This document shows, piece after piece, positions 1-64,000 of a stretch of DNA of 64,000 nt (the stretch's first letter is position 1; every line of letters begins with the position of its first letter). Source of the DNA: Sphaerotilus hippei (GTDB lineage Bacteria; Pseudomonadota; Gammaproteobacteria; Burkholderiales; Burkholderiaceae_C); contig NZ_QJJS01000011.1 in the NCBI RefSeq assembly GCF_003201595.1, positions 1 through 64,000 on the forward strand, written 5' to 3'. The notes below the pieces were generated by a model. That model did not search any database, was not told where the DNA came from, and was given only the letters and a program-made list of their open reading frames with translations. The translations under genes were made by a program, and so were the position numbers.

Positions 1-252
1 GTGGGTCAGGCCCGGGCCCGGCTTCACTTCCTCGGCGTTGCTGGCGATGCAGGTGGTGCCGCTCCAGCGCTGGTCCTCGATGCAGCGCATCCAGATCAGC
101 CCGGTTTTCCGGTCCAGGACCTGGGATCCGTCATCGATGGAGACGAAGTCGCTGACGTCGCGCCGCAGCGGCCCTTCACACTGCTGCGAAGCCAGGGCCG
201 GCGAGCCAGCGAAAGCGATGATCACGAACGGTGCGATGTGACGTGGATTCAA
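1..252 (-). CDS. DUF1566 (Lcl C-terminal domain) secreted protein, N-terminal part
   Basis: The reading frame is open from a TTG at 252 to the left edge (84 codons), so the gene is partial. The TTG is preceded by AGGAG at a 6-base spacing, which is why I chose this start. The N-terminus looks like a Sec signal peptide: a short basic start, a hydrophobic core, then SPALAS. The mature part has VLDRKTGLIWMRC followed by a W and a second C, the usual opening of DUF1566/Lcl domains, which are often found in secreted or surface proteins of unknown function. It is transcribed away from the toxin remnants to its right. No function beyond the domain can be given. Confidence 0.7.
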   Translation of the reverse strand, partial: MNPRHIAPFVIIAFAGSPALASQQCEGPLRRDVSDFVSIDDGSQVLDRKTGLIWMRCIEDQRWSGTTCIASNAEEVKPGPGLTH

Positions 253-358
253 TGTGGACTCCTGAAGCGCCCCGGGTTTGCTGGTGCCCGGTAGTTTGCC
301 TCAGGCCCGGCGGGTGGCGCGGGGCCGCCGCGCTGCTGGGCGTGTGGCAGCGGCGTGG

Positions 359-462
359 TGGCAGGGCGATCTCGATGCGATGAGGGTGGACTCGTGATCC
401 TGGTCGAGGTGCTGCAGGGCTCCACCAGGCAAGGAAGCCGCTGGCTTCGCTGCGGTGGCCTT
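359..462 (+). pseudogene. decayed copy of the vapB/vapC junction
   Basis: Bases 360-404 match the intact vapB-vapC junction at 3309-3353 with a single substitution, including the end of vapB and the GTG start of vapC. The copy then jumps 111 bases ahead: both ends of the missing block carry TGATCCTGGT (3344-3353 and 3455-3464), and one copy remains here at 395-404. A second loss of about 18 bases lies between two CTTCAAC repeats, followed by a 1-base frameshift. The catalytic Asp near the vapC N-terminus is gone, so no active toxin can be made. It is a relic of a second vapBC locus or of a local duplication. Confidence 0.75.
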
Positions 463-498
463 TTCATGCCTGGAGGCGGATCCAGGCAGGGCGATGGC

Positions 499-777
499 AT
501 GAAGCCAACGCGCAGGAACGTGGCAGCGTCAGCGTGGTGCCCGGCGCAGCAGGTGCTGCTGGTCGGCGGCCTGTGCCTGCTGCTGTCCCTGGCCGCGGCG
601 CTGCTCGACGAGCGGCTGCGGCGCTGGATGACGGCGCGGTGGCTGGGGCCGGTCGGTGGGGCGCAGGTGGCGTCAGCGCATGGGATCATGCCTGATGAGG
701 CGGGCGGGCTCGGTGTGGCCACGCACGCCAGCGCAGGGTGGTCATGGCCGGTGTGGCGGCACGCGATTCTTGGGTGA
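499..777 (+). CDS. doubtful small membrane protein (92 aa)
   Basis: An open frame from ATG 499 encodes 92 residues with one convincing hydrophobic stretch (around residues 19-36) followed by Arg-rich residues, as in a single-pass membrane protein. No family is recognised. It sits between two toxin remnants, has only a weak upstream purine stretch, and the GC-rich background makes chance frames common. It may be real or simply non-coding sequence in a decaying region. Confidence 0.2.
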   Translation: MKPTRRNVAASAWCPAQQVLLVGGLCLLLSLAAALLDERLRRWMTARWLGPVGGAQVASAHGIMPDEAGGLGVATHASAGWSWPVWRHAILG

Positions 778-795
778 TGCCGATGCGGCCGCGTG

Positions 796-900
796 AAGAC
801 GAGTGATGACTGACTCGTACACCACGGCGTTTTCACGTCGGTCAACGGCGACGACGGTCACCAGCAGGTGGTCGTCCTCGACCGAGCAGACGACTGGACT
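796..900 (-). pseudogene. C-terminal scrap of a RelE/ParE-family toxin
   Basis: Read on the minus strand, this segment gives VVCSVEDDHLLVTVVAV followed by DRRENAVVYE. This matches the C-terminal core of RelE-type mRNA interferases (typically RVxYxVEDDxLLVxVVxVGHRRExxVY). The usual GH before RRE is replaced by D, the N-terminal two thirds are absent, and there is no partner antitoxin. The fragment lies just downstream of the SEL1-like gene, in the same 500-base stretch as the decayed vapBC copy. Confidence 0.55.
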
Positions 901-908
901 GGCCTTCC

Positions 909-2273
909 TCAGTTCGACTTGAGCAGTTCGCGGATGCCTTGTTTGGCTGCTTCCATCGCCAGCTCCTTGCACTGGTCGCTCCAGTACCAGCAGGCGAGCG
1001 CGGCGAGTGCGACGCCGACGGTTTCTCCGCCTGACAGTCCGCTGCCGGCCGTGCGGCCTGAAATGCTGTCCTGTTCCATCGGTTCGGCGATCTGCTGCGG
1101 GGGCGGGTCAGGCTCGCGGCTGAAGGCCCGGACGGCCAGATCGGGGAAATTCACCTGGTTCTCGGCTGCGATGGCAAAGATCTTCTGGAAGGAGGCAGCG
1201 ACGGCTTCGGGGGGCGTGCAGCGGCGGGCGGCCTGCAGCCACTGAAACTGCGTGTCGCTCTGCGGGTAGTTCCGTTGCCACTGCCAGAGGTAGAGGGAGA
1301 AGGCGACCTGGGTGCCGTCGCAGTCGATGGGAACCGTGAATTTCTTGACCGGTCCGGAAAAGTCGGCTTCAGCCGCTCGGGCCTCGTCCATGGTCATGTC
1401 GTTGCGTGCGCCGGCCTTGACGAAGTGCTGGAAGAGCTGGAAGGCCCGCCAAGGGTAGAGCGGCCATCCTTCTTCGCTGTCGATGGTGGCCTTGAGCGCA
1501 TTGCGGTATCCGTCCAGGGCGTAGCGGGCGCCGAGTTGAATCTGCTCGGGTGTGGCGTTGCTGTCCTTGAGAAGTTGGGCTGCTTCGATCGACGCTCGGG
1601 TGTGATGCTGCTCGGCGGCGGCGGAGAGCCGGTCCCACAGCTCCCGGTCCGACTGCGGCTGGAAGCTGCCGGATTTGATCCCGAGGCCGACGTGTTCCGC
1701 GGCCTGCGCATCACCGTGGTCGGCCAGCGTTCGCCAGTGGAAAGCGGCCCGCTCCGGGTTGGCGGCCACAGCTCCTTGTCCGTGTTCCAGCAGTTCGGCC
1801 GCTGCGCGCTGCGAGAGGGGATAGCCTTTTGCCGCCGTGCGTTCGAACCAGGCCACGGCCGCTGCCTCGTCCTTGGCAACGCCCTGACCACCGATCAGGT
1901 AGATCGAGCCGATGTTGTGACCGGCCGGGATCGAGCCCAGGCGATCCGCTTGGCGATAGGCGACCAGAGCATCAGCCAGTCGCTGGCCTGCCTGCAGTGC
2001 CCGCCCATGCTGATGCTGGAGACGGGCGTCGGCTGGTTGGTCCGCGGTCGCTTCATGACAGGCCTCGATGGCCTGCTGGGCAGCGATCTGTTCGAAAGGC
2101 ACGCCAGGAATGCCTGCGGGCCGGGTGTCGTCGAAGGGCGATGCCGCAGCGGTATCGCAGGCCTGTGCGAGGCGCTGGGTACGGGCGTGCTGGTGGAGTA
2201 CCACCGCCACGCCAGTGCCGCTGGCCAAGGCAAGTCCCAGCAAGAAGCCATGCATTCCAGACAGCTTGAACAT
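909..2273 (-). CDS. SEL1/TPR-like repeat membrane protein
   Basis: A 454-residue protein from ATG 2273. The N-terminus has a hydrophobic signal-anchor (GFLLGLALASGTGVAVVL). Residues about 90-210 contain helical repeats of the SEL1 type, with phrases such as AVAWFERTAAKGYPLSQ and an ERAAFHWRTLADHGDAQA-like repeat. A second hydrophobic stretch lies near the C-terminus (VGVALAALACWYW). SEL1 repeats mediate protein-protein contacts and are common in envelope or signalling adaptors. The frame stays open further upstream into the next gene, but that part is an antisense-like extension without codon bias. No strong ribosome site is seen, and an internal ATG at 2255 is an alternative start. Specific function unknown. 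Confidence 0.65.
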   Translation of the reverse strand: MFKLSGMHGFLLGLALASGTGVAVVLHQHARTQRLAQACDTAAASPFDDTRPAGIPGVPFEQIAAQQAIEACHEATADQPADARLQHQHGRALQAGQRLADALVAYRQADRLGSIPAGHNIGSIYLIGGQGVAKDEAAAVAWFERTAAKGYPLSQRAAAELLEHGQGAVAANPERAAFHWRTLADHGDAQAAEHVGLGIKSGSFQPQSDRELWDRLSAAAEQHHTRASIEAAQLLKDSNATPEQIQLGARYALDGYRNALKATIDSEEGWPLYPWRAFQLFQHFVKAGARNDMTMDEARAAEADFSGPVKKFTVPIDCDGTQVAFSLYLWQWQRNYPQSDTQFQWLQAARRCTPPEAVAASFQKIFAIAAENQVNFPDLAVRAFSREPDPPPQQIAEPMEQDSISGRTAGSGLSGGETVGVALAALACWYWSDQCKELAMEAAKQGIRELLKSN

Positions 2274-2395
2274 CACGGGATTCAGGTGGTGAGTTGAATC
2301 TTCACGTGCATGCGCCTCTGGCGCAGCCCGGGCATGGAGGTCTGCTGAAGCCAGGTGGTGGTGTCGGACCCGCCCGCCTGGCTTCCCGAGGGCAG

Positions 2396-2860
2396 TCAGC
2401 GCGCCGCGCTGCACTTGCCCGGCTTGGCCAAGGCGAGCTGGGCGACGTCCGCCTTGCCTTGTTCCTCGGGCACCTGTTCCAGCCCGGCGCCGCCGACGAA
2501 CACGCCCATCTTGATGAACTGCCGGATGAAGTAGTGCTTGCCGGCGACGGTCATGAGTTCGAGGGAGTTGGCGGAAAACTCGGACTCGGTGTCGATGGTG
2601 TGTTTCTTGCCGCCTTCGACCTCGGTGTGGAAGAAGATGTCGGGAGCACTTTCCCCGATGCACTTGCCGTCCATCCAGAGGTCTTTCTTGAGGCCTTGGC
2701 CCACGACGCTGTTGCGGTAGATGTAGACCCCGGCATGACCCGGGCTGGGGGATTTGAATTCTTTGGCCTGGGCCGACTCGGCGGGGGTCGCCATGTCCAC
2801 GGACGCGCATCCGGACAGGATGACGGTGGTGGCCAGCGCAAGCGTATAGACGAGTTTCAT
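2396..2860 (-). CDS. DUF2846 lipoprotein
   Basis: A 154-residue protein with a lipoprotein signal peptide ending in the lipobox LSGC (Cys18). The mature part has the DUF2846 pattern: HAGVYIYRN, then MDGKCIG, an FFHTEVEGGKKH segment and a YFIRQF strand. Such proteins are small beta-rich envelope lipoproteins of unknown role. The ATG at 2860 has an AGAGAGGAAG ribosome site about 7 bases upstream. It is followed on the same strand by the SEL1-like gene after about 120 bases, so the two may share a transcript. Confidence 0.8.
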   Translation of the reverse strand: MKLVYTLALATTVILSGCASVDMATPAESAQAKEFKSPSPGHAGVYIYRNSVVGQGLKKDLWMDGKCIGESAPDIFFHTEVEGGKKHTIDTESEFSANSLELMTVAGKHYFIRQFIKMGVFVGGAGLEQVPEEQGKADVAQLALAKPGKCSAAR

Positions 2861-3117
2861 GGTGCAGCTTCCTCTCTGTTGTTTGAACGTCAGCCGTGGG
2901 CGGTCCGCTCACGGCATGCCTCTCCCGCGTGACGAGACCAGGCGCGCGGCCGGAACGACCTCACCTGAAAGACCTCACATCGGTTAAGTTTTTTCATTTT
3001 ATTGTGAAGATTTGCTGATTCGGGTTGTTTTGTGCGCAAGCGACGGAACTCGACGGTATCGAGTGTGGGCGGTGTGGCGCTGCGCCTTGGTGCAGACCAG
3101 AACGTCTGGATGGACTT
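2861..3117. other. intergenic region with an AT-rich core
   Basis: No gene is seen between the divergent lipoprotein and vapBC genes. The stretch 2984-3035 is strikingly AT-rich for this window (runs of T and A) and is the likely promoter zone for one or both directions, but I could not assign a convincing -35/-10 pair. Confidence 0.5.
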
Positions 3118-3153
3118 ATGATGTGTAAGAAACTCATTTTTCATGCACATCAT
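3118..3153. promoter_or_regulatory. probable VapB(C) operator overlapping the vapB start
   Basis: A perfect 8-base inverted repeat, ATGATGTG at 3118-3125 and CACATCAT at 3146-3153, is spaced by 20 bases. The right arm runs into the proposed vapB ATG (3152). Autorepression by an antitoxin or antitoxin-toxin complex at such repeats is the norm in this family; binding here is inferred. Confidence 0.5.
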
Positions 3154-3346
3154 GCGCACCAACATCGTGATCGACGACAAGCTCATGGCCGAAGCCATGC
3201 GCCTGACCGGCTTGAAGACCAAGAAGGAGGCGGTGGAGATGGGGCTGCGCACGCTGTTGCGTCTGCGTCAGCAGGAGGAGATCCGCCGCTTTCGTGGCAA
3301 GTTGGACTGGCAGGGCGATCTCGACGCGATGAGGGTGGACTCGTGA
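3152..3346 (+). CDS. vapB: VapB-type antitoxin
   Basis: A 64-residue protein beginning MRTNIVIDDKLMAEAM, the hallmark of the VapB family (DUF2191 type) with an N-terminal ribbon-helix-helix DNA-binding segment. The C-terminal half (RRFRGKLDWQGDLDAMR) is the toxin-neutralising tail. An ATG 9 bases upstream (3143) is in frame, but the family normally starts at MRTNI, so I chose 3152. There is no good ribosome site. The stop codon overlaps the vapC start by 4 bases (GTGA), indicating translational coupling. A decayed copy of this junction lies near position 400. Confidence 0.85.
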   Translation: MRTNIVIDDKLMAEAMRLTGLKTKKEAVEMGLRTLLRLRQQEEIRRFRGKLDWQGDLDAMRVDS

Positions 3347-3744
3347 TCCTGGTGGATTCCAGCGTCTGGATCGACTACTTCAGGGGCGTGGTGAGTCCGC
3401 AGACACAGCGCCTGGACGCCTTGCTGGGACACGAGCCGCTGGGTGTGGGGGACCTGATCCTGGTCGAGGTGCTGCAGGGCTTCAACGCGGATCGCGACTT
3501 CAACCAGGCCAGGAAGCTGCTGAGCTCGCTGGAGGTCATCGAGCTGGGTGGCCAGCAGATGGCGATTCAAGCCGCGCGCAACTTCCGGACGCTGCGTGCG
3601 TCGGGGATCACGGTCCGCAAGACGATCGATACCCTGATCGCGACCGCGTGCATCGAGAAGGACTTGCCGCTGCTCTACAGCGATCGTGACTTCGACCCGT
3701 TCGTCGAGCACCTCGGGTTGCGTTGCGCGCTGGTGCCTGACTGA
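3343..3744 (+). CDS. vapC: VapC-type PIN-domain ribonuclease toxin
   Basis: A 133-residue PIN domain, normal length for VapC. The acidic metal-binding residues are in place: Asp5 in ILVDSSVW, Glu42 in LVEVLQG, Asp96 in KTIDTLIA, and Asp114/Asp116 in YSDRDFD. Known VapC toxins cleave tRNA or rRNA and are held inactive by VapB. The GTG start overlaps the vapB stop by 4 bases. A short inverted repeat, CTGATC/GATCAG (3741-3760), spans the stop codon and could help end the transcript. Confidence 0.9.
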   Translation: MILVDSSVWIDYFRGVVSPQTQRLDALLGHEPLGVGDLILVEVLQGFNADRDFNQARKLLSSLEVIELGGQQMAIQAARNFRTLRASGITVRKTIDTLIATACIEKDLPLLYSDRDFDPFVEHLGLRCALVPD

Positions 3745-4146
3745 TCCTGTGCCCGATCAGCGGGCGCGGCCCGGCCGAAGGCGCCGCTCTTCAATCGAAA
3801 TCTGGGCGGACGGGCCGGAAGTCATCGATTGCTGACAAGAGTCATCGTTTTCCGAGCATGAGCGCGGGGTGCCGAATATCAGATTGGCGGTGGTTGGCCG
3901 AGCGTCTCTACCGTGCCGGCCTTGCGCGTCGACAGCGCCATTCCATGGCTCGGTGATCAACCGTCGTGGCTGTGACCAGGTGCTTGAACGGTTCTCTCGG
4001 CCGTCCATGCGCAGGTACGCTGGCGCATGGAGGTTTGGCGCTGAACAGGTCGCCGACGATGGCGTGCGCTTCAACTTCCAGTTCGACGCCTATCCGGACG
4101 CCCTGCCTGCCTGGCGTGACCCCGACATGACGGATCACGTGGATGA
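3745..4146. other. intergenic, no supported gene
   Basis: About 400 bases between vapC and the end of glf. Short open frames exist on both strands but none has a ribosome site or a recognisable family. The segment 4040-4140 reads as a protein-like stretch (VRFNFQFDAYPDALPAW) without a start, which may be debris of a lost gene. Nothing else is seen. Confidence 0.4.
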
Positions 4147-5253
4147 TCAGGCGCCGGCCGGCGCGAGGTGGTCTTCCATGGCCTTGAGCGCGGCCGCGAC
4201 GATCTGGTCCATGTTGTAGTAGCGGTACTGGGCCAGTCGACCGACGAAGGTCACGCCGCTTTCCCGGTCGGCCATCTCGCGGTACTTGGCGAACAGCGCC
4301 TCGTTCTCCGGGCGCGGGATCGGGTAGTACGGGTCGCCCTCGGCCTGCGGATATTCATAGACCAGCGACGTGCCGCTGTGCTGCTCGCCCGTCAGGTGCC
4401 TGAATTCGGTGATGCGGGTGTAGGCATGGTCGTTGGGGTAGTTGACCGTGCCCACCGTCTGCTGCAGCGGCGTGTCGGCGTGGTGCACATGCTCGAAGCT
4501 CAGGCTGCGGTAGGGCAGCGCCCCGTGGCACTGGTCGTAGTAGCTGTCGATCGGGCCGGTGTAGACGATGTGCGCCCCGGCGACGCCGTCGAGCACCTCG
4601 CGGTAGTCCGTGCCCGTGCGCACCGTGATGTTCTCGTGGTCGAGCATCTTCTCGAACATCGCCGTGTAGCCTTGCGCGGGCATGAACTGGAAGCTGTCGC
4701 CGAAGTAGCGGTCGTCGTCGTCGGTGCGCGTGGGGATGCGCGCGGCCACGCCGGCCGACAGCTCCGACAGGTCCAGGCCCCACTGCTTCTTCGTGTAGCC
4801 GCGGAAGAACTTCTCGCACAGGTCCGGGCCCACGCTGGCGAGCACCACGTCCTGGCTGGTGGCGATCCGCTCGCAGGGCACCCGCACGCTGTCGAGGTAG
4901 CCCTGGACCTGGTCCTTGCCGAGCTCGAGCCCGTAGAGCTGGTTGATGGTGGTGCGGTTGATCGGGATGGGCAGCAGTTCGCCGTCGACCTGCGCGAGCA
5001 CGCGGTGCTCGTAGAAGCGCCAGTCGGTGAAGCGCGAGAGGTACTCGAAGACCCGCTTGCTGTTGGTGTGGAAGATGTGCGGGCCGTAGGGGTGGATCAG
5101 CACGCCCTGCGCATCGCGGACATCGAAGGCATTGCCCCCGATGTGGGGCCGCTTGTCGACCACGAGCACCTGCTTGCCGGCCTCGGCCAGCTCGCGCGCG
5201 CACACCGAGCCGGCAAAACCGGCTCCGACGATCAGGTGGGTAGGGGTGACCAT
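4147..5253 (-). CDS. glf: UDP-galactopyranose mutase
   Basis: A 368-residue flavoenzyme, normal length, that interconverts UDP-galactopyranose and UDP-galactofuranose, supplying Galf for surface glycans. The N-terminal FAD fold is explicit: GAGFAGS at 10-16, then VVDKRPHIGGNAFD. Family landmarks follow: GPHIFHTNS, the PINRTTINQLYGL segment, FFRGYTKKQWG, RIPTRTDDDDRYF and the C-terminal GRLAQYRYYNMDQ. The ATG at 5253 has only a weak AGAAAG ribosome site. It stands alone, but the right-hand polysaccharide arm carries two GT2 enzymes of the galactofuranosyl-transferase type that could use its product. Confidence 0.95.
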   Translation of the reverse strand: MVTPTHLIVGAGFAGSVCARELAEAGKQVLVVDKRPHIGGNAFDVRDAQGVLIHPYGPHIFHTNSKRVFEYLSRFTDWRFYEHRVLAQVDGELLPIPINRTTINQLYGLELGKDQVQGYLDSVRVPCERIATSQDVVLASVGPDLCEKFFRGYTKKQWGLDLSELSAGVAARIPTRTDDDDRYFGDSFQFMPAQGYTAMFEKMLDHENITVRTGTDYREVLDGVAGAHIVYTGPIDSYYDQCHGALPYRSLSFEHVHHADTPLQQTVGTVNYPNDHAYTRITEFRHLTGEQHSGTSLVYEYPQAEGDPYYPIPRPENEALFAKYREMADRESGVTFVGRLAQYRYYNMDQIVAAALKAMEDHLAPAGA

Positions 5254-5624
5254 GATGGATTCTTTCTGACGATTCGCCTGTTCCGGGCAGGATGCAGTGC
5301 CCGGCCGGATGCGGGAAGTGCCGATTGCACATTGTTGCGCCGTCCCGCGTCAGCAACGTGGCTGGAGCGGCAGGTTGGCTGCAGGGCCCCGTGGACGGGG
5401 GGTGTCTCGTGCACGAAGCCGCGGTGGTGCCGTGGCGCGGGGGCTGGCGGCGCCGAAGTCTTCGCCAGGTACGCCCGGGTGCCTGTGATGTATCGCCGGA
5501 TTGCCGGGTTCTGGTGCTGATGGCGGCCTGACTCCCTGCTGACAGGGCATTGACGCGCCGGGTTCACGGGTTCGCAATGGGCTGGCCTGACTCCATCCAC
5601 GGCAGGCGAGCAAGGGAGATGAAC
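5254..5624. other. divergent intergenic region between glf and the subtilase
   Basis: About 370 bases with no supported gene. It must hold the promoters of glf (leftward) and of the subtilase operon (rightward), but no clear -35/-10 pair could be fixed. A GGGAG ribosome site at 5614-5618 serves the subtilase. Confidence 0.45.
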
Positions 5625-7430
5625 ATGGACTGGACCAAGATGTCGGCGAGCCTGACGGCCGCCTTGGCGCGTTGTGCGGCGGTGCCCGCGCGGGATCGTT
5701 CGTGGGCCGCGCTGCGGCACGGGTCGGGCGGGTTGCCGCCGCCGTCCGGAGCGGCGCTGCAGTGGGGCAGCGAGACCGGGGAGGGCGAGGGCGTGCCCGG
5801 CCTGGACGTGCTGGTGGCCTGCCGCCGCGGGGCGGTGCTGGCGCCGATGGACGGGGTGCTGTGGCACCAGACCGAGGGCGAGGTGCGCTCGGCGGTGGTG
5901 TCGGTGGAGGGGCTGGCGCGGCTGGGGCGCTGCGAGGCGGTGGCGTTCATCGAGCGCTCGGTGGCGCTGCGGCCGCTGAACGATCTGGCGGCCGCACGCA
6001 TCGGGCTGCCGCAGTTCCGGCGTTCGGCGTCGCCGGAACTGGACGGGCGCGGGGTGCTGATCGGCATCGTCGACACGGGCATCGATGCGGCCCATCCGTG
6101 CTTCGGGCCGCGGGTGCTGGGCATCTGGGACCAGACGCTGCCGGCCGCGGGTGGGCGGGGCGCCGGGGCCGCCGGCGCGGTGGCCTATGGCCGGCTGCTG
6201 CGTGGCCCGCAGATGGCGCACAGCCACGACAGCGACGGGCACGGCACGCATGTGGCGGGCATCGCCGCGGGCCGCGACGATCGTTTTGGCGGGGTGGCTC
6301 CGGGGGCGAGCCTGCTGGTGGTGAAGGCGCTGATGTCGACGGCACCGGTGCTCGACGCGATCGACCTGGTGTTCCGCGAGGCCGACCGGCTGGACATGCC
6401 GGCGGTGGTGAACCTGAGCCTGGGCCACCACGACAACGCGCACGACGGCACGGACCTGCTGTCGCGCTACATCGACAGCCGCTGCGGGCCGGGGCGGCTG
6501 GTGGTGACGGCGGCGGGCAACGAGGGGGCCGATGCGATCCATGCGCAGGTGCAGCTGGCCTGCGGGGGCCGGGCGGTGCTGGACATCGAGGTGGCGCAGC
6601 CGGGCGGCCTGCCGCGCGCGGGTTTCGTGCTGACGGCCTGGTATGCCGCGGCGGCCGAGCTGGAGGTGCGCGTGGTGTCGCCCGACGCCGAGCACACCGA
6701 CTGGCAGCCGCTGCTGCGGGGTGGCCCGCCGATGCGGCGGCACTACTTCGCCGAGGACGATCTGCTGCTGTCGACCCCGGCACGGCGGGGCGACCGCGAG
6801 GTGCGGGTGGAGGTGTGGCCGCGGCCCGATTCGGCCACCGGGGGCGTCGACCACTGGCGGCTGGAGCTGCGCAACCGCGGCCCGGTGCCGGTGCGGCTGG
6901 ATGCGTGGCTGCCGCCGGCCGGGGCGCTGACCCGCACGCGTTTCGCGGCGCGCACGGCGGCCGCGGGCATGAAGATCGGCAGCCCCGGCTGCGCGCGCGA
7001 GGCGCTGACGGTGGCGGCGATGACCACCCGCGACCAGTGGTGCGACGAAGGGGGCGCCCCGCACGGCGCGCCCGGGCTGCGGTGCGGCGAGATCTGCGAC
7101 TTCAGCAGCCAGGGGCCGCTGCGTGACGGCTCGCCCAAGCCCGACGTGACCGCGCCGGGGGCGATGATCGTCTCGGCCGCGTCGTCACAGGTGCCGGCCG
7201 GCCACGCGCCGGCCGACGTGGTGCGGCGGGGTTATGTGGTGAGCGCGGGCACCAGCATGGCCGCGCCGCTGGCGACGGGGCTGGCCGCGCTGCTGCTGCA
7301 GCGTGAGCGCGGCCTCGACCCCGCGGGGCTGAAGGCCGCGCTGAGGGCGCACAGCGTGATCCCGGGGGGCGCGCCGGGCGCCCACGATCCCGTCTGGGGG
7401 AGTGGGGTGATCGATGCCGCGCGGCTCTAG
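5625..7430 (+). CDS. S8 subtilisin-family serine protease without signal peptide
   Basis: A 601-residue protein from ATG 5625, chosen because GGGAG ends 6 bases upstream; an ATG two codons earlier is too close to that site. The catalytic triad is complete: Asp150 in IVDTGID, His206 in DGHGTHVAG and Ser544 in SAGTSMAAPL, with the oxyanion Asn299 in TAAGNEG. Between Asn299 and Ser544 is a large insertion (about 310-500) that looks like a beta-sandwich domain. There is no Sec signal, so it may act in the cytoplasm or leave by another route. Residues about 60-125 resemble a compact prodomain, and the next gene encodes a free-standing protein of the same pattern. Confidence 0.88.
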   Translation: MDWTKMSASLTAALARCAAVPARDRSWAALRHGSGGLPPPSGAALQWGSETGEGEGVPGLDVLVACRRGAVLAPMDGVLWHQTEGEVRSAVVSVEGLARLGRCEAVAFIERSVALRPLNDLAAARIGLPQFRRSASPELDGRGVLIGIVDTGIDAAHPCFGPRVLGIWDQTLPAAGGRGAGAAGAVAYGRLLRGPQMAHSHDSDGHGTHVAGIAAGRDDRFGGVAPGASLLVVKALMSTAPVLDAIDLVFREADRLDMPAVVNLSLGHHDNAHDGTDLLSRYIDSRCGPGRLVVTAAGNEGADAIHAQVQLACGGRAVLDIEVAQPGGLPRAGFVLTAWYAAAAELEVRVVSPDAEHTDWQPLLRGGPPMRRHYFAEDDLLLSTPARRGDREVRVEVWPRPDSATGGVDHWRLELRNRGPVPVRLDAWLPPAGALTRTRFAARTAAAGMKIGSPGCAREALTVAAMTTRDQWCDEGGAPHGAPGLRCGEICDFSSQGPLRDGSPKPDVTAPGAMIVSAASSQVPAGHAPADVVRRGYVVSAGTSMAAPLATGLAALLLQRERGLDPAGLKAALRAHSVIPGGAPGAHDPVWGSGVIDAARL

Positions 7431-7461
7431 CATCTGGTCCCGACACCGGAAGGTCCGACCC

Positions 7462-7746
7462 ATGAACTTCGACAAGCTCGACAGCGCCCTGGCCGCCGAG
7501 GTGATGCGCCTGCCGGCCCACGGCGCCGCGACGGTGACGGTGCTGGTGCTGGTGATGGCCTCGGACCCGCCCACCGCCGCCCAGCAGGCGCTGCTCGAGC
7601 CGCTGGGCCTGCCACCCGGCAGCGCCACCGGCCGGGTCTTCAGCGCCACGCTGACCCGCCCGTCCCTCGCCACGCTGGCCGACCTGCCCTGGGTGCTGCG
7701 GCTGGAGCTGGCGCGGCCGATGCAGGGAGGGGGCGTGGCCGGATGA
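7462..7746 (+). CDS. small protein resembling the subtilase prodomain
   Basis: A 94-residue protein from ATG 7462, 31 bases after the subtilase stop and very probably cotranscribed. A GGAAGG ribosome site lies about 8 bases upstream. Its pattern (VTVLVLVMAS, a GLPPGSATGRVFSATL stretch, then LATLADLPWVLRLELARPM) parallels residues 60-125 of the neighbouring protease (LDVLVACRRG, SVEGLARLGRCEAVAFIERS). That is the beta-alpha-beta plan of S8 prodomains ending in a strand that lies near the active site. I infer a trans-acting chaperone or inhibitor of the protease; no named family is recognised. Confidence 0.6.
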   Translation: MNFDKLDSALAAEVMRLPAHGAATVTVLVLVMASDPPTAAQQALLEPLGLPPGSATGRVFSATLTRPSLATLADLPWVLRLELARPMQGGGVAG

Positions 7747-7788
7747 GGTCCGGAGGCGGCCTGTCCAGACTGCTGGCGGATGTCGAGT

Positions 7789-7819
7789 GGCCCCATGCAC
7801 CCGTGGTGCAGCGGGGGCC
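7789..7819. terminator. stem-loop between convergent genes
   Basis: GGCCCC (7789-7794) plus TGCAC (7796-7800) pair with GTGCA (7806-7810) plus GGGGCC (7814-7819), with small bulges and a 5-base loop. It lies between two convergent transcription units, so it could terminate both. There is no T-tract. Confidence 0.5.
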
Positions 7820-7822
7820 CGC

Positions 7823-8230
7823 TCAGTGTTCCGGCCCGAAGGTCGAGCGCTCGGGGTCCCGGGCGCCGCGGTAGCGGGGCAGCGACATGCCCAGCGCCCA
7901 CTCGGCGGCACTGACCTCGCCGGGCACCCGGCCGGCGGCGCGGTAGCCGCGCCGCAGCAGGTTGCGGATGTGCATGCGGTTGGTGTAGCGGCCCATGGTG
8001 ATCTGCCCCAGCACGGGCAGCAGCACGCTGACCACGAGCGTGAGCCCGGCCAGCGGCCAGTCACGCCGCAGCATCAGCGGCAGGGGGCCGAACAGCGCCA
8101 CGGGCAGGCTGTAGCCCAGCGGGACTTCGGTGCAGTGGTCGGTGCGGGGGTGCCGCATCATCAGCGGCGGCAGCTTGCGGGCGGGCGGTCGTGCGGTGGG
8201 GCGGGCGACGTGGGCGGGTGTGTCCGACAT
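7823..8230 (-). CDS. small two-helix membrane protein, paralogue 1
   Basis: A 135-residue protein from ATG 8230, which has GAGGATGG about 8 bases upstream. After a Pro/Arg/Thr-rich N-terminus it has MRHPRTDH, PLGYSLPVALFGPLPLM, a second hydrophobic segment (LAGLTLVVSVLLPVLGQI) and a conserved end with VSAAEWALGMSLPRYRG. The layout (short soluble lead, two membrane segments, small tail) recalls DUF2628-like proteins, but I do not assign the family. The next gene on the same strand is a clear paralogue. Confidence 0.6.
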   Translation of the reverse strand: MSDTPAHVARPTARPPARKLPPLMMRHPRTDHCTEVPLGYSLPVALFGPLPLMLRRDWPLAGLTLVVSVLLPVLGQITMGRYTNRMHIRNLLRRGYRAAGRVPGEVSAAEWALGMSLPRYRGARDPERSTFGPEH

Positions 8231-8361
8231 GGTGCTGGTCCATCCTCGTGCTGGTGACTTCCCTGATGGGCAACGCATGCAATCCGTGCGTCGACCCTGA
8301 TTCAGGTCAGGCTACAACAAGATCCGTACCGCCTTGATGTCCGGACCACGCAGGCGCGGGG

Positions 8362-8733
8362 TCAGTCCGGCGCCTTCGGGCCGCGGTAGCGGGGCAGGGA
8401 CATGCCCAGCGTCCATTCGGCGGCGCTGACCGTGCCGGGCGTGGTGCCCACGGCCCGGTAGCCGCGCGCCAGCAGATCCTTGATGAGCAGGCGGTGGATG
8501 CGCGTGGCCATCAGGATCTGGCCGGCCACGGGCAGCAGCACGCTGACCACGGTGGTCAGCGCGGCCAGGCGCCAGCGCTTGTGCATCAGCAGGGGAATGG
8601 GGCCCAGCACGGCCACCGGCAGGCTGAAGCCCAGCGGCACGGTGACGCTGCCACCGGTGCGCGGGTGGCGCAGCTCCAGCGGGGGCGCGGTTCTGGGGGA
8701 CAGGGAGGAGGAGTCGTTCAACACGTTGAGCAT
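8362..8733 (-). CDS. small two-helix membrane protein, paralogue 2
   Basis: A 123-residue protein from ATG 8733, with no strong ribosome site. It shares nearly all landmarks with the preceding paralogue: LRHPRTG, PLGFSLPVAVLGPIPLLM, VVSVLLPVAGQILM, RGYRAVG and VSAAEWTLGMSLPRYRG. The pair is a tandem duplication, and the conserved C-terminal VSAAEW-LGMSLPRYRG block implies a shared, selected function. The frame remains open to 8874, but the extra N-terminal part lacks similarity to the paralogue, so I start at 8733. Function unknown. Confidence 0.6.
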   Translation of the reverse strand: MLNVLNDSSSLSPRTAPPLELRHPRTGGSVTVPLGFSLPVAVLGPIPLLMHKRWRLAALTTVVSVLLPVAGQILMATRIHRLLIKDLLARGYRAVGTTPGTVSAAEWTLGMSLPRYRGPKAPD

Positions 8734-8991
8734 GGCGTCGCTTCGCTGGGGCCGCGGGGTGGGTTTGCTGCCGCATTGGGGCACGGGTCCGGCGTCATCG
8801 ATGGCGGGAAAACCACGCCGTGAACCGGCCTGTTGCCGTTGCGTTGCGTCAAATCTTACCCGCAACGGAAACAATATGTCACATGTTGGCGTGGCGGTGT
8901 GCCCCTGTCCCGCATCGGTGGGGTGATGCGAGGGGTGTCGACAGGAGCCAGGGGGGGGGCGGGGGCCCTGGCGCGCAGGGGCGGGCCGCGA

Positions 8992-10071
8992 TCAGGCCGG
9001 GGGGCCGCGGCGCTCCAGCATCAGCAGGTGCAGCGGCACCAGCACGGCGAACGAGACCAGCACCCGCAGCACGATGCCGGCGGGCTCGCCATAGGCCAGC
9101 AGGTCCTGCAGCGGGCCGCTGCGGCGGGTGAGGTTGTCGAGCACCGAGAACACGATGATGTGCAGCGGGAACACCGTCAGCGAGGACCGCGCCAGCAGGC
9201 CGGACCAGCGGGCGGGGCCCGGCCGGGTCAGGGCCACCACGCCGGGCAGCACGATGCCGGCGAAGGCCAGCGGCTTGAGCGCCGTCGCCACGGCCGCCGA
9301 CTGGCTCCACGGGCTGCTCAGCACGGCGGTCACCGCGCCCAGGGTCAGCAGCACCAGCAGCCAGGCCCCGGTGCGCACGGGCAGGGGCTGGCTGCGTTCG
9401 ACCGGCCGGTGCCGGCGCAGCAGGTGGCCCAGCACGAGGTAGGGGTAGGCGGCCACGCCGGCGTCGAGCGACCAGAGCCAGCCCTGGTTCTCGGCGAACC
9501 GGCCCAGGGCGAAGGCGCCGCAGGCGAGCGCCACCAGCACGGGGCTGGCGCGGCGGGCACTGAGCCTGAGGCCGACCAGCGCCCAGGCCAGCGCCGGAAA
9601 GAACCACAGCGCGATGGGCCAGACGGTGGTGGGCTGCGTCAGGCTCGGCAGCTGGCTGGTGCCGCTGGCCGCCAGCACCGAGGCGGCGCGGTGGAGCAGC
9701 AGCTCGCCCAGGGGGCGGTGGTCGGGGCCCCAGTGCTTGACGACGATGTAGTAGAGCGCGCCCACCAGCGAGAACACCAGGTAGTGGCGCAGGCAGGGGA
9801 CGATGCGATGGTGCAGGTAGGCGCTCAGCGGCTGCCGCGCGTCCCGGGCCGAGAACAGGTAGCCCGAGGCGAAGAAGAACAGCGGCATGTGGAAGCTGTA
9901 GATCACCTCGTGCAGCAGCGTGCCGTCCACGGCATGCCCCAGCACCACCAGCACGATGCCGATGGCCTTGAGGCGGTCGATCCAGGCGATGGGCGCGCTG
10001 GCCGGGGGGACGGATGCGGACGGCATGCCGGGTGCGCAGGGGCAGCAGGCGGGCGGGGGCTGATCCGGCAC
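8992..10071 (-). CDS. membrane acyltransferase (acyltransferase-3 type)
   Basis: A 359-residue polytopic membrane protein with about ten hydrophobic segments. The family signature is clear: WIDRLKAIGIVLVVLGHAVD, with the conserved His, then YSFHMPLFFFASGY. Acyltransferase-3 proteins move acetyl or similar groups from the cytoplasmic side onto surface sugars (OafA, ExoZ and NolL-like enzymes). A GTG at 10071 opens the frame and an ATG at 10026 is an alternative; neither has a strong ribosome site. It lies 16 bases after the sugar-phosphotransferase stop, probably in one transcript. A paralogue closes the right-hand polysaccharide arm at 49.6-50.6 kb. Confidence 0.85.
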   Translation of the reverse strand: MPDQPPPACCPCAPGMPSASVPPASAPIAWIDRLKAIGIVLVVLGHAVDGTLLHEVIYSFHMPLFFFASGYLFSARDARQPLSAYLHHRIVPCLRHYLVFSLVGALYYIVVKHWGPDHRPLGELLLHRAASVLAASGTSQLPSLTQPTTVWPIALWFFPALAWALVGLRLSARRASPVLVALACGAFALGRFAENQGWLWSLDAGVAAYPYLVLGHLLRRHRPVERSQPLPVRTGAWLLVLLTLGAVTAVLSSPWSQSAAVATALKPLAFAGIVLPGVVALTRPGPARWSGLLARSSLTVFPLHIIVFSVLDNLTRRSGPLQDLLAYGEPAGIVLRVLVSFAVLVPLHLLMLERRGPPA

Positions 10072-10087
10072 CGGCTGCTGCCGCCGC

Positions 10088-11545
10088 TCAGTAGGCGTTC
10101 TTGTCGAAGAAGGTCAGCTTGATGGTGCGCGCGATGATGCGCAGGTCCATGCCGAGCGACCAGTTGCGCAGGTACTCGATGTCGTAGGCGACGCGGGCTT
10201 CCATCTTCTCGATCGCGTCGGTCTCGCCACGGCAGCCGTTGACCTGGGCCCAGCCGGTGATGCCGGGCTTGACCTTGTGGCGCAGCATGTAGGCGTGAAT
10301 GATGCGGCGGTACTGGTCGTTGTGCGCGACCGCGTGCGGGCGTGGGCCGACGATGCTCATGCGGCCCTGCAGCACGTTGATGAACTGCGGCAGCTCGTCG
10401 AGCGAGGTGCGGCGGATGAAGGCGCCGAAGGGGGTGATGCGCGGGTCGCCCCGGGTGGCCTGCTTGACGACGGCACCGTTGTCGGTGGCCCGCATCGAGC
10501 GGAACTTGTAGACCAGGATCTCGCCGCCGTCCACGCCGTTGCGGCGCTGCTTGAAGATGATCGGGCCGGGCGAGCTGAGCTTCACGCCGATGGCCACGGC
10601 CGCCAGCATCGGGGTGATCAGCACCAGGATGATGCTGGCGAGCACGATGTCGGAGACCCGCTTGACGATGCGGTTGACGCCGATGAACGGGCTCTCGAGC
10701 AGGCTGACGACCGGCAGGCCGTCCATGTTGCGCATGCGGCCCTGGATGATGTTGACGCCGAAGACGTCGGGCACGAAGTAGATGGACACGGCGCTGTCCT
10801 GCAGCTGGGCCAGCATGCGCGCGATGCGCGGCTGCGAGCTCAGGGGCAGGGTGATGTAGACCTCCTTGATGCCCAGGCGCGTGATGATGTCGGCGGCTTC
10901 GCTGAAGCGGCCGACGATGCGCCCGCGCGTGCCGGGCGCGCAGCGCTCGACGTCACGGTCCTCGAGGTGGCCGATGAAGTCGTGGCCGTAGGCCTGGCGA
11001 TTGGCCAGCATGCGCGCGACCTTGTCACCGATCGGGCCGGCGCCGATGACCAGCGCGGGCTTGCGGGCCTCGGGGCTGGCGGCCATGACCCGCATGGCGC
11101 TGCGACCGGCCCAGACGGCGGCGATCTGCGCCACCGGGGTCAGCACCGCCCACCAGACCAGCACGCTGCGGTCGAAGAAGTGCACGCTGCGCGTGGCCAC
11201 GCCACACAGGAACAGGATCGCGACCACCGCGGCCCAGGCGGCCATCGTGTCGACGACGACGTTGAGCGGGCGCTCGTGGAAGCGGTTGGCGCCGGGGTAG
11301 ACGAGCGCCAGCGTCAGGATGCACAGCAGCAGGCAGGCCCGGTCGATGGTCTGCTCGTGGGCGATCTGCACGGCCACCAGCATGGCGATGGCGATCACCG
11401 GCTCGAGCAGCGCGGCGATGAACATCGACACCGATTGCGGCGGCGAGTTGAACAGTCGCTTGGTGGACGCAGTGGCGGCGCCATACGCCTCGGCCTGGGG
11501 CGGCAGCCCGGTGCCGGGGGTGGGAAGCGGCGGTTGTGCGTACAT
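10088..11545 (-). CDS. undecaprenyl-phosphate glycosyl-1-phosphate transferase
   Basis: A 485-residue protein of the WcaJ/EpsB/GumD class (exopolysaccharide biosynthesis polyprenyl glycosylphosphotransferase), which starts repeat-unit synthesis by placing a sugar-1-phosphate on undecaprenyl phosphate at the inner membrane. Four N-terminal membrane segments (about 40-150) precede a Rossmann-like domain (VIGAGPIGDKVARML), a fifth membrane segment and the C-terminal catalytic domain with IIFKQRRNGVDG, YKFRSMR, RRTSLDELPQFINVL, GPRPHA and KPGITGWAQV. I chose ATG 11545 for its AAGGA site; an in-frame ATG at 11572 is the alternative. No other such initiating enzyme is in the window, so it probably serves the whole split locus. 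Confidence 0.92.
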   Translation of the reverse strand: MYAQPPLPTPGTGLPPQAEAYGAATASTKRLFNSPPQSVSMFIAALLEPVIAIAMLVAVQIAHEQTIDRACLLLCILTLALVYPGANRFHERPLNVVVDTMAAWAAVVAILFLCGVATRSVHFFDRSVLVWWAVLTPVAQIAAVWAGRSAMRVMAASPEARKPALVIGAGPIGDKVARMLANRQAYGHDFIGHLEDRDVERCAPGTRGRIVGRFSEAADIITRLGIKEVYITLPLSSQPRIARMLAQLQDSAVSIYFVPDVFGVNIIQGRMRNMDGLPVVSLLESPFIGVNRIVKRVSDIVLASIILVLITPMLAAVAIGVKLSSPGPIIFKQRRNGVDGGEILVYKFRSMRATDNGAVVKQATRGDPRITPFGAFIRRTSLDELPQFINVLQGRMSIVGPRPHAVAHNDQYRRIIHAYMLRHKVKPGITGWAQVNGCRGETDAIEKMEARVAYDIEYLRNWSLGMDLRIIARTIKLTFFDKNAY

Positions 11546-11602
11546 CGATGTCCTTGTGTCGGGGTCTGCCATGGGTGGCCTTGCAGGTCCTGGGCCCGGT
11601 CT

Positions 11603-11628
11603 TGCGTACGGGTAATTGTTGGTACGCA
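11603..11628. promoter_or_regulatory. inverted repeat upstream of the phosphotransferase gene
   Basis: Perfect 7-base arms, TGCGTAC (11603-11609) and GTACGCA (11622-11628), are spaced by 12 bases within the roughly 250-base leader of the phosphotransferase gene. It looks like an operator for a dimeric regulator. TGCGTAC occurs again at the start of the coding region (about 11536). Confidence 0.4.
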
Positions 11629-11721
11629 GCTGGGCCTCAATGTGCCATGCCGGGCGGGCCTGCGCGCAGACGCTGCCGTGCAGTTTTACAAGGGGAAGGC
11701 GTCGAATCAATGATGCGGCGC

Positions 11722-11749
11722 ACCAGACCCCCTCGTATCGAGGGCTGGT
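11722..11749. other. strong bulged hairpin in the leader region
   Basis: ACCAG and CCCTCG (11722-11735) pair with CGAGGG and CTGGT (11739-11749) around a TAT loop with a 3-base bulge. It lies between the HAD gene stop and the phosphotransferase start, and could be part of a terminator or an attenuator-like leader. Confidence 0.35.
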
Positions 11750-11773
11750 TCTGATGCGTTCCCGCCCGATGTG

Positions 11774-11790
11774 TCCGCTTTCGCAGCGGA
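11774..11790 (-). terminator. stem-loop after the D-arabinose operon
   Basis: TCCGCT and AGCGGA pair around a TTCGC loop, 11 bases downstream of the HAD phosphatase stop. The stem is short and no T-tract follows, so it may act together with the hairpin at 11722-11749. Confidence 0.4.
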
Positions 11791-11801
11791 TTTCCGACAG
11801 C

Positions 11802-12389
11802 TCAGCCGATCCAGTGCGGGCTCTGCGCCATCGCGAGCATCTCGCGGTCGCCGCGGCTGTCGCCGTAGGCGGTGATGTGGGTGGGCGTGCGCCCGGCCAG
11901 CCACTGGTGGATGCGGCTGACCTTCTCCGGGCCGTGGCAGTTGCGCGGGTGCAGCTCGCCGGTGATGCGCTGGCTGGCATCGACGGCCAGGCTGGTGCAG
12001 AGCACGGCATCGAAGCCCTGCTGCTCGGCCCAGGGGTGCAGGTAGACGTCGAGCGAGGCGCTGACCAGCACGCAGGTGTGGCCGGCCTCGCGGTGGGCGG
12101 CCAGCGCGGCCATCGTCTGCGGGCGCAGCAGCCGGGGCAGGCCCTCGCGGGCGTAGCGGGCGCCTTGCTCGTGGACCTCGGCCAGCGACCGCCCGCCCAT
12201 GAACTGGCGCACCACCTGGGCCTTGGCGGCATCGTTGGCCATCAGGCGCAGCGCGTAGGCGAGCAGCGGGCCGCTGCTGCGGGCCAGGCCGGCGGCGAAG
12301 CCGGGCGTGCCGGCGAGGTGGTGCAGGAAGGGCAGGAAGCTGTCGCGGGTGGTCAGCGTGCCGTCGAAGTCGAAGAGGGCCAGGTGCAT
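11802..12389 (-). CDS. HAD-superfamily IB phosphatase, candidate DPPR phosphatase
   Basis: A 195-residue HAD hydrolase of the SerB-like IB class. Motif I is FDFDGTL (nucleophile Asp7, acid Asp9), motif II is LVSAS, and motif III/IV is YGDSRGDREML. It is the last gene of a five-gene operon whose other members make polyprenyl-phosphoryl-ribose and epimerise it to arabinose. The missing chemical step in that pathway is removal of the 5-phosphate from decaprenyl-phosphoryl-5-phosphoribose, which fits this enzyme. The substrate is inferred from context; a general phosphatase role cannot be excluded. It begins 28 bases after the DprE2-like gene. Confidence 0.8.
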   Translation of the reverse strand: MHLALFDFDGTLTTRDSFLPFLHHLAGTPGFAAGLARSSGPLLAYALRLMANDAAKAQVVRQFMGGRSLAEVHEQGARYAREGLPRLLRPQTMAALAAHREAGHTCVLVSASLDVYLHPWAEQQGFDAVLCTSLAVDASQRITGELHPRNCHGPEKVSRIHQWLAGRTPTHITAYGDSRGDREMLAMAQSPHWIG

Positions 12390-12417
12390 GGGGTGAGCGG
12401 GCTCGGGGTTCGGCGGC

Positions 12418-13188
12418 TCAGAGCTTGAGCCGCTTGAAGAGGCTTTCGGGAATGGCGCGGATGATGGCCATGACGGGGCGCCAGAAGCCAGGCAGGTAGG
12501 CGACGTCGCGGCGCTGGTCGATGGCGCGCACGATGCCGCGGGCGATCTGCTCGGGGGTGGCCCACAGCGGGCCCTTCTTGTCGAAGGCGGCGGTCATCGG
12601 CGTGTCGACGAAACCGGGCTTGATCGTCAGCACCTGCACGCCGTGGGGCTGCAGGCGGTTGCGCAGCCCCTGCAGGAAGAGCGTGAGCATGCCCTTGGCC
12701 GCGCCGTAGACGTAGTTGGACTGGCGCCCGCGCTCGCCGGCCACCGAGGAGATGACCACGATGCAGCCGTGGCCCTGGGCCTGCAGCTGGGTGGCGAGGC
12801 GGCTGGCCAGGTGGATGGGCGCGAGCGCGTTGGTGTGCATCTCGCGCTGGGCCAGCGCGGGGTCGGCCTCGCAGGCGGCCTGGTCGGGCAGGCTGCCCTG
12901 GGCGATCAGCACGGTGTCGATGCCGCCGAGCGCGCGGGTGGCCGCGTCGATCAGCATCTGGTGGTGCTCGAGCAGGTCGAGGTCGGCCCGGGCGAAATGG
13001 ATGTGCCCGGCGCCCTGGGCGCCGGCCCGCACCCGCAGGTCGTCGACCGCGGCCTGCAGCCGGGCGGTGTGGCGGCCGATCAGGTACAGGTGGGCGCCCC
13101 GCTGGACCCACAGCCGCGCGGTGGCGTGGGCGATGGCCGAGGTGGCGCCGAAGATGACGATGCGGGAGCCTGGGGCGGGTGCGCTCAT
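12418..13188 (-). CDS. DprE2-like short-chain dehydrogenase
   Basis: A 256-residue SDR with the N-terminal cofactor motif IVIFGATSAIAHATARL and the catalytic Ser147/Ser148, Tyr161 and Lys165 (VISSVAG, YVYGAAKG). In the mycobacterial DprE1/DprE2 pair, DprE1 oxidises the 2'-OH of polyprenyl-phosphoryl-ribose and the SDR partner DprE2 reduces the keto product to D-arabinose. The GATSAIA fingerprint and the position directly after a DprE1-like gene support this assignment. The ATG overlaps the DprE1-like stop by 4 bases (ATGA), the usual sign of tight coupling between partner subunits. Confidence 0.85.
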   Translation of the reverse strand: MSAPAPGSRIVIFGATSAIAHATARLWVQRGAHLYLIGRHTARLQAAVDDLRVRAGAQGAGHIHFARADLDLLEHHQMLIDAATRALGGIDTVLIAQGSLPDQAACEADPALAQREMHTNALAPIHLASRLATQLQAQGHGCIVVISSVAGERGRQSNYVYGAAKGMLTLFLQGLRNRLQPHGVQVLTIKPGFVDTPMTAAFDKKGPLWATPEQIARGIVRAIDQRRDVAYLPGFWRPVMAIIRAIPESLFKRLKL

Positions 13189-14483
13189 GGTGCGGGTCCG
13201 GAGGCGGTGACCCGCCGCCAGAAGGACGACGAGAAGACCGGGTCGATGTAGGGCACGAAGGTGTCGAGTCGCGGGTAGCCGAGCCGGAACAGCGCCGGAC
13301 CCATGCGGGCGTCCTTGGCGGGGTAGAGCGCGCCTCCCGCGTCGGTCACGACCGCGTCGAGTTCGCGCAGCAGGGCCAGCGTGGCCTCGCCGCGGTGGGG
13401 GAAGTCGAGCGCGAGTGTCGCACCCGGACGGGGAAAGGACAGCAGGCCCGGCGAGCGGCGCTCGCCGAAGGTCTTGAACACCGCCAGGAACGAGCCCTGG
13501 CCGCTGCGGCCGATGCGCCGCAACAGCTCGGCCGCGCCTTCGCGCATGGCCGGGCGCGGCAGCACGCACTGGTACTGGAAGAAGCCGGCGCGGCCGTAGA
13601 CGCGGTTCCAGTCCTGCACCGCGTCGAGCGGGTAGAAGAAGGGCTCGAAGTGCTGCAGGCCCTGGGCCGCGAGGGGGCGGTGGTAGTAGGCGGCGTTGAA
13701 GGCCCGCAGGCTCGGGCCGTTGACCAGCGACACCGGTGGGTCGAACGGAAAACGCCGCTTCGCGCTGCGGTGCCGCGGCAGCTCGGCCTGCGCGCCGACG
13801 AAGTCGCCGGCCGAGTGGATGCCCCGCCCGCCGTGCAGGCAGTCGACCCAGGCGACCGAATGCTCGTGGCGGCTGCCGAACTCGGCGTCGAGCGCCCAGT
13901 AGTCGTCGAGGTGGCCGAAGCGGCGGTGGTGCACCCACAGCCAGGGCTGGCTGATGGGCACCAGCTGGATCTCGACCCAGGTGACCAGGCCGGTCAGGCC
14001 CAGGCCGCCGATGGTGGCGGCGTACCAGTCGGCGTGTTCGGCGGGGCTGCAGCGGCGGCGCGAGCCGTCGGAGCGCTGCAGCTCGAAGGCGCGCACATGG
14101 CAGCCGAAGCTGCCGGCGCGGTGGTGGTTCTTGCCATGCACGTCGTTGGCCAGCGCGCCGCCCAGCGTGACGAAGCGGGTGCCGGGCGTGACCGCGAGGA
14201 ACCAGCCCTGGGGCACGACCAGGCGCAGGATCTGGTCGAGCGAGACCCCGGCCTCGGCCCGCAGCACGCCGGTGGCACGGTCGAAGTCGATGAAGCGGTC
14301 GAGCCCGCGGGTGTGCAGCACCGTGCCGTGATGGTTCAGCGCGACGTCGCCGTAGCTGCGGCCCAGGCCGTGGGGCAGCAGGCCGGCGCCTTCACCACGC
14401 GGCAGGGGCGCGTCGCGGTCGTGCAGCTGCCGTTCGAGCGCGGGGGTGCAGCGTGGCCAGCGGCCCCAGGACGTGACGCTCAT
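13185..14483 (-). CDS. DprE1-like FAD-dependent polyprenylphosphoryl-ribose 2'-oxidase
   Basis: A 432-residue VAO-type flavoprotein. The FAD domain shows GLGRSYGDVALN, TPGTRFVTLGGALANDVHGK (101-118) and NHHRAGSFG, which match DprE1 including the conserved HGKNHH stretch. The C-terminal part has SFLAVFKTFG and YPAKDAR, where Lys390 corresponds to the active-site Lys418 of the mycobacterial enzyme. In that protein the segment NICVDFP carries Cys387, the covalent target of benzothiazinones; here it reads TLALDFP, so the position is Ala358. The gene starts 10 bases after the flippase-like gene and overlaps the DprE2-like gene. Plant or fungal-type sugar-lactone oxidases share the fold but not these motifs. 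Confidence 0.88.
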   Translation of the reverse strand: MSVTSWGRWPRCTPALERQLHDRDAPLPRGEGAGLLPHGLGRSYGDVALNHHGTVLHTRGLDRFIDFDRATGVLRAEAGVSLDQILRLVVPQGWFLAVTPGTRFVTLGGALANDVHGKNHHRAGSFGCHVRAFELQRSDGSRRRCSPAEHADWYAATIGGLGLTGLVTWVEIQLVPISQPWLWVHHRRFGHLDDYWALDAEFGSRHEHSVAWVDCLHGGRGIHSAGDFVGAQAELPRHRSAKRRFPFDPPVSLVNGPSLRAFNAAYYHRPLAAQGLQHFEPFFYPLDAVQDWNRVYGRAGFFQYQCVLPRPAMREGAAELLRRIGRSGQGSFLAVFKTFGERRSPGLLSFPRPGATLALDFPHRGEATLALLRELDAVVTDAGGALYPAKDARMGPALFRLGYPRLDTFVPYIDPVFSSSFWRRVTASGPAP

Positions 14484-14493
14484 GCCGTGGCGC

Positions 14494-15483
14494 TCATGCG
14501 CGGGCCGGCGCCGCCGGCTCGGCGGGTTCGGTCGGCGCCCGTCGCAGCAGCCGCAGCAGCGCGGCCAGGCCCAGCGCGACCGCGAACCACAGCGTGGTCA
14601 AGCGGATCAGCACGGTGGCGACCACCGCGACCGGCTGCGACAGGCCGCTCATCAGCAGCAGGCCGACCATGGTGGCCTCGGTGCCGCCCAGCCCGCCGGG
14701 CAGGAAGCTGAGCGCGCCGGCCAGCATGCCGATGGCGTAGACGGAAAACGAGAAGGCCATGGACGGGCTGCCCCCGAGCATGCCCAGCAGCCGGTGGAAG
14801 GCCCAGGCCTCGGCCGACCAGGCGACCAGGCTGAGCGCGGTGGCCACCAGCAGCACCGACGGGCGGTGGCAGGTGCGGGCGCTGGCCAGCAGGCTCAGTC
14901 CCTGCGCCAGGCCCCGGGCGAGCCGCGAACGGCCTTGCTGCGCGCGGGCCTGCCAGCGCTGCAGCAACCGGCCCTGGGCGATCAGCAGGAAGCTGAGGGC
15001 CAGCAGCGCCACCGCGACGAGCACCAGCGCCTGCAGGCCGGGGTGGCGGGCCGACAGGCCGACCCCCAGCAGGCACAGCAGCACGATGGCCAGCAGGTCC
15101 GACAGGCGCTCGCTGAGGAAGGCGGCCATGCTGGGGCCGAAGGGCATGCCGCGCGTCTTCAGGAACAGCGAGCGCAGCGCCTCGCCGGCCTTGCCGGGGG
15201 TGGTGGTCAGCGCGAAGCCGCCGATGTAGATCAGCAGGCTGGGCCGCCACGGCTGCGGGTGGCCGAGGGTGCGCAGGTAGAGCTGCCAGCGCAGGAAGCG
15301 CAGGCCGTAGTTGAGCGCCGACAGCGCCAGCAGCAGCGCCACGCCGCCCCAGCCGACGCGGCCCACCGAGGCCAGCACCTCGTGCCAGCCGCCCCAGAGC
15401 GAGAACGCCAGGTAGCCGCAGGCGGCGGCGGCCACCGACAGGATGACGGCGCGCCAGTGGCGCGGGTTCAGGGCGGGGGGCAT
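14494..15483 (-). CDS. flippase-like (UPF0104/LPG-synthase TM domain) membrane protein
   Basis: A 329-residue protein with about eight hydrophobic segments and the UPF0104/flippase-like hallmarks: LRFLRWQLYLRTLG, the TTTPGKAGEALRSLFLK stretch, LSERLSDLLAIVLL and the FLPGGLGGTEATMVGLLL loop. Relatives include the membrane domain of lysyl-phosphatidylglycerol synthase and AglD-type proteins, and several are thought to handle polyprenyl-linked or lipid substrates. The ATG at 15483 overlaps the UbiA stop by one base (TGATG). Placed between the synthase and epimerase genes, it is a candidate for moving polyprenyl-phosphoryl-arabinose across the membrane, but that role is inferred. Confidence 0.8.
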   Translation of the reverse strand: MPPALNPRHWRAVILSVAAAACGYLAFSLWGGWHEVLASVGRVGWGGVALLLALSALNYGLRFLRWQLYLRTLGHPQPWRPSLLIYIGGFALTTTPGKAGEALRSLFLKTRGMPFGPSMAAFLSERLSDLLAIVLLCLLGVGLSARHPGLQALVLVAVALLALSFLLIAQGRLLQRWQARAQQGRSRLARGLAQGLSLLASARTCHRPSVLLVATALSLVAWSAEAWAFHRLLGMLGGSPSMAFSFSVYAIGMLAGALSFLPGGLGGTEATMVGLLLMSGLSQPVAVVATVLIRLTTLWFAVALGLAALLRLLRRAPTEPAEPAAPARA

Positions 15484-16376
15484 CAGGCGATGATCAGCAG
15501 GGTCGTGACCAGCCACAGCGGCAGCATCAGCACCAGGTGGCAGTCGGAGAACAGGTCACGCGCGGTGTCCTGGCCGTGGCCCTTGCCATGCAGCAGGAAC
15601 AGGTAGCGGCAGATGCCGTAGAGCAGGAAGGGCACGGTGTAGATCAGCCGGTCGGTGCCGTGCAGCGCGACGGTCTCGGGGCTGACGGTGTAGAGCGCGT
15701 AGGCCAGCACCGAGCAGCCGCCGGTCATGGCCAGCAGCTGGTCGAGCACCTCGGGCCGGTAGTGCGCGAGCACCCGGCGCGCCGGGGTGCCGCTGGCCTC
15801 GCAGACCAGCAGCTCGGCCTTGCGCTTGGCGAAGCCCAGGAAGAGCGTGATCATCATGCCGCACAGCAGCAGCCACGACGAGGGCGGGATGCCCACGCCG
15901 AGCGTGCCGATCAGGATGCGCAGCATGAAGCCGGCCGAGATCACGAACACGTCGACGATGACCATGTGCTTGAGCCGGTGGGTGTAGGCGATGTTCATCA
16001 CCGCGTAACACGTGACCAGCGCCAGCGCGGTCAGCGAGGCGGCCCCGGCGGCCAGCAGCGCCGTGGCGGCCAGCGCCAGGCCCAGCGCACGAGCCACCAC
16101 CGGTTGGATGGCGCCGCTGGCGATCGGGCGGTGGCATTTGCCGGGGTGGTGCCGGTCGGCCTCGACGTCGATCAGGTCGTTGTAGACGTAGACCGCGCTG
16201 GCCATCGCGCAGAACGCGATGAAGACCAGGCCGACCGACTGCACCAGCGACGCGTCGTGCCACTGGTGGGCGAAGATCAGCCCGAGCAGCACGAAGCCGT
16301 TCTTGACCCACTGGTGCGGGCGCAGCAGGGCGAGGGCCGCCGGGTAGATCCCGATGGACGGACGGGTGGCTTGCAC
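15483..16376 (-). CDS. UbiA-family decaprenyl-phosphate phosphoribosyltransferase (DPPR synthase type)
   Basis: A 297-residue membrane prenyltransferase homologue. The first Asp-rich motif is NDLIDVEADRHHPGKCHRPI (from residue 66) and the second is YTHRLKHMVIVDVFVISAGF. Both are closer to mycobacterial Rv3806c, which joins PRPP to decaprenyl phosphate, than to UbiA/CyoE. The frame opens at a TTG (16424), but the GTG at 16376 has GAGGGAG 7 bases upstream and is the better start. It heads the operon UbiA, flippase-like, DprE1-like, DprE2-like, HAD. Related sets occur in the Azorhizobium Nod-factor arabinosylation genes and the Pseudomonas pilin arabinosylation locus. Confidence 0.88.
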   Translation of the reverse strand: MQATRPSIGIYPAALALLRPHQWVKNGFVLLGLIFAHQWHDASLVQSVGLVFIAFCAMASAVYVYNDLIDVEADRHHPGKCHRPIASGAIQPVVARALGLALAATALLAAGAASLTALALVTCYAVMNIAYTHRLKHMVIVDVFVISAGFMLRILIGTLGVGIPPSSWLLLCGMMITLFLGFAKRKAELLVCEASGTPARRVLAHYRPEVLDQLLAMTGGCSVLAYALYTVSPETVALHGTDRLIYTVPFLLYGICRYLFLLHGKGHGQDTARDLFSDCHLVLMLPLWLVTTLLIIA

Positions 16377-16460
16377 GCGGAGACTCCCTCTGTTGATGGC
16401 TGAAAGTGTATCCAGTTGTTTCAACAGTGGGGAGTCCGTCGATCCATCGGATCGCGCGGA

Positions 16461-16481
16461 GCGGGGCGGCGAGCGCCCCGC
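16461..16481 (-). terminator. GC-rich stem-loop after the nucleotide-sugar dehydrogenase
   Basis: A perfect 8-base stem, GCGGGGCG (16461-16468) with CGCCCCGC (16474-16481), and a 5-base loop, lies 6 bases past the dehydrogenase stop. No T-tract is visible on the minus strand, so termination would be weak or factor-assisted. Confidence 0.45.
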
Positions 16482-16487
16482 GGGGTC

Positions 16488-17768
<1,281 letters not shown>

Positions 17769-17788
17769 GTTGTGTCTTCTTTCAGGGA

Positions 17789-18523
17789 TCAGCCGCGCTG
17801 GATCAGGCGGTCGGCCACGGCCTGCACCTGGCCCATGGACAGCAGGTGGGCGTGGATCAGCGCGAGCGCGCCGCTGCGGTGCAGCTCGAGCACGACCTCG
17901 TCGGGCAGGGCCTGCAGCTTGGCCTCGTCGACCATGAAGAAGCCCGCGGCGTTGACGTCCATGCCGTTGTCGAGCCGGCCCTTGACCTCGCCGCTGCGCA
18001 GCAGCTCGAGCTGGACCAGGCGCGCGCACAGCGCCCGCGTGCGCACGCTGTCTTCCTCGAAGCGGTCGAGCAGCTGCACCATGGCCTGCAGGTAGTCGCT
18101 GGGCTGGCCGGCGTCGTCGAACAGGCGCTCGCCTTCGGTGGTGCTGTAGCCGGCCCAGCCGTCGTCGAGCGCGACGCTCAGGCCGTCGACGTCGTTGCGC
18201 ACGTAGGTGAACGGGTAGCGGCGCAGGAAGGCGGGCAGGTAGCGGGCGGTCCAGCCGCCGTCGGGGCCGACGTAGGCGTTGTCGTTGGCGCGCAGGCTCA
18301 GCAGCGCCACCGGCGTGATCTGCGGCTGGCCGTCGGCGCCGTGCTCGACCGGCACGAAGGCGATCGGGTACTCGCGGGCCACGTCGAGGAATTCGGCCAC
18401 CGTGACCGACACCGCGTTGAGGCCGCGCACGAAGCGCCAGTCCTGCACCGGCGTGATGCGCAGCGGCGCGTGGCGGTCGCGGTCGAGCAGGGTGAGCTGG
18501 CGGTAGAGCTGGGGATCAGTCAT
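17789..18523 (-). CDS. SapC-family protein
   Basis: A 244-residue protein matching the SapC family: LYRQLTLLDRDRHAPLRI at the N-terminus, FLDVAREYPIAFV, the ALLSLRANDNAYVGPDGGW segment and YLPAFLRRYPF. The family is named after a Campylobacter surface-layer gene, but its biochemical role in proteobacteria is unclear. There is no signal peptide. It overlaps the end of the CNNM/CorC gene by 8 bases and precedes the nucleotide-sugar dehydrogenase, so the three are probably one transcript. Confidence 0.85.
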   Translation of the reverse strand: MTDPQLYRQLTLLDRDRHAPLRITPVQDWRFVRGLNAVSVTVAEFLDVAREYPIAFVPVEHGADGQPQITPVALLSLRANDNAYVGPDGGWTARYLPAFLRRYPFTYVRNDVDGLSVALDDGWAGYSTTEGERLFDDAGQPSDYLQAMVQLLDRFEEDSVRTRALCARLVQLELLRSGEVKGRLDNGMDVNAAGFFMVDEAKLQALPDEVVLELHRSGALALIHAHLLSMGQVQAVADRLIQRG

Positions 18524-19823
18524 GGTGGTTCTCTTCGGCAGGGTGGAGGCGGCTGACCAGCAGCTTGTCGACCCGCTTGCCGTCGAGGTCGACGACCTCG
18601 AAGCGCCAGCCGTCCCACTCGATCACGTCGGTGGTCTGCGGCAGGCGTCCGAGCAGCAGCATCACCATGCCGGCCAGGGTGTTGTAGCGGCCGCGGTCCT
18701 CGTCGGGCAGCTGCTTGAGGTGCAGGCGGTCCTTGAGCTCGTGCGTGGGGATCAGGCCGTCCATCAGCCAGGAGCCGTCCTCGCGCTGCACCGCCCAGGA
18801 CTCGCCGTTCTCCCTGGGCAGGAACTCGCCGGTGATGGTCTCGAGCACGTCGCGCAGCGTGATCGTGCCCTGCACGACGCCGTACTCGTCGACGACGAAG
18901 ACCATCTGCACGGCCGAGGCGCGGAAATGCTCGAGCAGCTCCATGCCCGACAGCGTCTCGGGCACGAAGACGGCAGGCTGCAGCGCGTCCTGCAGCGACA
19001 GGTCGCTGCTGCGGGCCAGCTGCATCAGCAGGTGCTGTGCGGTGACGACGCCCAGCACGTCATCGAGCCCGTCGCGGCAGACCGGATAACGCGCGTGGCC
19101 GTGCTCGGCCAGCTCGGCGAGGATCTCCTCGCGGGAGGCGGTGATGTCGAGCCAGGCGATGTCGCCGCGGGGAATCATCATCGAGCCGACCTGGCGATCG
19201 TCGAGGCGGAAGACGTTGCGCACCATCTGGTGCTCGTGCTCCTCGATCACGCCGGCGTCCACGCCTTCCTCGAGGCTGGCGGCGATCTCCTCCTCGGTGA
19301 CGCCGCGCCCGCCGGTGTCGCGTGCGCCCAGCAGCGTCAGGATGGCCTGGGTCGAGCCCGACAGCAGCTTGACGAAGGGGCGCGCGGCCATCGACAGCCA
19401 GTTCATCGGCAGCGCCATGCGGCGCGCGACGGTCTCGGGGTACATCTGGCCCACCCGCTTGGGCACGAGTTCGCCGAAGATGATGGTCAGGAAGGTGATG
19501 ATCACGACGACCAGGCCGGTGGCGGTCACGTCGGTGATGGTGTCGGGGATGCTGAAGGTCTCGGTCAGCCAGCGCGCCAGCGGCGGCGAGAAGGCCGCTT
19601 CGCCGACGATGCCGTTGAGCACGCCGATCGAGGTGATGCCGATCTGCACCGTCGACAGGAACTGCGTCGGGTTGTCGTGCAGGGCCAGCGCGGCACGGGC
19701 ACCGGCATCGCCGCCTTCGACCAGCACCTGCAGGCGGGCCTTGCGGCTCGAGGCCAGGGCCATCTCCGACATGGCGAACAGGCCGTTGAGAAGGATCAGG
19801 AAGATCAGTATCGCTAAGTCCAT
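18516..19823 (-). CDS. CNNM/CorC-family membrane protein with CBS domains
   Basis: A 435-residue protein with the standard order: an N-terminal DUF21/CNNM membrane domain of about four helices (LNGLFAMSEMALASSRKAR, FGELVPKRVGQ), a CBS pair (MMIPRGDIAWLDI to VVDEYGVVQGTITLRDVLE) and a C-terminal CorC_HlyC domain (DGLIPTHELKDRL). Members are linked to Mg2+ or other cation efflux and to haemolysin-related phenotypes. The ATG at 19823 begins directly at the first membrane helix. The gene is divergent from apaH, with 61 bases between the starts. Confidence 0.92.
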   Translation of the reverse strand: MDLAILIFLILLNGLFAMSEMALASSRKARLQVLVEGGDAGARAALALHDNPTQFLSTVQIGITSIGVLNGIVGEAAFSPPLARWLTETFSIPDTITDVTATGLVVVIITFLTIIFGELVPKRVGQMYPETVARRMALPMNWLSMAARPFVKLLSGSTQAILTLLGARDTGGRGVTEEEIAASLEEGVDAGVIEEHEHQMVRNVFRLDDRQVGSMMIPRGDIAWLDITASREEILAELAEHGHARYPVCRDGLDDVLGVVTAQHLLMQLARSSDLSLQDALQPAVFVPETLSGMELLEHFRASAVQMVFVVDEYGVVQGTITLRDVLETITGEFLPRENGESWAVQREDGSWLMDGLIPTHELKDRLHLKQLPDEDRGRYNTLAGMVMLLLGRLPQTTDVIEWDGWRFEVVDLDGKRVDKLLVSRLHPAEENHHD

Positions 19824-19884
19824 GGCAGGCACGGCGGGGCCGCACCATCGTTTGAGGTGCGCCGAGCGTAGCAGAATCCCCCTC

Positions 19885-20706
19885 ATGATCTATCTGCTCG
19901 GTGACCTTCAAGGCTGTTGCGACGCGCTGGACCGGCTGCTCGCGGAGCTGGACTTTTCCCCCTCGCGGGACCGCCTGTATGCACTGGGCGACCTGGTCAA
20001 CCGCGGGCCGGCCTCGCTGCAGGTGCTCGAGCGGCTGGCCGGCCTGGGCGACGCGGCCACCTGCCTGCTGGGCAACCACGACCTGCACCTGCTGGCGGTG
20101 GCCCACGGCGTGCGCAAGGTGCACCGCGGCGACACGCTCGCGCCCATCCTCGACAGCCCGCGGCGCGACGCCTGGATCCACTGGCTGCGCCACCAGCACC
20201 TGGCGGTGCGCGCCCATGGCTGGCTGATGGTGCATGCCGGCCTGGTGCCGCAGTGGACCGCCGAGCGCACGCTCGAGCTGGCCGGGGAGGTGGAGGCGAT
20301 GCTGCGTGGTGCCGACCTGCAGGCCTTCCTGTCGGTGATGTACGGCAACGAGCCGGCCCGCTGGAGCGAGGACCTGGCCGGCTCCGACCGCCTGCGCCTG
20401 GTGGTCAACGTGCTGACCCGGATGCGCTTCTGCCAGGCCGACGGCACGATGGACTTCAAGCTCAAGGAAGGTGCGGGGGCGGCGCCGGCCGGGCTGTTCC
20501 CGTGGTTCGAGGCGCCGGGGCGCCTGACCGCCGGCGTGCCGGTGGCCTTCGGCCACTGGTCGACGCTGGGGCTGATCGAGCGTGCGGACCTGCTGGCGCT
20601 GGACACCGGCTGCGTCTGGGGCGGCGCGCTGACCGCCGCCCGCGTCGACGGTGGCCGCCGCGAGCTGATCAGCGTGCGTTGTGCCCAGGCGCAGGCGCCC
20701 GGCTGA
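19885..20706 (+). CDS. apaH: symmetrical bis(5'-nucleosyl)-tetraphosphatase
   Basis: A 273-residue metallophosphatase, normal length for ApaH, which splits Ap4A into two ADP. The metal ligands are in GDLQGC (from residue 6), LGDLVNRGP, LLGNHDLHLLA and the later VHAGLVPQW and FGHWSTLG motifs. The ATG at 19885 lies directly before IYLLGD with no strong ribosome site. It is a housekeeping gene that, with the adjacent tRNA, probably marks core chromosome between the left polysaccharide arm and the accessory island. Confidence 0.95.
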   Translation: MIYLLGDLQGCCDALDRLLAELDFSPSRDRLYALGDLVNRGPASLQVLERLAGLGDAATCLLGNHDLHLLAVAHGVRKVHRGDTLAPILDSPRRDAWIHWLRHQHLAVRAHGWLMVHAGLVPQWTAERTLELAGEVEAMLRGADLQAFLSVMYGNEPARWSEDLAGSDRLRLVVNVLTRMRFCQADGTMDFKLKEGAGAAPAGLFPWFEAPGRLTAGVPVAFGHWSTLGLIERADLLALDTGCVWGGALTAARVDGGRRELISVRCAQAQAPG

Positions 20707-20758
20707 GCCGGCCACCCCTTCCGGAGCGGCGCAAATCTGCCACAATGCGCGCCTTCCA

Positions 20759-20848
20759 GGAGATGTGGCCGAGTGGTTTAAGGCAGCAGTCTTGAAAACT
20801 GCCGACGGTGTGAGCCGTCCGTGAGTTCGAATCTCACCGTCTCCGCCA
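20759..20848 (+). tRNA. tRNA-Ser (anticodon UGA)
   Basis: A 90-base class II tRNA with acceptor GGAGATG paired to CGTCTCC, discriminator G and an encoded CCA. The anticodon TGA is at 20793-20795 in the CTTGAAA loop. A long variable arm (CGGTGTGAGCCG) and a TTCGAAT T-loop are present. tRNA-Ser genes are common integration sites, and accessory genes begin right after it, but I found no repeat of its 3' end at the far side of the island. Confidence 0.96.
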
Positions 20849-21084
20849 AATCCCCCTATGGAGAACGGGCCTCGAGTGGGTGCCTCCCCACATCCCGGCC
20901 CACTTCGGCCGATTGAGCCCGTTTCGAGGGGGTGCATTGGTCGTAACCGTTGGAGCTGGGGTCGCCAATGACGACCCCAGCCCGTCCGGGCGATGATCGA
21001 CGCGCAGGCCGGACTCGGTGATGGCGTTGATCTCACGCATCTGCGTGCCCCCATTGCCGGAACCACCCTCAACAGTAATGAGGG
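20849..21084. other. intergenic, structured tRNA downstream region
   Basis: No gene is seen. After the tRNA there is a long imperfect fold in which GAACGGGCCTCGAGTGGG is roughly mirrored by CCCACTTCGG and GAGCCCGTTTC near 20860-20932. A perfect hairpin at 20956-20980 follows. Confidence 0.4.
20956..20980. terminator. perfect 9-base-pair hairpin
   Basis: CTGGGGTCG (20956-20964) and CGACCCCAG (20972-20980) form a perfect stem around a 7-base loop, between the tRNA and the convergent PIN-toxin gene. It could terminate both transcripts. No T-tract. Confidence 0.45.
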
Positions 21085-21510
21085 CTACCAGGTCGGGGCC
21101 GTTCTGTCGAGCAGCAGTTCAGCCCTCGGTAGCTTGGAGGCGCCGACGTCGAAGGTCAGGAACCTTGACCGGCCCAGATGAACCGCCCTCGCGCTGAGCA
21201 GGCAATCGGCAAAGTCAGCTCGCGACTGTTGGCTCCAAATGTGCAGAGCTTCTTCGACCGTGGGTTCGTGTTCGAACTCGACATCGCCGCTTTCGAGCAG
21301 TTGCGCGAAGGCCCCCGCGATGGCCTCCTTGTCGAGCTTGTATCGGCTTCGCAGCACCCACTCGGTCTCCAGCAACGCACAGAGCATGATGAGGACGGGC
21401 TCATCGGCCTTCGCGGCTTCATCGACCAGACGACGGGCTGCGGCGAACTGCGCTTCGTCATCCTGGACGAGCAGCCGAACCAGGACGTTGGTGTCAATGG
21501 CGACGCTCAT
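21085..21510 (-). CDS. PIN-domain (VapC-type) toxin
   Basis: A 141-residue PIN protein with Asp6 in VAIDTNVLVRLLVQDD, Glu48/Glu50 in LCALLETEWVLRS, Asp99/Asp102 in SRADFADCLLSARA and Asp121 in FLTFD, giving a complete acidic cluster. Such toxins are RNases neutralised by their upstream antitoxin. The gene overlaps the AbrB-type antitoxin stop by 4 bases. It is distinct from the vapC near 3.5 kb: its partner is of the AbrB/MazE type and its first motif is IDTNVL, not VDSSVW. Confidence 0.9.
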   Translation of the reverse strand: MSVAIDTNVLVRLLVQDDEAQFAAARRLVDEAAKADEPVLIMLCALLETEWVLRSRYKLDKEAIAGAFAQLLESGDVEFEHEPTVEEALHIWSQQSRADFADCLLSARAVHLGRSRFLTFDVGASKLPRAELLLDRTAPTW

Positions 21511-21731
21511 TGGAACGGATTCATGTCCTCGACCGCGACCTTCGGCTGACCGGGCCGGGTGAGCAAACCCGCCAGGTCCGCCAGCCGTTTGGTCTTGGCC
21601 CGCATGATGACGGTGCCATCGCTCAGCAGCGTGAACGTCAGCTTGTCGCCTGCTTTCAGTCCGAGGCGGTCCCGGATTTCACGGGGCACGGTGACTTGGC
21701 CTTTGCTTGTCAGCGTTGTGGGGTCAGCCAT
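21507..21731 (-). CDS. AbrB/MazE-type antitoxin
   Basis: A 74-residue SpoVT-AbrB swapped-hairpin protein: TLTSKGQVTVPREIRDRLGL and GDKLTFTLLSDGTVIMR. The C-terminal RLADLAGLLTRPGQPKVAVE tail is the toxin-binding part. I start it at ATG 21731, where the family normally begins; an in-frame ATG four codons earlier supplies an AGGAAG that may serve as a ribosome site. It overlaps the PIN toxin by 4 bases. A perfect inverted repeat about 20 bases upstream is a likely autorepression site. Confidence 0.9.
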   Translation of the reverse strand: MADPTTLTSKGQVTVPREIRDRLGLKAGDKLTFTLLSDGTVIMRAKTKRLADLAGLLTRPGQPKVAVEDMNPFQ

Positions 21732-21751
21732 GGTCTTCCTCATCTGAAAGT

Positions 21752-21774
21752 ATTACGACTGCAGAAACCGTAAT
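21752..21774. promoter_or_regulatory. operator-like inverted repeat of the AbrB/PIN pair
   Basis: Perfect arms ATTACG (21752-21757) and CGTAAT (21769-21774), spaced by 11 bases, lie just upstream of the antitoxin start. The site is AT-rich for the region and so is a likely promoter/operator bound by the AbrB-type antitoxin. Confidence 0.55.
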
Positions 21775-21834
21775 GCATGGATGGAGCCAAGTCAACGGGA
21801 CTGTCAACAAGGCTTGTCGTTTCGTGCCCGGGCA

Positions 21835-22749
21835 CTATGCGAAGAACGTAGGGGCTAAGTACTTGACCACTTGCGACTTGTCCTTGAGCACCACCTGTTG
21901 ACTCTCGGGGTGCTCCGACAGGTCGACGTGAAGCCCAAGATGCCGGAGCACGTAGAACACCAGCGCCTCGCGGCACTGCATCCGCGCTTCGCCGTCCACC
22001 ATGCCGTAGTCGACCTCGAGCGCACGACGGTGCGGTAGAGAGAGCTTGGGGTTGGGGACCAGGACCAGTTCGGTCATCGTGTTCCAGGCAGTGTCGCCAG
22101 CCGAACCTGGCCCTGAGGGCTCGTCCAACTGAACATCGCCCATCCGAGCGATGACGAAGTCCCTGAACTCGGCTCTGGAGTCGCAGTGGGCGCGCACATG
22201 CCACCGAAAACCGTCGTGCGCCAGCGCGTGCGGCGTCAGCCTGCGTTCCTGGGGCTCCGGGCGCGACATGGACTGGTATCGCGCACGAATGCCACGCCCC
22301 TCGCGAATGGCGCGCAGCAGCGGCACCAGTGTGTCCGCACGGATGGCACGACCGGGACTTGGGACGAACCCCACGGGCGGCCGCCAGCCGATGAAAGAGG
22401 TCTCCGTCGTGAGCAGCCCGACCTCGGATGCCAACAGTTCGTTGAGGTAGTGGGAGGAGCTGGAGCCCGGGTACAACGGTACGAACTGGCTGCCACTGAC
22501 GTAGACCCGTGCACTGCGGTCGTACACCAGGTTGGCGGGGGCCAGTTCGGTGTACCTCGCGATGTCGAGCGACGCCTGCGGCACCGAGATGCCGAAGAAT
22601 CCAATGAGGTCCGACCTGTTGAGGCGGCCGTCCCACCGCAGGCGAAAGTCGATGAACTCCAGGCGTCGGTCCTGCCCCCAGCGCGACACGGCTCGAGGCT
22701 CTGGGTTGGGCACCTGCTTCGCGGGCGGTGCGGCGGGCGGTGTTCGCAT
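21835..22749 (-). CDS. WYL-domain transcriptional regulator, CapW/BrxR-like
   Basis: A 304-residue protein with a winged helix at about 24-90 (RLEFIDFRLRWDGRLNRSDL, SVPQASLDIARY, NLVYDRSARVY), a WYL domain at about 140-208 (RLTPHALAHDGFRWHVRAHC, FRDFVIARM) and a C-terminal extension. The QAS-D-Y-N-YD winged-helix wording is typical of the BrxR/CapW regulators that repress BREX, CBASS and other defence operons and are thought to respond to infection or DNA damage signals. It is divergent from the Wadjet operon, with a perfect inverted repeat between the two. No ribosome site precedes ATG 22749, so it may be leaderless. Confidence 0.82.
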   Translation of the reverse strand: MRTPPAAPPAKQVPNPEPRAVSRWGQDRRLEFIDFRLRWDGRLNRSDLIGFFGISVPQASLDIARYTELAPANLVYDRSARVYVSGSQFVPLYPGSSSSHYLNELLASEVGLLTTETSFIGWRPPVGFVPSPGRAIRADTLVPLLRAIREGRGIRARYQSMSRPEPQERRLTPHALAHDGFRWHVRAHCDSRAEFRDFVIARMGDVQLDEPSGPGSAGDTAWNTMTELVLVPNPKLSLPHRRALEVDYGMVDGEARMQCREALVFYVLRHLGLHVDLSEHPESQQVVLKDKSQVVKYLAPTFFA

Positions 22750-22767
22750 GGGTTTGATTGTTGCACA

Positions 22768-22784
22768 CGTCTATAGAGTAGACG
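22768..22784. promoter_or_regulatory. probable operator between the WYL regulator and Wadjet
   Basis: A perfect inverted repeat CGTCTA / TAGACG (22768-22773 and 22779-22784) with a 5-base spacer lies 19 bases upstream of the regulator gene and about 135 bases upstream of jetA. Its position suits repression of both directions by the CapW/BrxR-like dimer; binding is inferred. Confidence 0.55.
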
Positions 22785-22919
22785 CATCTAAAAACTATGC
22801 CCATAATGGGCGTGCAAGCAAGCGAACTCAGAGCAAATCAGGGAGATGACGTTGGAAGGACGCTCGATTCCGCGCGGCCCACTCGGGCGCCAGGTTCACG
22901 GCCACCAAGGGTGAGCGCT

Positions 22920-24383
22920 GTGAAGGTACTCCGCACCTCAGAGGCCTACCAAGCGCTGCGTGAAGGGCGCGTGTGGAAGCTCCTGGCCGCCGACCTGGGT
23001 CCGGTGGTGCTGGCCATGCTGAACTCACTCTTCATGCAAGAGGACAAGGTGCTGCCAGGGTCCGTCCTGTTTGAGCGGCTCACCCGGGACATCGACGCCT
23101 TGCGCGGGCAGGGGCACATGCTCCCTCAGGCGGCGCAGGCCTACACCGCTGACTGGCTGGCCCAAGGCTGGCTCACCCGGCGATTTCCGGCGGGGGCGTC
23201 CGAGGAGGTCTATGAGCTCACCGCCGACGCGGCCACCGCGCTGCGCCTGGTCAACAGCATCCAACGCCCCCGCACGGCGGCGACCGAGAGCCGGTTGGCC
23301 AACGTGATGCAGCAGGTGATTCGCCTCGCTGAGGAGACGGACGCGAACCCCCAGACTCGGCTGGCTGCACTGATGGCCGAGCGCGAGCGCATCGACCAGG
23401 AAATCGCTGCGGTTCGGCGCGGAGGCGTGAAGACCTTGCCGGAGGACCGTGCGGTTGAGCGCGCACGAGAGGTCATCGCGCTCGCCCAGGACCTGGCGGC
23501 CGACTTTCGAAATGTTCGCGACGCCTTCGACCGGCTCAACCGAGAGTTGCGCCAGAGCCTGATGGAAAACGACGGCAGCCGAGGCGACGTGCTGGAGCAC
23601 CTGTTCGCCGGCGTGGACCTGATTGCAGAGAGCGACCCGGGGCGCACCTTCACGGCGTTCTGGCGCCTGCTGACCGACGGCGAGCAGTCTTTTGCGCTGA
23701 CCGAAGCCCTGGATGCCGTCACCAGCCGCGGATTCGCGCGTCGCCTGGACGTGCGAGAACGCCGCTTCCTGCAGTCGTTGACCGCGACGCTGATGGCCGA
23801 AGGCGGTGAGGTGCACGAAGTGCTGCAGCAGTTCGCGCGCAGCCTCAAGAGCTTCGTGCAAAGCCGGGAGTTCCAGGAGCAGCGCCGTCTGCATGCGCTG
23901 CTGAAACAAGCCCAGCTGGCCGCCCTTGCCGCGCGGGACCATGTCCGTGCCAACGAGCTGATGAACTTCGACCTGTCGCTGACCAGCAGCCGCATTCGCT
24001 CGGTCGCGCAGTGGGGCCTGTACGACCCGAATCTGCGGGTGCCGGACGCCAGCATGGACGACGCGGCGCCATCGCACTGGCGCATCGAAGACGTCGAAGA
24101 ACTGGTGCGGCACTCCGAAATCGACTTCCGCACCCTGCGCGAGAACATCAAGGCCGTGCTCGTCGACACGTCGCAGGCGTCCATTGCCGACGTGCTCACA
24201 CGCTTCCCGGCCGAGCAGGGCTTCGGCTCGGTGGTGGGCTACGTTGCGCTCGGTGCCAAGCATGGGGAAGTGACCGATGCCATCCAACAAGTTTGCTGGC
24301 AAGGCAAGGACGGTGAGCACCGCAGTGCCCACGTCCCGGCCATCTATTTCCTGAGGGAGAGGTTCCTTGAACTATTCCAGTGA
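22920..24383 (+). CDS. jetA: Wadjet protein JetA (DUF3375, MukF/kleisin-like)
   Basis: A 487-residue protein of the DUF3375 family, the kleisin-like subunit of the type I Wadjet SMC complex. It begins KVLRTSEAYQALREGRVWKL, followed by a winged-helix region (LFERLTRDIDALR, YTADWLAQGWLTRRF) and long helical middle segments. The frame opens at 22797, but the GTG at 22920 has GGTGA 5 bases upstream and gives the family's usual N-terminus. It is the first gene of jetABCD, and jetB overlaps its end by 17 bases. Confidence 0.9.
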   Translation: MKVLRTSEAYQALREGRVWKLLAADLGPVVLAMLNSLFMQEDKVLPGSVLFERLTRDIDALRGQGHMLPQAAQAYTADWLAQGWLTRRFPAGASEEVYELTADAATALRLVNSIQRPRTAATESRLANVMQQVIRLAEETDANPQTRLAALMAERERIDQEIAAVRRGGVKTLPEDRAVERAREVIALAQDLAADFRNVRDAFDRLNRELRQSLMENDGSRGDVLEHLFAGVDLIAESDPGRTFTAFWRLLTDGEQSFALTEALDAVTSRGFARRLDVRERRFLQSLTATLMAEGGEVHEVLQQFARSLKSFVQSREFQEQRRLHALLKQAQLAALAARDHVRANELMNFDLSLTSSRIRSVAQWGLYDPNLRVPDASMDDAAPSHWRIEDVEELVRHSEIDFRTLRENIKAVLVDTSQASIADVLTRFPAEQGFGSVVGYVALGAKHGEVTDAIQQVCWQGKDGEHRSAHVPAIYFLRERFLELFQ

Positions 24384-25128
24384 GCCCGTGGCCGAGGACC
24401 ACGTCGACCAGGCGGAATCCGCCCCATCGAGCGACGCGGCCGCAGCCTTCGCAGGTGACATGGGTCAGTTGGCACTCGAAACTCGCCGAGCGCTCGTGCA
24501 GTTGCTGCTCGGCCCTTCCGTCGATGGTCATCGACAGTCCAAGCTGTGGCTCGTGCTGTTGCGTGACGAGGCCATCCTGCGCTCCCGGCTGCACGACCTG
24601 TTCCTCGACCTCGTCGTCGACCGCGAGCAGAAGGTTGCCTTCACCCGCCAGGTGGTCGCTGACAACATCGACGCACCGGTCCTGCTGCGCCGCGCCGCGC
24701 TCACCTTTCTTGAGTCGGCGCTGGTCTTGTTCCTGCGTCAACGCCTGACGCATGCGGACGCCCAGGGCGAGCGTGCCGTGGTCTCCAAGACCGAGGTGGT
24801 CGAGCACCTGCGGGTCTTCGAGCGGGACAAGAACGTGGACCATGCTCGCTTCGAACGGCAGATGGAGAACGCGCTCGAGAAGGCCAAGAAGCTGAGCCTG
24901 CTGCACAAGCTCCGTGGGGGCGATGAGCGCTTCGAGATTTCGCCGACGCTCAAGCTGTTGTTTCCGGCCGAGGAGATACAGGCCCTGGCGCATTCGTACA
25001 CGGCCATTGCCCAAGCCGGGGGGCAGCCATCCGAAGGCACCCTCGACGCTGCCAGCACGAGCGCCAGCCATGAGGGCCTCGCCACCTCGCCTGGGGTCGA
25101 CGACGGCGACGAGGAGGTACTCGAGTGA
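24367..25128 (+). CDS. jetB: Wadjet protein JetB (DUF4194, MukE/KITE-like)
   Basis: A 253-residue DUF4194 protein, the KITE-type winged-helix partner of JetA and JetC. Features include KLWLVLLRDEAILRSRLHDL, FLRQRLTHAD, VVSKTEVVEHLRVF and a wing region with FEISPTLKLLF. The start is a TTG at 24367 preceded by a GAGGGAGAGG ribosome site and overlapping jetA by 17 bases. The C-terminal 40 residues are low-complexity and acidic. Its stop overlaps the jetC GTG by 4 bases, as expected for subunits made in fixed proportions. Confidence 0.9.
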   Translation: MNYSSEPVAEDHVDQAESAPSSDAAAAFAGDMGQLALETRRALVQLLLGPSVDGHRQSKLWLVLLRDEAILRSRLHDLFLDLVVDREQKVAFTRQVVADNIDAPVLLRRAALTFLESALVLFLRQRLTHADAQGERAVVSKTEVVEHLRVFERDKNVDHARFERQMENALEKAKKLSLLHKLRGGDERFEISPTLKLLFPAEEIQALAHSYTAIAQAGGQPSEGTLDAASTSASHEGLATSPGVDDGDEEVLE

Positions 25129-28100
25129 GCGCGGTCATGACCACCCAGAGCCTCTTCCCGATGGACGAGCCGCCCGCTGACGCGGGCGAACGCGACCAGA
25201 TGAGGCTGCGCCAGATTCAGCTCTTCAACTGGGGCACCTTCCAGGGGCTGCTGCGCCTGAACATCGCCGAGCAGGGCTATCTGTTCGTCGGTCCCTCCGG
25301 TTCCGGCAAGTCGACCGTCCTGGATGCCCATGCTTCGCTGACCACCCCGCCGAAGTGGGTCGACTTCAACGTCGCAGCGCGAGAGGCCGAGAAGCGCAGC
25401 AAGGACCGCAACCTGCTGACCTATGTCCGCGGTGCCTGGGCCCAGCAGACCACCGACTCAGGCGAGTACGCCTCCCAGTTCCTGCGCTCCGACACCACCT
25501 GGACAGCCGTCGCGGAAACCTACCGTGACGGCAACGGGCGTGTCGTCGTGCTGGCCCAGGTGCTCTGGGTGCGCGGCAAGTCGACCAGCCTGTCCGACGT
25601 GAAGCGGCTCTATCTGGTGCTCGAACGCGAACTGGACCTGCAGGAGCTGCAGTTCTTTCCCGAGCACGACTTCGACGTCCGGCGCTTCAAGTTCGACCTG
25701 CCCGACGCCTTCGTCCGGGATGAGTTCAGCGCTTACCAAGAGCGCTTCCGGCGGCTGCTTGGCATCGAAAGCGAACGGGCCCTGCGCCTGCTGCACAAGA
25801 CCCAGGCCGCCAAGAACCTGGGTGACCTGAACGAGTTCATGCGCGACTTCATGCTGGAGCAGCCGGAGACCTTCAAGCTGGCCGAAAAACTCGTTGACCA
25901 GTTCGCCGAGCTGAACGAGGCCCACCGTGCGGTGGTCTCGGCACGACAGCAAATCGAGACGCTCAAGCCTGCCCAGGAAGAGGCGCAGGAGCGTGAGAAA
26001 GCGCGCCTCTCCAAGAACGAACTCGACGAGCTGTCGGCCGGCGTGGACAAATACAAGGAGCAGACGCGCAAGCGTCTGCTCGATGAAGCCGTCGCGGAAC
26101 AGCAGACCGACCTGGCCGGTATGGTCCACGAAGCGGCCCGCCTGGACGGGGTCGAGAAAAACGAGTTTGCGAAGCTGCGCTCGCTGCAGGACCAGCGCAG
26201 CGGCATGGGCGGCAGTCTGCTGGAGGACCTGTCTGCCCAGTTGGAGGCTGCCGAGACCACCCGGCACAAGCGGGTCGCCAAACGCGAGACGGTTCACGCC
26301 GCGTGCGGCATCCTGGGCTGGGCACCGCCCGATAGCGCGGTGTGGTTCACCCGGCGCAAGGACGCGGCCAGGACGGCCCTGCACGAAGCTGATTCCAAAC
26401 GCGAGCAGCAAGCGGACAAAACCTACAAGCTGCGCAAACAGTCCGATGAGGTCGCAGCCCAGTTCCAGCAGGTCGTCACCGAGGTCAAGTCCCTCGAACG
26501 CCAGCGCTCGAACATCCCGGCCCGAATGCTGGCGGTGCGCGAGCGGATGGCCCACGCGCTGGGCATCGCCGAGGAACGCCTGCCGTTCGTGGGCGAACTC
26601 ATCGAAGTCCGCAAGGACGAGGCACCGTGGCGCGGTGCCATCGAGCGGGTGCTCAACGGCTTCGCGCAATCGCTGTTGGTCGAGGACCGCCACTACGCCC
26701 AGGTCGCGGCCTACCTGAACGAGACGAACGTCGGTGAGCGGGTCGTCTACTTCCGGACGATGTCGCAGGCGTCCGCGCCTCGCAGCCCCAGCCAGAACTC
26801 CCTGATTCTCAAGCTCAACTTCGCCAATGCGCCGCAGGCCGACTGGGTCAAGGATGAGCTCAAGTCGCACTTCGACTATGACTGCGCGGAAACGGTCCAT
26901 GCCTTCCGCGCAGCCTCTCGCGCCATCACCCGCGAAGGTCAGGTCAAGCACAACAGCACTCGGCACGAGAAGAACGACCGCCACCGGGTCGACGACCCGA
27001 GCCGCTGGGTGCTGGGCTTCGACAACGCCGCCAAGCTCGCCCACTTCAAGGAGGAAGCTCACCGGCTGTCTCAGCAGATTGAAGACCTGCGCAAGGCGCT
27101 CGAGGCGGCGAAGACCGAAGAGTCCACCGAGCGTGAACGGTTGAAGGCCTACACCCAGTTGGCGAACACCGAGTGGGACGAGGTCGACGTGAACTCGGCC
27201 ATCGGCTCTATCGATGCCTTGAAGGAGCGCATCGACCGCGAGAAGGCTGCGCGCCCGGACCTTGCCCGGCTGGACGACGACATCAAGTCGCAGGAGACCC
27301 TGCACAACCGGGCCCGGCGCGCCTGCAGCGACTACCTGGGGCGCATGTCTGCTGAGAAGCTCAAGCTCCAGGACCTGCAGCGACGCATCGAGACGCTCCG
27401 CCCGGAACTCTTGATGGTCGAGCTCACGCCCTTCCAGCGGCGTGGTCTCGACGAGCGGTACGCCCGCTACCTGCCGGACATGACCTGGGAGACGCTCGAC
27501 AACGCCACCACGCAGGTCGTTCGTGGCATCAACATCGACGAGCGTGAGGCAAGCCAGCGCATCCTTCAACTTGAAAACAGCATCGAGCGTCGCCTGGCGG
27601 ATTTCGTGCGTCTGTGGCCGGCCGACTCGGGCGGCCTGGACCCCAAGATGGCCAGCGCGCCCGACTTCTTCGCCAAGCTGATGCGCCTGGAAACGGACGG
27701 GCTGCCGAAGTACGAGCAGCGCTTCCTGGAGCTGTTGCGCGACCAGAGCGCCCAGAACCTGACCATGCTGCAGACGCAGCTGGACCAGGAGCGCAAGGCG
27801 ATTCGGGACCGCATGACGCTCGTCAACGAGAGTCTGGCGACAGCGCCCTTCGGGCCCAACACGCACCTGGTCATCGAGACGCAAGAAAAGCTGCTGGAGG
27901 ACGTGGTTGCTTTCAAGCAGACCCTCAAGAGCGCCCTCAGCAACATGTTGACGACCAATGCGAAGGAAGCCGAACAGCGGTTCGAGGTCATCAGCAGCCT
28001 GGTCAAGCGGCTGGCCAGCCAGGAGACGGCCGACAAGAACTGGCGTGCGCTGGTCCTGGACGTCCGGCAGCACGTGGAGTTCGTCGCCCGCGAGCTCAAC

Positions 28101-28511
28101 GAATTTGGCAAGGAGGTGGAGGTCTACCGCAGTGGCGCAGGTAAGTCTGGCGGTCAGCGGCAGAAGCTGGCAGCGACCTGTCTGGCGGCGGCGCTGCGCT
28201 ATCAGCTGGGTGGACAGGACCGCGCGCTGCCCCGCTTCTCGACGGTGTTCCTGGACGAGGCCTTCGACAAGGCCGACGCCGAGTTCACGACCATGGCCAT
28301 GAACATCTTCAAGACCTTCGGCTTCCAGATGGTTGTCGCCACGCCGCTGAAGTCGGTGATGACGCTCGAACCCTTCATCGGCGGAGCCTGCTTCATCCAC
28401 ATCAAGGACCGCAAGACCTCCTGTGCCATCCCCATCGACTACGACATCCAGGCCAAACGCCTCCTGTTGACCACGGGCACGGACGATGTCGAAGAAGCTG
28501 CTGACGCCTGA
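25125..28511 (+). CDS. jetC: Wadjet SMC-like ATPase JetC
   Basis: A 1128-residue SMC/MukB-like ATPase, the motor of Wadjet. Walker A is GPSGSGKST (56-64), the ABC signature is SGGQRQK (from residue 1008) and Walker B is VFLDEAFD (Asp1044, Glu1045). Long coiled coils flank a central hinge-like region around residues 450-560. Wadjet complexes extrude DNA loops and license cleavage of small closed circular DNA, protecting against plasmids. The GTG start has a near-perfect GAGGAGGT site 7 bases upstream, the strongest in the operon. jetD begins 26 bases before this gene ends. Confidence 0.95.
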   Translation: MSAVMTTQSLFPMDEPPADAGERDQMRLRQIQLFNWGTFQGLLRLNIAEQGYLFVGPSGSGKSTVLDAHASLTTPPKWVDFNVAAREAEKRSKDRNLLTYVRGAWAQQTTDSGEYASQFLRSDTTWTAVAETYRDGNGRVVVLAQVLWVRGKSTSLSDVKRLYLVLERELDLQELQFFPEHDFDVRRFKFDLPDAFVRDEFSAYQERFRRLLGIESERALRLLHKTQAAKNLGDLNEFMRDFMLEQPETFKLAEKLVDQFAELNEAHRAVVSARQQIETLKPAQEEAQEREKARLSKNELDELSAGVDKYKEQTRKRLLDEAVAEQQTDLAGMVHEAARLDGVEKNEFAKLRSLQDQRSGMGGSLLEDLSAQLEAAETTRHKRVAKRETVHAACGILGWAPPDSAVWFTRRKDAARTALHEADSKREQQADKTYKLRKQSDEVAAQFQQVVTEVKSLERQRSNIPARMLAVRERMAHALGIAEERLPFVGELIEVRKDEAPWRGAIERVLNGFAQSLLVEDRHYAQVAAYLNETNVGERVVYFRTMSQASAPRSPSQNSLILKLNFANAPQADWVKDELKSHFDYDCAETVHAFRAASRAITREGQVKHNSTRHEKNDRHRVDDPSRWVLGFDNAAKLAHFKEEAHRLSQQIEDLRKALEAAKTEESTERERLKAYTQLANTEWDEVDVNSAIGSIDALKERIDREKAARPDLARLDDDIKSQETLHNRARRACSDYLGRMSAEKLKLQDLQRRIETLRPELLMVELTPFQRRGLDERYARYLPDMTWETLDNATTQVVRGINIDEREASQRILQLENSIERRLADFVRLWPADSGGLDPKMASAPDFFAKLMRLETDGLPKYEQRFLELLRDQSAQNLTMLQTQLDQERKAIRDRMTLVNESLATAPFGPNTHLVIETQEKLLEDVVAFKQTLKSALSNMLTTNAKEAEQRFEVISSLVKRLASQETADKNWRALVLDVRQHVEFVARELNEFGKEVEVYRSGAGKSGGQRQKLAATCLAAALRYQLGGQDRALPRFSTVFLDEAFDKADAEFTTMAMNIFKTFGFQMVVATPLKSVMTLEPFIGGACFIHIKDRKTSCAIPIDYDIQAKRLLLTTGTDDVEEAADA

Positions 28512-29682
28512 CCAGGTCAAGGACTGGCTCATCCGCCGGTACAACAACCAGCATCGCGCCTGGCTCGAAGGCTCCGGTGAATGGCCCCTGGAAGTCAGCC
28601 TCGGCGTCCCCACGGAAGCGGATTTCACCGCTGACGTTTCGGCGGTGCGCCAGTGGGTCGATGCATGGACAAACTGGCGCGGCACCGGCGAGCTGCGCCA
28701 GGAGTCGCGCAAGTACATGCGCCTTGGCTCGCAGACGCTGCCATCCACGGTCGTCCTGCGGGGGGCCGAAGAAGTTGCCGCTTGGTGCGGGCAGGAGCGG
28801 CGCTGGCAGCGGGCGGTCCAGCGTCACACCGACCTGGTGTCACGCTGGCCGCAGTTCCAGGAGCGCAGAGGATTGGCACGCTACTTCGACGTGCTGGCCG
28901 ACTATGCCGAGGCGGACTACGCTCGGCTCCAGACTGTTCTGGCCTGGATACTCGCCCAACCGGCATCGGGTCTGTACGTGCGGCAACTGCCTCTCGAAGG
29001 GGTGGACACCAAGTGGCTGCAGAAGCGCCGGGGCCTCATCGTGGACCTGCTGGGATTGCTTCGTGGCGGCGAGGTCGAGACGGACTTCTACGCGGCCTGC
29101 GGCCTGGCTCGCATGCCCCATCGGGTACGCATGCGGGTCTTGTGCCCCGCCCTGCGGGCTCAGGTCGGTGGACTGCGGGACATCGAGGCGCCGGTGGAGG
29201 AACTGGCGTCTCTACAGCTTGTGCCGCAGGTGTTTTTGATGGTCGAGAACCAGGAAACGGGCGTGGCGCTTCCCGACATGGACGGGGTGGTTGCGTTCAT
29301 GCGCTTGGGCGGTGCGGTGTCAGCGTTGGAGGCGATTCCCTGGCTGAGGAAATGTCCTGCGGTGTACTGGGGCGACATCGACACCCACGGACTCGCCATC
29401 CTGGCGCTCGCTCGAAGAATCTTCCCATCGGCACGGTCGGTGATGATGGATGTGGCCACGCTCGAGCGGTACGCCGAGCTGACGGTTCAAGAGCCAGCGC
29501 AGCATGCGGACGCTGAGCTTGCGGAACTGACCCCGGAGGAACGCGAAGTGTTCGACGGCCTGCGCTCAGGCCGCTGGGGCGCGAAGATTCGCCTCGAGCA
29601 GGAACGCATCACATGGCCCGATGCCATGGATGCCCTGCAGGCAACCGTTGAGCAAGCGAGACAGCACCGGGCAAATGCTTGA
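28486..29682 (+). CDS. jetD: Wadjet nuclease subunit JetD (DUF3322-DUF2220, Toprim)
   Basis: A 398-residue protein with an N-terminal DUF3322 region (about 1-190) and a C-terminal DUF2220/Toprim domain. The Toprim residues are visible as Glu254 in FLMVENQETG and Asp297/Asp299 in VYWGDIDTHGLAIL. JetD is the endonuclease that cuts the circular DNA trapped by JetABC. The gene starts inside the end of jetC and is overlapped by 8 bases by the following gene, so the operon continues past the four canonical components. All catalytic residues are present, so the system appears functional. Confidence 0.94.
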   Translation: MSKKLLTPDQVKDWLIRRYNNQHRAWLEGSGEWPLEVSLGVPTEADFTADVSAVRQWVDAWTNWRGTGELRQESRKYMRLGSQTLPSTVVLRGAEEVAAWCGQERRWQRAVQRHTDLVSRWPQFQERRGLARYFDVLADYAEADYARLQTVLAWILAQPASGLYVRQLPLEGVDTKWLQKRRGLIVDLLGLLRGGEVETDFYAACGLARMPHRVRMRVLCPALRAQVGGLRDIEAPVEELASLQLVPQVFLMVENQETGVALPDMDGVVAFMRLGGAVSALEAIPWLRKCPAVYWGDIDTHGLAILALARRIFPSARSVMMDVATLERYAELTVQEPAQHADAELAELTPEEREVFDGLRSGRWGAKIRLEQERITWPDAMDALQATVEQARQHRANA

Positions 29683-31075
29683 AATAGGAAGAGTGCGCAC
29701 GGGTGTGAGCCACCCGGTCGATGACGTCTTGGACCACGGCACGGTGACGCGGGAGCAGCTCTTCGACATGGTCTGGCAAGAGCCCATGCTGAGAATCGGC
29801 GAGCGCCTCGGGGTGTCGTCGAGTTACATGGCGCGGGTCTGCACGGAGCTTCGAGTACCCCGGCCGCCCCGTGGCTACTGGGCGAAGCTGGAGTTCGGCA
29901 AAGCGCCGGAGCGGCCTGCGCTGCCGAAGTCGAGACCAGGGGACGTCACCGAGTGGCAGCCGGGTGCCGTCATCGGCAAGAACGAGCGTGAAGCTGGCTG
30001 CCGGGCGAAGAGCGCTGTGTCGGTGGACGACGCCCGTTCCTCGGTCCCTGGGAAAACCGTGCAACGGCGTCCGCGCGAGCCCCGCCTTGTCGAGAAGTGC
30101 CACCCGCTCCTGGTCGGCGTAAAGTCGCACTTCGCGAAGACGCGTGACAGTGACACGGGCATCCTGCGCCCGTTCAAGCGGCTGTTGGTCGACATCCTCT
30201 CATCGAAGGAAGGACTGGATGCGGCGATGGGTGCTGCCGACCAACTGTTCCAGGCGCTGACCGCCCGCGGCCATCGGGTGACGATTGCTCCACATGGCGG
30301 GCAGTTGCGCCGCACTGAGGTTGACCTGCGCGAGGCCCCCCTGAAGGGCCACTACGTTCGGAGTGCTTGGTCCCCAGAACGGCCAACGCTGGTGTACATC
30401 GGGGAAGAACCCATCGGCCTGACGCTGTTCGAGATGACCGAAGCGACAGAAATGCAGTACGTCGGCGACAGCACCTACGTTCCGGTCAGCAGCTTGTCGC
30501 CGGCACAGCTGCGTCGGTACGAGCAGTCAAGGTACTGGACGACGACCCAGGAACGGGCGTCCAAGCGTCTTCGACTTCAGGCGTACTGCCCAGCGTGGCG
30601 GGTGACTTGGGTGCAGCAGTGGTCCGAGGCCAAGCCGGGGCAGTTCGCGTCAATGGTGCCTGACATCGTCCGGGAGCTCGAAGCCGCCGGCCCGAGGCTT
30701 TCGGCGCAAATCGAGGCGGCGAGGATAAAGGCCGAGGAAGAGCGAAGAAAGTGGGAAGAAGAAGACCGCCGACGCCGCGAAGCGGAAGCTCATGCGCTCC
30801 AAGAAAAGCGACGCCAGGAAGCCCGGAAGGACCTGATGGCTGCCATCGCCGCATGGGATGAGGCCCGGGTCATCGCCGAGTACCTTGCCGAGGTGGAGCG
30901 CTCCGCCCAGCAGCTCGATGGCGATGAGCGCCAACGGTTGCTCCACCGCATCGCGCTCGCCAAAGAGCTGGTCGGGAACGACAACCCGTTGGACCAGCTC
31001 CTGCGCTGGAAGGCGCCGGGCGAGCGAGGTCAGGTCGTCGGTGTTGGCGCATCTTGGCACCGGGTTCGCCCTTGA
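29675..31075 (+). CDS. winged-helix and coiled-coil protein, fifth gene of the Wadjet operon
   Basis: A 466-residue protein starting at ATG 29675, inside the last codons of jetD, with no ribosome site of its own, so it is probably translationally coupled. Residues 25-61 form a helix-turn-helix (REQLFDMVWQEPMLRIGERL, LGVSSSYMARVCTELRVP). A signature block follows (PPRGYWAKLEFGKAPERPAL), which I have seen in uncharacterised proteins of mobile and defence regions. Residues about 345-390 are a charged coiled coil rich in Glu, Arg and Lys, and a helical C-terminus follows. The middle (about 140-330) is a mixed domain of unknown fold. It could be a DNA-binding accessory of Wadjet or an unrelated cargo gene. 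Confidence 0.7.
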   Translation: MLEIGRVRTGVSHPVDDVLDHGTVTREQLFDMVWQEPMLRIGERLGVSSSYMARVCTELRVPRPPRGYWAKLEFGKAPERPALPKSRPGDVTEWQPGAVIGKNEREAGCRAKSAVSVDDARSSVPGKTVQRRPREPRLVEKCHPLLVGVKSHFAKTRDSDTGILRPFKRLLVDILSSKEGLDAAMGAADQLFQALTARGHRVTIAPHGGQLRRTEVDLREAPLKGHYVRSAWSPERPTLVYIGEEPIGLTLFEMTEATEMQYVGDSTYVPVSSLSPAQLRRYEQSRYWTTTQERASKRLRLQAYCPAWRVTWVQQWSEAKPGQFASMVPDIVRELEAAGPRLSAQIEAARIKAEEERRKWEEEDRRRREAEAHALQEKRRQEARKDLMAAIAAWDEARVIAEYLAEVERSAQQLDGDERQRLLHRIALAKELVGNDNPLDQLLRWKAPGERGQVVGVGASWHRVRP

Positions 31076-31160
31076 CCGGGCAACGGCCAACGTCGAAGAC
31101 CGGTTCGTGCAGCGCTCTGGCTGCCCGAAGTGCAACGCCCAGCACGCAGTGCGCAACAGC

Positions 31161-31175
31161 CAGGCCGGCGGCCTG
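31161..31175. terminator. short stem-loop between convergent genes
   Basis: CAGGCC and GGCCTG pair around a 3-base loop in the 120-base gap between the Wadjet-linked fifth gene and hipA, which converge here. The stem is short and lacks a T-tract, so it is a weak candidate. Confidence 0.3.
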
Positions 31176-31196
31176 CAGCACAAGCCCGGGGACGTC

Positions 31197-32447
31197 TCAC
31201 ACCATGAACACAGACTCCATCCGGCGGATTTCGCTGTTGGGCAGCGCGAGCTTGATGGCGTCCTCCTTCCATTCGGCCACGGCGGCTTTGATGTCGGCCA
31301 GTAGTACCTTGGCATTGCCCGCGGTCAGTCGGTAAAGTTCGGCGGTACGCATCACTGCGTCGATGCTTGGCTCGGCGTTGGCGCCGTCGAGCGTGAGGGC
31401 ATGGGATGTCTTGGCCAAGTTGGGGTTCATGTCGAACGCCGGCGCGAGGTGCCAGCCCGTGGGCAAGCGCAGGAAGCCGTGATTGCGCAGGTGGTCGTCG
31501 CGGTTGCCCACGAGGACATTGAACAGCACCCGGCGAAATAGTTCTTTCAGGTCAGCGTCGACCGACCCCTGAGCGCCGTTGTCGGAGATGAATTCGGCGA
31601 TGTCGAGGTAGCTCCCTCCTTCTTCGCCATCGCGCCGCTCCAGCAGGGTCATGGCCGACGAGTACATTCGGCGCCCCGCGGGCTTGCGGTCAAACCGTGC
31701 CGAGCAGAAGGTCCCGTACGGGGCTGACAGCCGCTCAAGACGGGCGTCCGGCACGTCGAGGCCAGCGCGATGGGCGAGTCGATTAACGAGGTACTCCCAT
31801 CCGCCCCAGTCGTGACGGTCTTCGTTCGAAGGGAACTTGGCAATCCAAAGACGTTTGTTCAGGTCGACAAAGTTCGCCTTCGGACGCGCACCGCCAAGGG
31901 AGGTGCCCGGCGCGATGAGCATCGCCAGCCAACGCTCGTACTCCGGGAGCTTTTCGGCCCCCGGCTCTTCGATGCGACGGCTGATTTCTGCGAGTTCCGC
32001 CAGCGCTGTCGCCGGCGGCGCACCGAACTTGCCGTTGTCAAGAAACGGCCCGCTTGCCTTGCGGAATCTCAGGCCACCGAGGCGAGTCTCGTCAAGCACC
32101 CCGAGCAGGAAGTCCATTTCCTGGAACGGGCGTGGTTTGCGATTTTCGCGCTCCGCTACGGCGGCTTCCCTGCGCTCCAGCAGCACCCGCCCCCAGCGGT
32201 CCGGTGCCGAATCCATCAGCACACCGAAAGCCGCCGCAGGCGGCAGTACGTGCTGCTCTCCTGCGTAGAGGTCCAGCCTCGGGTCCAGCATGAACTTGTT
32301 CTGGCTCGCGAGCCACGTGGCGTCGTATTCGAACGAGGCAGCGAGGTCGGTGCGTACGTCGTGGCGATGCAACGCGCCCACCCGCTGCGGGACACACAGC
32401 TCAGGGGCGTCGAGGTGCACCTCGTAGGAATTGCGTGCCTTAGCCAC
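31197..32447 (-). CDS. hipA: HipA-family serine/threonine kinase toxin
   Basis: A 416-residue kinase of the HipA family. Visible elements are the Gly-rich GTSLGGARPKANF (181-193), the catalytic GNRDDHLRNHGFL (Asp317, Asn322) and the metal-binding LAPAFDMNPN (Asp339). HipA toxins phosphorylate tRNA synthetases or other targets and cause growth arrest and persistence, restrained by HipB. The protein lacks some of the N-terminal subdomain seen in E. coli HipA but has all kinase residues. It overlaps hipB by 8 bases and converges with the Wadjet operon. Confidence 0.93.
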   Translation of the reverse strand: MAKARNSYEVHLDAPELCVPQRVGALHRHDVRTDLAASFEYDATWLASQNKFMLDPRLDLYAGEQHVLPPAAAFGVLMDSAPDRWGRVLLERREAAVAERENRKPRPFQEMDFLLGVLDETRLGGLRFRKASGPFLDNGKFGAPPATALAELAEISRRIEEPGAEKLPEYERWLAMLIAPGTSLGGARPKANFVDLNKRLWIAKFPSNEDRHDWGGWEYLVNRLAHRAGLDVPDARLERLSAPYGTFCSARFDRKPAGRRMYSSAMTLLERRDGEEGGSYLDIAEFISDNGAQGSVDADLKELFRRVLFNVLVGNRDDHLRNHGFLRLPTGWHLAPAFDMNPNLAKTSHALTLDGANAEPSIDAVMRTAELYRLTAGNAKVLLADIKAAVAEWKEDAIKLALPNSEIRRMESVFMV

Positions 32448-32769
32448 GTTTGTCCTTCACGACCACGCGGGTCCGTTGCACTTTGAGCATGGCTACGTCC
32501 TGCAGCTTTTTTCCGAGTACGTCATCGCTCGCCAACGTGTTGATGTCCTGGTCCAGTCCAAGGACGCGCAGCGCGCGCATGTACGTTCCGATGGCGATGG
32601 TGGGGTCGCCCTGCTCCAAGCGACGAATGGTTTCGCGCGAGACGCCTACACGTTCGGAGAACTGAACCGTCGTCAGTTCACGCCTCAGGCGTGCCATCTG
32701 CAAGCGCTCGCCGAAGGCGCGCATCTGCTTGAGCACAGATGGGAAAGAGGGATGTGATTCCTTTGCCAT
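32440..32769 (-). CDS. hipB: HipB-like Xre-family antitoxin/repressor
   Basis: A 109-residue HTH-3 (Xre) protein with the DNA-binding motif TTVQFSERVGVSRETIRRLE at about 34-53, followed by GDPTIAIGTYMRALRVLG. It would bind HipA and repress the operon. The ATG at 32769 begins MAKESHPSF. The frame extends further upstream, but that part has no family similarity. An inverted repeat sits right across the start region. Its C-terminal KVQRTRVVVKDKRG tail overlaps the hipA start. Confidence 0.88.
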   Translation of the reverse strand: MAKESHPSFPSVLKQMRAFGERLQMARLRRELTTVQFSERVGVSRETIRRLEQGDPTIAIGTYMRALRVLGLDQDINTLASDDVLGKKLQDVAMLKVQRTRVVVKDKRG

Positions 32770-32788
32770 GCCACATATTTTAGGCAAA
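32762..32788. promoter_or_regulatory. inverted repeat at the hipB start
   Basis: Arms TTTGCC (32762-32767) and GGCAAA (32783-32788) flank an AT-rich centre containing ACATATTTTA, with a second overlapping pairing TGCC/GGCA (32769-32772 and 32783-32786). It covers the hipB start and probable promoter, fitting autorepression by HipB. Confidence 0.45.
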
Positions 32789-33401
32789 TCGGCTTTCTTT
32801 GTCCATTTAATGAGGCGCAAAAAGAAGGCAACCGTCGAGTGCCGTAGGGTTGCCGGCCTCGGACGCCTCGCGCCACTGCGGACGCCGGGCAGCGCGTCAC
32901 TGTTGGCTTTGGCCGACGGCTCCCGAAGCCGTCCGCAGTTCACGCGAACAGAGCCAAAAACAGTCCCTGACCGATGTGACTCGTCCGGCGACTGATCACC
33001 ATTGCGTCCATGGGTCGGTGACGTCAGCGTCCCTTCTGCAAGGAGTGCAGACGGCTTGTAGACCCTTGTCAAACACAATCTGGTTGCCTGCCAGGCTGCG
33101 CCGCGGCCAACGGTTCGCAGGGCGGGCGCCACCTCGCCACGGCCCCGTTGAGACGTTCATGCCGTTCTTCATCAGGTCGATGACGGTGTACGCTCACAGA
33201 ACGTTGACCAGGTCAGTGGGTCCGGGAGGTGGTTGAGCGCCTCGCTCGGCCAGAAAGCTGGCTTGTTTTGGGTCGGCTCCAGATCGATCCCCGCCTGTTC
33301 CGAGCGCCTGCGCTCGCTCACGCGGTGAGCCTGCCGTGCAGACTTAACGCTGTGTCCTGCAGTGCCCCTTTACCCCTTCATGTCGGGGGCGGGCATCAGG
33401 G
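32789..33401. other. intergenic right border of the accessory island
   Basis: About 600 bases with no supported gene on either strand. Open frames exist but have no ribosome sites or family motifs. An inverted repeat GACGGCT / AGCCGTC is visible near 32917-32933. The stretch probably contains debris from the island border; no integrase, transposase or tRNA-derived repeat could be recognised. Confidence 0.4.
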
Positions 33402-33431
33402 TTGACCCCGCTAAACTGGTTTGGCCATACA
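33402..33431 (+). promoter_or_regulatory. candidate promoter of the eps operon
   Basis: TTGACC (33402-33407) and CATACA (33426-33431) with an 18-base spacer resemble a sigma-70 promoter, about 75 bases before the epsD start. The -10 box is a moderate match only. Confidence 0.35.
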
Positions 33432-33508
33432 CAGGCACACAACCTCAACACCGGCCCGGGTCGCTCGCTTGATTTCCGCGACCCACGGGCCACGGGAGCA
33501 AGTTCCAC

Positions 33509-34528
33509 ATGATGTCGGTCTCATCTCAAGGCGGCGTTGCCCGCGCTCGCCAGGTCAATCTCTCTTCGTCCCTGCGCCTGGTTCGCGGACTGGGCCTGGT
33601 GGCTGCGGCAGTGGCCCTGGTGGCTTGCGGCGGTGGCAAGGAAGGCGGCGCCACGCAGGTCGCGGCCAAGGTCAACAAGGAAGAGATCTCGGTCCACCAG
33701 ATCAACTTCGTGCTGCAGCGCCAGCCCAATCTGAAACCCGAACAGGCCCAGGCGGCCAGCAAGCGTGTGCTCGAAGGCCTGGTCGACCAGGAGCTGGCCG
33801 TGCAGCAGGCCGTCGAGCAGAAGCTCGACCGGGATCCGCGCACGGTGATGGCCATCGAGGCGGCCCGCCGCGAGATCCTGTCGCGCGCCTACATGGACAA
33901 GCTCACCGGTGGCGTCGAGAAGCCGACGGACGCCGAGATCAGCCAGTTCTACGCGTCCCGCCCGGCGCTGTTCTCCCAGCGCCGTGTCTATTCGCTGGTC
34001 GAGTTCAACATCGAGGCCGGTGGCGACAAGGCCCAGAAGGAGGCCCTGGCGGCCCAGTTCAATGGCGTGAAGGGGGCGGACGCCCTGGCCGCGCAGCTGC
34101 GTGCGGCCGGCGTCAAGTTCGCGGCGCGCCCCAGCACGGTGCCTGCCGAGTCCGTGCCGACGGCGCTGCTGGGCAAGCTGTCGACGATGGGCGAAGGCCA
34201 GGCGATGTCCAACGTGACGCCGGTGGGCATCAACGTGCTGGTGCTCAATGCGGCGAAATCGGCTCCGGTGAGCGAGGCGCAGGCCAAGGCGGCGATCACT
34301 TCCTTCCTTGTGAATGACAAAAAGCGCAAGTTGGCCGTCGACGAGATGAAGCGTCTGCGCGAGGCCGCCAAGATCGAGTATCTTGGCCAATTCAGTGGCG
34401 GTGTTGCATCTGCTAACGTATCCGCATCCGCTGCGGAAGAGCCGGCCTCGCTGCTGCCGGCCGCAGCGGCAGCCTCGGAAGCGCTCGACGCCACGGACCT
34501 CCAGAAGGGCCTGTCGGGCCTGAAATGA
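33509..34528 (+). CDS. epsD: EpsD-family peptidyl-prolyl cis-trans isomerase lipoprotein
   Basis: A 339-residue SurA/PpiD-like protein of the EpsD family found in exosortase-linked exopolysaccharide loci. The N-terminus is a lipoprotein signal with the lipobox LVAC (Cys40) followed by GGGKEGG. A SurA-type N-terminal helical region (VAAKVNKEEISVHQINFVL, LDRDPRTVMAIEAARREIL) precedes a degenerate parvulin region. It probably helps fold or assemble export proteins in the periplasm. The start is ATG 33509 (a second ATG follows directly), with GGGAG about 9 bases upstream. It is the first gene of a long plus-strand operon. Confidence 0.88.
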   Translation: MMSVSSQGGVARARQVNLSSSLRLVRGLGLVAAAVALVACGGGKEGGATQVAAKVNKEEISVHQINFVLQRQPNLKPEQAQAASKRVLEGLVDQELAVQQAVEQKLDRDPRTVMAIEAARREILSRAYMDKLTGGVEKPTDAEISQFYASRPALFSQRRVYSLVEFNIEAGGDKAQKEALAAQFNGVKGADALAAQLRAAGVKFAARPSTVPAESVPTALLGKLSTMGEGQAMSNVTPVGINVLVLNAAKSAPVSEAQAKAAITSFLVNDKKRKLAVDEMKRLREAAKIEYLGQFSGGVASANVSASAAEEPASLLPAAAAASEALDATDLQKGLSGLK

Positions 34529-34598
34529 ACCCACGCTCGCTCCGCGCCACGCCATGACTCAATCGACTCGCCACACTGCTCACTTCGAGGAAGCCCTC

Positions 34599-35501
34599 AT
34601 GACGCCTGAATCCACCCTGACGGCAGCCCCTGCCGCACCGAAGCGCCCGGGCGCCGTGTGGTCCCGGCGCTGTGCCGGAGCCCTGGCCGCGCTGGTGATC
34701 GGCGCCGCGCCGATGCTCCAGCCGGTGTCGGCCGCCGCCCAGGGGGTCGCCGCCCAGGCCGATGCGAAGAAGGACTACGTGATCGGTGCCGGCGACGTCG
34801 TGCGCGTGATGGTGTTCCAGAACCCGGACCTGACGCTCGAGACCCGCGTGTCCGAGTCGGGCACCATCAGCTACCCGCTGCTGGGCCAGGTCCGCCTGGG
34901 TGGCCTGTCGATCACGAAGGCCGAGGCGCTGATCGCCGACGGGCTGCGCAGCGGCAACTACGTGCGCCAGCCGCAGATCACGCTGATGGTCACGCAGGTG
35001 CGCGGCAACCAGGCCAGCGTGCTGGGCATGGTCAACCGCCCGGGCCGTTTCCCGATCGAGGTCAGCGGCATGCGCGTGAGCGAGCTGCTGGCCACCGCCG
35101 GGGGCGCCCTGGTCAGCGGCAGCGACATCGCGGTGCTCAGCGGCATGCGCGGGGGCAAGCCTTTCCGCAAGGAGGTCGACATCGGCGCGCTGTTCACCGG
35201 CGCGAAGTCGGCCGGCATCGAGGATCCGGTGATCCTGGACGGCGACACGCTCTACGTCGACCGCATGCCGATGATCTACATCTACGGTGAAGTGCAGCGT
35301 CCCGGCACGTTCCGCCTCGAGCGCGACATGACGGTGCTGCAGGCGCTGGCCACCGGTGGCGGCCTGACCCAGCGTGGCACGGCCAAGGGCCTGAAGGTCC
35401 ACCGCCGTGACGCGTCCGGCGCGATCAACGTGTTCCAGCCGGCCATGACCGACCCGGTGCTGCCGGGTGACGTGGTCTACGTGCAGGAAAGCCTGTTCTA
35501 A
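34599..35501 (+). CDS. epsE: EpsE polysaccharide export outer-membrane protein
   Basis: A 300-residue Wza-type export protein. After a signal peptide (RRCAGALAALVIGAAPM, cleavage near SAAAQG) comes the Poly_export domain (YVIGAGDVVRVMVFQNPDL, GTISYPLLGQVRLGG), then SLBB-type repeats (VLGMVNRPGRFPIEV, IYIYGEVQRPGTFRLE). There is no lipobox Cys. I chose ATG 34599, preceded by GAGGAAG at 6 bases, over an earlier in-frame ATG at 34554. It would form the outer-membrane channel working with EpsF and EpsG. Confidence 0.93.
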   Translation: MTPESTLTAAPAAPKRPGAVWSRRCAGALAALVIGAAPMLQPVSAAAQGVAAQADAKKDYVIGAGDVVRVMVFQNPDLTLETRVSESGTISYPLLGQVRLGGLSITKAEALIADGLRSGNYVRQPQITLMVTQVRGNQASVLGMVNRPGRFPIEVSGMRVSELLATAGGALVSGSDIAVLSGMRGGKPFRKEVDIGALFTGAKSAGIEDPVILDGDTLYVDRMPMIYIYGEVQRPGTFRLERDMTVLQALATGGGLTQRGTAKGLKVHRRDASGAINVFQPAMTDPVLPGDVVYVQESLF

Positions 35502-35520
35502 GCCTGGAAGGCGCACCCCG

Positions 35521-36942
35521 ATGAGCTTCCCCCAGTTTCTCTCCATCCTGCGTGCCCGCTGGAAGGCCGCCCTGGCGGTCCTGCTGGGCACCGTCGGCCT
35601 GGCGCTCGGTTTTGCGCTGATGCTGCCTCAGCAGTTCACCGCCACGGCGGCGGTGGTGGTCGACGTGAAGCCGGATCCGATCCTGGGGGCCATGATGCAG
35701 TCGGCCAACACGGCGGTGTCGATGTCCACGCAGGTGGACATCATCAAGAGCGACCGGGTGGCCCAGCGCGTGGTGCGCGAGCTCAAGCTCGGCAACAACC
35801 CGCAGCTGCGCCAGCAATGGCGCGACAGCACCGGGGGCGCCGGCAACTTCGAGTCCTGGGCGGGTGATCTGCTGGGCCAGAAGCTGGTGGTGGTGCCGGG
35901 GCGTGACAGCAACGTCATGAGCGTGACCTACACCGCGGCGGATCCGAAGTTCGCCACGGTGATGGCCAATGCCTTCGTGCAGTCCTACATCGAGACCAGC
36001 CTGGAGCTGCGGGTCGCGCCGGCCAAGCAGTACGCGAGCTTCTTCGACGAGCGCATCAAGGCCTTGCGCGACAAGCTCGAGGCGGCCCAGACCAAGCTGA
36101 GCGTCTACCAGAAGCAGAACGGCATCCTGGCCACCGACGAGCGGCTGGACATCGAGAACCAGCGCCTGGCGGACCTGAGCGCCCAGCTGGTGGGCCTGCA
36201 GGCGGTCGCCGCCGAGTCCCGCAGCCGCAATGCCGCGGCCACGCAGGGCGGGGACCAGCTGCAGGAAGTGCTGAACAACTCGGTCGTCGCCGGCCTGCGC
36301 AGCGACCAGTCGCGCCAGGAGGCACGTCTGCAGGAGCTCAGCGCCCGGCTGGGCGACTCGCACCCGCAGGTGGTCGAGCTCAAGGCCAGCATCGGCGAGA
36401 TGCAGCGCCGCATCGAGACCGAGTCCCGCCGCGTGCGCGGCAGCGTGACGGTCAACGACACCGTCAACCGGGCCCGCGAGGTCGAGCTCAAGACCTCGCT
36501 GGAAGCCCAGCGCGCCAAGGTGCTCAAGATGAAGGAGCAGCGCGACGAGGCGATGCTGATGGTGCGCGAGGTCGAGAGCGCGCAGCGCGGCTACGACGCC
36601 GTGGCGGCCCGCTACACCCAGTCCAGCCTCGAGAGCCAGATGAACCAGACCAACATCACGCTGCTGACCGCGGCCACCGAGCCGTCGTCGCCGTCGGGCC
36701 CGAAGGTGCTGCTGATCGGTCTGCTGTCGCTGGTGGCCGGCCTGCTGCTGGCGCCCGGCTTCGTGGTGCTGCGCGAATTCTTCGATCGGCGCGTGCGCAC
36801 GCTCGACGACCTGTCCGGCTCGCTCGGCCTGCCGGTGCTGGGGGTCGTGCCGCGTCCGACGACGGGCCTGCTGGGCCAGTCGTCCGGCCGGCTGATGCTG
36901 CCGGGCCAGGTGATGGCCCGCCTGCCGCAGCAGAGCCACTGA
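35521..36942 (+). CDS. epsF: EpsF chain-length determinant (Wzz/GNVR) protein
   Basis: A 473-residue polysaccharide co-polymerase. A first membrane helix (residues about 15-35, ALAVLLGTVGLALGFALML) and a Wzz periplasmic domain (FTATAAVVVDVKPDPILG) are followed by long coiled coils (about 180-370) and the GNVR-type segment TEPSSPSGPKVLLIGLLSL that leads into the second membrane helix. The short cytoplasmic tail after GFVVLREFFDRRVRT would contact the kinase EpsG. ATG 35521 has GGAAGG about 9 bases upstream. It is 19 bases after epsE and 24 before epsG. Confidence 0.92.
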   Translation: MSFPQFLSILRARWKAALAVLLGTVGLALGFALMLPQQFTATAAVVVDVKPDPILGAMMQSANTAVSMSTQVDIIKSDRVAQRVVRELKLGNNPQLRQQWRDSTGGAGNFESWAGDLLGQKLVVVPGRDSNVMSVTYTAADPKFATVMANAFVQSYIETSLELRVAPAKQYASFFDERIKALRDKLEAAQTKLSVYQKQNGILATDERLDIENQRLADLSAQLVGLQAVAAESRSRNAAATQGGDQLQEVLNNSVVAGLRSDQSRQEARLQELSARLGDSHPQVVELKASIGEMQRRIETESRRVRGSVTVNDTVNRAREVELKTSLEAQRAKVLKMKEQRDEAMLMVREVESAQRGYDAVAARYTQSSLESQMNQTNITLLTAATEPSSPSGPKVLLIGLLSLVAGLLLAPGFVVLREFFDRRVRTLDDLSGSLGLPVLGVVPRPTTGLLGQSSGRLMLPGQVMARLPQQSH

Positions 36943-36966
36943 CCCCCCTCGATCGACAGGAACGGT

Positions 36967-37881
36967 ATGACAGCCTCTGCCCGCAGCACCTTCAAGTCCG
37001 CTGGCCCGCGTCCGGTCTCCGGCGACGATCTGGCGCAGCACCCCGAGCAGGACCGCACCATCGGCGAGATCATCCGCCGGGCCAAGAACCTGAGCGCCGA
37101 GCAGGTGGCCGCGATCTCCGAGCACCAGCGCACCCACAACCTGCGCTTCGGCGAGGCGGCGGTCGCGCTGGGCCTGGCCACCGAGGCGGACGTCGTCTTC
37201 GCGCTGTCCCAGCAGTTCCACTACCCGTTCACGCCGGAAGGCCGCAACGGCGTCAACCGCGAGCTGGTGACCGCGTCGCAGCCCTTCAGCGTGCAGGCGG
37301 AGGCCTTCCGGGCGATCCGCAGCCAGCTGATGATGCGCATCTTCAGCGCCACCGAGCCGCGCCGGGCGCTGGCCGTGGTCAGCCCCGATTCGGGCGACGG
37401 CAAGACCTTCTTCGCCGCCAACCTCGCCGTCGTGCTGGCCCAGCTGGGCAACCGCACGCTGGTGGTCGACGCCGACCTGCGCGGCCCGCGCCTGCACGAC
37501 GTGTTCGGCATCCCGAACGCCTCGGGGCTGTCGGGCATCCTGAGCGGGCGCCAGGAGGACAACGTGATCTTCCAGGCCCCCGACCTGCCCAGCCTCTACG
37601 TGATGCCGGTCGGCGTCACGCCGCCCAACCCGCTCGAGCTGATCGAGCGCCCGGCGTTCCGGCTGCTGATCAACGAGCTGCTGCGCAAGTTCGACCATGT
37701 CATCGTCGACACCCCGGCGGCCGTGCACGGCAGCGACTTCGCCGCGCTGGCCTCGCGCTGCGGTGCCGCCCTGGTCGTGGCCCGCAAGGACCGCTCGCGC
37801 CTGAAGGAGATCGAGCAGGTGGTGCAGACCGTCATGACCGGCAACGCGACCGTGGCCGGCGTGGTGATGAACGAATACTGA
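36967..37881 (+). CDS. epsG: EpsG chain-length-control BY-kinase
   Basis: A 304-residue cytoplasmic ATPase of the bacterial tyrosine kinase family. The N-terminal 90 residues are a GspE/MshEN-like module (TIGEIIRRAKNLSAEQV, FGEAAVALGLATEADVVFAL). The kinase core has Walker A SPDSGDGKT (139-147), Walker A' VVDADLRGP (166-174) and Walker B HVIVDTPA. The C-terminus ends VVMNEY, with none of the usual run of tyrosines that are autophosphorylated in Wzc or CapB, so control of polymer length may differ. ATG 36967 has AGGA 6 bases upstream. Confidence 0.9.
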   Translation: MTASARSTFKSAGPRPVSGDDLAQHPEQDRTIGEIIRRAKNLSAEQVAAISEHQRTHNLRFGEAAVALGLATEADVVFALSQQFHYPFTPEGRNGVNRELVTASQPFSVQAEAFRAIRSQLMMRIFSATEPRRALAVVSPDSGDGKTFFAANLAVVLAQLGNRTLVVDADLRGPRLHDVFGIPNASGLSGILSGRQEDNVIFQAPDLPSLYVMPVGVTPPNPLELIERPAFRLLINELLRKFDHVIVDTPAAVHGSDFAALASRCGAALVVARKDRSRLKEIEQVVQTVMTGNATVAGVVMNEY

Positions 37882-37915
37882 TCCTTTCCCTCCACTTCCG
37901 AGACAGGCCGCTGCG

Positions 37916-38824
37916 GTGCAGATCCTCCAGTCCTATGTCAGTGCCGTCTTCGGGAAACGCGAGGCGTCCGACACGGCCCACCTCACGTTCCTGGTCGTGG
38001 CGGCCGGTTTCCTGGCGATGTTCGTGCCGGTCTACCTGGACCTGGCGCGCCACATCTGGTCCACCGACGAGCAGGGCCACGGCCCGATCATCCTCGGCCT
38101 GTGCGCCTGGCTGATCTGGCGCAGCCGCGAGGCGCTGATCGCCTTGCCGGCCCGGCCCGCGCGGCGCACCGCCGCGGTGCTGATGGCGCTGTGCTGGCCG
38201 GTCTACGCCATCAGCCTGTCGCAGGGCATCACGACGGTCGAGGGCCTGCTGCAGCCGCTGGTGGTGATCGCGCTGCTGCTGTGGTTCAAGGGCTGGCCCG
38301 GGGTGCGCCTGATGTGGTTTCCGCTGGCCTTCATGCTGTTCATGGTGCCGGTGCCCTCGACGGTGGTGCTGCAGGCCACGATGCCGCTGAAGGTGGCGGT
38401 CTCCAGCGTGGCCGAGCCGCTGCTGCACGCGCTGGGCTACCCGATCGCCCGCACCGGGGTGATCCTGCAGGTGGGCCAGTACCAGCTGCTGGTGGCCGAT
38501 GCCTGCGCCGGCCTGAACTCGATCTTCACGCTCGAGGCCCTGGGCCTGCTCTACCTGAACATGAAGGGCCATGCCTCGGCCGCGCGCAACCTGGTGATGG
38601 CCTGCCTGATCTTCCCGGCGTCCTTCCTGTCCAACGTGATCCGGGTCTGCACGCTGGTGCTGGTGACCTACCACTTCGGCGACGCCGCAGGGCAGGGCTT
38701 CACCCACACCTTCGCCGGCATGGTGCTGTTCCTGTGTGCGCTGGTGATCATCATCGCCCTCGACCACGTGCTGGACCTGGTCTGGAAAGTCCTGCCCGCC
38801 CGGACCACAGGAGCCCCCCGATGA
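37916..38824 (+). CDS. xrtB: exosortase B
   Basis: A 302-residue membrane protein with about eight hydrophobic segments, matching exosortase B. The predicted cysteine-protease-like triad is present: Cys197 in LLVADACAGLNSIFTL, Arg243 in SNVIRVCTLV and His264 in GFTHTFAGM. Exosortases are thought to process and anchor proteins with PEP-CTERM tails, often in genomes with matching EPS loci. The start is GTG 37916. The stop overlaps the epsI ATG by 4 bases (ATGA). No PEP-CTERM protein is encoded in this window; the substrates must lie elsewhere. Confidence 0.95.
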   Translation: MQILQSYVSAVFGKREASDTAHLTFLVVAAGFLAMFVPVYLDLARHIWSTDEQGHGPIILGLCAWLIWRSREALIALPARPARRTAAVLMALCWPVYAISLSQGITTVEGLLQPLVVIALLLWFKGWPGVRLMWFPLAFMLFMVPVPSTVVLQATMPLKVAVSSVAEPLLHALGYPIARTGVILQVGQYQLLVADACAGLNSIFTLEALGLLYLNMKGHASAARNLVMACLIFPASFLSNVIRVCTLVLVTYHFGDAAGQGFTHTFAGMVLFLCALVIIIALDHVLDLVWKVLPARTTGAPR

Positions 38825-39519
38825 ACGACGAACGACGCCAGCGCCGCCAGCTGCTGCACGCCGCCGGCCTCGCGGCGGTGATGGCCAGCGCGCCGGTGGC
38901 CGCCTGGCGCATCCGGCCCGACGAGCCGCTGACGCTGTCCTATCCGAAGATGGACCTGGAGCAGCAGATCCCCGAGGTGTTCGCCGGCTGGCGGGTCGAC
39001 CGCAGCCTGACGCCGCTGGTGCCCGATCCGGTGCTGCAGCAGAGCGTGCAGGCGACCTACGACCAGAACATCGCCCGCACCTACATCAACGACCGGGGCG
39101 AGCGGGTCATGGTCACGGTGGCCTACGGCGCCGATCAGGGCGCCGAGGCGACCCAGGTGCACCGCCCCGAGATCTGCTACGGCGCCCAGGGCTTCGTGGT
39201 GCGTCACCAGGCCGATGAGCTGCTGGCGCTGCCGGAGCACCGCATCGCGGTGCGGCGTCTGTTCGCCTCGCTGGGGCGGCGCATGGAGCCCGTCAGCTAC
39301 TGGGTCACGCTCGGCGACACCGCCAGCCTGCCGGGCTGGCGCCGCAAGCTCGAGCAGATCCGCATCGGCCTGGCGGGCAAGTACGCCGATGGCCTGCTGA
39401 TGCGCTTCTCGAGTTTCGGCACCGACACGGCCGCGGCCTACACCCTGCACGACCGCTTCGTCCGCGACCTCTACGCCAGCGTGGCGGCGGACGTGCGTCC
39501 GCGCTACTTCGGGAGCTGA
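38821..39519 (+). CDS. epsI: EpsI domain protein
   Basis: A 232-residue protein of the EpsI family, which in some species is fused to the exosortase C-terminus and here is separate. It has a Tat/Sec-like N-terminal hydrophobic stretch after RRQRRQLLHAAG, then VFAGWRVDRS and the conserved QVHRPEICYGAQGF (Cys-containing) motif, followed by SYWVTLGDTA. The position directly after xrtB with a 4-base overlap is typical. Its biochemical role is not established; a periplasmic partner of exosortase or of polysaccharide handling is assumed. Confidence 0.9.
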   Translation: MNDERRQRRQLLHAAGLAAVMASAPVAAWRIRPDEPLTLSYPKMDLEQQIPEVFAGWRVDRSLTPLVPDPVLQQSVQATYDQNIARTYINDRGERVMVTVAYGADQGAEATQVHRPEICYGAQGFVVRHQADELLALPEHRIAVRRLFASLGRRMEPVSYWVTLGDTASLPGWRRKLEQIRIGLAGKYADGLLMRFSSFGTDTAAAYTLHDRFVRDLYASVAADVRPRYFGS

Positions 39520-39521
39520 GT

Positions 39522-40853
39522 TTGCTGGCCGCCTCGGCACGCCTGCCTCGACCCCTGAACGCCCGCAAGCCGGTCGACACCGACGCCGATCAGGTCTTTC
39601 CGGGCTACGGGCAGTGCGTGTTCCTGCTGGTGATGGCCGTGTCCTACCACTGGCTGCTCACCTTCGCGCACACCAACCTGCACATCCAGCCGACCACGAC
39701 GCTGGTGGGCCTGGTCGAGCTGGCCCTTTACCTGTGGGTGATCGTGCTGGTGCTGCGTGCGCCCCGCAGCATGCCCTCGATCGTGCTGTTCCTCTTCACG
39801 ATGGCCACCATGTTCGTGCTGGCCGTGCTGCGCGAGGGTTATCTGGACCCGAAGGCGATCCGCGACCTGCTGATCCCGTTCCTGTTCTTTTTCCTCGCGT
39901 CCAGTCGTCGGGCGACGGATGCGTCCGAGCGGCGGCTCGTGAGCGCGGTGTTCTGGGTCGTCGTGCTGGGTGCGGTCGTCGAGGTCGGGCTGGCCGGCGA
40001 CTACGGCCGGGTCTTCAATACCTTCAACTACCACGTCGCCATCGGCACCATCTCGGCCGAGTCGGCCCATTTCAGCGGCATGGACGTGACCCTGAACGCC
40101 TTGCGTCCCCAGGGCATCGGCACGACCGCATTGAACTGGCTGGTCGGGCAGCGCCGCATCTCGTCGGTCTTCGTCGAGCCGGTGTCGCTGGGCAACTACT
40201 GCGTGGTGATGTTCGCCTGGATCTGCGCCCACCCCTGGGCCGAGGTGCGCCGCCTGTGGTGGATGCTGCTGATGGTCGCCTTCCTGATGCTGCTGTCGGA
40301 CTCGCGCTTCGCGATGGTGGCCGTCGGCGCGCTGGTGCTGATCCGCTGCCTGGTGGCGCCGGGCGCGATGAAGGCGCTGGCCATGGCCTCGCCGTTCGTC
40401 GGGGTGGCGCTGGCGATCGGTCTGGCGGCCTTCCATCCGATGCATGGTGACAACCTGCCCGGCCGCCTGACCACCAGCGGATACGTGTTCATGGATTTCC
40501 CGCCACAGGCCTATTTTGGTCTGCACGCCTTTGCCGCCCGTTTTGGCGACATGGGTTATGCCTATGCGCTGACCCGGTTCGGCCTGCCTCTGGTGGTGGT
40601 GCTGTGGGGCGTGGTCGCCCTGAGGACGGCCCGCACGGATCGGCAGACCCGCTTCCAGTCCCTGGCCTTGATCTACATTTCGATGATTCTCAGCATTTCA
40701 GGGTCATCGGCCTTCGCACTCAAGACGGCCGCCCTGACCTGGTTCCTGATCGGGCTGGGCTATGCGTCGTCGGGGCCCGCCACGGCTGCCGTGCCGCCGG
40801 GTGGTGCCATCGTTGCGCCCGGACGGGCGCGCAGGGGAGTGTTCCAACCATGA
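39522..40853 (+). CDS. Wzy-like polysaccharide polymerase / O-antigen ligase-type membrane protein
   Basis: A 443-residue polytopic protein with about eleven hydrophobic segments. A large loop near residues 165-220 contains SVFVEPVSLGNYCVVMFAW, and LLSDSRFAMVAVGALVLIR follows, as in O-antigen polymerases and ligases, which join lipid-linked repeat units in the periplasm. The start is a TTG at 39522 with GGGAG 6 bases upstream, 2 bases after the epsI stop. The family is diverse, so polymerase rather than ligase is inferred from the company of wzx, epsE and epsF. The stop overlaps the next gene by 4 bases. Confidence 0.78.
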   Translation: MLAASARLPRPLNARKPVDTDADQVFPGYGQCVFLLVMAVSYHWLLTFAHTNLHIQPTTTLVGLVELALYLWVIVLVLRAPRSMPSIVLFLFTMATMFVLAVLREGYLDPKAIRDLLIPFLFFFLASSRRATDASERRLVSAVFWVVVLGAVVEVGLAGDYGRVFNTFNYHVAIGTISAESAHFSGMDVTLNALRPQGIGTTALNWLVGQRRISSVFVEPVSLGNYCVVMFAWICAHPWAEVRRLWWMLLMVAFLMLLSDSRFAMVAVGALVLIRCLVAPGAMKALAMASPFVGVALAIGLAAFHPMHGDNLPGRLTTSGYVFMDFPPQAYFGLHAFAARFGDMGYAYALTRFGLPLVVVLWGVVALRTARTDRQTRFQSLALIYISMILSISGSSAFALKTAALTWFLIGLGYASSGPATAAVPPGGAIVAPGRARRGVFQP

Positions 40854-41626
40854 GCCACGACTCCTCGTTGATCAAGCCCGCCTTGGGCGACCGGCCTGCC
40901 GCGCCTGGCACCGGCGGTGAGGGGGTGCTGCTGGCGGGCTTCCAGCTGGAGCGCCACACCGACGGCAGCCTGATCCAGCTGCTGCGCCAGCGCCTGGCCA
41001 GCCGGGTCTCGACTGCGCTGTTCTTTGCCAACACCAACCTGGTGGTCACCGGGCAGGGACTGCTGCCGCAGCTGCGCCATGAGACCGCTGCGGTCGTGGT
41101 CAACGACGGCCTGGGCATCGACATCGGCATGGCGATGCGTGGGCATCCGAAATTCGCCCAGAACCTCAACGGCACGGATTTCATCCCGCTGCTGCTGACC
41201 GAGGTTCCCGGGCTGCGGGTCTTCCTGTACGGCGGCCAGCGGCTGTCGGTCGAAGGCACGGCCCGTCGCATCGAGGCGATGGGGCATCAGGTCGTCGGTT
41301 GTTTCGATGGTTATGACAGCCAGGAGGCCGAGGTCGTCGAGGCGATCGGCCGCACCCGGCCCGACGTGATCCTGGTGGCCCTGGGCAATCCGCGCCAGGA
41401 AGCCTGGATCCTGGACCACATGGCCAGCCTGCCGCCGGCGGTGCTGGTCGGTGTCGGCGCCTTGTTCGATTTCATGTCCGGACGCATGCCGCGTGCGCCC
41501 CGCTGGGTGCGGCGCCTGCGCATGGAGTGGCTGTACCGGCTCTACCGCGAGCCCCGGCGTCTGGCCCGGCGCTACACGGTCGACTTCGTGCGCTTCCTGG
41601 TCCTGTGCCTGTGGCCGGCCCGCTGA
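40850..41626 (+). CDS. WecG/TagA/CpsF-family glycosyltransferase
   Basis: A 258-residue GT26 enzyme. Motifs are FFANTNLVVTG, VVVNDGLGIDIG, NLNGTDFIPLL, VALGNPRQEAWI and the C-terminal RRLRMEWLYRLYREPRRLA. WecG and TagA transfer N-acetylmannosaminuronic acid or N-acetylmannosamine to a lipid-linked acceptor; the sugar used here cannot be told from sequence. The dehydrogenase at 16.5-17.8 kb could supply an N-acetylhexosaminuronic acid donor. ATG 40850 overlaps the polymerase stop by 4 bases and has AGGGGAG upstream. The basic C-terminal tail suggests membrane association. Confidence 0.9.
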   Translation: MSHDSSLIKPALGDRPAAPGTGGEGVLLAGFQLERHTDGSLIQLLRQRLASRVSTALFFANTNLVVTGQGLLPQLRHETAAVVVNDGLGIDIGMAMRGHPKFAQNLNGTDFIPLLLTEVPGLRVFLYGGQRLSVEGTARRIEAMGHQVVGCFDGYDSQEAEVVEAIGRTRPDVILVALGNPRQEAWILDHMASLPPAVLVGVGALFDFMSGRMPRAPRWVRRLRMEWLYRLYREPRRLARRYTVDFVRFLVLCLWPAR

Positions 41627-41663
41627 ACGGGGCCGGCGTGGCGGCCGCCATGGAGCCGGGGCG

Positions 41664-42791
41664 GTGAGCGCGCGCATCGTCATCGACGCACGCATGCTGA
41701 GGACGACCACCGGTCGTTACATCGACCGCCTGCTCGAGCACCTGCAGGACCTCGATGCCCGCAACCAGTATCTGGTCTGCCTGGACCAGCGTGGTTTTGA
41801 CAGCTGGTTTCCCCGTGCCCCCAATTTCACGAAGGTGCTGGCGCCTTTTCCGGCCTACAGCTGGGCGGAGCAGTGGAAGTTTCCCCGGCTGCTGCGCCGG
41901 CTCCAGGCCGATCTGGTGCACTTCACCATGCCGCAGCAGCCTTTCCTGTTCTTCGGTCGCAACGTCACGACGGTGCACGACCTGACCCTGATCCGCTTCA
42001 GCAATGCCGCGGACGGGCGCTGGAGCTACCGGCTCAAGATGGGTCTCTTCGGCGCGCTGCTGCGGCTGATCGCCTGGCGTGCCTGCGGGGTGATCGCCAA
42101 CAGCTTCTACACGCGCGACGACTATGCCCGGCTGGTGGGCTGTGATGCCGAGGACATCCACGTGACCCATCTGGCCGCCGACCCGCTGGCGGCCGAGCCG
42201 CAGGAAATCGCCGCCTTGAAAGGCCGCAGGTTTCTGCTGTATGTCGGCAATGCTTATCCTTACAAGAATATCGATCTGTTGCTGACGGCGCAGCGGCAAC
42301 TGGCCCGGACCGATCCGCAGTTGCACCTGGTGCTGGCCGGCAAGACCGATGGATATCACGAAACCATCGAGCGGCGGGTGCGTGAGGAGGGTATTCCGAA
42401 CGTACACTTTCCGGGTTATGTGTCCGACGGGCAATTGAGCTGGCTCTACAGCCGGGCGGTTGCTTATGTATTCCCGTCCCGTTCGGAGGGCTTCGGTCTG
42501 CCCGGCCTGGAGGCCATGCTGCATGGCCTGCCGGTGATCTCCAGTTCGTCGACGGCCCTGCCGGAGGTTTTTGGTGATGCTGCACTGTATTTTTCGCCCG
42601 ATTCCGTCGAGCAGTACATCGAACGTGTCCAGAGCGTGCTGCAGGGGCGTGAGTGCCGCGACGCGCTGATCCGGCGGGGTCACCAACGGGTATCGTCCTA
42701 TTCCTGGTCAAGAATGGCCGAATCGACCTTGGCGGTCTACCGGGGATGCCTGGGTCAATCCGCCCATGCCACCCGACCTGACGTGGTGTGA
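41664..42791 (+). CDS. GT4-family glycosyltransferase
   Basis: A 375-residue retaining glycosyltransferase of the GT-B fold. The C-terminal domain has FLLYVGNAYPYKNIDLLL, VHFPGYVSDGQLSWLYS and the donor-site motif PSRSEGFGLPGLEAML with the two glutamates of the EX7E pattern. The N-terminal domain has IVIDARMLRTTTGRYI and VHDLTLIRFSN. The start is GTG 41664 with GGAG about 9 bases upstream, 37 bases after the preceding gene. Sugar donor and linkage are unknown. Confidence 0.87.
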   Translation: MSARIVIDARMLRTTTGRYIDRLLEHLQDLDARNQYLVCLDQRGFDSWFPRAPNFTKVLAPFPAYSWAEQWKFPRLLRRLQADLVHFTMPQQPFLFFGRNVTTVHDLTLIRFSNAADGRWSYRLKMGLFGALLRLIAWRACGVIANSFYTRDDYARLVGCDAEDIHVTHLAADPLAAEPQEIAALKGRRFLLYVGNAYPYKNIDLLLTAQRQLARTDPQLHLVLAGKTDGYHETIERRVREEGIPNVHFPGYVSDGQLSWLYSRAVAYVFPSRSEGFGLPGLEAMLHGLPVISSSSTALPEVFGDAALYFSPDSVEQYIERVQSVLQGRECRDALIRRGHQRVSSYSWSRMAESTLAVYRGCLGQSAHATRPDVV

Positions 42792-42806
42792 AAATCGGTA
42801 GCTGAT

Positions 42807-43991
42807 GTGAAGATCCTGGTCGTGACGGGTTCCTACGTTCCACATGTGCGGGGTGGCGCGGAATATTCGACGCAGATCACTGCCCAGGCCCTGTCGGCAC
42901 TGGGTCATGACGTGACGGTGCTGACCTGTGCCGATGCGGGACGGCGCGAGGACGTGCTCGACACCGATGGCTGCACCCGCATCGTGCGGATCCCGTCGCC
43001 CAATCTCTACTGGAACTACCACACGCCGACGGCGGCGTGGAAGCGGGTGGTGTGGCACCTGCGGGAGAACTTCAACGGCGATGCCCTCGAGGGGGTCGAG
43101 CGGGAGATCTTCTCGATCGCGCCCGACGTGATCTGGACCAGCACCATCGAGAATTTCGGGCCGCTGGCCTGGGAGGCGGCCGCACGGGTCGGCGTGCCGG
43201 TGGTGCACACGCTGCGCAGCTACTACGTCTCCTGCTACCGGGGCACCTGTTTTTCGGGCGCGAAGACCTGCTCCGGTCCGTGTCCGGTGTGTGCGGTGGC
43301 CACCGTGGGCCGTCGCCTGTCGGCGCCGCTGGTCGACGGGGTGGTCGGCATCAGCGACTTCATCCTGGCGCATGAGCGCCACCATTTTCCGTCGGCGCGC
43401 ACGCGCGTGATCGCCAACCCGATCGCTCCCGGCACGCTGCAGCGCCCGCGCGAGGGCTGGCTGGGGCCGCGCCCCCGTTTCGGCTTCATCGGCCGGCTCG
43501 AGCCTGAAAAAGGCATCGAGTCCTGCCTGGAGGCCTGGTCGCAGCTGCCGGCGGGCTCGGCCTCGCTGCTCGTGGCCGGCCAGGGGCGGCCCGATGACGT
43601 GATGCGGTGGCGCCGCTCCCATGCGGACCCTGCCATCGAGTTCGCCGGCTGGATGCCGGCGGCCGATTTCTACCGCCAGGTGGACTACGTGCTGGTGCCC
43701 TCGCGCTGGAACGAGCCGTTCGGCCGGGTGGTGATCGAGGCTCAGGCCAGCGGCGCGGTGCCCATCGTCAGTGATCGTGGTGGATTGCCGGAACTGGTGC
43801 AGCACGGTGTCGATGGCTGGGTGTTCGGCTCCGACATCGCCGACGATCTCGCCGCGGTGATGCGGGCGGCGGTGACGGGTGTCCGGGCTTATGCCGGCAT
43901 GTCCCGGGCCGCCGTGGCCCGGGCCGGGCTCTATCGACCGGAGGCCATCGCCGCGGCTTACGTCGAGCTGTTCGACGGACTGGTGCATTGA
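42807..43991 (+). CDS. GT4-family glycosyltransferase with a cysteine-rich insert
   Basis: A 394-residue GT-B enzyme beginning KILVVTGSYVPHVRGGAEYS. The C-terminal domain has FGFIGRLEPEKGIESCLEAW and PSRWNEPFGRVVIEAQASG. Between residues 143 and 162 lie five cysteines (Cys143, 148, 155, 159 and 162) in a C-x4-C-x6-C-x3-C-x2-C pattern, which could hold zinc or a disulfide-like clamp. Related patterns occur in a subset of GT4 enzymes. The start is GTG 42807, 15 bases after the previous stop. Donor and acceptor unknown. Confidence 0.87.
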   Translation: MKILVVTGSYVPHVRGGAEYSTQITAQALSALGHDVTVLTCADAGRREDVLDTDGCTRIVRIPSPNLYWNYHTPTAAWKRVVWHLRENFNGDALEGVEREIFSIAPDVIWTSTIENFGPLAWEAAARVGVPVVHTLRSYYVSCYRGTCFSGAKTCSGPCPVCAVATVGRRLSAPLVDGVVGISDFILAHERHHFPSARTRVIANPIAPGTLQRPREGWLGPRPRFGFIGRLEPEKGIESCLEAWSQLPAGSASLLVAGQGRPDDVMRWRRSHADPAIEFAGWMPAADFYRQVDYVLVPSRWNEPFGRVVIEAQASGAVPIVSDRGGLPELVQHGVDGWVFGSDIADDLAAVMRAAVTGVRAYAGMSRAAVARAGLYRPEAIAAAYVELFDGLVH

Positions 43992-44001
43992 ATCGCGGGA
44001 A

Positions 44002-45024
44002 ATGAACCTGAGTTATGGCGCTGACCACGTGACGGTCGTGACGGTCACCTACGGCGACCGTGCCCACCTGCTGGACCAGATGCTGAGGGCGTCGATGGCC
44101 GAGGGCGTCGGCCACGTGATCGTGGTGGACAACGGCGCCGCCGACGATCTGGCCACCCGCCTGCCCCGTGAGCATGGCGACCGGGTCAGCGTGGTGACGC
44201 TGCCGTCCAACCAGGGCTCGGCCCCCGGTTTTGCCGCCGGCCTGGCCGAGGCACGGCGCCGCGGGGCGTGCTGGGTGCTGATGCTCGACGACGACAACCG
44301 GCTGCGCCCCGGGGCCTTGCGCCGGCTGCTGCTGCGTCATGAGCACGAGGCGGCACGGGTGCCGCTGGACCAGCTGGCGGTGGTCGCCTACCGCACCCGG
44401 CATCTGGATCAGGCCCGTGCCATTCCGTCCATCGGCATGTATGGCGGCAGTGCGACGTCCTGCCTGGGTTTCCATGTCGGCGATCTGCCGATGAAGGTGT
44501 TCCGCCGGACTCCGTGGGGGCGGCGCTGGGAACGCTCGAGGGCCGTGCGGCCGGCGGTGCGCATCGCGACGGCGCCCTACAGCGGCATGCTGTTCCATGT
44601 GTCGGTGCTGCAGCGCCACGGCCTGCCCCGAGCCGACTACGTGCTCTACATGGACGACATCGAGTTTTCCTCGCGCCTGACCCGTGCGGGTGGCGCGCTG
44701 ATCCTGGTGAGCGATGCGCCCGTCGACGATGTCGAGGAGTCGTGGCACAGCGAGCAGGACCACGGATCGGCCTTCGGCGGCCTGCTGCATGGCGCGGGGG
44801 ACTTCCGCGTTTATTACCACGTGCGCAACTGCCGGCATTTCGAGTCGGTCGAGCGCCAGGGGGCGGGCTGGTTGCGCCGGCTCAACGAGCGGGTGTTCAT
44901 GGCCATCCTGCATCACCAGGCGGTCAGGTCGGGTCGCATCGAGCGTTTCGAGCTGATCCGTCAGGCCATGGCCGACGGGGCAGCCGCCCGTCTCGGGGTC
45001 AGCACGAGGTTTCCCCTGCCATGA
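44002..45024 (+). CDS. GT2-family glycosyltransferase (GlfT-like class)
   Basis: A 340-residue GT-A enzyme: VTVVTVTYGDRAHLLDQML at the N-terminus, VIVVDNGAADDL, SNQGSAPGFAAGL and the metal-binding VLMLDDDNRLRPGAL, followed by YMDDIEFSSRLTRAGG near the catalytic Asp. The DDD motif and the asparagine-glycine nucleotide region resemble the GT2 subgroup that contains rhamnosyl- and galactofuranosyl-transferases. With glf in the same window, a Galf donor is plausible. ATG 44002 has CGGGA upstream. The stop overlaps the next gene by 4 bases. Confidence 0.83.
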   Translation: MNLSYGADHVTVVTVTYGDRAHLLDQMLRASMAEGVGHVIVVDNGAADDLATRLPREHGDRVSVVTLPSNQGSAPGFAAGLAEARRRGACWVLMLDDDNRLRPGALRRLLLRHEHEAARVPLDQLAVVAYRTRHLDQARAIPSIGMYGGSATSCLGFHVGDLPMKVFRRTPWGRRWERSRAVRPAVRIATAPYSGMLFHVSVLQRHGLPRADYVLYMDDIEFSSRLTRAGGALILVSDAPVDDVEESWHSEQDHGSAFGGLLHGAGDFRVYYHVRNCRHFESVERQGAGWLRRLNERVFMAILHHQAVRSGRIERFELIRQAMADGAAARLGVSTRFPLP

Positions 45025-46145
45025 ACATCATCCATGTGGTGCGGCAGTTCCTGCCGTCGATCGGCGGGCTGGAGGACGTGGTCCATCAGTTGGGCCGGGA
45101 ACACCTCCGGCGCGGCCTCGGCCCGGTGCGGGTGGTGACGCTGGACCGGTTGTTCCGCGGTGGCGAGGGCCGGCTGCCGGCGCACGAGTTCATCGACGGC
45201 ATCGAGGTGCTCCGCCTGCCTCACCGGGGCAGTTCCCGTTATCCCTTGTGCCCGACCGTGCTGGCGCAGCTCGGCGGGGCCGACCTGGTGCATGTGCACG
45301 GCATCGACTTCTTCTTCGACTACCTGGCCGCGACCCGCTGGTGGCATCGCCGGCCGCTGGTGGCCTCCACCCATGGCGGCTTTTTCCACACGCCTTATGC
45401 GTCGGGGCTGAAGCAGGTCTATTTCCGCACCGTCACCCGGGCCTCGGCCCATGCCTACGGGGCCATCGTCGCCACCAGCCACAGCGATGGCGAGATGTTT
45501 GCCGACGTGGTGTCGCCCCGTCGGTTGCGGGTGGTGGAAAACGGCGTCGACGTGCAGCGTTATGCGGGCGCGGCGCGCGGGCCGCTGGGCCGGCAGCTGC
45601 TCTATTTCGGTCGCTGGTCGGTCAACAAGGGGCTGCCGCAGGCGCTGGCCCTGCTCAAGGCCTTGCGTGATCAACACCCGGGCTGGTCCTTGACCGTGGC
45701 CGGCCGTGAATATGACCTGTCGGCCGACGGGCTGATGCAGCAGGCCCGCCGACTGGGCGTGGCCGAGCACCTCCAGCTGGTTCCCAATCCGTCCATCGAG
45801 GTGCTGCGTGAATTGATGACGGTTTCTTCGTATTTTGTTTCACTGTCCCGTCACGAAGGTTTCGGATTGACCGCCATCGAGGCCTTGAGTGCGGGATTAA
45901 TACCGATCCTGAGTGCCATCCCCGCATATGAACGGGTGATCGAAGGGGTGGGCCTGGGTTATCTTTGTCCGTCGGATCCCGCCATGGCGGCCAGTCTCGT
46001 CGAAAACGGCCATGCAGGGCTGGCGGGGTCCATCGAGCAGCAGCGTGCCAAGGCGATCGGTTTCTGCTCGGCCTTTGCCTGGGACAAGGTATTCCGGAAG
46101 TACGAGGGAATTTATGAAGAGGTATGCGGGAAAGGTGGGCCGTGA
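45021..46145 (+). CDS. GT4-family glycosyltransferase
   Basis: A 374-residue GT-B enzyme: NIIHVVRQFLPSIGGLEDVV with the Gly-Gly loop, VHVHGIDFFFDYL, the VASTHGGFFHT segment, LLYFGRWSVNKGLPQALALL and the donor-site SLSRHEGFGLTAIEALSAG carrying the EX7E glutamates. It resembles the GumH-type mannosyltransferases of exopolysaccharide loci, although the donor cannot be fixed. ATG 45021 overlaps the preceding gene by 4 bases, and the following GH5 gene starts 32 bases before this one ends. Confidence 0.87.
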   Translation: MNIIHVVRQFLPSIGGLEDVVHQLGREHLRRGLGPVRVVTLDRLFRGGEGRLPAHEFIDGIEVLRLPHRGSSRYPLCPTVLAQLGGADLVHVHGIDFFFDYLAATRWWHRRPLVASTHGGFFHTPYASGLKQVYFRTVTRASAHAYGAIVATSHSDGEMFADVVSPRRLRVVENGVDVQRYAGAARGPLGRQLLYFGRWSVNKGLPQALALLKALRDQHPGWSLTVAGREYDLSADGLMQQARRLGVAEHLQLVPNPSIEVLRELMTVSSYFVSLSRHEGFGLTAIEALSAGLIPILSAIPAYERVIEGVGLGYLCPSDPAMAASLVENGHAGLAGSIEQQRAKAIGFCSAFAWDKVFRKYEGIYEEVCGKGGP

Positions 46146-47190
46146 TGGTCTGAAACCCTGGTCGACCGCCTTGATCGCAGCGATCATGTGCCTGTCCGGA
46201 GCCGGTGTGGCCGCGCAGACGCGGGTCACCGTCAGCGAGGGTTGCCTGAATCAGCGCATGCGTGGCGTGAGTCTCGCCGGTGCGGAGTTCAACCCGACCC
46301 GGGTACCGGCCCAGCATTTCCGGGATTACATCTACCCCTCGGCCAGCCAGTATCCGCTGTTCTCCGACATGGGCGCGTCGGTGTTTCGCCTGCCGATCGC
46401 CTGGGAGCGTGTGCAGCCGACCCTGTTCAGCGATCTGGACGCGGCCCAGGTCAGCCTGCTGCGCACGGCCTACGACAACGCCCGCAAGTCGGGCGACTGC
46501 CTGCTGATCGATCTGCACAACTATGGCACCCATCAAGGCCGCAGCCTCGGTTCCAGCGAAGTGCCCCAGGGTGCCTTGCTGGACTTCTGGAGTCGTCTGG
46601 CGGCCGTGCTGCCCGATGACCGCCATGTGGCGCTCGGCCTGATGAACGAGCCCGTCAGGGTGTCGACCGCGGCCTGGTCCCGACTGGCCCAGGAGGTGGT
46701 GCTGGGTCTGCGCCACGCGGGGGCGCGTCACTACGTGATGGTGGCCGGCGGGGGCTGGAGCGGGGCACACAGCTGGTTCAAGTCCGACGGCAGTGGCGTG
46801 TCCAGTGCCACGGCCTTCGCGAACTTCCAGGATCCGCTGGATCGCAGCTACTTCGAGGTGCACCAGTACGCCGACGGCAACTATTCAGGCACCGGCAACA
46901 CCTGCCAGAGTGCCGACGCGATCGTGCCGTTCCTGGCCGCGGTGGGCAATTGGGCCGAAAGCAATGGCCAGAAGATGTTCCTGGGCGAGTTTGGTGTCGC
47001 GGACAATCGAGCCTGTCTTGCCACCCTGCAGGCCATGCTCGAGCACATCAGCAATCGTCCCAAGGCATGGGCTGGCTGGAGCTATTGGGCGGCCGGTGAA
47101 TGGATGACGGAGTATCCGTTGACTGCACAACCGACGGCGACCCGCGTGCCGGGACCGCTGAAGACGCTGCAACGTTATTTCAACCGATGA
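46114..47190 (+). CDS. secreted glycoside hydrolase family 5 (cellulase-like)
   Basis: A 358-residue protein with a signal peptide (LIAAIMCLSGAGVAAQ) and a single GH5 barrel. The acid/base Glu179 is in LGLMNEP and the nucleophile Glu292 in MFLGEFGVADNRA; FRLPIAWERVQP and LLIDLHNYGTHQG are the other strand-end motifs. GH5 enzymes hydrolyse beta-1,4-glucans or mannans. Inside an EPS operon such enzymes usually trim or release the polymer. ATG 46114 has GAGGGA 5 bases upstream and overlaps the preceding glycosyltransferase by 32 bases. The polymer is therefore likely to contain a beta-linked glucan- or mannan-like backbone. Confidence 0.88.
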   Translation: MKRYAGKVGRDGLKPWSTALIAAIMCLSGAGVAAQTRVTVSEGCLNQRMRGVSLAGAEFNPTRVPAQHFRDYIYPSASQYPLFSDMGASVFRLPIAWERVQPTLFSDLDAAQVSLLRTAYDNARKSGDCLLIDLHNYGTHQGRSLGSSEVPQGALLDFWSRLAAVLPDDRHVALGLMNEPVRVSTAAWSRLAQEVVLGLRHAGARHYVMVAGGGWSGAHSWFKSDGSGVSSATAFANFQDPLDRSYFEVHQYADGNYSGTGNTCQSADAIVPFLAAVGNWAESNGQKMFLGEFGVADNRACLATLQAMLEHISNRPKAWAGWSYWAAGEWMTEYPLTAQPTATRVPGPLKTLQRYFNR

Positions 47191-47207
47191 GCCTGCCAGC
47201 AGCCTGA

Positions 47208-48503
47208 GTGCTGCGATTGATCGACCCCGTGGCCAACCGAAAACGACTGATCGAGAACATCCTTTCCCTGGGCGCAGTACAGCTTGCGAGCTATGTGCTG
47301 CCCTTTCTGAGCCTGCCGTATCTGGCCTTGACCCTCGGGGTCGATGCGCTCGGGCGCATCGCGTTCGCGCTGTCGGTGGCCCAGATCTTCGTCGTCCTCA
47401 CCGACTACGGGTTCAATCTCAGTGCGCCCAAGGACATCTCGGTGGCCCGCGACGACCCGCAGCGGGTCAGCGAGATCTACTGCGCGGTGACGCTGCTGCG
47501 GGCCGGGCTGGCGCTGGCGGGGGGGCTGCTGCTGCTGGTGCTCACGCGCACCGTGCCGCGTTTCCAGGAGGATGCCTCGCTGCTGCTGGTCACCTACACC
47601 ATGGTGCTGGGCAACATCCTGTTCCCGCAGTGGCTCTTCCAGGGGCTGGAGCAGCTCAAGCTGGCCAGCGTGTTCCAGGTGATCGCGCGGCTGCTGGTGT
47701 TCGCCGGCACCTTCACGCTGGTGCACGGCCCGGAGGATGTGCTGTGGGCCGCCTGGCTTCAGGCGGGCGGCACGGTGCTGGGCGGGCTGATGGCGGTGCC
47801 GTTCACGCTGCGGGCGTTGCGCGGGGCCGGGCTGCGGTGGCCTTCGAAAGCCCAGTTTCACCACCAGCTGCAGGAGGGCTGGCATGTCTTCCTGTCGACC
47901 GCGGCGATCAACGTCTACACCAGCAGCAACGCCTTTTTCCTCGGCCTGTTCGCGGCGCCGGCGATGGTGGGCCACTACCACGTGGCCGAAAAACTGATCC
48001 GCGCCGTGCAGATGGTGTTCGGACCGATCAGCAATGCGGTCTACCCGCACGTGGCCCGGCTGGCGGCCACCGACGAGCAGGCCGCGCTGCGCTTCAACCG
48101 CCGCCTGCTGCTGCGCCTGGGAGCGGCCGCGACCGTGGTGACCGCCATGGTCTGGCTGCTGGCCCCTCAGGTGGTCGCCCGGCTGTTCGGCCCGGCCTAT
48201 GAGCCGGCCGTCGGCGTGCTGCGGATCTTCGCGCTGCTGCCGCTGCTGATCGTGGCCTCGAACATCCTGGGCATCCAGACCATGCTGACGCTGGGCATGA
48301 AGGTCGCGTTCAGCCGCATCCTGCTGGGCGCGGCGCTGGTCGACTTTGCCGTGTTCATCCCGGCGGCCTACTGGTTTGGCGCCGAAGGGGCGGCCTGGGC
48401 CAATGTGCTGGTGGAGTTGTATGTGACGGTGACCATGGCGGTCGTGCTGCACGGGGCCGGGCGCAGCCCGCTGTCCTCGCGGCTGGCCGTTCCGGCACCG
48501 TGA
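47208..48503 (+). CDS. Wzx-type oligosaccharide flippase
   Basis: A 431-residue polytopic protein of the MOP/polysaccharide transporter family with about twelve to fourteen membrane segments. The N-terminus is typical (LIENILSLGAVQLASYVLPF, LPYLALTLGVDALGRIAFAL), and the middle shows AINVYTSSNAFFLGLFAAP. It would move lipid-linked repeat units to the periplasm for polymerisation. A GTG at 47208 opens the frame and a GTG at 47229 is an alternative; neither has a clear ribosome site. It lies 17 bases after the GH5 stop. Confidence 0.9.
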   Translation: MLRLIDPVANRKRLIENILSLGAVQLASYVLPFLSLPYLALTLGVDALGRIAFALSVAQIFVVLTDYGFNLSAPKDISVARDDPQRVSEIYCAVTLLRAGLALAGGLLLLVLTRTVPRFQEDASLLLVTYTMVLGNILFPQWLFQGLEQLKLASVFQVIARLLVFAGTFTLVHGPEDVLWAAWLQAGGTVLGGLMAVPFTLRALRGAGLRWPSKAQFHHQLQEGWHVFLSTAAINVYTSSNAFFLGLFAAPAMVGHYHVAEKLIRAVQMVFGPISNAVYPHVARLAATDEQAALRFNRRLLLRLGAAATVVTAMVWLLAPQVVARLFGPAYEPAVGVLRIFALLPLLIVASNILGIQTMLTLGMKVAFSRILLGAALVDFAVFIPAAYWFGAEGAAWANVLVELYVTVTMAVVLHGAGRSPLSSRLAVPAP

Positions 48504-48543
48504 CCCTGCTCGACAGGGTCATTCAGTTTGACACGAGGCACGC

Positions 48544-49509
48544 ATGATGGAAAAAGTGGTCGCGGTGGTTGTCACCTTCAACCGGAAGGCCTTGCTGATC
48601 GAATGTCTGGCGGCCCTGCTGAGGCAGAGTTGTCCGCTGCAGAAGATCGTCCTGATCGACAACGCCAGCACCGATGGCACCCATGAGGCCCTGGGCGAGC
48701 TGGGTCATCTGTCCCATCCTTCGATCGATTACCACCGCCTGTCTTCGAACACGGGCGGCGCCGGCGGGTTCCACGAAGGGATGAAGCGCGGGCTGGCCCT
48801 GGCGCCGGACTGGCTCTGGCTGATGGACGACGATGCCGAGCCGGCCGATGACGCCCTGGAGCAATTGCAACTCGGGCAATGCCAGGATTCGACGGTGGCG
48901 GTGGCCTGCATGCCGGTGGGCACCGACGGCGTTCCTCAATGGGTGCACCGGGGCTGGCACGACCCGAAATCCAGCGATCTGGTCGGATTGACCCACCTCT
49001 CCCAGAAGGACCTGATCGGCACGCCGGTGCAGATCGGGTTTGCCTCCTTTGTCGGCATCTGCGTGTCGGCCCGGGCGGCGCGGCAGATCGATCTGCCGCG
49101 CAAGGAATTCTTCATCCACTTCGACGACTACGAGTACTGCATCCGGCTCGGGCAGCTCGGCGACCTCTGGCTGATGCCGCACAGCCTCATCCTGCACAAG
49201 GATGCGCGCACCGCCGGCGGGGCCATTTCAGGCTCCGTGACCCGGCAGGTCCTGAAATACGACCGGCTGTGGCTGACCTATTTCGGGCCGCGCAACCGGC
49301 TCTGGATGCGGCTGCACCAGGCGAGCCTCGACACGCGGATCAAGGTGCTGATGGCCGAATCGGCCGAAGTGCTCAGGCACTGCGCGGGCGCCTTGCGGCA
49401 CCGGGATGACCACATGTTCCGGCGCTGCCTGCTGCGGATCTTTTCCTTCGTCGATGGCGTGCGCGGCAATTTCGACAATGAGCGGCCGCGGAAAGTCCTG
49501 TTCGACTGA
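48544..49509 (+). CDS. GT2-family glycosyltransferase, galactofuranosyltransferase-like
   Basis: A 321-residue GT-A enzyme: VVAVVVTFNRKALLIECLAA, VLIDNASTDGT, SSNTGGAGGFHEGMKRGL, WLWLMDDDAEP and HFDDYEYCIRLGQLGDL. The combination N-x-GGAGGF-x-x-G followed by MDDDAEP is characteristic of the GT2 group that includes GlfT-type galactofuranosyltransferases. The UDP-Galf donor could come from glf at 4-5 kb. ATG 48544 (a second ATG follows) has GAGG 6 bases upstream. It is 40 bases after the flippase gene. Confidence 0.86.
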   Translation: MMEKVVAVVVTFNRKALLIECLAALLRQSCPLQKIVLIDNASTDGTHEALGELGHLSHPSIDYHRLSSNTGGAGGFHEGMKRGLALAPDWLWLMDDDAEPADDALEQLQLGQCQDSTVAVACMPVGTDGVPQWVHRGWHDPKSSDLVGLTHLSQKDLIGTPVQIGFASFVGICVSARAARQIDLPRKEFFIHFDDYEYCIRLGQLGDLWLMPHSLILHKDARTAGGAISGSVTRQVLKYDRLWLTYFGPRNRLWMRLHQASLDTRIKVLMAESAEVLRHCAGALRHRDDHMFRRCLLRIFSFVDGVRGNFDNERPRKVLFD

Positions 49510-49556
49510 ATGCTGACCAGGCCTTCGCCGGCGCATCGCCCGCAAGGAGTGCTCGT

Positions 49557-50597
49557 CTGAATCCGTCGCGGATCCTGTGGCTGGATGCGCTGAAGGCCAT
49601 CGGCATCGTGCTGGTGGTGCTGGGTCATGCCGTCGACGGCTCTCGGCTGCACGACCTCATCTACAGCTTCCACATGCCGCTTTTTTTCTTCGCGGCGGGC
49701 TGCGTGTTCCCCGGGGAGCGCTCCGGTGCGGGTTTCAGGGCCCTCTTCAGGCAGCGCATCCAGGTGCATGTCCGGTACTACGTCTGGTTTTCGCTGATCG
49801 GCATCGCGTATTTCATGCTGGTGAAGCACCTCGGGCCCGACCGACGCGCGCTGGACGAGCTGCTGGTGAACCGGTCGATCTCCCTGCTGACGGCCAGCGC
49901 CTCGTTCTCGTGGCCCGGCCTGGCGCCTGAGGTCACTGTCTGGCCCGTGGCGCTGTGGTTCTTCCCGGCGCTGGTGTGGTGCCTGAGCGCGTGGGCGCTG
50001 GTGCTGCGCTGTCGCGTGCCGGTCCTCGCCGGGATGGCCCTGGGGGTCTGGTCGATCGGGTGGTGGGTCCTCGAAGCCGGTGGCCTGCCCTGGTCGCTCG
50101 ATGCGGCGGCCCTGGCGTTTCCCTTCGTGGTGGTCGGGGGGATCTTCCAGAGAGGGGCGCTGCTGGTGCCGCCCCCCTCGCAGGCGGTCCGGGCCGTCGC
50201 CCTGGCGGTCCTGTGCAGCGGGCTGGCGCTGATCTGGCACCTGAGCGCGGCGCTGCTCCCCTTCACGCCCCGGGCGCTGGAACTGCTGCGCCTGTTCGGC
50301 TTCGCCGCGGTGGTGATGCCGCTCGCGGTCCTGCTGGCGGGGATGCGCTGGGCGCCCTGGAGCGCCCGGATCGTCCACACCCTGTCGCGCTCCGCCTTGC
50401 TGGTGTTCCCGTTCCACATCATCGTGTTCTCGATCGTCGACAACCTGGTGCGGCGGCTGCACGGGCTCGAGCACGGACTCGCCTATGGCGAGCCGGCCGG
50501 GGTGGTGTTGCGGGTGGGGGTGTCTTTCCTGGTGCTGGTGCCGGCCCATGCGCTGTGGTTCGGCCGCCGGGCCGCCCGGTGCGCGCCGGCGGCCTGA
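49557..50597 (+). CDS. membrane acyltransferase (acyltransferase-3 type), likely CTG start
   Basis: A polytopic acyltransferase with LDALKAIGIVLVVLGHAVDG and SFHMPLFFFAAGCVF, paralogous to the enzyme at 9-10 kb. The first GTG in frame (49608) would cut off the first half of membrane helix 1. A CTG at 49557 has a perfect AAGGAG site 7 bases upstream and gives NPSRILWLDALKAIGIV, aligning with the paralogue. No ATG, GTG or TTG lies between the site and 49608. I therefore propose a CTG start, giving 346 residues. A run of seven T at 49681-49687 codes for part of the FFF stretch. It ends the right-hand polysaccharide operon. Confidence 0.82.
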   Translation: MNPSRILWLDALKAIGIVLVVLGHAVDGSRLHDLIYSFHMPLFFFAAGCVFPGERSGAGFRALFRQRIQVHVRYYVWFSLIGIAYFMLVKHLGPDRRALDELLVNRSISLLTASASFSWPGLAPEVTVWPVALWFFPALVWCLSAWALVLRCRVPVLAGMALGVWSIGWWVLEAGGLPWSLDAAALAFPFVVVGGIFQRGALLVPPPSQAVRAVALAVLCSGLALIWHLSAALLPFTPRALELLRLFGFAAVVMPLAVLLAGMRWAPWSARIVHTLSRSALLVFPFHIIVFSIVDNLVRRLHGLEHGLAYGEPAGVVLRVGVSFLVLVPAHALWFGRRAARCAPAA

Positions 50598-50624
50598 GCC
50601 TGCGCGCGGGTCGGCTCCGGCGAG

Positions 50625-50957
50625 TCAAGGGGCGGCAGGGCCGGCCTCGGTCTCGTAATCACAATCACACCCGCTGCCCGACGAGATCAGCCGCAGCGCC
50701 ACCCGGCGCAGCAGCGGTGCGGCCGCCTTCAGCGCCCCGGGCAGGAAGTCCTCAGGCTGCGCGACCACCCCGCAGCGGTAGCGCGCGGTGGCCTCGTCCC
50801 AGCGCAGCGCCTGGCAGGCGCCGCTGCGCTGGCGGCTGATCAGCATGCCCACCGGGCAGGGTTCGGCCACGCAGCAGACGCCGCAGCCGTTGCAGGGCGC
50901 GGTCCGGTCCGGCTTGGCCGGGGCCAGCGCCTGCAGGTGGATGACCCGCGCGCCCAT
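50625..50957 (-). CDS. YkgJ-like cysteine-cluster protein
   Basis: A 110-residue protein with the cluster CNGCGVCCVAEPCPVG at about 22-37 and further cysteines downstream (GACQAL, CGVV, CDCDYE), resembling the UPF0153/YkgJ proteins thought to bind zinc or an iron-sulfur cluster. No signal peptide. It begins 2 bases after the stop of the secreted subtilase on the same strand and converges with the polysaccharide operon. Role unknown. Confidence 0.75.
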   Translation of the reverse strand: MGARVIHLQALAPAKPDRTAPCNGCGVCCVAEPCPVGMLISRQRSGACQALRWDEATARYRCGVVAQPEDFLPGALKAAAPLLRRVALRLISSGSGCDCDYETEAGPAAP

Positions 50958-50959
50958 GT

Positions 50960-52963
50960 TCAGCGCTGCGCGCGCCGGCGCAGGCCGGCCCAGCCCAGCA
51001 GCAGCACGGCCAGTCCGGCGGCCCAGGGCCAGGACAGCGCGCCACCGCCACCGCCACCGCTGTCACCCGAGCCTGTGGTGGGAGCCGCCTGGATGGTGAT
51101 CGTCTCGGTGTGGCTGCGGGTGGCGCCGGTGCTGTCGGTGACCAGCAGCGTCACGGTGGCCGTGCCCGCGGCATGGGCGATCAGCGTGGTCTGCACCGTG
51201 TTGACGGCGCCGCTGAAGCTGAGCACCGTGCCGCTGCCGGTGGTGAGGGTCCAGAGGTAGTTCGTCAGCGTGCTGCCCGTGGTGCCGACCGCGCTGGAGG
51301 CGTCGAGCGTGATCGTCTGGCCGGCCGTGGCCGGATCCGGGCTGATGTCGAACACGGCCACCGGGCCCGTCATGGCCGCGGTCGCGATGACGGCCGCCCC
51401 GGCGTCGAGCATGCCGGCGCCGCAGGTGCTGGTGGTGCAGTAGCACTCGAGCTGCTCGGTCGTGCCCGGCGCCGTGCACTGGGCCACCGTGCTGTCGGCG
51501 CCGCTGGTCGGGAAGGCCCGGGCGGTCTGCTGGAGCCGCGTGCTCAGGCCGTCGGGGGTCAGCGTGCCGTCGACCGAGAGCATCAGGCCGGCCGTGCCGG
51601 CCACCAGCGGGGCGGAGAAGCTGGTGCCCACCGCATAGTCGCTGCCGCCGCTGGTGTAGCTGGCTGAACCGGGGGTGGTGGTGCCGGTGTTGCTCGTGCT
51701 CAGCATCGGGTAGACACACTCGCCGGACGCGTTGACGCAGTTGCCGGCCGGGGCGCTGATCGTGACCTCCGGGCCCAGGCTGGCAAAGCCGTTCTTGGTG
51801 CCGAGGTGGCGCAGGCCGCCCACGGCGATGACGTTGCCGCAGTTGGCCGGCGTGTTGGTGGCCAAGCCGTCGTTGCCGGCCGAGGCGACGATGGTGACGC
51901 CGGCGGTCCGCACTTCAGCGATCACTGCCTCATATGCTGCATTGCACGCGCCTGCTGAGCCCAGGCTCATGCTGATGACCTTGGCTGGATTCGGGTTGGT
52001 GGGCACGCCCGCCACGGACAGGCCAGCGGCCCAGCGCATCGCCGCCTGGATGTCGGAGTCGTAGCCGCCACATTTGCCCAGCACCCGCACCGGCAGCACC
52101 ATGACCTGCCGGCCGATGCTGGCCATGCCGACGCCGTTGTTCGTCAGCGCGCCGACCAGCCCGGCGGTCTGGGTGCCGTGCCAGCTGCTGTCGGACGCAC
52201 CGCAGCCCTGGAAGCTGCCGTTGCGGGTGGTGTTCTCGGTGGCGGTGATCCAGTCGCCGGGATCGGACGGGTCGGCGTCGCGGCCGTCGCCGTCGTTGGC
52301 GGTGGCGACGTCGGTGACGAAGTCGTAGCCGGCGAGCAGCTTGCCGGCGAGGTCGGGGTGGTCGCTGCGCACGCCGGTGTCAAGCACGGCCACCACCACG
52401 CTGGCGCTGCCGGTGCTGACGGCCCAGGCGGTGGTGGCATGGATGGACGAGCGCACCGTCGCCGTCGGCGCCCGCAGATACCACTGGCCGGTGGCCGGCG
52501 AGACCCCGAGCGCGTCGCCGTAGAGCGGATCGTTCGGTGCGGCCTGCACCCGGCGGCGCTGGTCGGGCACGGCGTATTCCACCTCGCTGTCGGCGGCCAG
52601 GCGGCGGGCCAGCTCGGTGCTGTCCAGGCCGCTGGCGGTGATGACCTGGGTGCGCGGGGCGATGGTGTGGCCGTCGACCAGGTTCAGGCTCAGGCGCTGG
52701 CCCAGCGTGCTGGCACGTTGCACCAGCGCCTGTTCGCTGCCCGAGGCCGACAGGATCGCCGCGTTGGTGCCTGTGCCGGTGCTGCGGAACTTGACGATGA
52801 CCCGCGCCGACGTGGCCGCCGGCACGCTGAGCCGGGCCGGCTGCCGTTCGACGGCCTGGACCGGCGGCGTGCCCAGCAGGGCCGTGAGGCCGGCCAGCAT
52901 GCAGGCGGCAGCGCCACCCCGGATCAGGCGGCGGGCGAGGGGAGAGGCGGACGGCTTGAACAT
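50960..52963 (-). CDS. secreted S8 subtilase with GlyGly-CTERM-like C-terminus
   Basis: A 667-residue exported protease. Signal peptide (CMLAGLTALLGTPPVQA), prodomain (about 40-140), then the S8 domain with Asp195 in VAVLDTGVRSDHPDL, His262 in SSWHGTQTAG, Asn364 in VASAGNDG and Ser448 in VGTSFSAPLVAG. A PKD-like beta domain follows (ISPDPATAGQTITLDASSAV). The C-terminus has a Gly-rich stretch, a membrane helix (WPWAAGLAVLLLGWAGL) and RRR, the plan of GlyGly-CTERM sorting signals recognised by rhombosortase. Cys residues near 254-298 suggest disulfides. I chose ATG 52963, although no good ribosome site is visible. Confidence 0.92.
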   Translation of the reverse strand: MFKPSASPLARRLIRGGAAACMLAGLTALLGTPPVQAVERQPARLSVPAATSARVIVKFRSTGTGTNAAILSASGSEQALVQRASTLGQRLSLNLVDGHTIAPRTQVITASGLDSTELARRLAADSEVEYAVPDQRRRVQAAPNDPLYGDALGVSPATGQWYLRAPTATVRSSIHATTAWAVSTGSASVVVAVLDTGVRSDHPDLAGKLLAGYDFVTDVATANDGDGRDADPSDPGDWITATENTTRNGSFQGCGASDSSWHGTQTAGLVGALTNNGVGMASIGRQVMVLPVRVLGKCGGYDSDIQAAMRWAAGLSVAGVPTNPNPAKVISMSLGSAGACNAAYEAVIAEVRTAGVTIVASAGNDGLATNTPANCGNVIAVGGLRHLGTKNGFASLGPEVTISAPAGNCVNASGECVYPMLSTSNTGTTTPGSASYTSGGSDYAVGTSFSAPLVAGTAGLMLSVDGTLTPDGLSTRLQQTARAFPTSGADSTVAQCTAPGTTEQLECYCTTSTCGAGMLDAGAAVIATAAMTGPVAVFDISPDPATAGQTITLDASSAVGTTGSTLTNYLWTLTTGSGTVLSFSGAVNTVQTTLIAHAAGTATVTLLVTDSTGATRSHTETITIQAAPTTGSGDSGGGGGGALSWPWAAGLAVLLLGWAGLRRRAQR

Positions 52964-53072
52964 GGCGGGGCAGGGCTTCCACAGCACGAGGACTGCGGGA
53001 GTGTAGGCACGCCGATCATGTTCTTTTGTTGCCGTGGCTTTGCCGTGGGGTGGCCTGCCTTGCCGGTTTGTT

Positions 53073-54221
53073 TCAGGATGTGTGCCGCGGGCTGAAGGCC
53101 GGGCGATGGGCCTGCCGCGAGACCAGGTCGAGCACCGTGGCCATGCCGCTGCGTCGGCCGGCGACGACCGGCACCCGGGGCCGCACCGGCTCGGGCATGA
53201 AGCCGCGGGTCTCGAGCTGCCAGCCTTCGGTGGCCTGCTCGGCGCTGTGCACCATCACCCGCTGGGCGCTCAGGCCCAGTGCGGCGGCGCGCACCAGCAG
53301 CGCCTCGGCCTGCGTGGCATCGAGCTGCAGCGCGAAGTGCTGCCAGTGGTGCAGCACGTCGGGGTGGCGCCAGGCGTCCTCGAGCCTCCAGCGCTGCGGC
53401 AGGCCGTCGGTGGTGCGCACCGCCTCGGCCACCAGCGGCTGCAGGGCGGCGAAGAAGCGCTGCAGGTCCTGCTGCAGGTCGCTGTCGGGCAGCAGCGCGA
53501 CCAGGCGGTCGATGCGCCGGTCGCAGTCCGGGCGGGCCAGCTGCTGCGTCATCAGCACCTGCACCGCCTGGATGGGGTTGAGCAGGCGCAGCCGGTTCGA
53601 CGGCATCACCAGCAGCGGCAGCCGGGCGGCCTGCTCGTGCGGCAGCGGCGTGACGAAGGACATCAGCACCGCCAGGCGGCGCCAGGCGTCGGCGCCCAGG
53701 CCGTCGAGCTGGGGCAGGCCGCTGGCCAGCAGCCGGTCGGCCTGGGCGAAGGCCTCGTCGGCGCTCAGGTCGGCCTTGGCCACCTCGGCGGCCAAGCTGA
53801 TCTGGGCGAGGTTGCCCGCCGCGTAGCCGGCGTCGTCGCAGATGCGGCTGATCACCGCGTCGGTGGCCGCGCCGTGGGGCGGCTGCAGCCGGCCTTCGGT
53901 CAGCGCGGCCCGCGTGACCGGGCAGTGGCTGCCGTGCAGCTGCTGCAGGTAGTTGGGGGTGACGCTCATCAGGTCGAAGCTGCGACCGCGCAGCCAGGCC
54001 TGCAGCCGCAGCGCCAGCCACTGTCGTGCACCGGGCGTGGCGGCACGGGCCCGGGGGCCGAAGCTGGCGCGGCCGGCCTCGTAGCCCTGGCGCACCGGAT
54101 GGACCAGGCCCATGCATGCCGCCGCCGGCTCGACCGAATGACGGGCATGGTCCCAGCCGAGTTCAAAGCCGATGTGTTCGATGTCAGCGTGCATTGCGAA
54201 GTCCACAACGATGGCAACCAT
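53073..54221 (-). CDS. conserved-looking protein of unknown family (382 aa)
   Basis: I do not recognise this family. The ATG at 54221 is well supported by AGGAG 7 bases upstream. The N-terminal 30 residues (DIEHIGFELGWDHARH) are distinctive, and the rest is mostly helical and rich in Ala, Leu and Arg, with HDOD-like spacing absent. The middle has ISRICDDAGYAAGNLAQISL and RLPLLVMPSNRLRLLNPIQA, and the end has RSGMATVLDLVSRQ. No signal peptide or membrane segment. Codon use is typical of the window, so it is probably a long-resident gene. It lies between the secreted subtilase and a divergent WYL regulator. Confidence 0.65.
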   Translation of the reverse strand: MVAIVVDFAMHADIEHIGFELGWDHARHSVEPAAACMGLVHPVRQGYEAGRASFGPRARAATPGARQWLALRLQAWLRGRSFDLMSVTPNYLQQLHGSHCPVTRAALTEGRLQPPHGAATDAVISRICDDAGYAAGNLAQISLAAEVAKADLSADEAFAQADRLLASGLPQLDGLGADAWRRLAVLMSFVTPLPHEQAARLPLLVMPSNRLRLLNPIQAVQVLMTQQLARPDCDRRIDRLVALLPDSDLQQDLQRFFAALQPLVAEAVRTTDGLPQRWRLEDAWRHPDVLHHWQHFALQLDATQAEALLVRAAALGLSAQRVMVHSAEQATEGWQLETRGFMPEPVRPRVPVVAGRRSGMATVLDLVSRQAHRPAFSPRHTS

Positions 54222-54621
54222 GTCTGCTCTCCTGCGCCGGGGCCCGGATGGGCCATCCGGTGCCAGGGCGCAGTCTGAGGCCCGTCAGGCTCACCACGTG
54301 AGCCTGTGGTGAGGCGATGACTCCACTGTGCCGCGCACCGCTCGCCCTGCCCAGACCTTGCCCGGGGGTGGGGCCCACCCGCTCGGGGGTGGCCAGGGGG
54401 TGTGGCGCCGCGGGGGCACCTGTCTGCGGGGGATCCTGCGCAGGGCGACCCCGGCCGGTCGTGCAATACGTCTCGAATGGCGCGCCATCCGGGCTCGCGG
54501 GGCGGACTCGGGCGGTGTTGCCGCGCCCGCGCCACGAACTGCGGGGCTGACTTTTCGCGGTTGCCCGCTAAGATGGCTCATTACCCGAGCTCGACCCGAG
54601 ACAAGACCAAGGGAGCCGGTC
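54222..54621. other. divergent intergenic region with two perfect hairpins
   Basis: About 400 bases without a supported gene. Two perfect hairpins stand close together: CCGGATG/CATCCGG (54244-54260, 3-base loop) and AGGCTCAC/GTGAGCCT (54287-54305, 3-base loop). They lie in the leader of the 382-residue gene. A candidate promoter for the WYL regulator follows near 54547-54574. Confidence 0.45.
54547..54574 (+). promoter_or_regulatory. candidate promoter of the WYL regulator
   Basis: CTGACT (54547-54552) and TAAGAT (54569-54574) with a 16-base spacer resemble a sigma-70 promoter, about 47 bases before the start codon. A moderate match. Confidence 0.35.
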
Positions 54622-55608
54622 ATGGACCGCACAGAACGTTTCTACAAGATCGAGTTGCTGATCCGCACCCGTGGCGCCGTCAGTTTTGCCGACCTGATGG
54701 CCGAACTGGAAGTTTCGCGCGCCACGCTCAAGCGTGACCTCGACTACCTGCGCACCCGCATGGACGCCCCGATCGTCTATGACCGGGAGCTCAACGGCTA
54801 CCGCTTCGACGCCGCTGCCCGCGGTGGCGGTGGCGACACCAGCCACGAGCTGCCCGGCGTGTGGTTCAGCGAGCGCGAGATCCATGCGCTGCTGACGATG
54901 CACCAGCTGATCGGCGGCCTGGACGGCGGTGGCACGCTGGGCCGCCACCTGCAGCCGGTGCTCGAGAAGCTGCACGGCATGCTGGGCACCGCCGAGGTCG
55001 ATGCCCGCGAGCTGATGAAGCGGGTGCGCATCCTCCAGCCGGCGCTGCGGCCGGTGCCGGTGCGCCACTTCGAGGTCGTGGCCAGCGCGCTGCTCAGGCG
55101 CAAGCGCATCACGCTGACCTACTGGACGCGCAGCAAGCAGAGCGAGTCCGAGCGCATCGTCTCGCCGCTGCGCCTGGTGCACTACCGCAACACCTGGTAC
55201 CTCGACGCCTGGTGCCACGCCAGCGACGGCCTGCGCCGTTTTGCGCTCGATGCGGTCCGGGCGGCCGAGGTGATGACGCAGAAGGCCAAGGAGGTCTCGA
55301 TGAAGACCGTCGAGGCCGAGCTGGATGCGGGTTACGGCGTCTACACCGGCCGCGACATCCGCACGGCCTCGCTGCTGTTCACGGCCGCGGCCGCGCAGTG
55401 GGTGGCCAGCGAGCAGTGGCACCCGAAGCAGGAGCTGCAGACCCTGGTCGACGGCAGCCTGCGCATGCGCCTGCCGTATGCGGACGACACCGAGCTGCTG
55501 ATGGACCTGATGCGCCACGGCGCCGACGTGCGGGTCGAGTCGCCCGCCGACCTGCGCCGCAAGCTCGCCGAGCGCCTGCGCACCGCGCTGTCCGCCTACG
55601 AGCGCTGA
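54622..55608 (+). CDS. HTH-WYL transcriptional regulator
   Basis: A 328-residue regulator with an HTH_11/DeoR-like winged helix in residues 1-60 (TERFYKIELLIRTRGAVSFA, ELEVSRATLKRDLDYLRTRM) and a WYL domain at about 150-230 (KRITLTYWTRSKQSESERIV, LRLVHYRNTWYLDAWCH, LRRFALDAVR), then a WCX-type C-terminus. WYL proteins commonly sense nucleic acids or small ligands and control DNA-damage and defence genes. ATG 54622 has GGGAG 6 bases upstream. It precedes recCBD by about 100 bases, with a strong hairpin in between. It differs from the CapW/BrxR-like regulator at 22 kb. Confidence 0.9.
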   Translation: MDRTERFYKIELLIRTRGAVSFADLMAELEVSRATLKRDLDYLRTRMDAPIVYDRELNGYRFDAAARGGGGDTSHELPGVWFSEREIHALLTMHQLIGGLDGGGTLGRHLQPVLEKLHGMLGTAEVDARELMKRVRILQPALRPVPVRHFEVVASALLRRKRITLTYWTRSKQSESERIVSPLRLVHYRNTWYLDAWCHASDGLRRFALDAVRAAEVMTQKAKEVSMKTVEAELDAGYGVYTGRDIRTASLLFTAAAAQWVASEQWHPKQELQTLVDGSLRMRLPYADDTELLMDLMRHGADVRVESPADLRRKLAERLRTALSAYER

Positions 55609-55631
55609 GCCGGCGCGGGCCGGCCGCGGCA

Positions 55632-55658
55632 CGGCAGGCTCGCCTGGCGAGCCTGCCG
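55632..55658 (+). terminator. strong stem-loop between the WYL regulator and recC
   Basis: CGGCAGGCTCG and CGAGCCTGCCG form a perfect 11-base stem around a 5-base loop, 23 bases after the WYL stop. It probably separates the regulator from the rec operon. No T-tract follows. Confidence 0.55.
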
Positions 55659-55715
55659 GTGGGCGATGATGGCGGCCCGTGTGCATCGTCCACCCCGAGC
55701 CGAGGCTGATCCGCC

Positions 55716-58700
55716 GTGTCCGACCCCCTGATTCCCGGTCTGCTGGTGCTGCATGGCAACCGGCTCGAACTGCTGCGCGAGGCGGTGCTCGACTTCGTGC
55801 GCCGTCAGCCCCCCGGCCCGCTCGAGGAGGAGGTCTACCTCGTCCAGAGCAACGGCATCGCCGAGTGGCTGAAGATGGCGCTGGCGCGTGAGCAGGGCGT
55901 CTGCGCGGCCACGCGGGTGGAGCTGCCGGCCCGTTTCCTGTGGCGCACCTACCGGGCCATGCTCGGCGCGGCCGGTGCGCCGATGCGCTCGCCGCTGGAC
56001 GAGGCGCCGCTGGCCTGGCGCCTGATGCGCCTGCTGGCCTCGCCGCTGGTGCAGCAGCCGGGCTACGAGCCGCTGGCCGGCTTCCTCGCCCCGGGCGACG
56101 TGGAGCGCCGCCTGCAGCTGGCGCAGCGCCTGGCCGACCTCTACGACCAGTACCAGCTCTACCGCGCCGACTGGCTCGACGACTGGGCCGCCGGCCGCGA
56201 CGTGCTGGCCCGCTCGCCCGCGGGCATGGGCCACCGGCTCGACGGGGCCGTTGCCGTGCCCGACGAGCAGCGCTGGCAGCCGATGCTGTGGCGCACGCTG
56301 CTCGACGAGCTGGACCGGCCCGGCGCCGACGGCCGCCCGGCCGTGGGTCGCCACGCGCTGCGCCCGGCGGTGCACCGGCGTTTCGTCGAGGCGCTGCAGC
56401 GGGCCGACGAGCCGGTGCGGCCGCTGCCGCGCCGCATCGTGCTGTTCGGACATTCCAACCTGCCGCTGCAGACGCTGGAGGCGCTGGCCGCGCTGTCGCT
56501 GCGCTCGCAGATCCTGCTGGCCGTGCCCAACCCCTGCCAGTACCACTGGGCCGACATCATCGACGGGCGCGAGCTGCTGCTGGCCGCGCGGCGGCGCCAC
56601 GGCCACCGCCCGGCCGCCGATGGCACGGGTGTGGTCGACCTGTCCGCGCTGCCGCTGGAGCAGGCCCATGCGCGCGCCCATCCGCTGCTGGCCGCCTGGG
56701 GCCGGCAGGGGCGCGACTTCGTGCGCCTGCTCGACGAGTTCGACGACGTGCGCAGCACGCAGGCCCGCTTCGCGATCCCGCGGGTCGACCTGTTCGATGT
56801 CGACGAGGCCGGGGACGGCGGCCCCGCGCCGCTGCTGCAGCAGCTGCAGGCGGCGGTGCGGGACCTGAAGCCGCTCGATGAACATCCGCGCCGCCTGGGC
56901 CTGCCGCTCGAGGCCAGCGTGGCGCCGGGCGACCGCTCCATCACCTTCCACGTCACGCATGGCGCGCAGCGTGAGGTCGAGGTGCTGCACGACCAGCTGC
57001 TGCACGGCTTCGCGGCCGCGGCGGCGGCCGGCCAGCCGCTGGGCCCGCGTGACGTGGTGGTGATGGTGCCCGACATCGAGCCCTACGCGCCGATCATCCG
57101 GGCGGTGTTCGGCCGCGTGCCGCGGGGTGACGCCCGCCACATTCCCTTCGAGATCACCGACGTGCGCCAGCGGGGCCGCCAGCCGCTGCTGCTGGCGCTG
57201 GAGTGGCTGCTGCGCACGCCGCAGCGGGCCACGGCCAGCGAGCTGCGCGACCTGCTGGAGGTGCCGGCGCTGGCCCGGCGCTTCGGCGTGTCCGACACCG
57301 ACCAGCCGCTGATCGCGCGCTGGCTGGCCGGTGCCGGGGTGCGCTGGGGGCTGGACGAGGCGCACCGCGGCGAACTCGGCCTGCAGGCCTGCGGCGAGGC
57401 CAACACCTGGGCCTTCGGGGTGCGGCGCATGCTGCTCGGTTATGCCACCGGGGCGACCGCGGCCGGTGCGGGCCACGGCGGCATCGAGCCCTACGACGAG
57501 GTGGGCGGGCTGGAGGCCGCGCTGGCCGGCTCGCTGGCCGAGCTGCTGCACCGGCTGAGCCACTGGTGGGCGCTGGCCGCCGAGCCGGTGTCCCCGTCGG
57601 CCTGGGCCGAGCGCTGCCGCGGGCTGCTGGCGCAGTTCTTCGACCCGGTCGAGGAGCGTGAGCGCCTGCTGGTGGCCGCGGCCCACGAGGCGCTGGACCG
57701 CTGGCTCGACGACAGCGACGTGGCCGGCTTCGACGAGGCGGTGCCGCTGGCGGTGCTGCGCGAGGCCTGGCTGGGCGCGATCGACGAGCCGGGGCTGAAC
57801 CAGCGCTTCCTGGGCGGGGGCGTCACCTTCTGCACGCTGATGCCGATGCGCGCGATTCCCTTCGAGGTGGTCTGCCTGCTCGGCCTCAACGACGGCGACT
57901 ACCCGCGCCGCGCGCCGCGCAGCGACTTCGACCTGATGGGCCTGCCCGGGGTGCGCCGCCCCGGGGACCGGGCCCGCCGCGACGACGACCGTTACCTGCT
58001 GCTCGAGGCCGTGCTGTCGGCCCGCCGCCAGCTCTGCATCAGCTGGGCCGGGCGCAGCGCCCGCGACCAGAGCCTGCAGCCGCCGTCCGTGCTGGTGGCG
58101 CAGCTGCGTGACTACCTGAGCGCCGGCTGGGGCGAGGCTCTGCCCGGGCGCCTGACCACCGAGCACCCGCTGCAGGCCTTCAGCCGGCGTTATTTCGAGC
58201 CCGGTGCCGCCGCCCGGGGCCTGGTGACCTATGCCCGCGAGTGGCGCGAGGCCCATGTCGAGCCGGTGCTGGCGCCGCCCCGGTCGGCCGGCCCGGCGGT
58301 CGAGGCCGATGCCGAGCTGGGCCTGGCCACGCTGGTCGACCTGCTGAAGCGGCCGGTGCGGCATTTTTTCCGCCACCGGCTGCGGGTCGACTTCGACGAT
58401 GCCGATGCGCAGGCGCTCGAGGACGACGAGTGTTTTGCCCTCGACGGGCTGGTGCACTGGTCGCTGCTCGAGGATCTGCTCGACAGCCTGCCGGCCACGC
58501 CCCTGGCCGACGAGGCGCTGGCCGCTCACCTGCAGCAGGCCGTGCACCGGCTGGCCGCACGTGGCCAGCTGCCGCTGGCGGGGCTGGGCGAGCGCACCGG
58601 CACGCTGCTGTGCACCGAGGCCGAGCCGATGGCCCGGGCCTGGCAGCGGCTGCAGCAGCGCTGGCCCCCGGCCGCCGCCACCGAGGCCAGCGGGCGCCTG

Positions 58701-59438
58701 CGTGTGCAGGGCCTGTGGTCGCTGCCGCCCGATGCGGCGGCGCCGGCCGGCCCGGTCACGGTGCGCCTGGACGACTGGATCGAAGGGCTGCGCCGCGGTC
58801 CGGCCGGCGAGGCCACGCTGCTCAGCCGCAGCAGCTCGGCGCTGATGAAACCGGATCCGGATGCCCGGCCCCCGGCGCGGGTGCTCAAGCCCGAGGCGGT
58901 GGTCGACGTCTGGGTGGCGCTGGTGGTGGCCGCCGCCCAGGGCGTGCCGCTGCAGGCGGTGCGGCTGGGGCGTGACGCGGTCGTGACCCTGCACCCGCCC
59001 GAGGCCGCGCTGGCGCGGGCCTGGCTGCACGACCTGGTCGCGGCCTGGAACGCCGCCCGCCAGCACCCGCTGCCGCTGGCGCTGAAGACCGCGCTGGCCG
59101 CCGTCGCCAGCGGCACGCCCGAGGAGGCCCGCCCGGCCTTCGAGGGCGCCGGTTTTGCCGGCAGCCCGCCCGGCGAGCGTGAGCGGGATCCGGCCCTGGC
59201 ACGTGCCTACCCGGACTTCGAGACCCTGCTCGCGGGTCTGCCCGACACCCCGACACCGGCCGGCGCCGGCTGCCGCTGGACCGCCGCCGAGGTCCCCGAG
59301 GACCCGGACGATGCGCCCGCCACGCGCGGTCTGGCCGCCTGGTGCGGCCTGTACCAGCCGCTGCACGACTGGGCCCGGACCTGCGCCGAGACCGAGTCGC
59401 TGGCCGCTTTCCTGAGCCGCACGGAAGGCGCCCCATGA
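55716..59438 (+). CDS. recC: exodeoxyribonuclease V gamma subunit
   Basis: A 1240-residue RecC, slightly longer than the E. coli protein (about 1120). It shows LVLHGNRLELLREAVLDFVR at the N-terminus, VQSNGIAEWLKMALA, PLRIVLFGHS-type motifs, a dead helicase core and a degenerate nuclease domain, as usual for the chi-recognition subunit. With RecB and RecD it processes double-strand breaks and degrades unprotected linear DNA, including phage DNA. The start is GTG 55716. Its stop overlaps the recB ATG by 4 bases. Confidence 0.93.
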   Translation: MSDPLIPGLLVLHGNRLELLREAVLDFVRRQPPGPLEEEVYLVQSNGIAEWLKMALAREQGVCAATRVELPARFLWRTYRAMLGAAGAPMRSPLDEAPLAWRLMRLLASPLVQQPGYEPLAGFLAPGDVERRLQLAQRLADLYDQYQLYRADWLDDWAAGRDVLARSPAGMGHRLDGAVAVPDEQRWQPMLWRTLLDELDRPGADGRPAVGRHALRPAVHRRFVEALQRADEPVRPLPRRIVLFGHSNLPLQTLEALAALSLRSQILLAVPNPCQYHWADIIDGRELLLAARRRHGHRPAADGTGVVDLSALPLEQAHARAHPLLAAWGRQGRDFVRLLDEFDDVRSTQARFAIPRVDLFDVDEAGDGGPAPLLQQLQAAVRDLKPLDEHPRRLGLPLEASVAPGDRSITFHVTHGAQREVEVLHDQLLHGFAAAAAAGQPLGPRDVVVMVPDIEPYAPIIRAVFGRVPRGDARHIPFEITDVRQRGRQPLLLALEWLLRTPQRATASELRDLLEVPALARRFGVSDTDQPLIARWLAGAGVRWGLDEAHRGELGLQACGEANTWAFGVRRMLLGYATGATAAGAGHGGIEPYDEVGGLEAALAGSLAELLHRLSHWWALAAEPVSPSAWAERCRGLLAQFFDPVEERERLLVAAAHEALDRWLDDSDVAGFDEAVPLAVLREAWLGAIDEPGLNQRFLGGGVTFCTLMPMRAIPFEVVCLLGLNDGDYPRRAPRSDFDLMGLPGVRRPGDRARRDDDRYLLLEAVLSARRQLCISWAGRSARDQSLQPPSVLVAQLRDYLSAGWGEALPGRLTTEHPLQAFSRRYFEPGAAARGLVTYAREWREAHVEPVLAPPRSAGPAVEADAELGLATLVDLLKRPVRHFFRHRLRVDFDDADAQALEDDECFALDGLVHWSLLEDLLDSLPATPLADEALAAHLQQAVHRLAARGQLPLAGLGERTGTLLCTEAEPMARAWQRLQQRWPPAAATEASGRLRVQGLWSLPPDAAAPAGPVTVRLDDWIEGLRRGPAGEATLLSRSSSALMKPDPDARPPARVLKPEAVVDVWVALVVAAAQGVPLQAVRLGRDAVVTLHPPEAALARAWLHDLVAAWNAARQHPLPLALKTALAAVASGTPEEARPAFEGAGFAGSPPGERERDPALARAYPDFETLLAGLPDTPTPAGAGCRWTAAEVPEDPDDAPATRGLAAWCGLYQPLHDWARTCAETESLAAFLSRTEGAP

Positions 59439-62400
59439 GCCTGCCCCTGACCCTGCCGCTGCACGGCAGCCACCTGATCGAGGCCAGTGCCGGCACCGGC
59501 AAGACCTGGACCATCGCCGCGCTCTACCTGCGCCTGGTGCTGGGCCACGGCCGCGAGCCCGATCCGGCCGACCAGGCCGACACCGGCACCCAGCCACCCC
59601 GGGCGCTGATGCCCGGCGAGATCCTGGTGATGACCTTCACCCGCGCGGCCACGCGCGAGCTGTCGGACCGCATCCGCGAGCGGCTGGCCGAGGCGGCCCG
59701 CTGCTTCCGCGGCGAGCCCGGCAGCGAGCCGGTGCTGGCCCGCGACGCGCTGCTGCGCGAGCTGATGGCGGCCTATCCGGCCGGCGAGGCGCGCGAACGC
59801 GCCGCCTTCCGGCTGGCGCTGGCGGCCGAGGCCATGGACGACGCGGCGGTGCACACCATCGACGCCTGGAGCCAGCGCATGCTGCGCGAGCATGCCTTCG
59901 ACAGCGGCAACCTGTTCGACGAGGAGCTGGTGGCCGACGAGTCGGCGCTGCGCGAGCAGGCGCTGCGCGACGTCTGGCGGGCCGAGGTCTACCCGCTCGA
60001 GGCGGCCGCGCTCGCCCCGGTGCTCGAGGTCTGGCCCACGCTGGACCACCTGCGCGACGACCTGCCCGGGCTGCTGCCCAGGCTCGAGCTGTTCGATGCC
60101 GCGCCGGTCGCCGACGTGGCGGCCCTGCTGCGCACGCGGGTCGAGGCGATGCAGGTGCTGCGCCAGGGCTGGACCGCCCGCGCCGCGGCGATGCGCCCCT
60201 GGCTGACGGCGCTGCTCAACGGCCCGGCCAACCCGTTCAACGGCAACAAGATGAAGGCCGACAAGGTGGCCGACTGGCTCGATCGCCTCGACGCCTGGGC
60301 CGCTTCGCACGGTCCTGGCCACCTGCGCCTGGCCGACAAGGACGATCAGCACGACAAGGCCTGCTGGCGGCTGACGCCGGCCGGCCTGGCCGATGCGCTG
60401 AAGAAGAACCAGCAGGCCGAGCTGCCGCCGGTGTTCGCCGAGTTCGAGGTGCTGCAACAGCGCCTGGCCATGCTGCCCGACCTGGCCTCGCTGCTGCGCC
60501 AGCATGCGGCACGCCGGGTGGCTCATCGCATGGACCAGCTCAAGCAGCGAGCCGGCCGCTACGGTTTTGCCGACCTGCAGGCGCGGCTGGAGCGGGCGCT
60601 GGCCGGACCGCGCGGCCCGGCGCTGCGCGAGCGCATCGTCGGCCAGTACCCGGTGGCGCTGATCGACGAGTTCCAGGACACCTCGCCGCTGCAGTACCGG
60701 CTGTTCGACCGGCTCTATCACATCGCTGCCGACCGGCCCGAGACCGGGCTGTTCCTGATCGGCGACCCGAAGCAGTCGATCTACGCCTTCCGTGGCGCCG
60801 ACATCTACAGCTACCTGCAGGCGCGCCGCGACACCGAGGGCCGCCACCACCGGCTCGACACCAACTTCCGCGCCACCGAAACGCTGGTGGGCGCGGTCAA
60901 CCACCTGTTCGACCAGGCCGAGCGGCGACTGCCCGGGGGCGCGTTCGCGCTGCCCAAGGACGGCACGCTGGCGCTGCCCTTCGACCCGGTGCGCGCGCGG
61001 GGCCGCGGCGAGCGCCTGGTGAGCTCGGCCGGCGTGGTGCCTGCGCTGGCGCTGTGCTGCGACCTGACCCCGCTGGCCGCCGTGCCGCTGCGGCGGCGCT
61101 GGGCCCAGCACTGCGCCGAGCGCATCGTGACGCTGCTCAACGACGAACGTTGCGGCCTGCAGGGCGACGACGGACGCTTCACGCGGCTCAGTCCGGGCGA
61201 CATCGCGGTGCTGGTGCGCAGCCGCCACGAGGCCGCCGCGGTGCGCCAGGCGCTGGCGCACCGGCGCGTGGCCTCGGTCTACCTGTCGGACCAGGAATCG
61301 GTGTTCGCCAGCGGCGAGGCGGTCGAGCTGCTGCGCTGGCTGCGCGCGGTGGCCGATCCCGCCGATGGCCGGCTGGCGCGTGCGGCCCATGCCGGCGCCG
61401 CCATCGGCCTGGGCCTGGACGAGCTGCGCCGCTGCAGCGTCGACGACGAGGCCTGGGACGTGCACCTGCTGCGCCTGCGCGAGCTGCATGGCGTGTGGCA
61501 GCGCCAGGGGGTGCTGGCGATGCTGCGCCGCAGCCTGCACGAGCTGGACCTGCCCGCCCGCTGGCTGGCGCAGGTCGATGGCGAGCGGGTGCTGACCAAT
61601 GTGCTGCACCTGGCCGAGCTGCTGCAGGCCGCCAGCGTGCAGCTCGAGGGGGAGCAGGCGCTGGTGCGCTGGATGGCCGAGCAGATCGCCGACCATGCCG
61701 CCGGCGTCGGCGAGGGGGGCGAGGACCGCATCGTGCGGCTCGAGAGCGACGCCGCGCTGGTGCAGATCGTCACCGTGCACAAGTCCAAGGGGCTGGAGTA
61801 TCCGGTGGTCTTCCTGCCGCATGCGGCCAGCGCGCGCCCGGTCGACCGGCGCGGGCGGGTCGCGGTCGAGTCGGTCGACGAGGCGGGCCGACGGGCGCTG
61901 GACTTCAGCCTCGGCGACGCGGCGCTGGCCTCGGCCGAGCAGGAGCGCCTGCGCGAGGACCTGCGCCTGTTCTATGTCGCGCTGACCCGGGCGCGCCACG
62001 CGCTGTGGCTGGGCGTGGGGCTGCCGTCGGTGCGGGGCGCTCCGGACCAGACCGCGCTGTCGCTGAGCGCGCTGGGGCACCTGCTGGGCGTGGCCGGCCG
62101 CACGGTGCCGGTGGCCGAGCTCGACGCGGCCCTGCGCCGCCTGGTCGACGGCCAGCCGGGCCTGTGCCTGGGCCCGCCGGCCGCACCCACCAGCCAGCGT
62201 CTGGTGGCCCGCGGCCAGGCGCCGGTGCTGCAGGCCGCGCCCGGCTACACCACCCGCATCGAGCGCGACTGGACCATCGGCAGCTTCTCGGCGCTGGTGC
62301 GTGACCTGGCCAGCGCCGGGCCGGCCGTCACCTGGCCGGCCACCGTCGCCGACCGCGGGTCGGCCTCCGCGCCGGTCGCGCCCGGGCCGTCGGCCCGGGT

Positions 62401-63286
62401 GCCGACGACGGGCGGCGGGCTCGAGCCCCTGCTGCCGCTCGGCGCGGTGCTCAACGACCCGCTGCGCGAGGAGGCCTGGCGCGAGGAGCAGGCCGCGATC
62501 GAGCGCGACGAGCCGGCCGACGAGACGCCGCTGCCCGTGCCCGGGCAGGCCCAGCCCTGGCACCGTTACCCCCGGGGGCCGCTGGCCGGCAATTTCCTGC
62601 ACGAGCAGCTCGAGCGGCTGGCTGACGTGGCGGGCTGGGACGCCGTGGGCACGCCCGAATTCCTGCGTGGCCTGCAGCGCCGCTGCGAGCGCCAGGGGGC
62701 GGCCTACCGCGCCGAGGACGTGCAGGTCTGGCTGCAGGCGCTGGTCGACACGCCGCTGCCGCCGCTGGGCGCCTCGCTGTCGCAGCTGCGTCACCACCTG
62801 GTCGAGATGGAGTTCTGGATGCCCAGCGCGGGCTGGCCGGTGGCCGCGCTCGACCGCCTCTGCCGCGAGGGCCTGCTGCCCGGCCTGCCGAGAGTGGCGG
62901 TGCCGGAGCGGCCGCTGCGCGGCCTGATGATGGGTTTTGCCGACCTGGTGTTCGAGCACGGCGGGCGCTACTGGGTGCTCGACTACAAGAGCAACGCGCT
63001 GGGCGCCGACGACAGCGCCTACGGCCGCCCCGCGCTGGAGGCCGCGGTGCTGCAGCACCGCTACGACCTGCAGGCCGCCCTCTACCTGCTGGCGCTGCAC
63101 CGCCTGCTGCGGGCCCGCCTGGGTGAGGGCTATGACCCGGCGACCCACCTGGGCGGCGCGATCTACCTGTTCGCCCGCGGCATCGACGCCCCGGGCCGTG
63201 GCTGCGTGCACCTGCCGGCCGATCCGGCCCTGCTCGACGGGCTGGACCGCCTGCTCGACGGCCACGAGCACCCCGAGGACCTGTGA
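59435..63286 (+). CDS. recB: exodeoxyribonuclease V beta subunit
   Basis: A 1283-residue UvrD/Rep-type helicase-nuclease. Walker A is EASAGTGKTWT (from residue 16), Walker B is ALIDEFQDTSPLQY, then LIGDPKQSIYAFRGAD, the motif V-type TVHKSKGLEYPVVFLP and LFYVALTRARHALWL. The C-terminal nuclease domain has FADLVFEHGGRYWVLDYKSN with the Asp-x-Lys catalytic pair. The ATG at 59435 overlaps recC, and recD begins at its stop, so the order is recC-recB-recD. Confidence 0.95.
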   Translation: MSLPLTLPLHGSHLIEASAGTGKTWTIAALYLRLVLGHGREPDPADQADTGTQPPRALMPGEILVMTFTRAATRELSDRIRERLAEAARCFRGEPGSEPVLARDALLRELMAAYPAGEARERAAFRLALAAEAMDDAAVHTIDAWSQRMLREHAFDSGNLFDEELVADESALREQALRDVWRAEVYPLEAAALAPVLEVWPTLDHLRDDLPGLLPRLELFDAAPVADVAALLRTRVEAMQVLRQGWTARAAAMRPWLTALLNGPANPFNGNKMKADKVADWLDRLDAWAASHGPGHLRLADKDDQHDKACWRLTPAGLADALKKNQQAELPPVFAEFEVLQQRLAMLPDLASLLRQHAARRVAHRMDQLKQRAGRYGFADLQARLERALAGPRGPALRERIVGQYPVALIDEFQDTSPLQYRLFDRLYHIAADRPETGLFLIGDPKQSIYAFRGADIYSYLQARRDTEGRHHRLDTNFRATETLVGAVNHLFDQAERRLPGGAFALPKDGTLALPFDPVRARGRGERLVSSAGVVPALALCCDLTPLAAVPLRRRWAQHCAERIVTLLNDERCGLQGDDGRFTRLSPGDIAVLVRSRHEAAAVRQALAHRRVASVYLSDQESVFASGEAVELLRWLRAVADPADGRLARAAHAGAAIGLGLDELRRCSVDDEAWDVHLLRLRELHGVWQRQGVLAMLRRSLHELDLPARWLAQVDGERVLTNVLHLAELLQAASVQLEGEQALVRWMAEQIADHAAGVGEGGEDRIVRLESDAALVQIVTVHKSKGLEYPVVFLPHAASARPVDRRGRVAVESVDEAGRRALDFSLGDAALASAEQERLREDLRLFYVALTRARHALWLGVGLPSVRGAPDQTALSLSALGHLLGVAGRTVPVAELDAALRRLVDGQPGLCLGPPAAPTSQRLVARGQAPVLQAAPGYTTRIERDWTIGSFSALVRDLASAGPAVTWPATVADRGSASAPVAPGPSARVPTTGGGLEPLLPLGAVLNDPLREEAWREEQAAIERDEPADETPLPVPGQAQPWHRYPRGPLAGNFLHEQLERLADVAGWDAVGTPEFLRGLQRRCERQGAAYRAEDVQVWLQALVDTPLPPLGASLSQLRHHLVEMEFWMPSAGWPVAALDRLCREGLLPGLPRVAVPERPLRGLMMGFADLVFEHGGRYWVLDYKSNALGADDSAYGRPALEAAVLQHRYDLQAALYLLALHRLLRARLGEGYDPATHLGGAIYLFARGIDAPGRGCVHLPADPALLDGLDRLLDGHEHPEDL

Positions 63287-64000
63287 TGCCCCCCCGTCAG
63301 CCCCCACGCCCCGCCGATCCGCCGCTGCAGGCGTCGCTGTTCGACGCGGTCGTGCCGCGCTCGCCCACCGAGCCCACCGAGCCGCCAGCCGCGACATCCC
63401 GCGAACGCTCCGGTGCGGCCTGGCCGCCGCCGGAGGCCGGACCGGCGTCCGGCGCGCTGCCGCTGGTGTTGCCGCTGCCGTCGGTGCGGGACGCGGCCGG
63501 CCTGCTGGCCGAGCTGTCCCGCTGGGCCGAGGCCGGCTGGCTGCGCCTGCTCGATCTGGCCTTCGCCCGCTTCGTGCACGAGCAGGCGCCGCGCAGCGAG
63601 CCGGTGGTGCTGCTGGCCGCGGCGCTGCTGGCCCAGCTCGAGGGGCGTGGCCACACCTGCCTGAGCCTGGCCGACCTGCTCGACGGGCGCCGCGCCGCGC
63701 TGATCCACTGGCCCGCGGCCGGCATGGGCGCGCTGGAGGCCACGCTGGCGGCGCTCGAGGGGGACGTCGACCGCTGGTCCGCGGCGCTGGCGGCCAGCGC
63801 CGCGGTGGATGTCGATGCACCGGATGGCGTGTCGCCGTCTCCTGCCGCGCTCGGGCAGGCCCCGCTGGTCTGGGTGCCGCGGGGCGCACGCCTGTACCTG
63901 CGCCGCTACTGGCGCGACGAGCAGCGTGTGGCCGCCCAGGTGCTGCAGCGTGTCGGTGCGGCAGCGGCGGCGGGCGAGGGCGAGGGGGCCGACCCGATCG
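63286..64000 (+). CDS. recD: exodeoxyribonuclease V alpha subunit, N-terminal part
   Basis: The frame opens at ATG 63286, overlapping the recB stop by one base (TGATG), and stays open to the right edge, so the gene is cut by the window. The visible 238 residues have an unusually Pro-rich N-terminus (about 70 residues, PPRQPPRPADPPLQASLFDA) that E. coli RecD lacks, then WAEAGWLRLLDLAFARFVHE, which matches the RecD N-terminal domain, and LVWVPRGARLYLRRYWRDE. The Walker A helicase motif would lie beyond the edge. Confidence 0.88.
   Translation, partial: MPPRQPPRPADPPLQASLFDAVVPRSPTEPTEPPAATSRERSGAAWPPPEAGPASGALPLVLPLPSVRDAAGLLAELSRWAEAGWLRLLDLAFARFVHEQAPRSEPVVLLAAALLAQLEGRGHTCLSLADLLDGRRAALIHWPAAGMGALEATLAALEGDVDRWSAALAASAAVDVDAPDGVSPSPAALGQAPLVWVPRGARLYLRRYWRDEQRVAAQVLQRVGAAAAAGEGEGADPI

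Follow-up and report, generated by a model that had tools for sequence, protein, structure and literature searches.

What do five tightly packed genes on the minus strand at 11802-16376 of this Sphaerotilus hippei DNA make, and to which acceptor would the product be attached? The window, by which we mean the whole stretch of 64,000 nucleotides analysed, was originally predicted to carry at this place an operon for a lipid-linked D-arabinose donor. Mycobacteria, of which this bacterium is no relative, use such a lipid-bound building block for their cell wall, and the five genes very probably make the same kind of donor. The operon gene families were assigned with Pfam and NCBIfam. All five predicted genes were found, in the following arrangement:

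15483-16376, minus strand: predicted UbiA-family PRPP:polyprenyl-phosphate phosphoribosyltransferase, DPPRS/PPPRS type (NF008977 and PDB match)
14494-15483, minus strand: PF03706 (LPG_synthase_TM) membrane protein, candidate flippase for polyprenyl-phosphoryl-pentose (Pfam)
13185-14483, minus strand: DprE1-like FAD oxidase, putative polyprenyl-phosphoryl-ribose 2'-oxidase (PDB match, FAD_binding_4)
12418-13188, minus strand: DprE2-like short-chain reductase (PDB match, NCBIfam)
11802-12389, minus strand: HAD-IB phosphatase, probable 5'-phosphoribose phosphatase (PF12710, TIGR01490)

The stop codon of the UbiA gene and the ATG of the PF03706 gene have one base in common (TGATG), and the start of the DprE2-like gene overlaps the stop of the DprE1-like gene. 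The codon usage of the five genes is that of their neighbours. A promoter and terminator scan and folding of the gap between the HAD and WcaJ genes (z = -2.4) gave no interpretable signal. For comparison, we used a survey set of 108 loci with a DprE1-like gene, from which two loci were omitted because the gene caller had missed that gene (L054 and L067); three family matches on short contigs (G048, G019, and G041) were omitted before the counts. Among the 108, 8 further loci have the identical five-gene order, as does one congener that is not part of the set, so chance is excluded as its origin. The exact order was seen in Pseudomonas (L077 and L083), Halomonas, Thioalkalivibrio, and others.

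The UbiA protein scored 265.7 bits against NF008977 (decaprenyl-phosphate phosphoribosyltransferase; cut-off 234) and 37.6 against haem o synthase, and its best PDB match was 8j8j (127.5 bits, 6.8e-36), with the next family at 24.0 bits. These scores rule out a menaquinone or haem prenyltransferase, the identity that the original prediction had named as fatal to its pathway assignment. The motifs NDLIDVEAD at residue 66 and KRKAE at 184, aligned with 8j8j, match the positions described in PMC11127046 as conserved in such synthases (N-D..D...D in loop II, whose residues are described there as critical, and R..E in loop IV). The protein is thus a predicted phosphoribosyltransferase of the DPPRS/PPPRS type.

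Among PDB sequences, the DprE1-like protein matched DprE1 chains with 245 bits and the next family, xylitol oxidase, with 33 bits, which rules out an unrelated sugar oxidase, the second identity named as fatal. It has the FAD_binding_4 domain and retains the HGKNHH and AKD stretches, as expected of DprE1-like enzymes in the broader sense. The best PDB match of the DprE2-like protein was DprE2 (21gq chain C, 105 bits; next 64.8), and its NF005489 score was 315.7 bits, over the cut-off of 267. The equivalog models gave 330.4 bits for the former protein (NF053785, cut-off 500) and 191.8 for the latter (NF053786, cut-off 250), and we therefore use the names DprE1-like and DprE2-like. Among solved structures, all three proteins are closest to the mycobacterial enzymes. 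These equivalog shortfalls (330 of 500 and 192 of 250), and the alanine that replaces the cysteine of mycobacterial NVCVDFP in the DprE1-like protein, would suit a pair yielding another lipid-linked pentose or keto-sugar instead of D-Araf. We regard this as very improbable, since DprE1 and DprE2 are by far the best matches, 100 of the 108 loci have a member of the DprE2-like cluster (which may include other SDRs) within 7 kb, and candidate systems for Araf glycans contain DprE1/E2 homologues, as described in PMC11127046.

The HAD protein scored above the cut-off of both PF12710 and TIGR01490. In the survey, a separate HAD gene was found in 10 of the 21 loci with a separate UbiA gene and in 0 of the 67 with a HAD-UbiA fusion. 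Since the separate HAD gene occurs solely alongside a separate UbiA gene, this distribution is evidence for the HAD protein as the probable 5'-phosphatase. The fused ORF15 of Citrobacter youngae was reported to produce farnesylP-ribose (PMC11127046).

From the gene content, gene order, family matches, motifs, and co-occurrence, we infer the following pathway for D-arabinose. The UbiA protein would transfer 5-phosphoribose from PRPP to polyprenyl phosphate, presumably undecaprenyl phosphate, and the HAD protein would take off the 5'-phosphate. The DprE1-like enzyme would then oxidise C2, which the DprE2-like enzyme would reduce to the arabino form, and the PF03706 protein would carry the lipid-sugar across the inner membrane. 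In the last step, a GT-C whose gene lies at another place in the genome would link D-Araf to a glycan on the cell surface; the simplest choice would be the EPS, into whose locus the operon came. We consider it likely that the five genes make and expose polyprenyl-phosphoryl-D-arabinofuranose for such a distant GT-C. The donor pathway as originally predicted, from the DPPRS-type UbiA protein through the HAD phosphatase and the DprE1-like and DprE2-like enzymes to the PF03706 candidate flippase, is in this respect supported by sequence.

The PF03706 protein belongs to its family with 164.3 bits (Pfam gathering score 33.4) and matched none of the PDB sequences at E values up to 10. A PF03706 gene is present in 44 of the 108 loci and adjoins the UbiA or DprE1-like gene in 40 of these, a position that supports a flippase role; 22 residues are invariant across 43 aligned sequences. 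On a DprE1 tree, which left out four rows shorter than 380 residues, its distribution took 13 changes between presence and absence, of which branches with good support require at least 9 (mean after shuffling, 33.3), so the association arose or disappeared repeatedly. We therefore treat the protein as a candidate flippase for polyprenyl-phosphoryl-pentose. The protein could instead be a lipid translocase of general function that accompanies the operon while another protein flips the pentose lipid, in line with the 64 loci lacking PF03706 within 7 kb and with P. aeruginosa MprF, reported in PMC11980842 as a promiscuous lipid scramblase. Given the 40 adjoining cases, the overlap with the UbiA gene here, and the description in PMC5898192 of PF03706 members as predicted flippases in archaeal glycosylation pathways, we find this somewhat unlikely.

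GtrA-like proteins are rarer in loci with PF03706 (7 of 44) than in those without it (34 of 64; p = 1e-4), and the difference held after thinning to 60 loci (p = 4e-4). With 38 loci retained, significance was lost (p = 0.16 or 0.10), and mutual exclusivity was accordingly dropped as proof. None of the papers cited here names PF03706 as the flippase type for polyprenyl-phosphoryl-pentose, and among the open-access literature matches listed, no paper links it to lipid-arabinose. According to PMC11127046, flippase activity for lipid-pentose donors has so far had no direct demonstration. PF03706, a flippase-like family found repeatedly next to the synthase in distantly related bacteria, allows a simple genetic test of the candidate role in harmless hosts.

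The original prediction had seen no GT-C. This held for the window and the rest of its contig (C11), where none was recognised by reading the large membrane proteins by eye or by a PMT_2 search. The PMT_2 search returned four proteins on other contigs, one on C3, two on C8, and one on C18. These four are no more than candidates for the arabinosyltransferase. The proteins of 531 aa (C3) and 607 aa (C8) resemble the group that follows the HAD gene in L076 and L102 (hhalign 90 and 94%). Both also have homologues in congeners that lack the operon, and a GT2-like gene with TM helices (identified by eye) is no more than three genes away from each. The 469 aa protein (C18) had no match above 60 bits among 19 congener PMT_2 loci and is unlike all ten membrane-protein groups compared. 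No choice among the PMT_2 proteins could be made.

The five-gene set of Methylophaga (L076) and that of Thioalkalivibrio (L102) each run with a 4-base overlap into a following gene for a membrane protein, which is of PMT_2 type in the former and homologous to it in the latter. The large membrane protein often found beside the five-gene order in other bacteria may be the transferase. Searches of this genome with five of the membrane-protein groups from other loci, run without a positive control, gave no match at E <= 0.01 for the L043 protein, best matches of E = 0.074 for the L077-type group (A2) and 0.175 for the L053 group (A3), and none at E <= 1 for the L050 (A4) and G305 (A5) groups. The L086 and L110 loci hold pilin-like genes and lack the L077-type membrane protein. 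The 443 aa membrane protein at 39522-40853, which from its sequence features we take to be a putative Wzy, was rejected as a GT-C: it has no Pfam match, and its hhalign probability against the ten groups was below 1%, a weak result from a single sequence in a comparison that also missed the kinship of most of the ten groups with PMT_2 proteins. Together, the loci suggest a conserved donor kit with an adjacent membrane protein that varies from locus to locus, which points to where transferases and acceptors may be sought.

For the acceptor, the surroundings of the operon hold the following features:

4147-5253, minus strand: UDP-galactopyranose mutase, Glf (TIGR00031, 355.0 bits over the cut-off of 303.75)
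8992-10026, minus strand: acyltransferase (PF01757)
10088-11545, minus strand: WcaJ-type initiating sugar-phosphate transferase (TIGR03023, 494.6 bits, cut-off 410.75)
16488-17768, minus strand: nucleotide-sugar dehydrogenase, TviB-like, EPS locus (TIGR03026, 376.4 bits)
33611-50597, plus strand: exosortase-type EPS cluster (Pfam), with PpiC-like, export (SLBB), Wzz-like, ParA-like kinase, exosortase, putative Wzy, WecG, GT4, GT2, GH5, Wzx, and acyltransferase genes

Of 13 genomes in the genus, 12 have a WcaJ-like gene (E <= 1e-80) and 2 a DprE1-like gene, which makes the operon look like an addition to an EPS locus. A TviB-like gene lies near WcaJ, with the operon absent, in 4 of 9 congener stretches. 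The EPS is a hypothetical acceptor of D-arabinose. In favour of this link, the operon sits between two EPS genes, beside WcaJ, and in L048 the same enzymes lie directly 5' of exosortase-type EPS genes. Against it, the exosortase-type cluster is about 20 kb away, such genes occur within 10 kb of DprE1 in 1 of 107 other loci (many of them shorter than that), and the operon of congener G305 lies on a stretch of 12.8 kb in which no EPS genes were recognised, in a genome with no WcaJ match at E <= 1e-80. Two membrane proteins of ~400 aa are encoded upstream of the UbiA gene in G305 (L191).

The G305 stretch would also fit a correct donor pathway that serves a protein or a different glycan of the envelope (type IV pilin, secreted repeat protein, or LPS), the WcaJ neighbourhood being an insertion into a permissive locus. 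All four loci that encode the L077-type membrane protein (L055, L059, L061, and L077) have a pilin-like gene at most 10 kb from DprE1, and D-Araf on pilin is described for P. paraeruginosa in PMC12369383. Set against the operon's place between EPS genes, the L048 arrangement, and the E = 0.074 of the L077-type group here, this acceptor is a genuine possibility that we nevertheless lean away from.

If the EPS is the acceptor, it might carry two furanoses. Mycobacterial arabinogalactan contains both galactofuranose and D-arabinofuranose, and the product of Glf is UDP-galactofuranose. GlfT1 was the best NCBIfam match of the GT2 proteins at 48544-49509 (73.5 bits, below the cut-off of 330) and 44002-45024 (43.4 bits). 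An EPS that contains galactofuranose and also receives D-arabinofuranose in the periplasm, from a donor that the PF03706 protein has flipped, seems unlikely to us, and among the open-access literature matches listed, no paper describes an arabinose and galactofuranose EPS in Burkholderiales. Should the EPS carry D-arabinose, D-arabinofuranose glycans could be obtained from it by simple cultivation.

The novelty of the locus had been overstated. Systems of this type have been in print since 2024 (PMC11127046, where DprE1/E2 homologues are named for Araf), and numerous other bacteria have such a kit; DprE1-like genes were found in 33 of 299 genomes of the family and on at least 590 contig stretches (genome_contigs). 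The mycobacterial decaprenylphosphoryl-arabinose pathway (Rv3806c, DprE1, and DprE2) has three homologous enzymes and the same chain of steps. It differs in the phosphatase (HAD here, Rv3807c type there) and the flippase candidate (PF03706 here, SMR-like Rv3789 there), both types as given in PMC11127046, and here no arabinosyltransferase gene was recognised beside the operon and the DprE scores fall under the equivalog cut-offs. With the three-component pentofuranose systems (Citrobacter youngae ORF12/14/15), as described in PMC11127046, the locus shares the step from PRPP to polyprenyl-P-Ribf, the HAD phosphatase, epimerising enzymes, and a flippase, the donor synthase and phosphatase being present here by sequence only. 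However, HAD and UbiA are separate genes here, the flippase candidate is of PF03706 rather than the MATE family, and no GT-C was recognised on C11, in contrast to one in the same locus.

Two further systems were compared by description. Rhizobial noeCHOP/noeCNHOP Nod-factor arabinosylation (PMC5080398) assigns the same lipid-arabinose steps to noeC, noeH, and noeO, with noeN as the proposed phosphatase; its proposed transferase, noeP, lies inside the operon, and its acceptor is a lipo-chitooligosaccharide. In Pseudomonas paraeruginosa pilin arabinosylation (PSPA7_6245-6251, TfpW), as described in PMC12369383, the acceptor is pilin, and the donor genes likewise lie apart from the transferase gene.

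Gene calling by codon usage, with a caller trained on 20 window genes including the five of the operon, confirmed five tightly spaced genes on one strand, and the UbiA stop and the start of the PF03706 gene were found to share one base (TGATG). These genes and two further features of the window are as follows:

15483-16376, minus strand, UbiA protein
14494-15483, minus strand, PF03706 protein
13185-14483, minus strand, DprE1-like protein
12418-13188, minus strand, DprE2-like protein
11802-12389, minus strand, HAD protein
4147-5253, UDP-galactopyranose mutase
33.6-50.6 kb, strand opposite to the operon, exosortase-type exopolysaccharide (EPS) cluster, with a GH5 cellulase-like hydrolase at 46114-47190 (plus strand)

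The enzyme assignments of the original prediction held. UbiA scored 265.7 bits against a curated cut-off of 234 for decaprenyl-phosphate phosphoribosyltransferase (DPPR synthase) and only 37.6 for haem o synthase; its best solved structure was 8j8j (127.5 bits; next family, 24.0), and it keeps the loop II and loop IV residues given as conserved in PMC11127046. Among solved structures, the DprE1-like protein grouped with DprE1 chains (245 bits) and not with an unrelated sugar oxidase (xylitol oxidase, the next match, 33 bits), and the DprE2-like protein proved a relative of DprE2 (105 bits; next chain, 64.8). Both are called "-like" because they fall under the NCBIfam equivalog cut-offs (330 vs 500 and 192 vs 250, respectively). 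Residues 357-362 of the DprE1-like protein (LALDFP) fall where mycobacterial DprE1 has NVCVDFP, with an alanine in the position of the cysteine that covalent benzothiazinones target.

Of 299 genomes in the family, 33 had a DprE1-like gene (E <= 1e-60); a search of genome_contigs gave at least 590 stretches with one, of which 80 were retained. From the 32 family matches outside the window's genome, 29 were taken and 27 had a called DprE1-like gene; together with the window and the 80 retained stretches, these made a comparison set of 108 loci, 83 of them at least 15 kb long. Within 7 kb of the DprE1-like gene, 100 loci had a DprE2-like cluster member, 88 had UbiA (21 separate and 67 HAD-fused, as distinguished by length), and 44 had PF03706. 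Two further genes recurred near the DprE2-like gene in loci such as L050, L056, L060, and L108: one is epimerase-like (30 of 108 loci) and one encodes a flavoprotein (28 of 108; NF005560 in L050). They perhaps form a second lipid-sugar branch.

A separate HAD gene accompanied 10 of the 21 separate UbiA genes and none of the 67 fusions. Since it occurs only where the fusion does not, and since published work demonstrated that the fused Citrobacter youngae ORF15 produces farnesylP-ribose (PMC11127046), the HAD phosphatase proposed for the donor pathway likely removes the 5'-phosphate.

In 40 of its 44 loci, the PF03706 gene directly adjoined UbiA or the DprE1-like gene and had the same orientation. 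On the DprE1 tree (105 rows), its absence versus the rest took 13 changes, at least nine forced by well-supported branches, against a mean of 33.3 with shuffled labels; therefore, its presence is clustered, yet the tree implies several gains or losses. Fewer loci with PF03706 had GtrA-like or other small membrane proteins (7/44) than loci without it (34/64; p = 1e-4), a contrast that was not significant after thinning to 38 loci (p = 0.16). The PF03706 protein is a candidate flippase. In the literature, MprF is reported to be a scramblase of promiscuous type (PMC11980842), and flippase functions are predicted for PF03706 members in archaeal glycosylation (PMC5898192) and for GpgF with a glycolipid (PMC12713373).

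The order UbiA-PF03706-DprE1-DprE2-HAD was found in nine of the 108 loci: the window, L045, L073 (Halomonas), L074 (Chromohalobacter), L076 (Methylophaga), L077 and L083 (both Pseudomonas), L092 (Alcaligenaceae), and L102 (Thioalkalivibrio). A polytopic protein directly follows HAD in five of these. It is of the PMT_2 type in L076, is homologous to the latter in L102, and matched no Pfam family above its cut-off in L074, L083, and L092. The L077 operon is preceded by genes for a pilin and for a membrane protein of 627 aa that is comparable to TfpW only by analogy. Relatives of this membrane protein occur near the DprE1-like gene in L055, L059, and L061, and in all four loci a pilin-like gene lies no more than 10 kb from DprE1, which hints at possible pilin arabinosylation. 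No candidate transferase-like membrane protein was found within 7 kb in the window, L045, or L073. Because the same order recurs beside different membrane proteins, the donor kit is constant between loci and the adjoining membrane protein varies; from size and helices, we infer that those outside PMT_2 may be GT-C transferases.

In the window, as predicted, no GT-C protein was recognized by eye, nor in the rest of its contig (C11), where the PMT_2 search also gave none. Genome-wide, this search returned four proteins, on contigs C3, C8 (two), and C18, and searches with membrane proteins of other loci singled out none of them as the transferase. The operon lies between a TviB-like nucleotide-sugar dehydrogenase upstream and a WcaJ-type initiating transferase plus an acyltransferase downstream. 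The claimed EPS initiating enzyme is thus directly adjacent, and from this position EPS would be the simplest reading of the acceptor. However, about 20 kb separate DprE1 from the exosortase cluster, and such genes lie within 10 kb of DprE1 in only one (L048) of the 107 other loci.

Of the 13 genomes of the genus, 2 have the DprE1-like gene and 12 have WcaJ (E <= 1e-80). Four of nine congener stretches examined (L194, L195, L197, and L200) have the dehydrogenase gene close to WcaJ, and the genomes of these four gave no DprE1-like match. Because this pair stands without DprE1 in congeners, and given the two frequencies, the operon looks like an addition to a pre-existing EPS locus. The sole genome without WcaJ, G305, carries the operon in the same five-gene order (L191, outside the 108-locus set), preceded by two tandem membrane proteins of about 400 aa, 45% identical to each other. 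The longer had no Pfam match above cut-off, and neither had a match in the window's genome.

Elsewhere in the window, PADLOC models identified a complete Wadjet type I defence system, JetABCD (22911-29682, plus strand); the nearby tRNA-Ser (20759-20848) suggests that this region is an island. The gene after it (31197-32447), which we take to be HipA-like, gave only weak PDC-M03A matches (PADLOC). Further along the contig, at about 79.9-93.3 kb, a very large repeat protein (L010 15922-19998 plus L072 2-9307, minus strand) is followed by type I secretion-like genes (L072 9636-13342), with two long TPR-like proteins on its other side (L010 7566-15831), all named by eye.

The operon belongs to a system type already described in PMC11127046, with DprE1/E2 homologues for Araf and a wide occurrence; a pilin case (PMC12369383) and a Nod-factor case (PMC5080398) have also been reported. 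It departs from the systems as presented in PMC11127046 in its flippase candidate, which is a PF03706 protein, whereas the flippase types named there are MATE and SMR.
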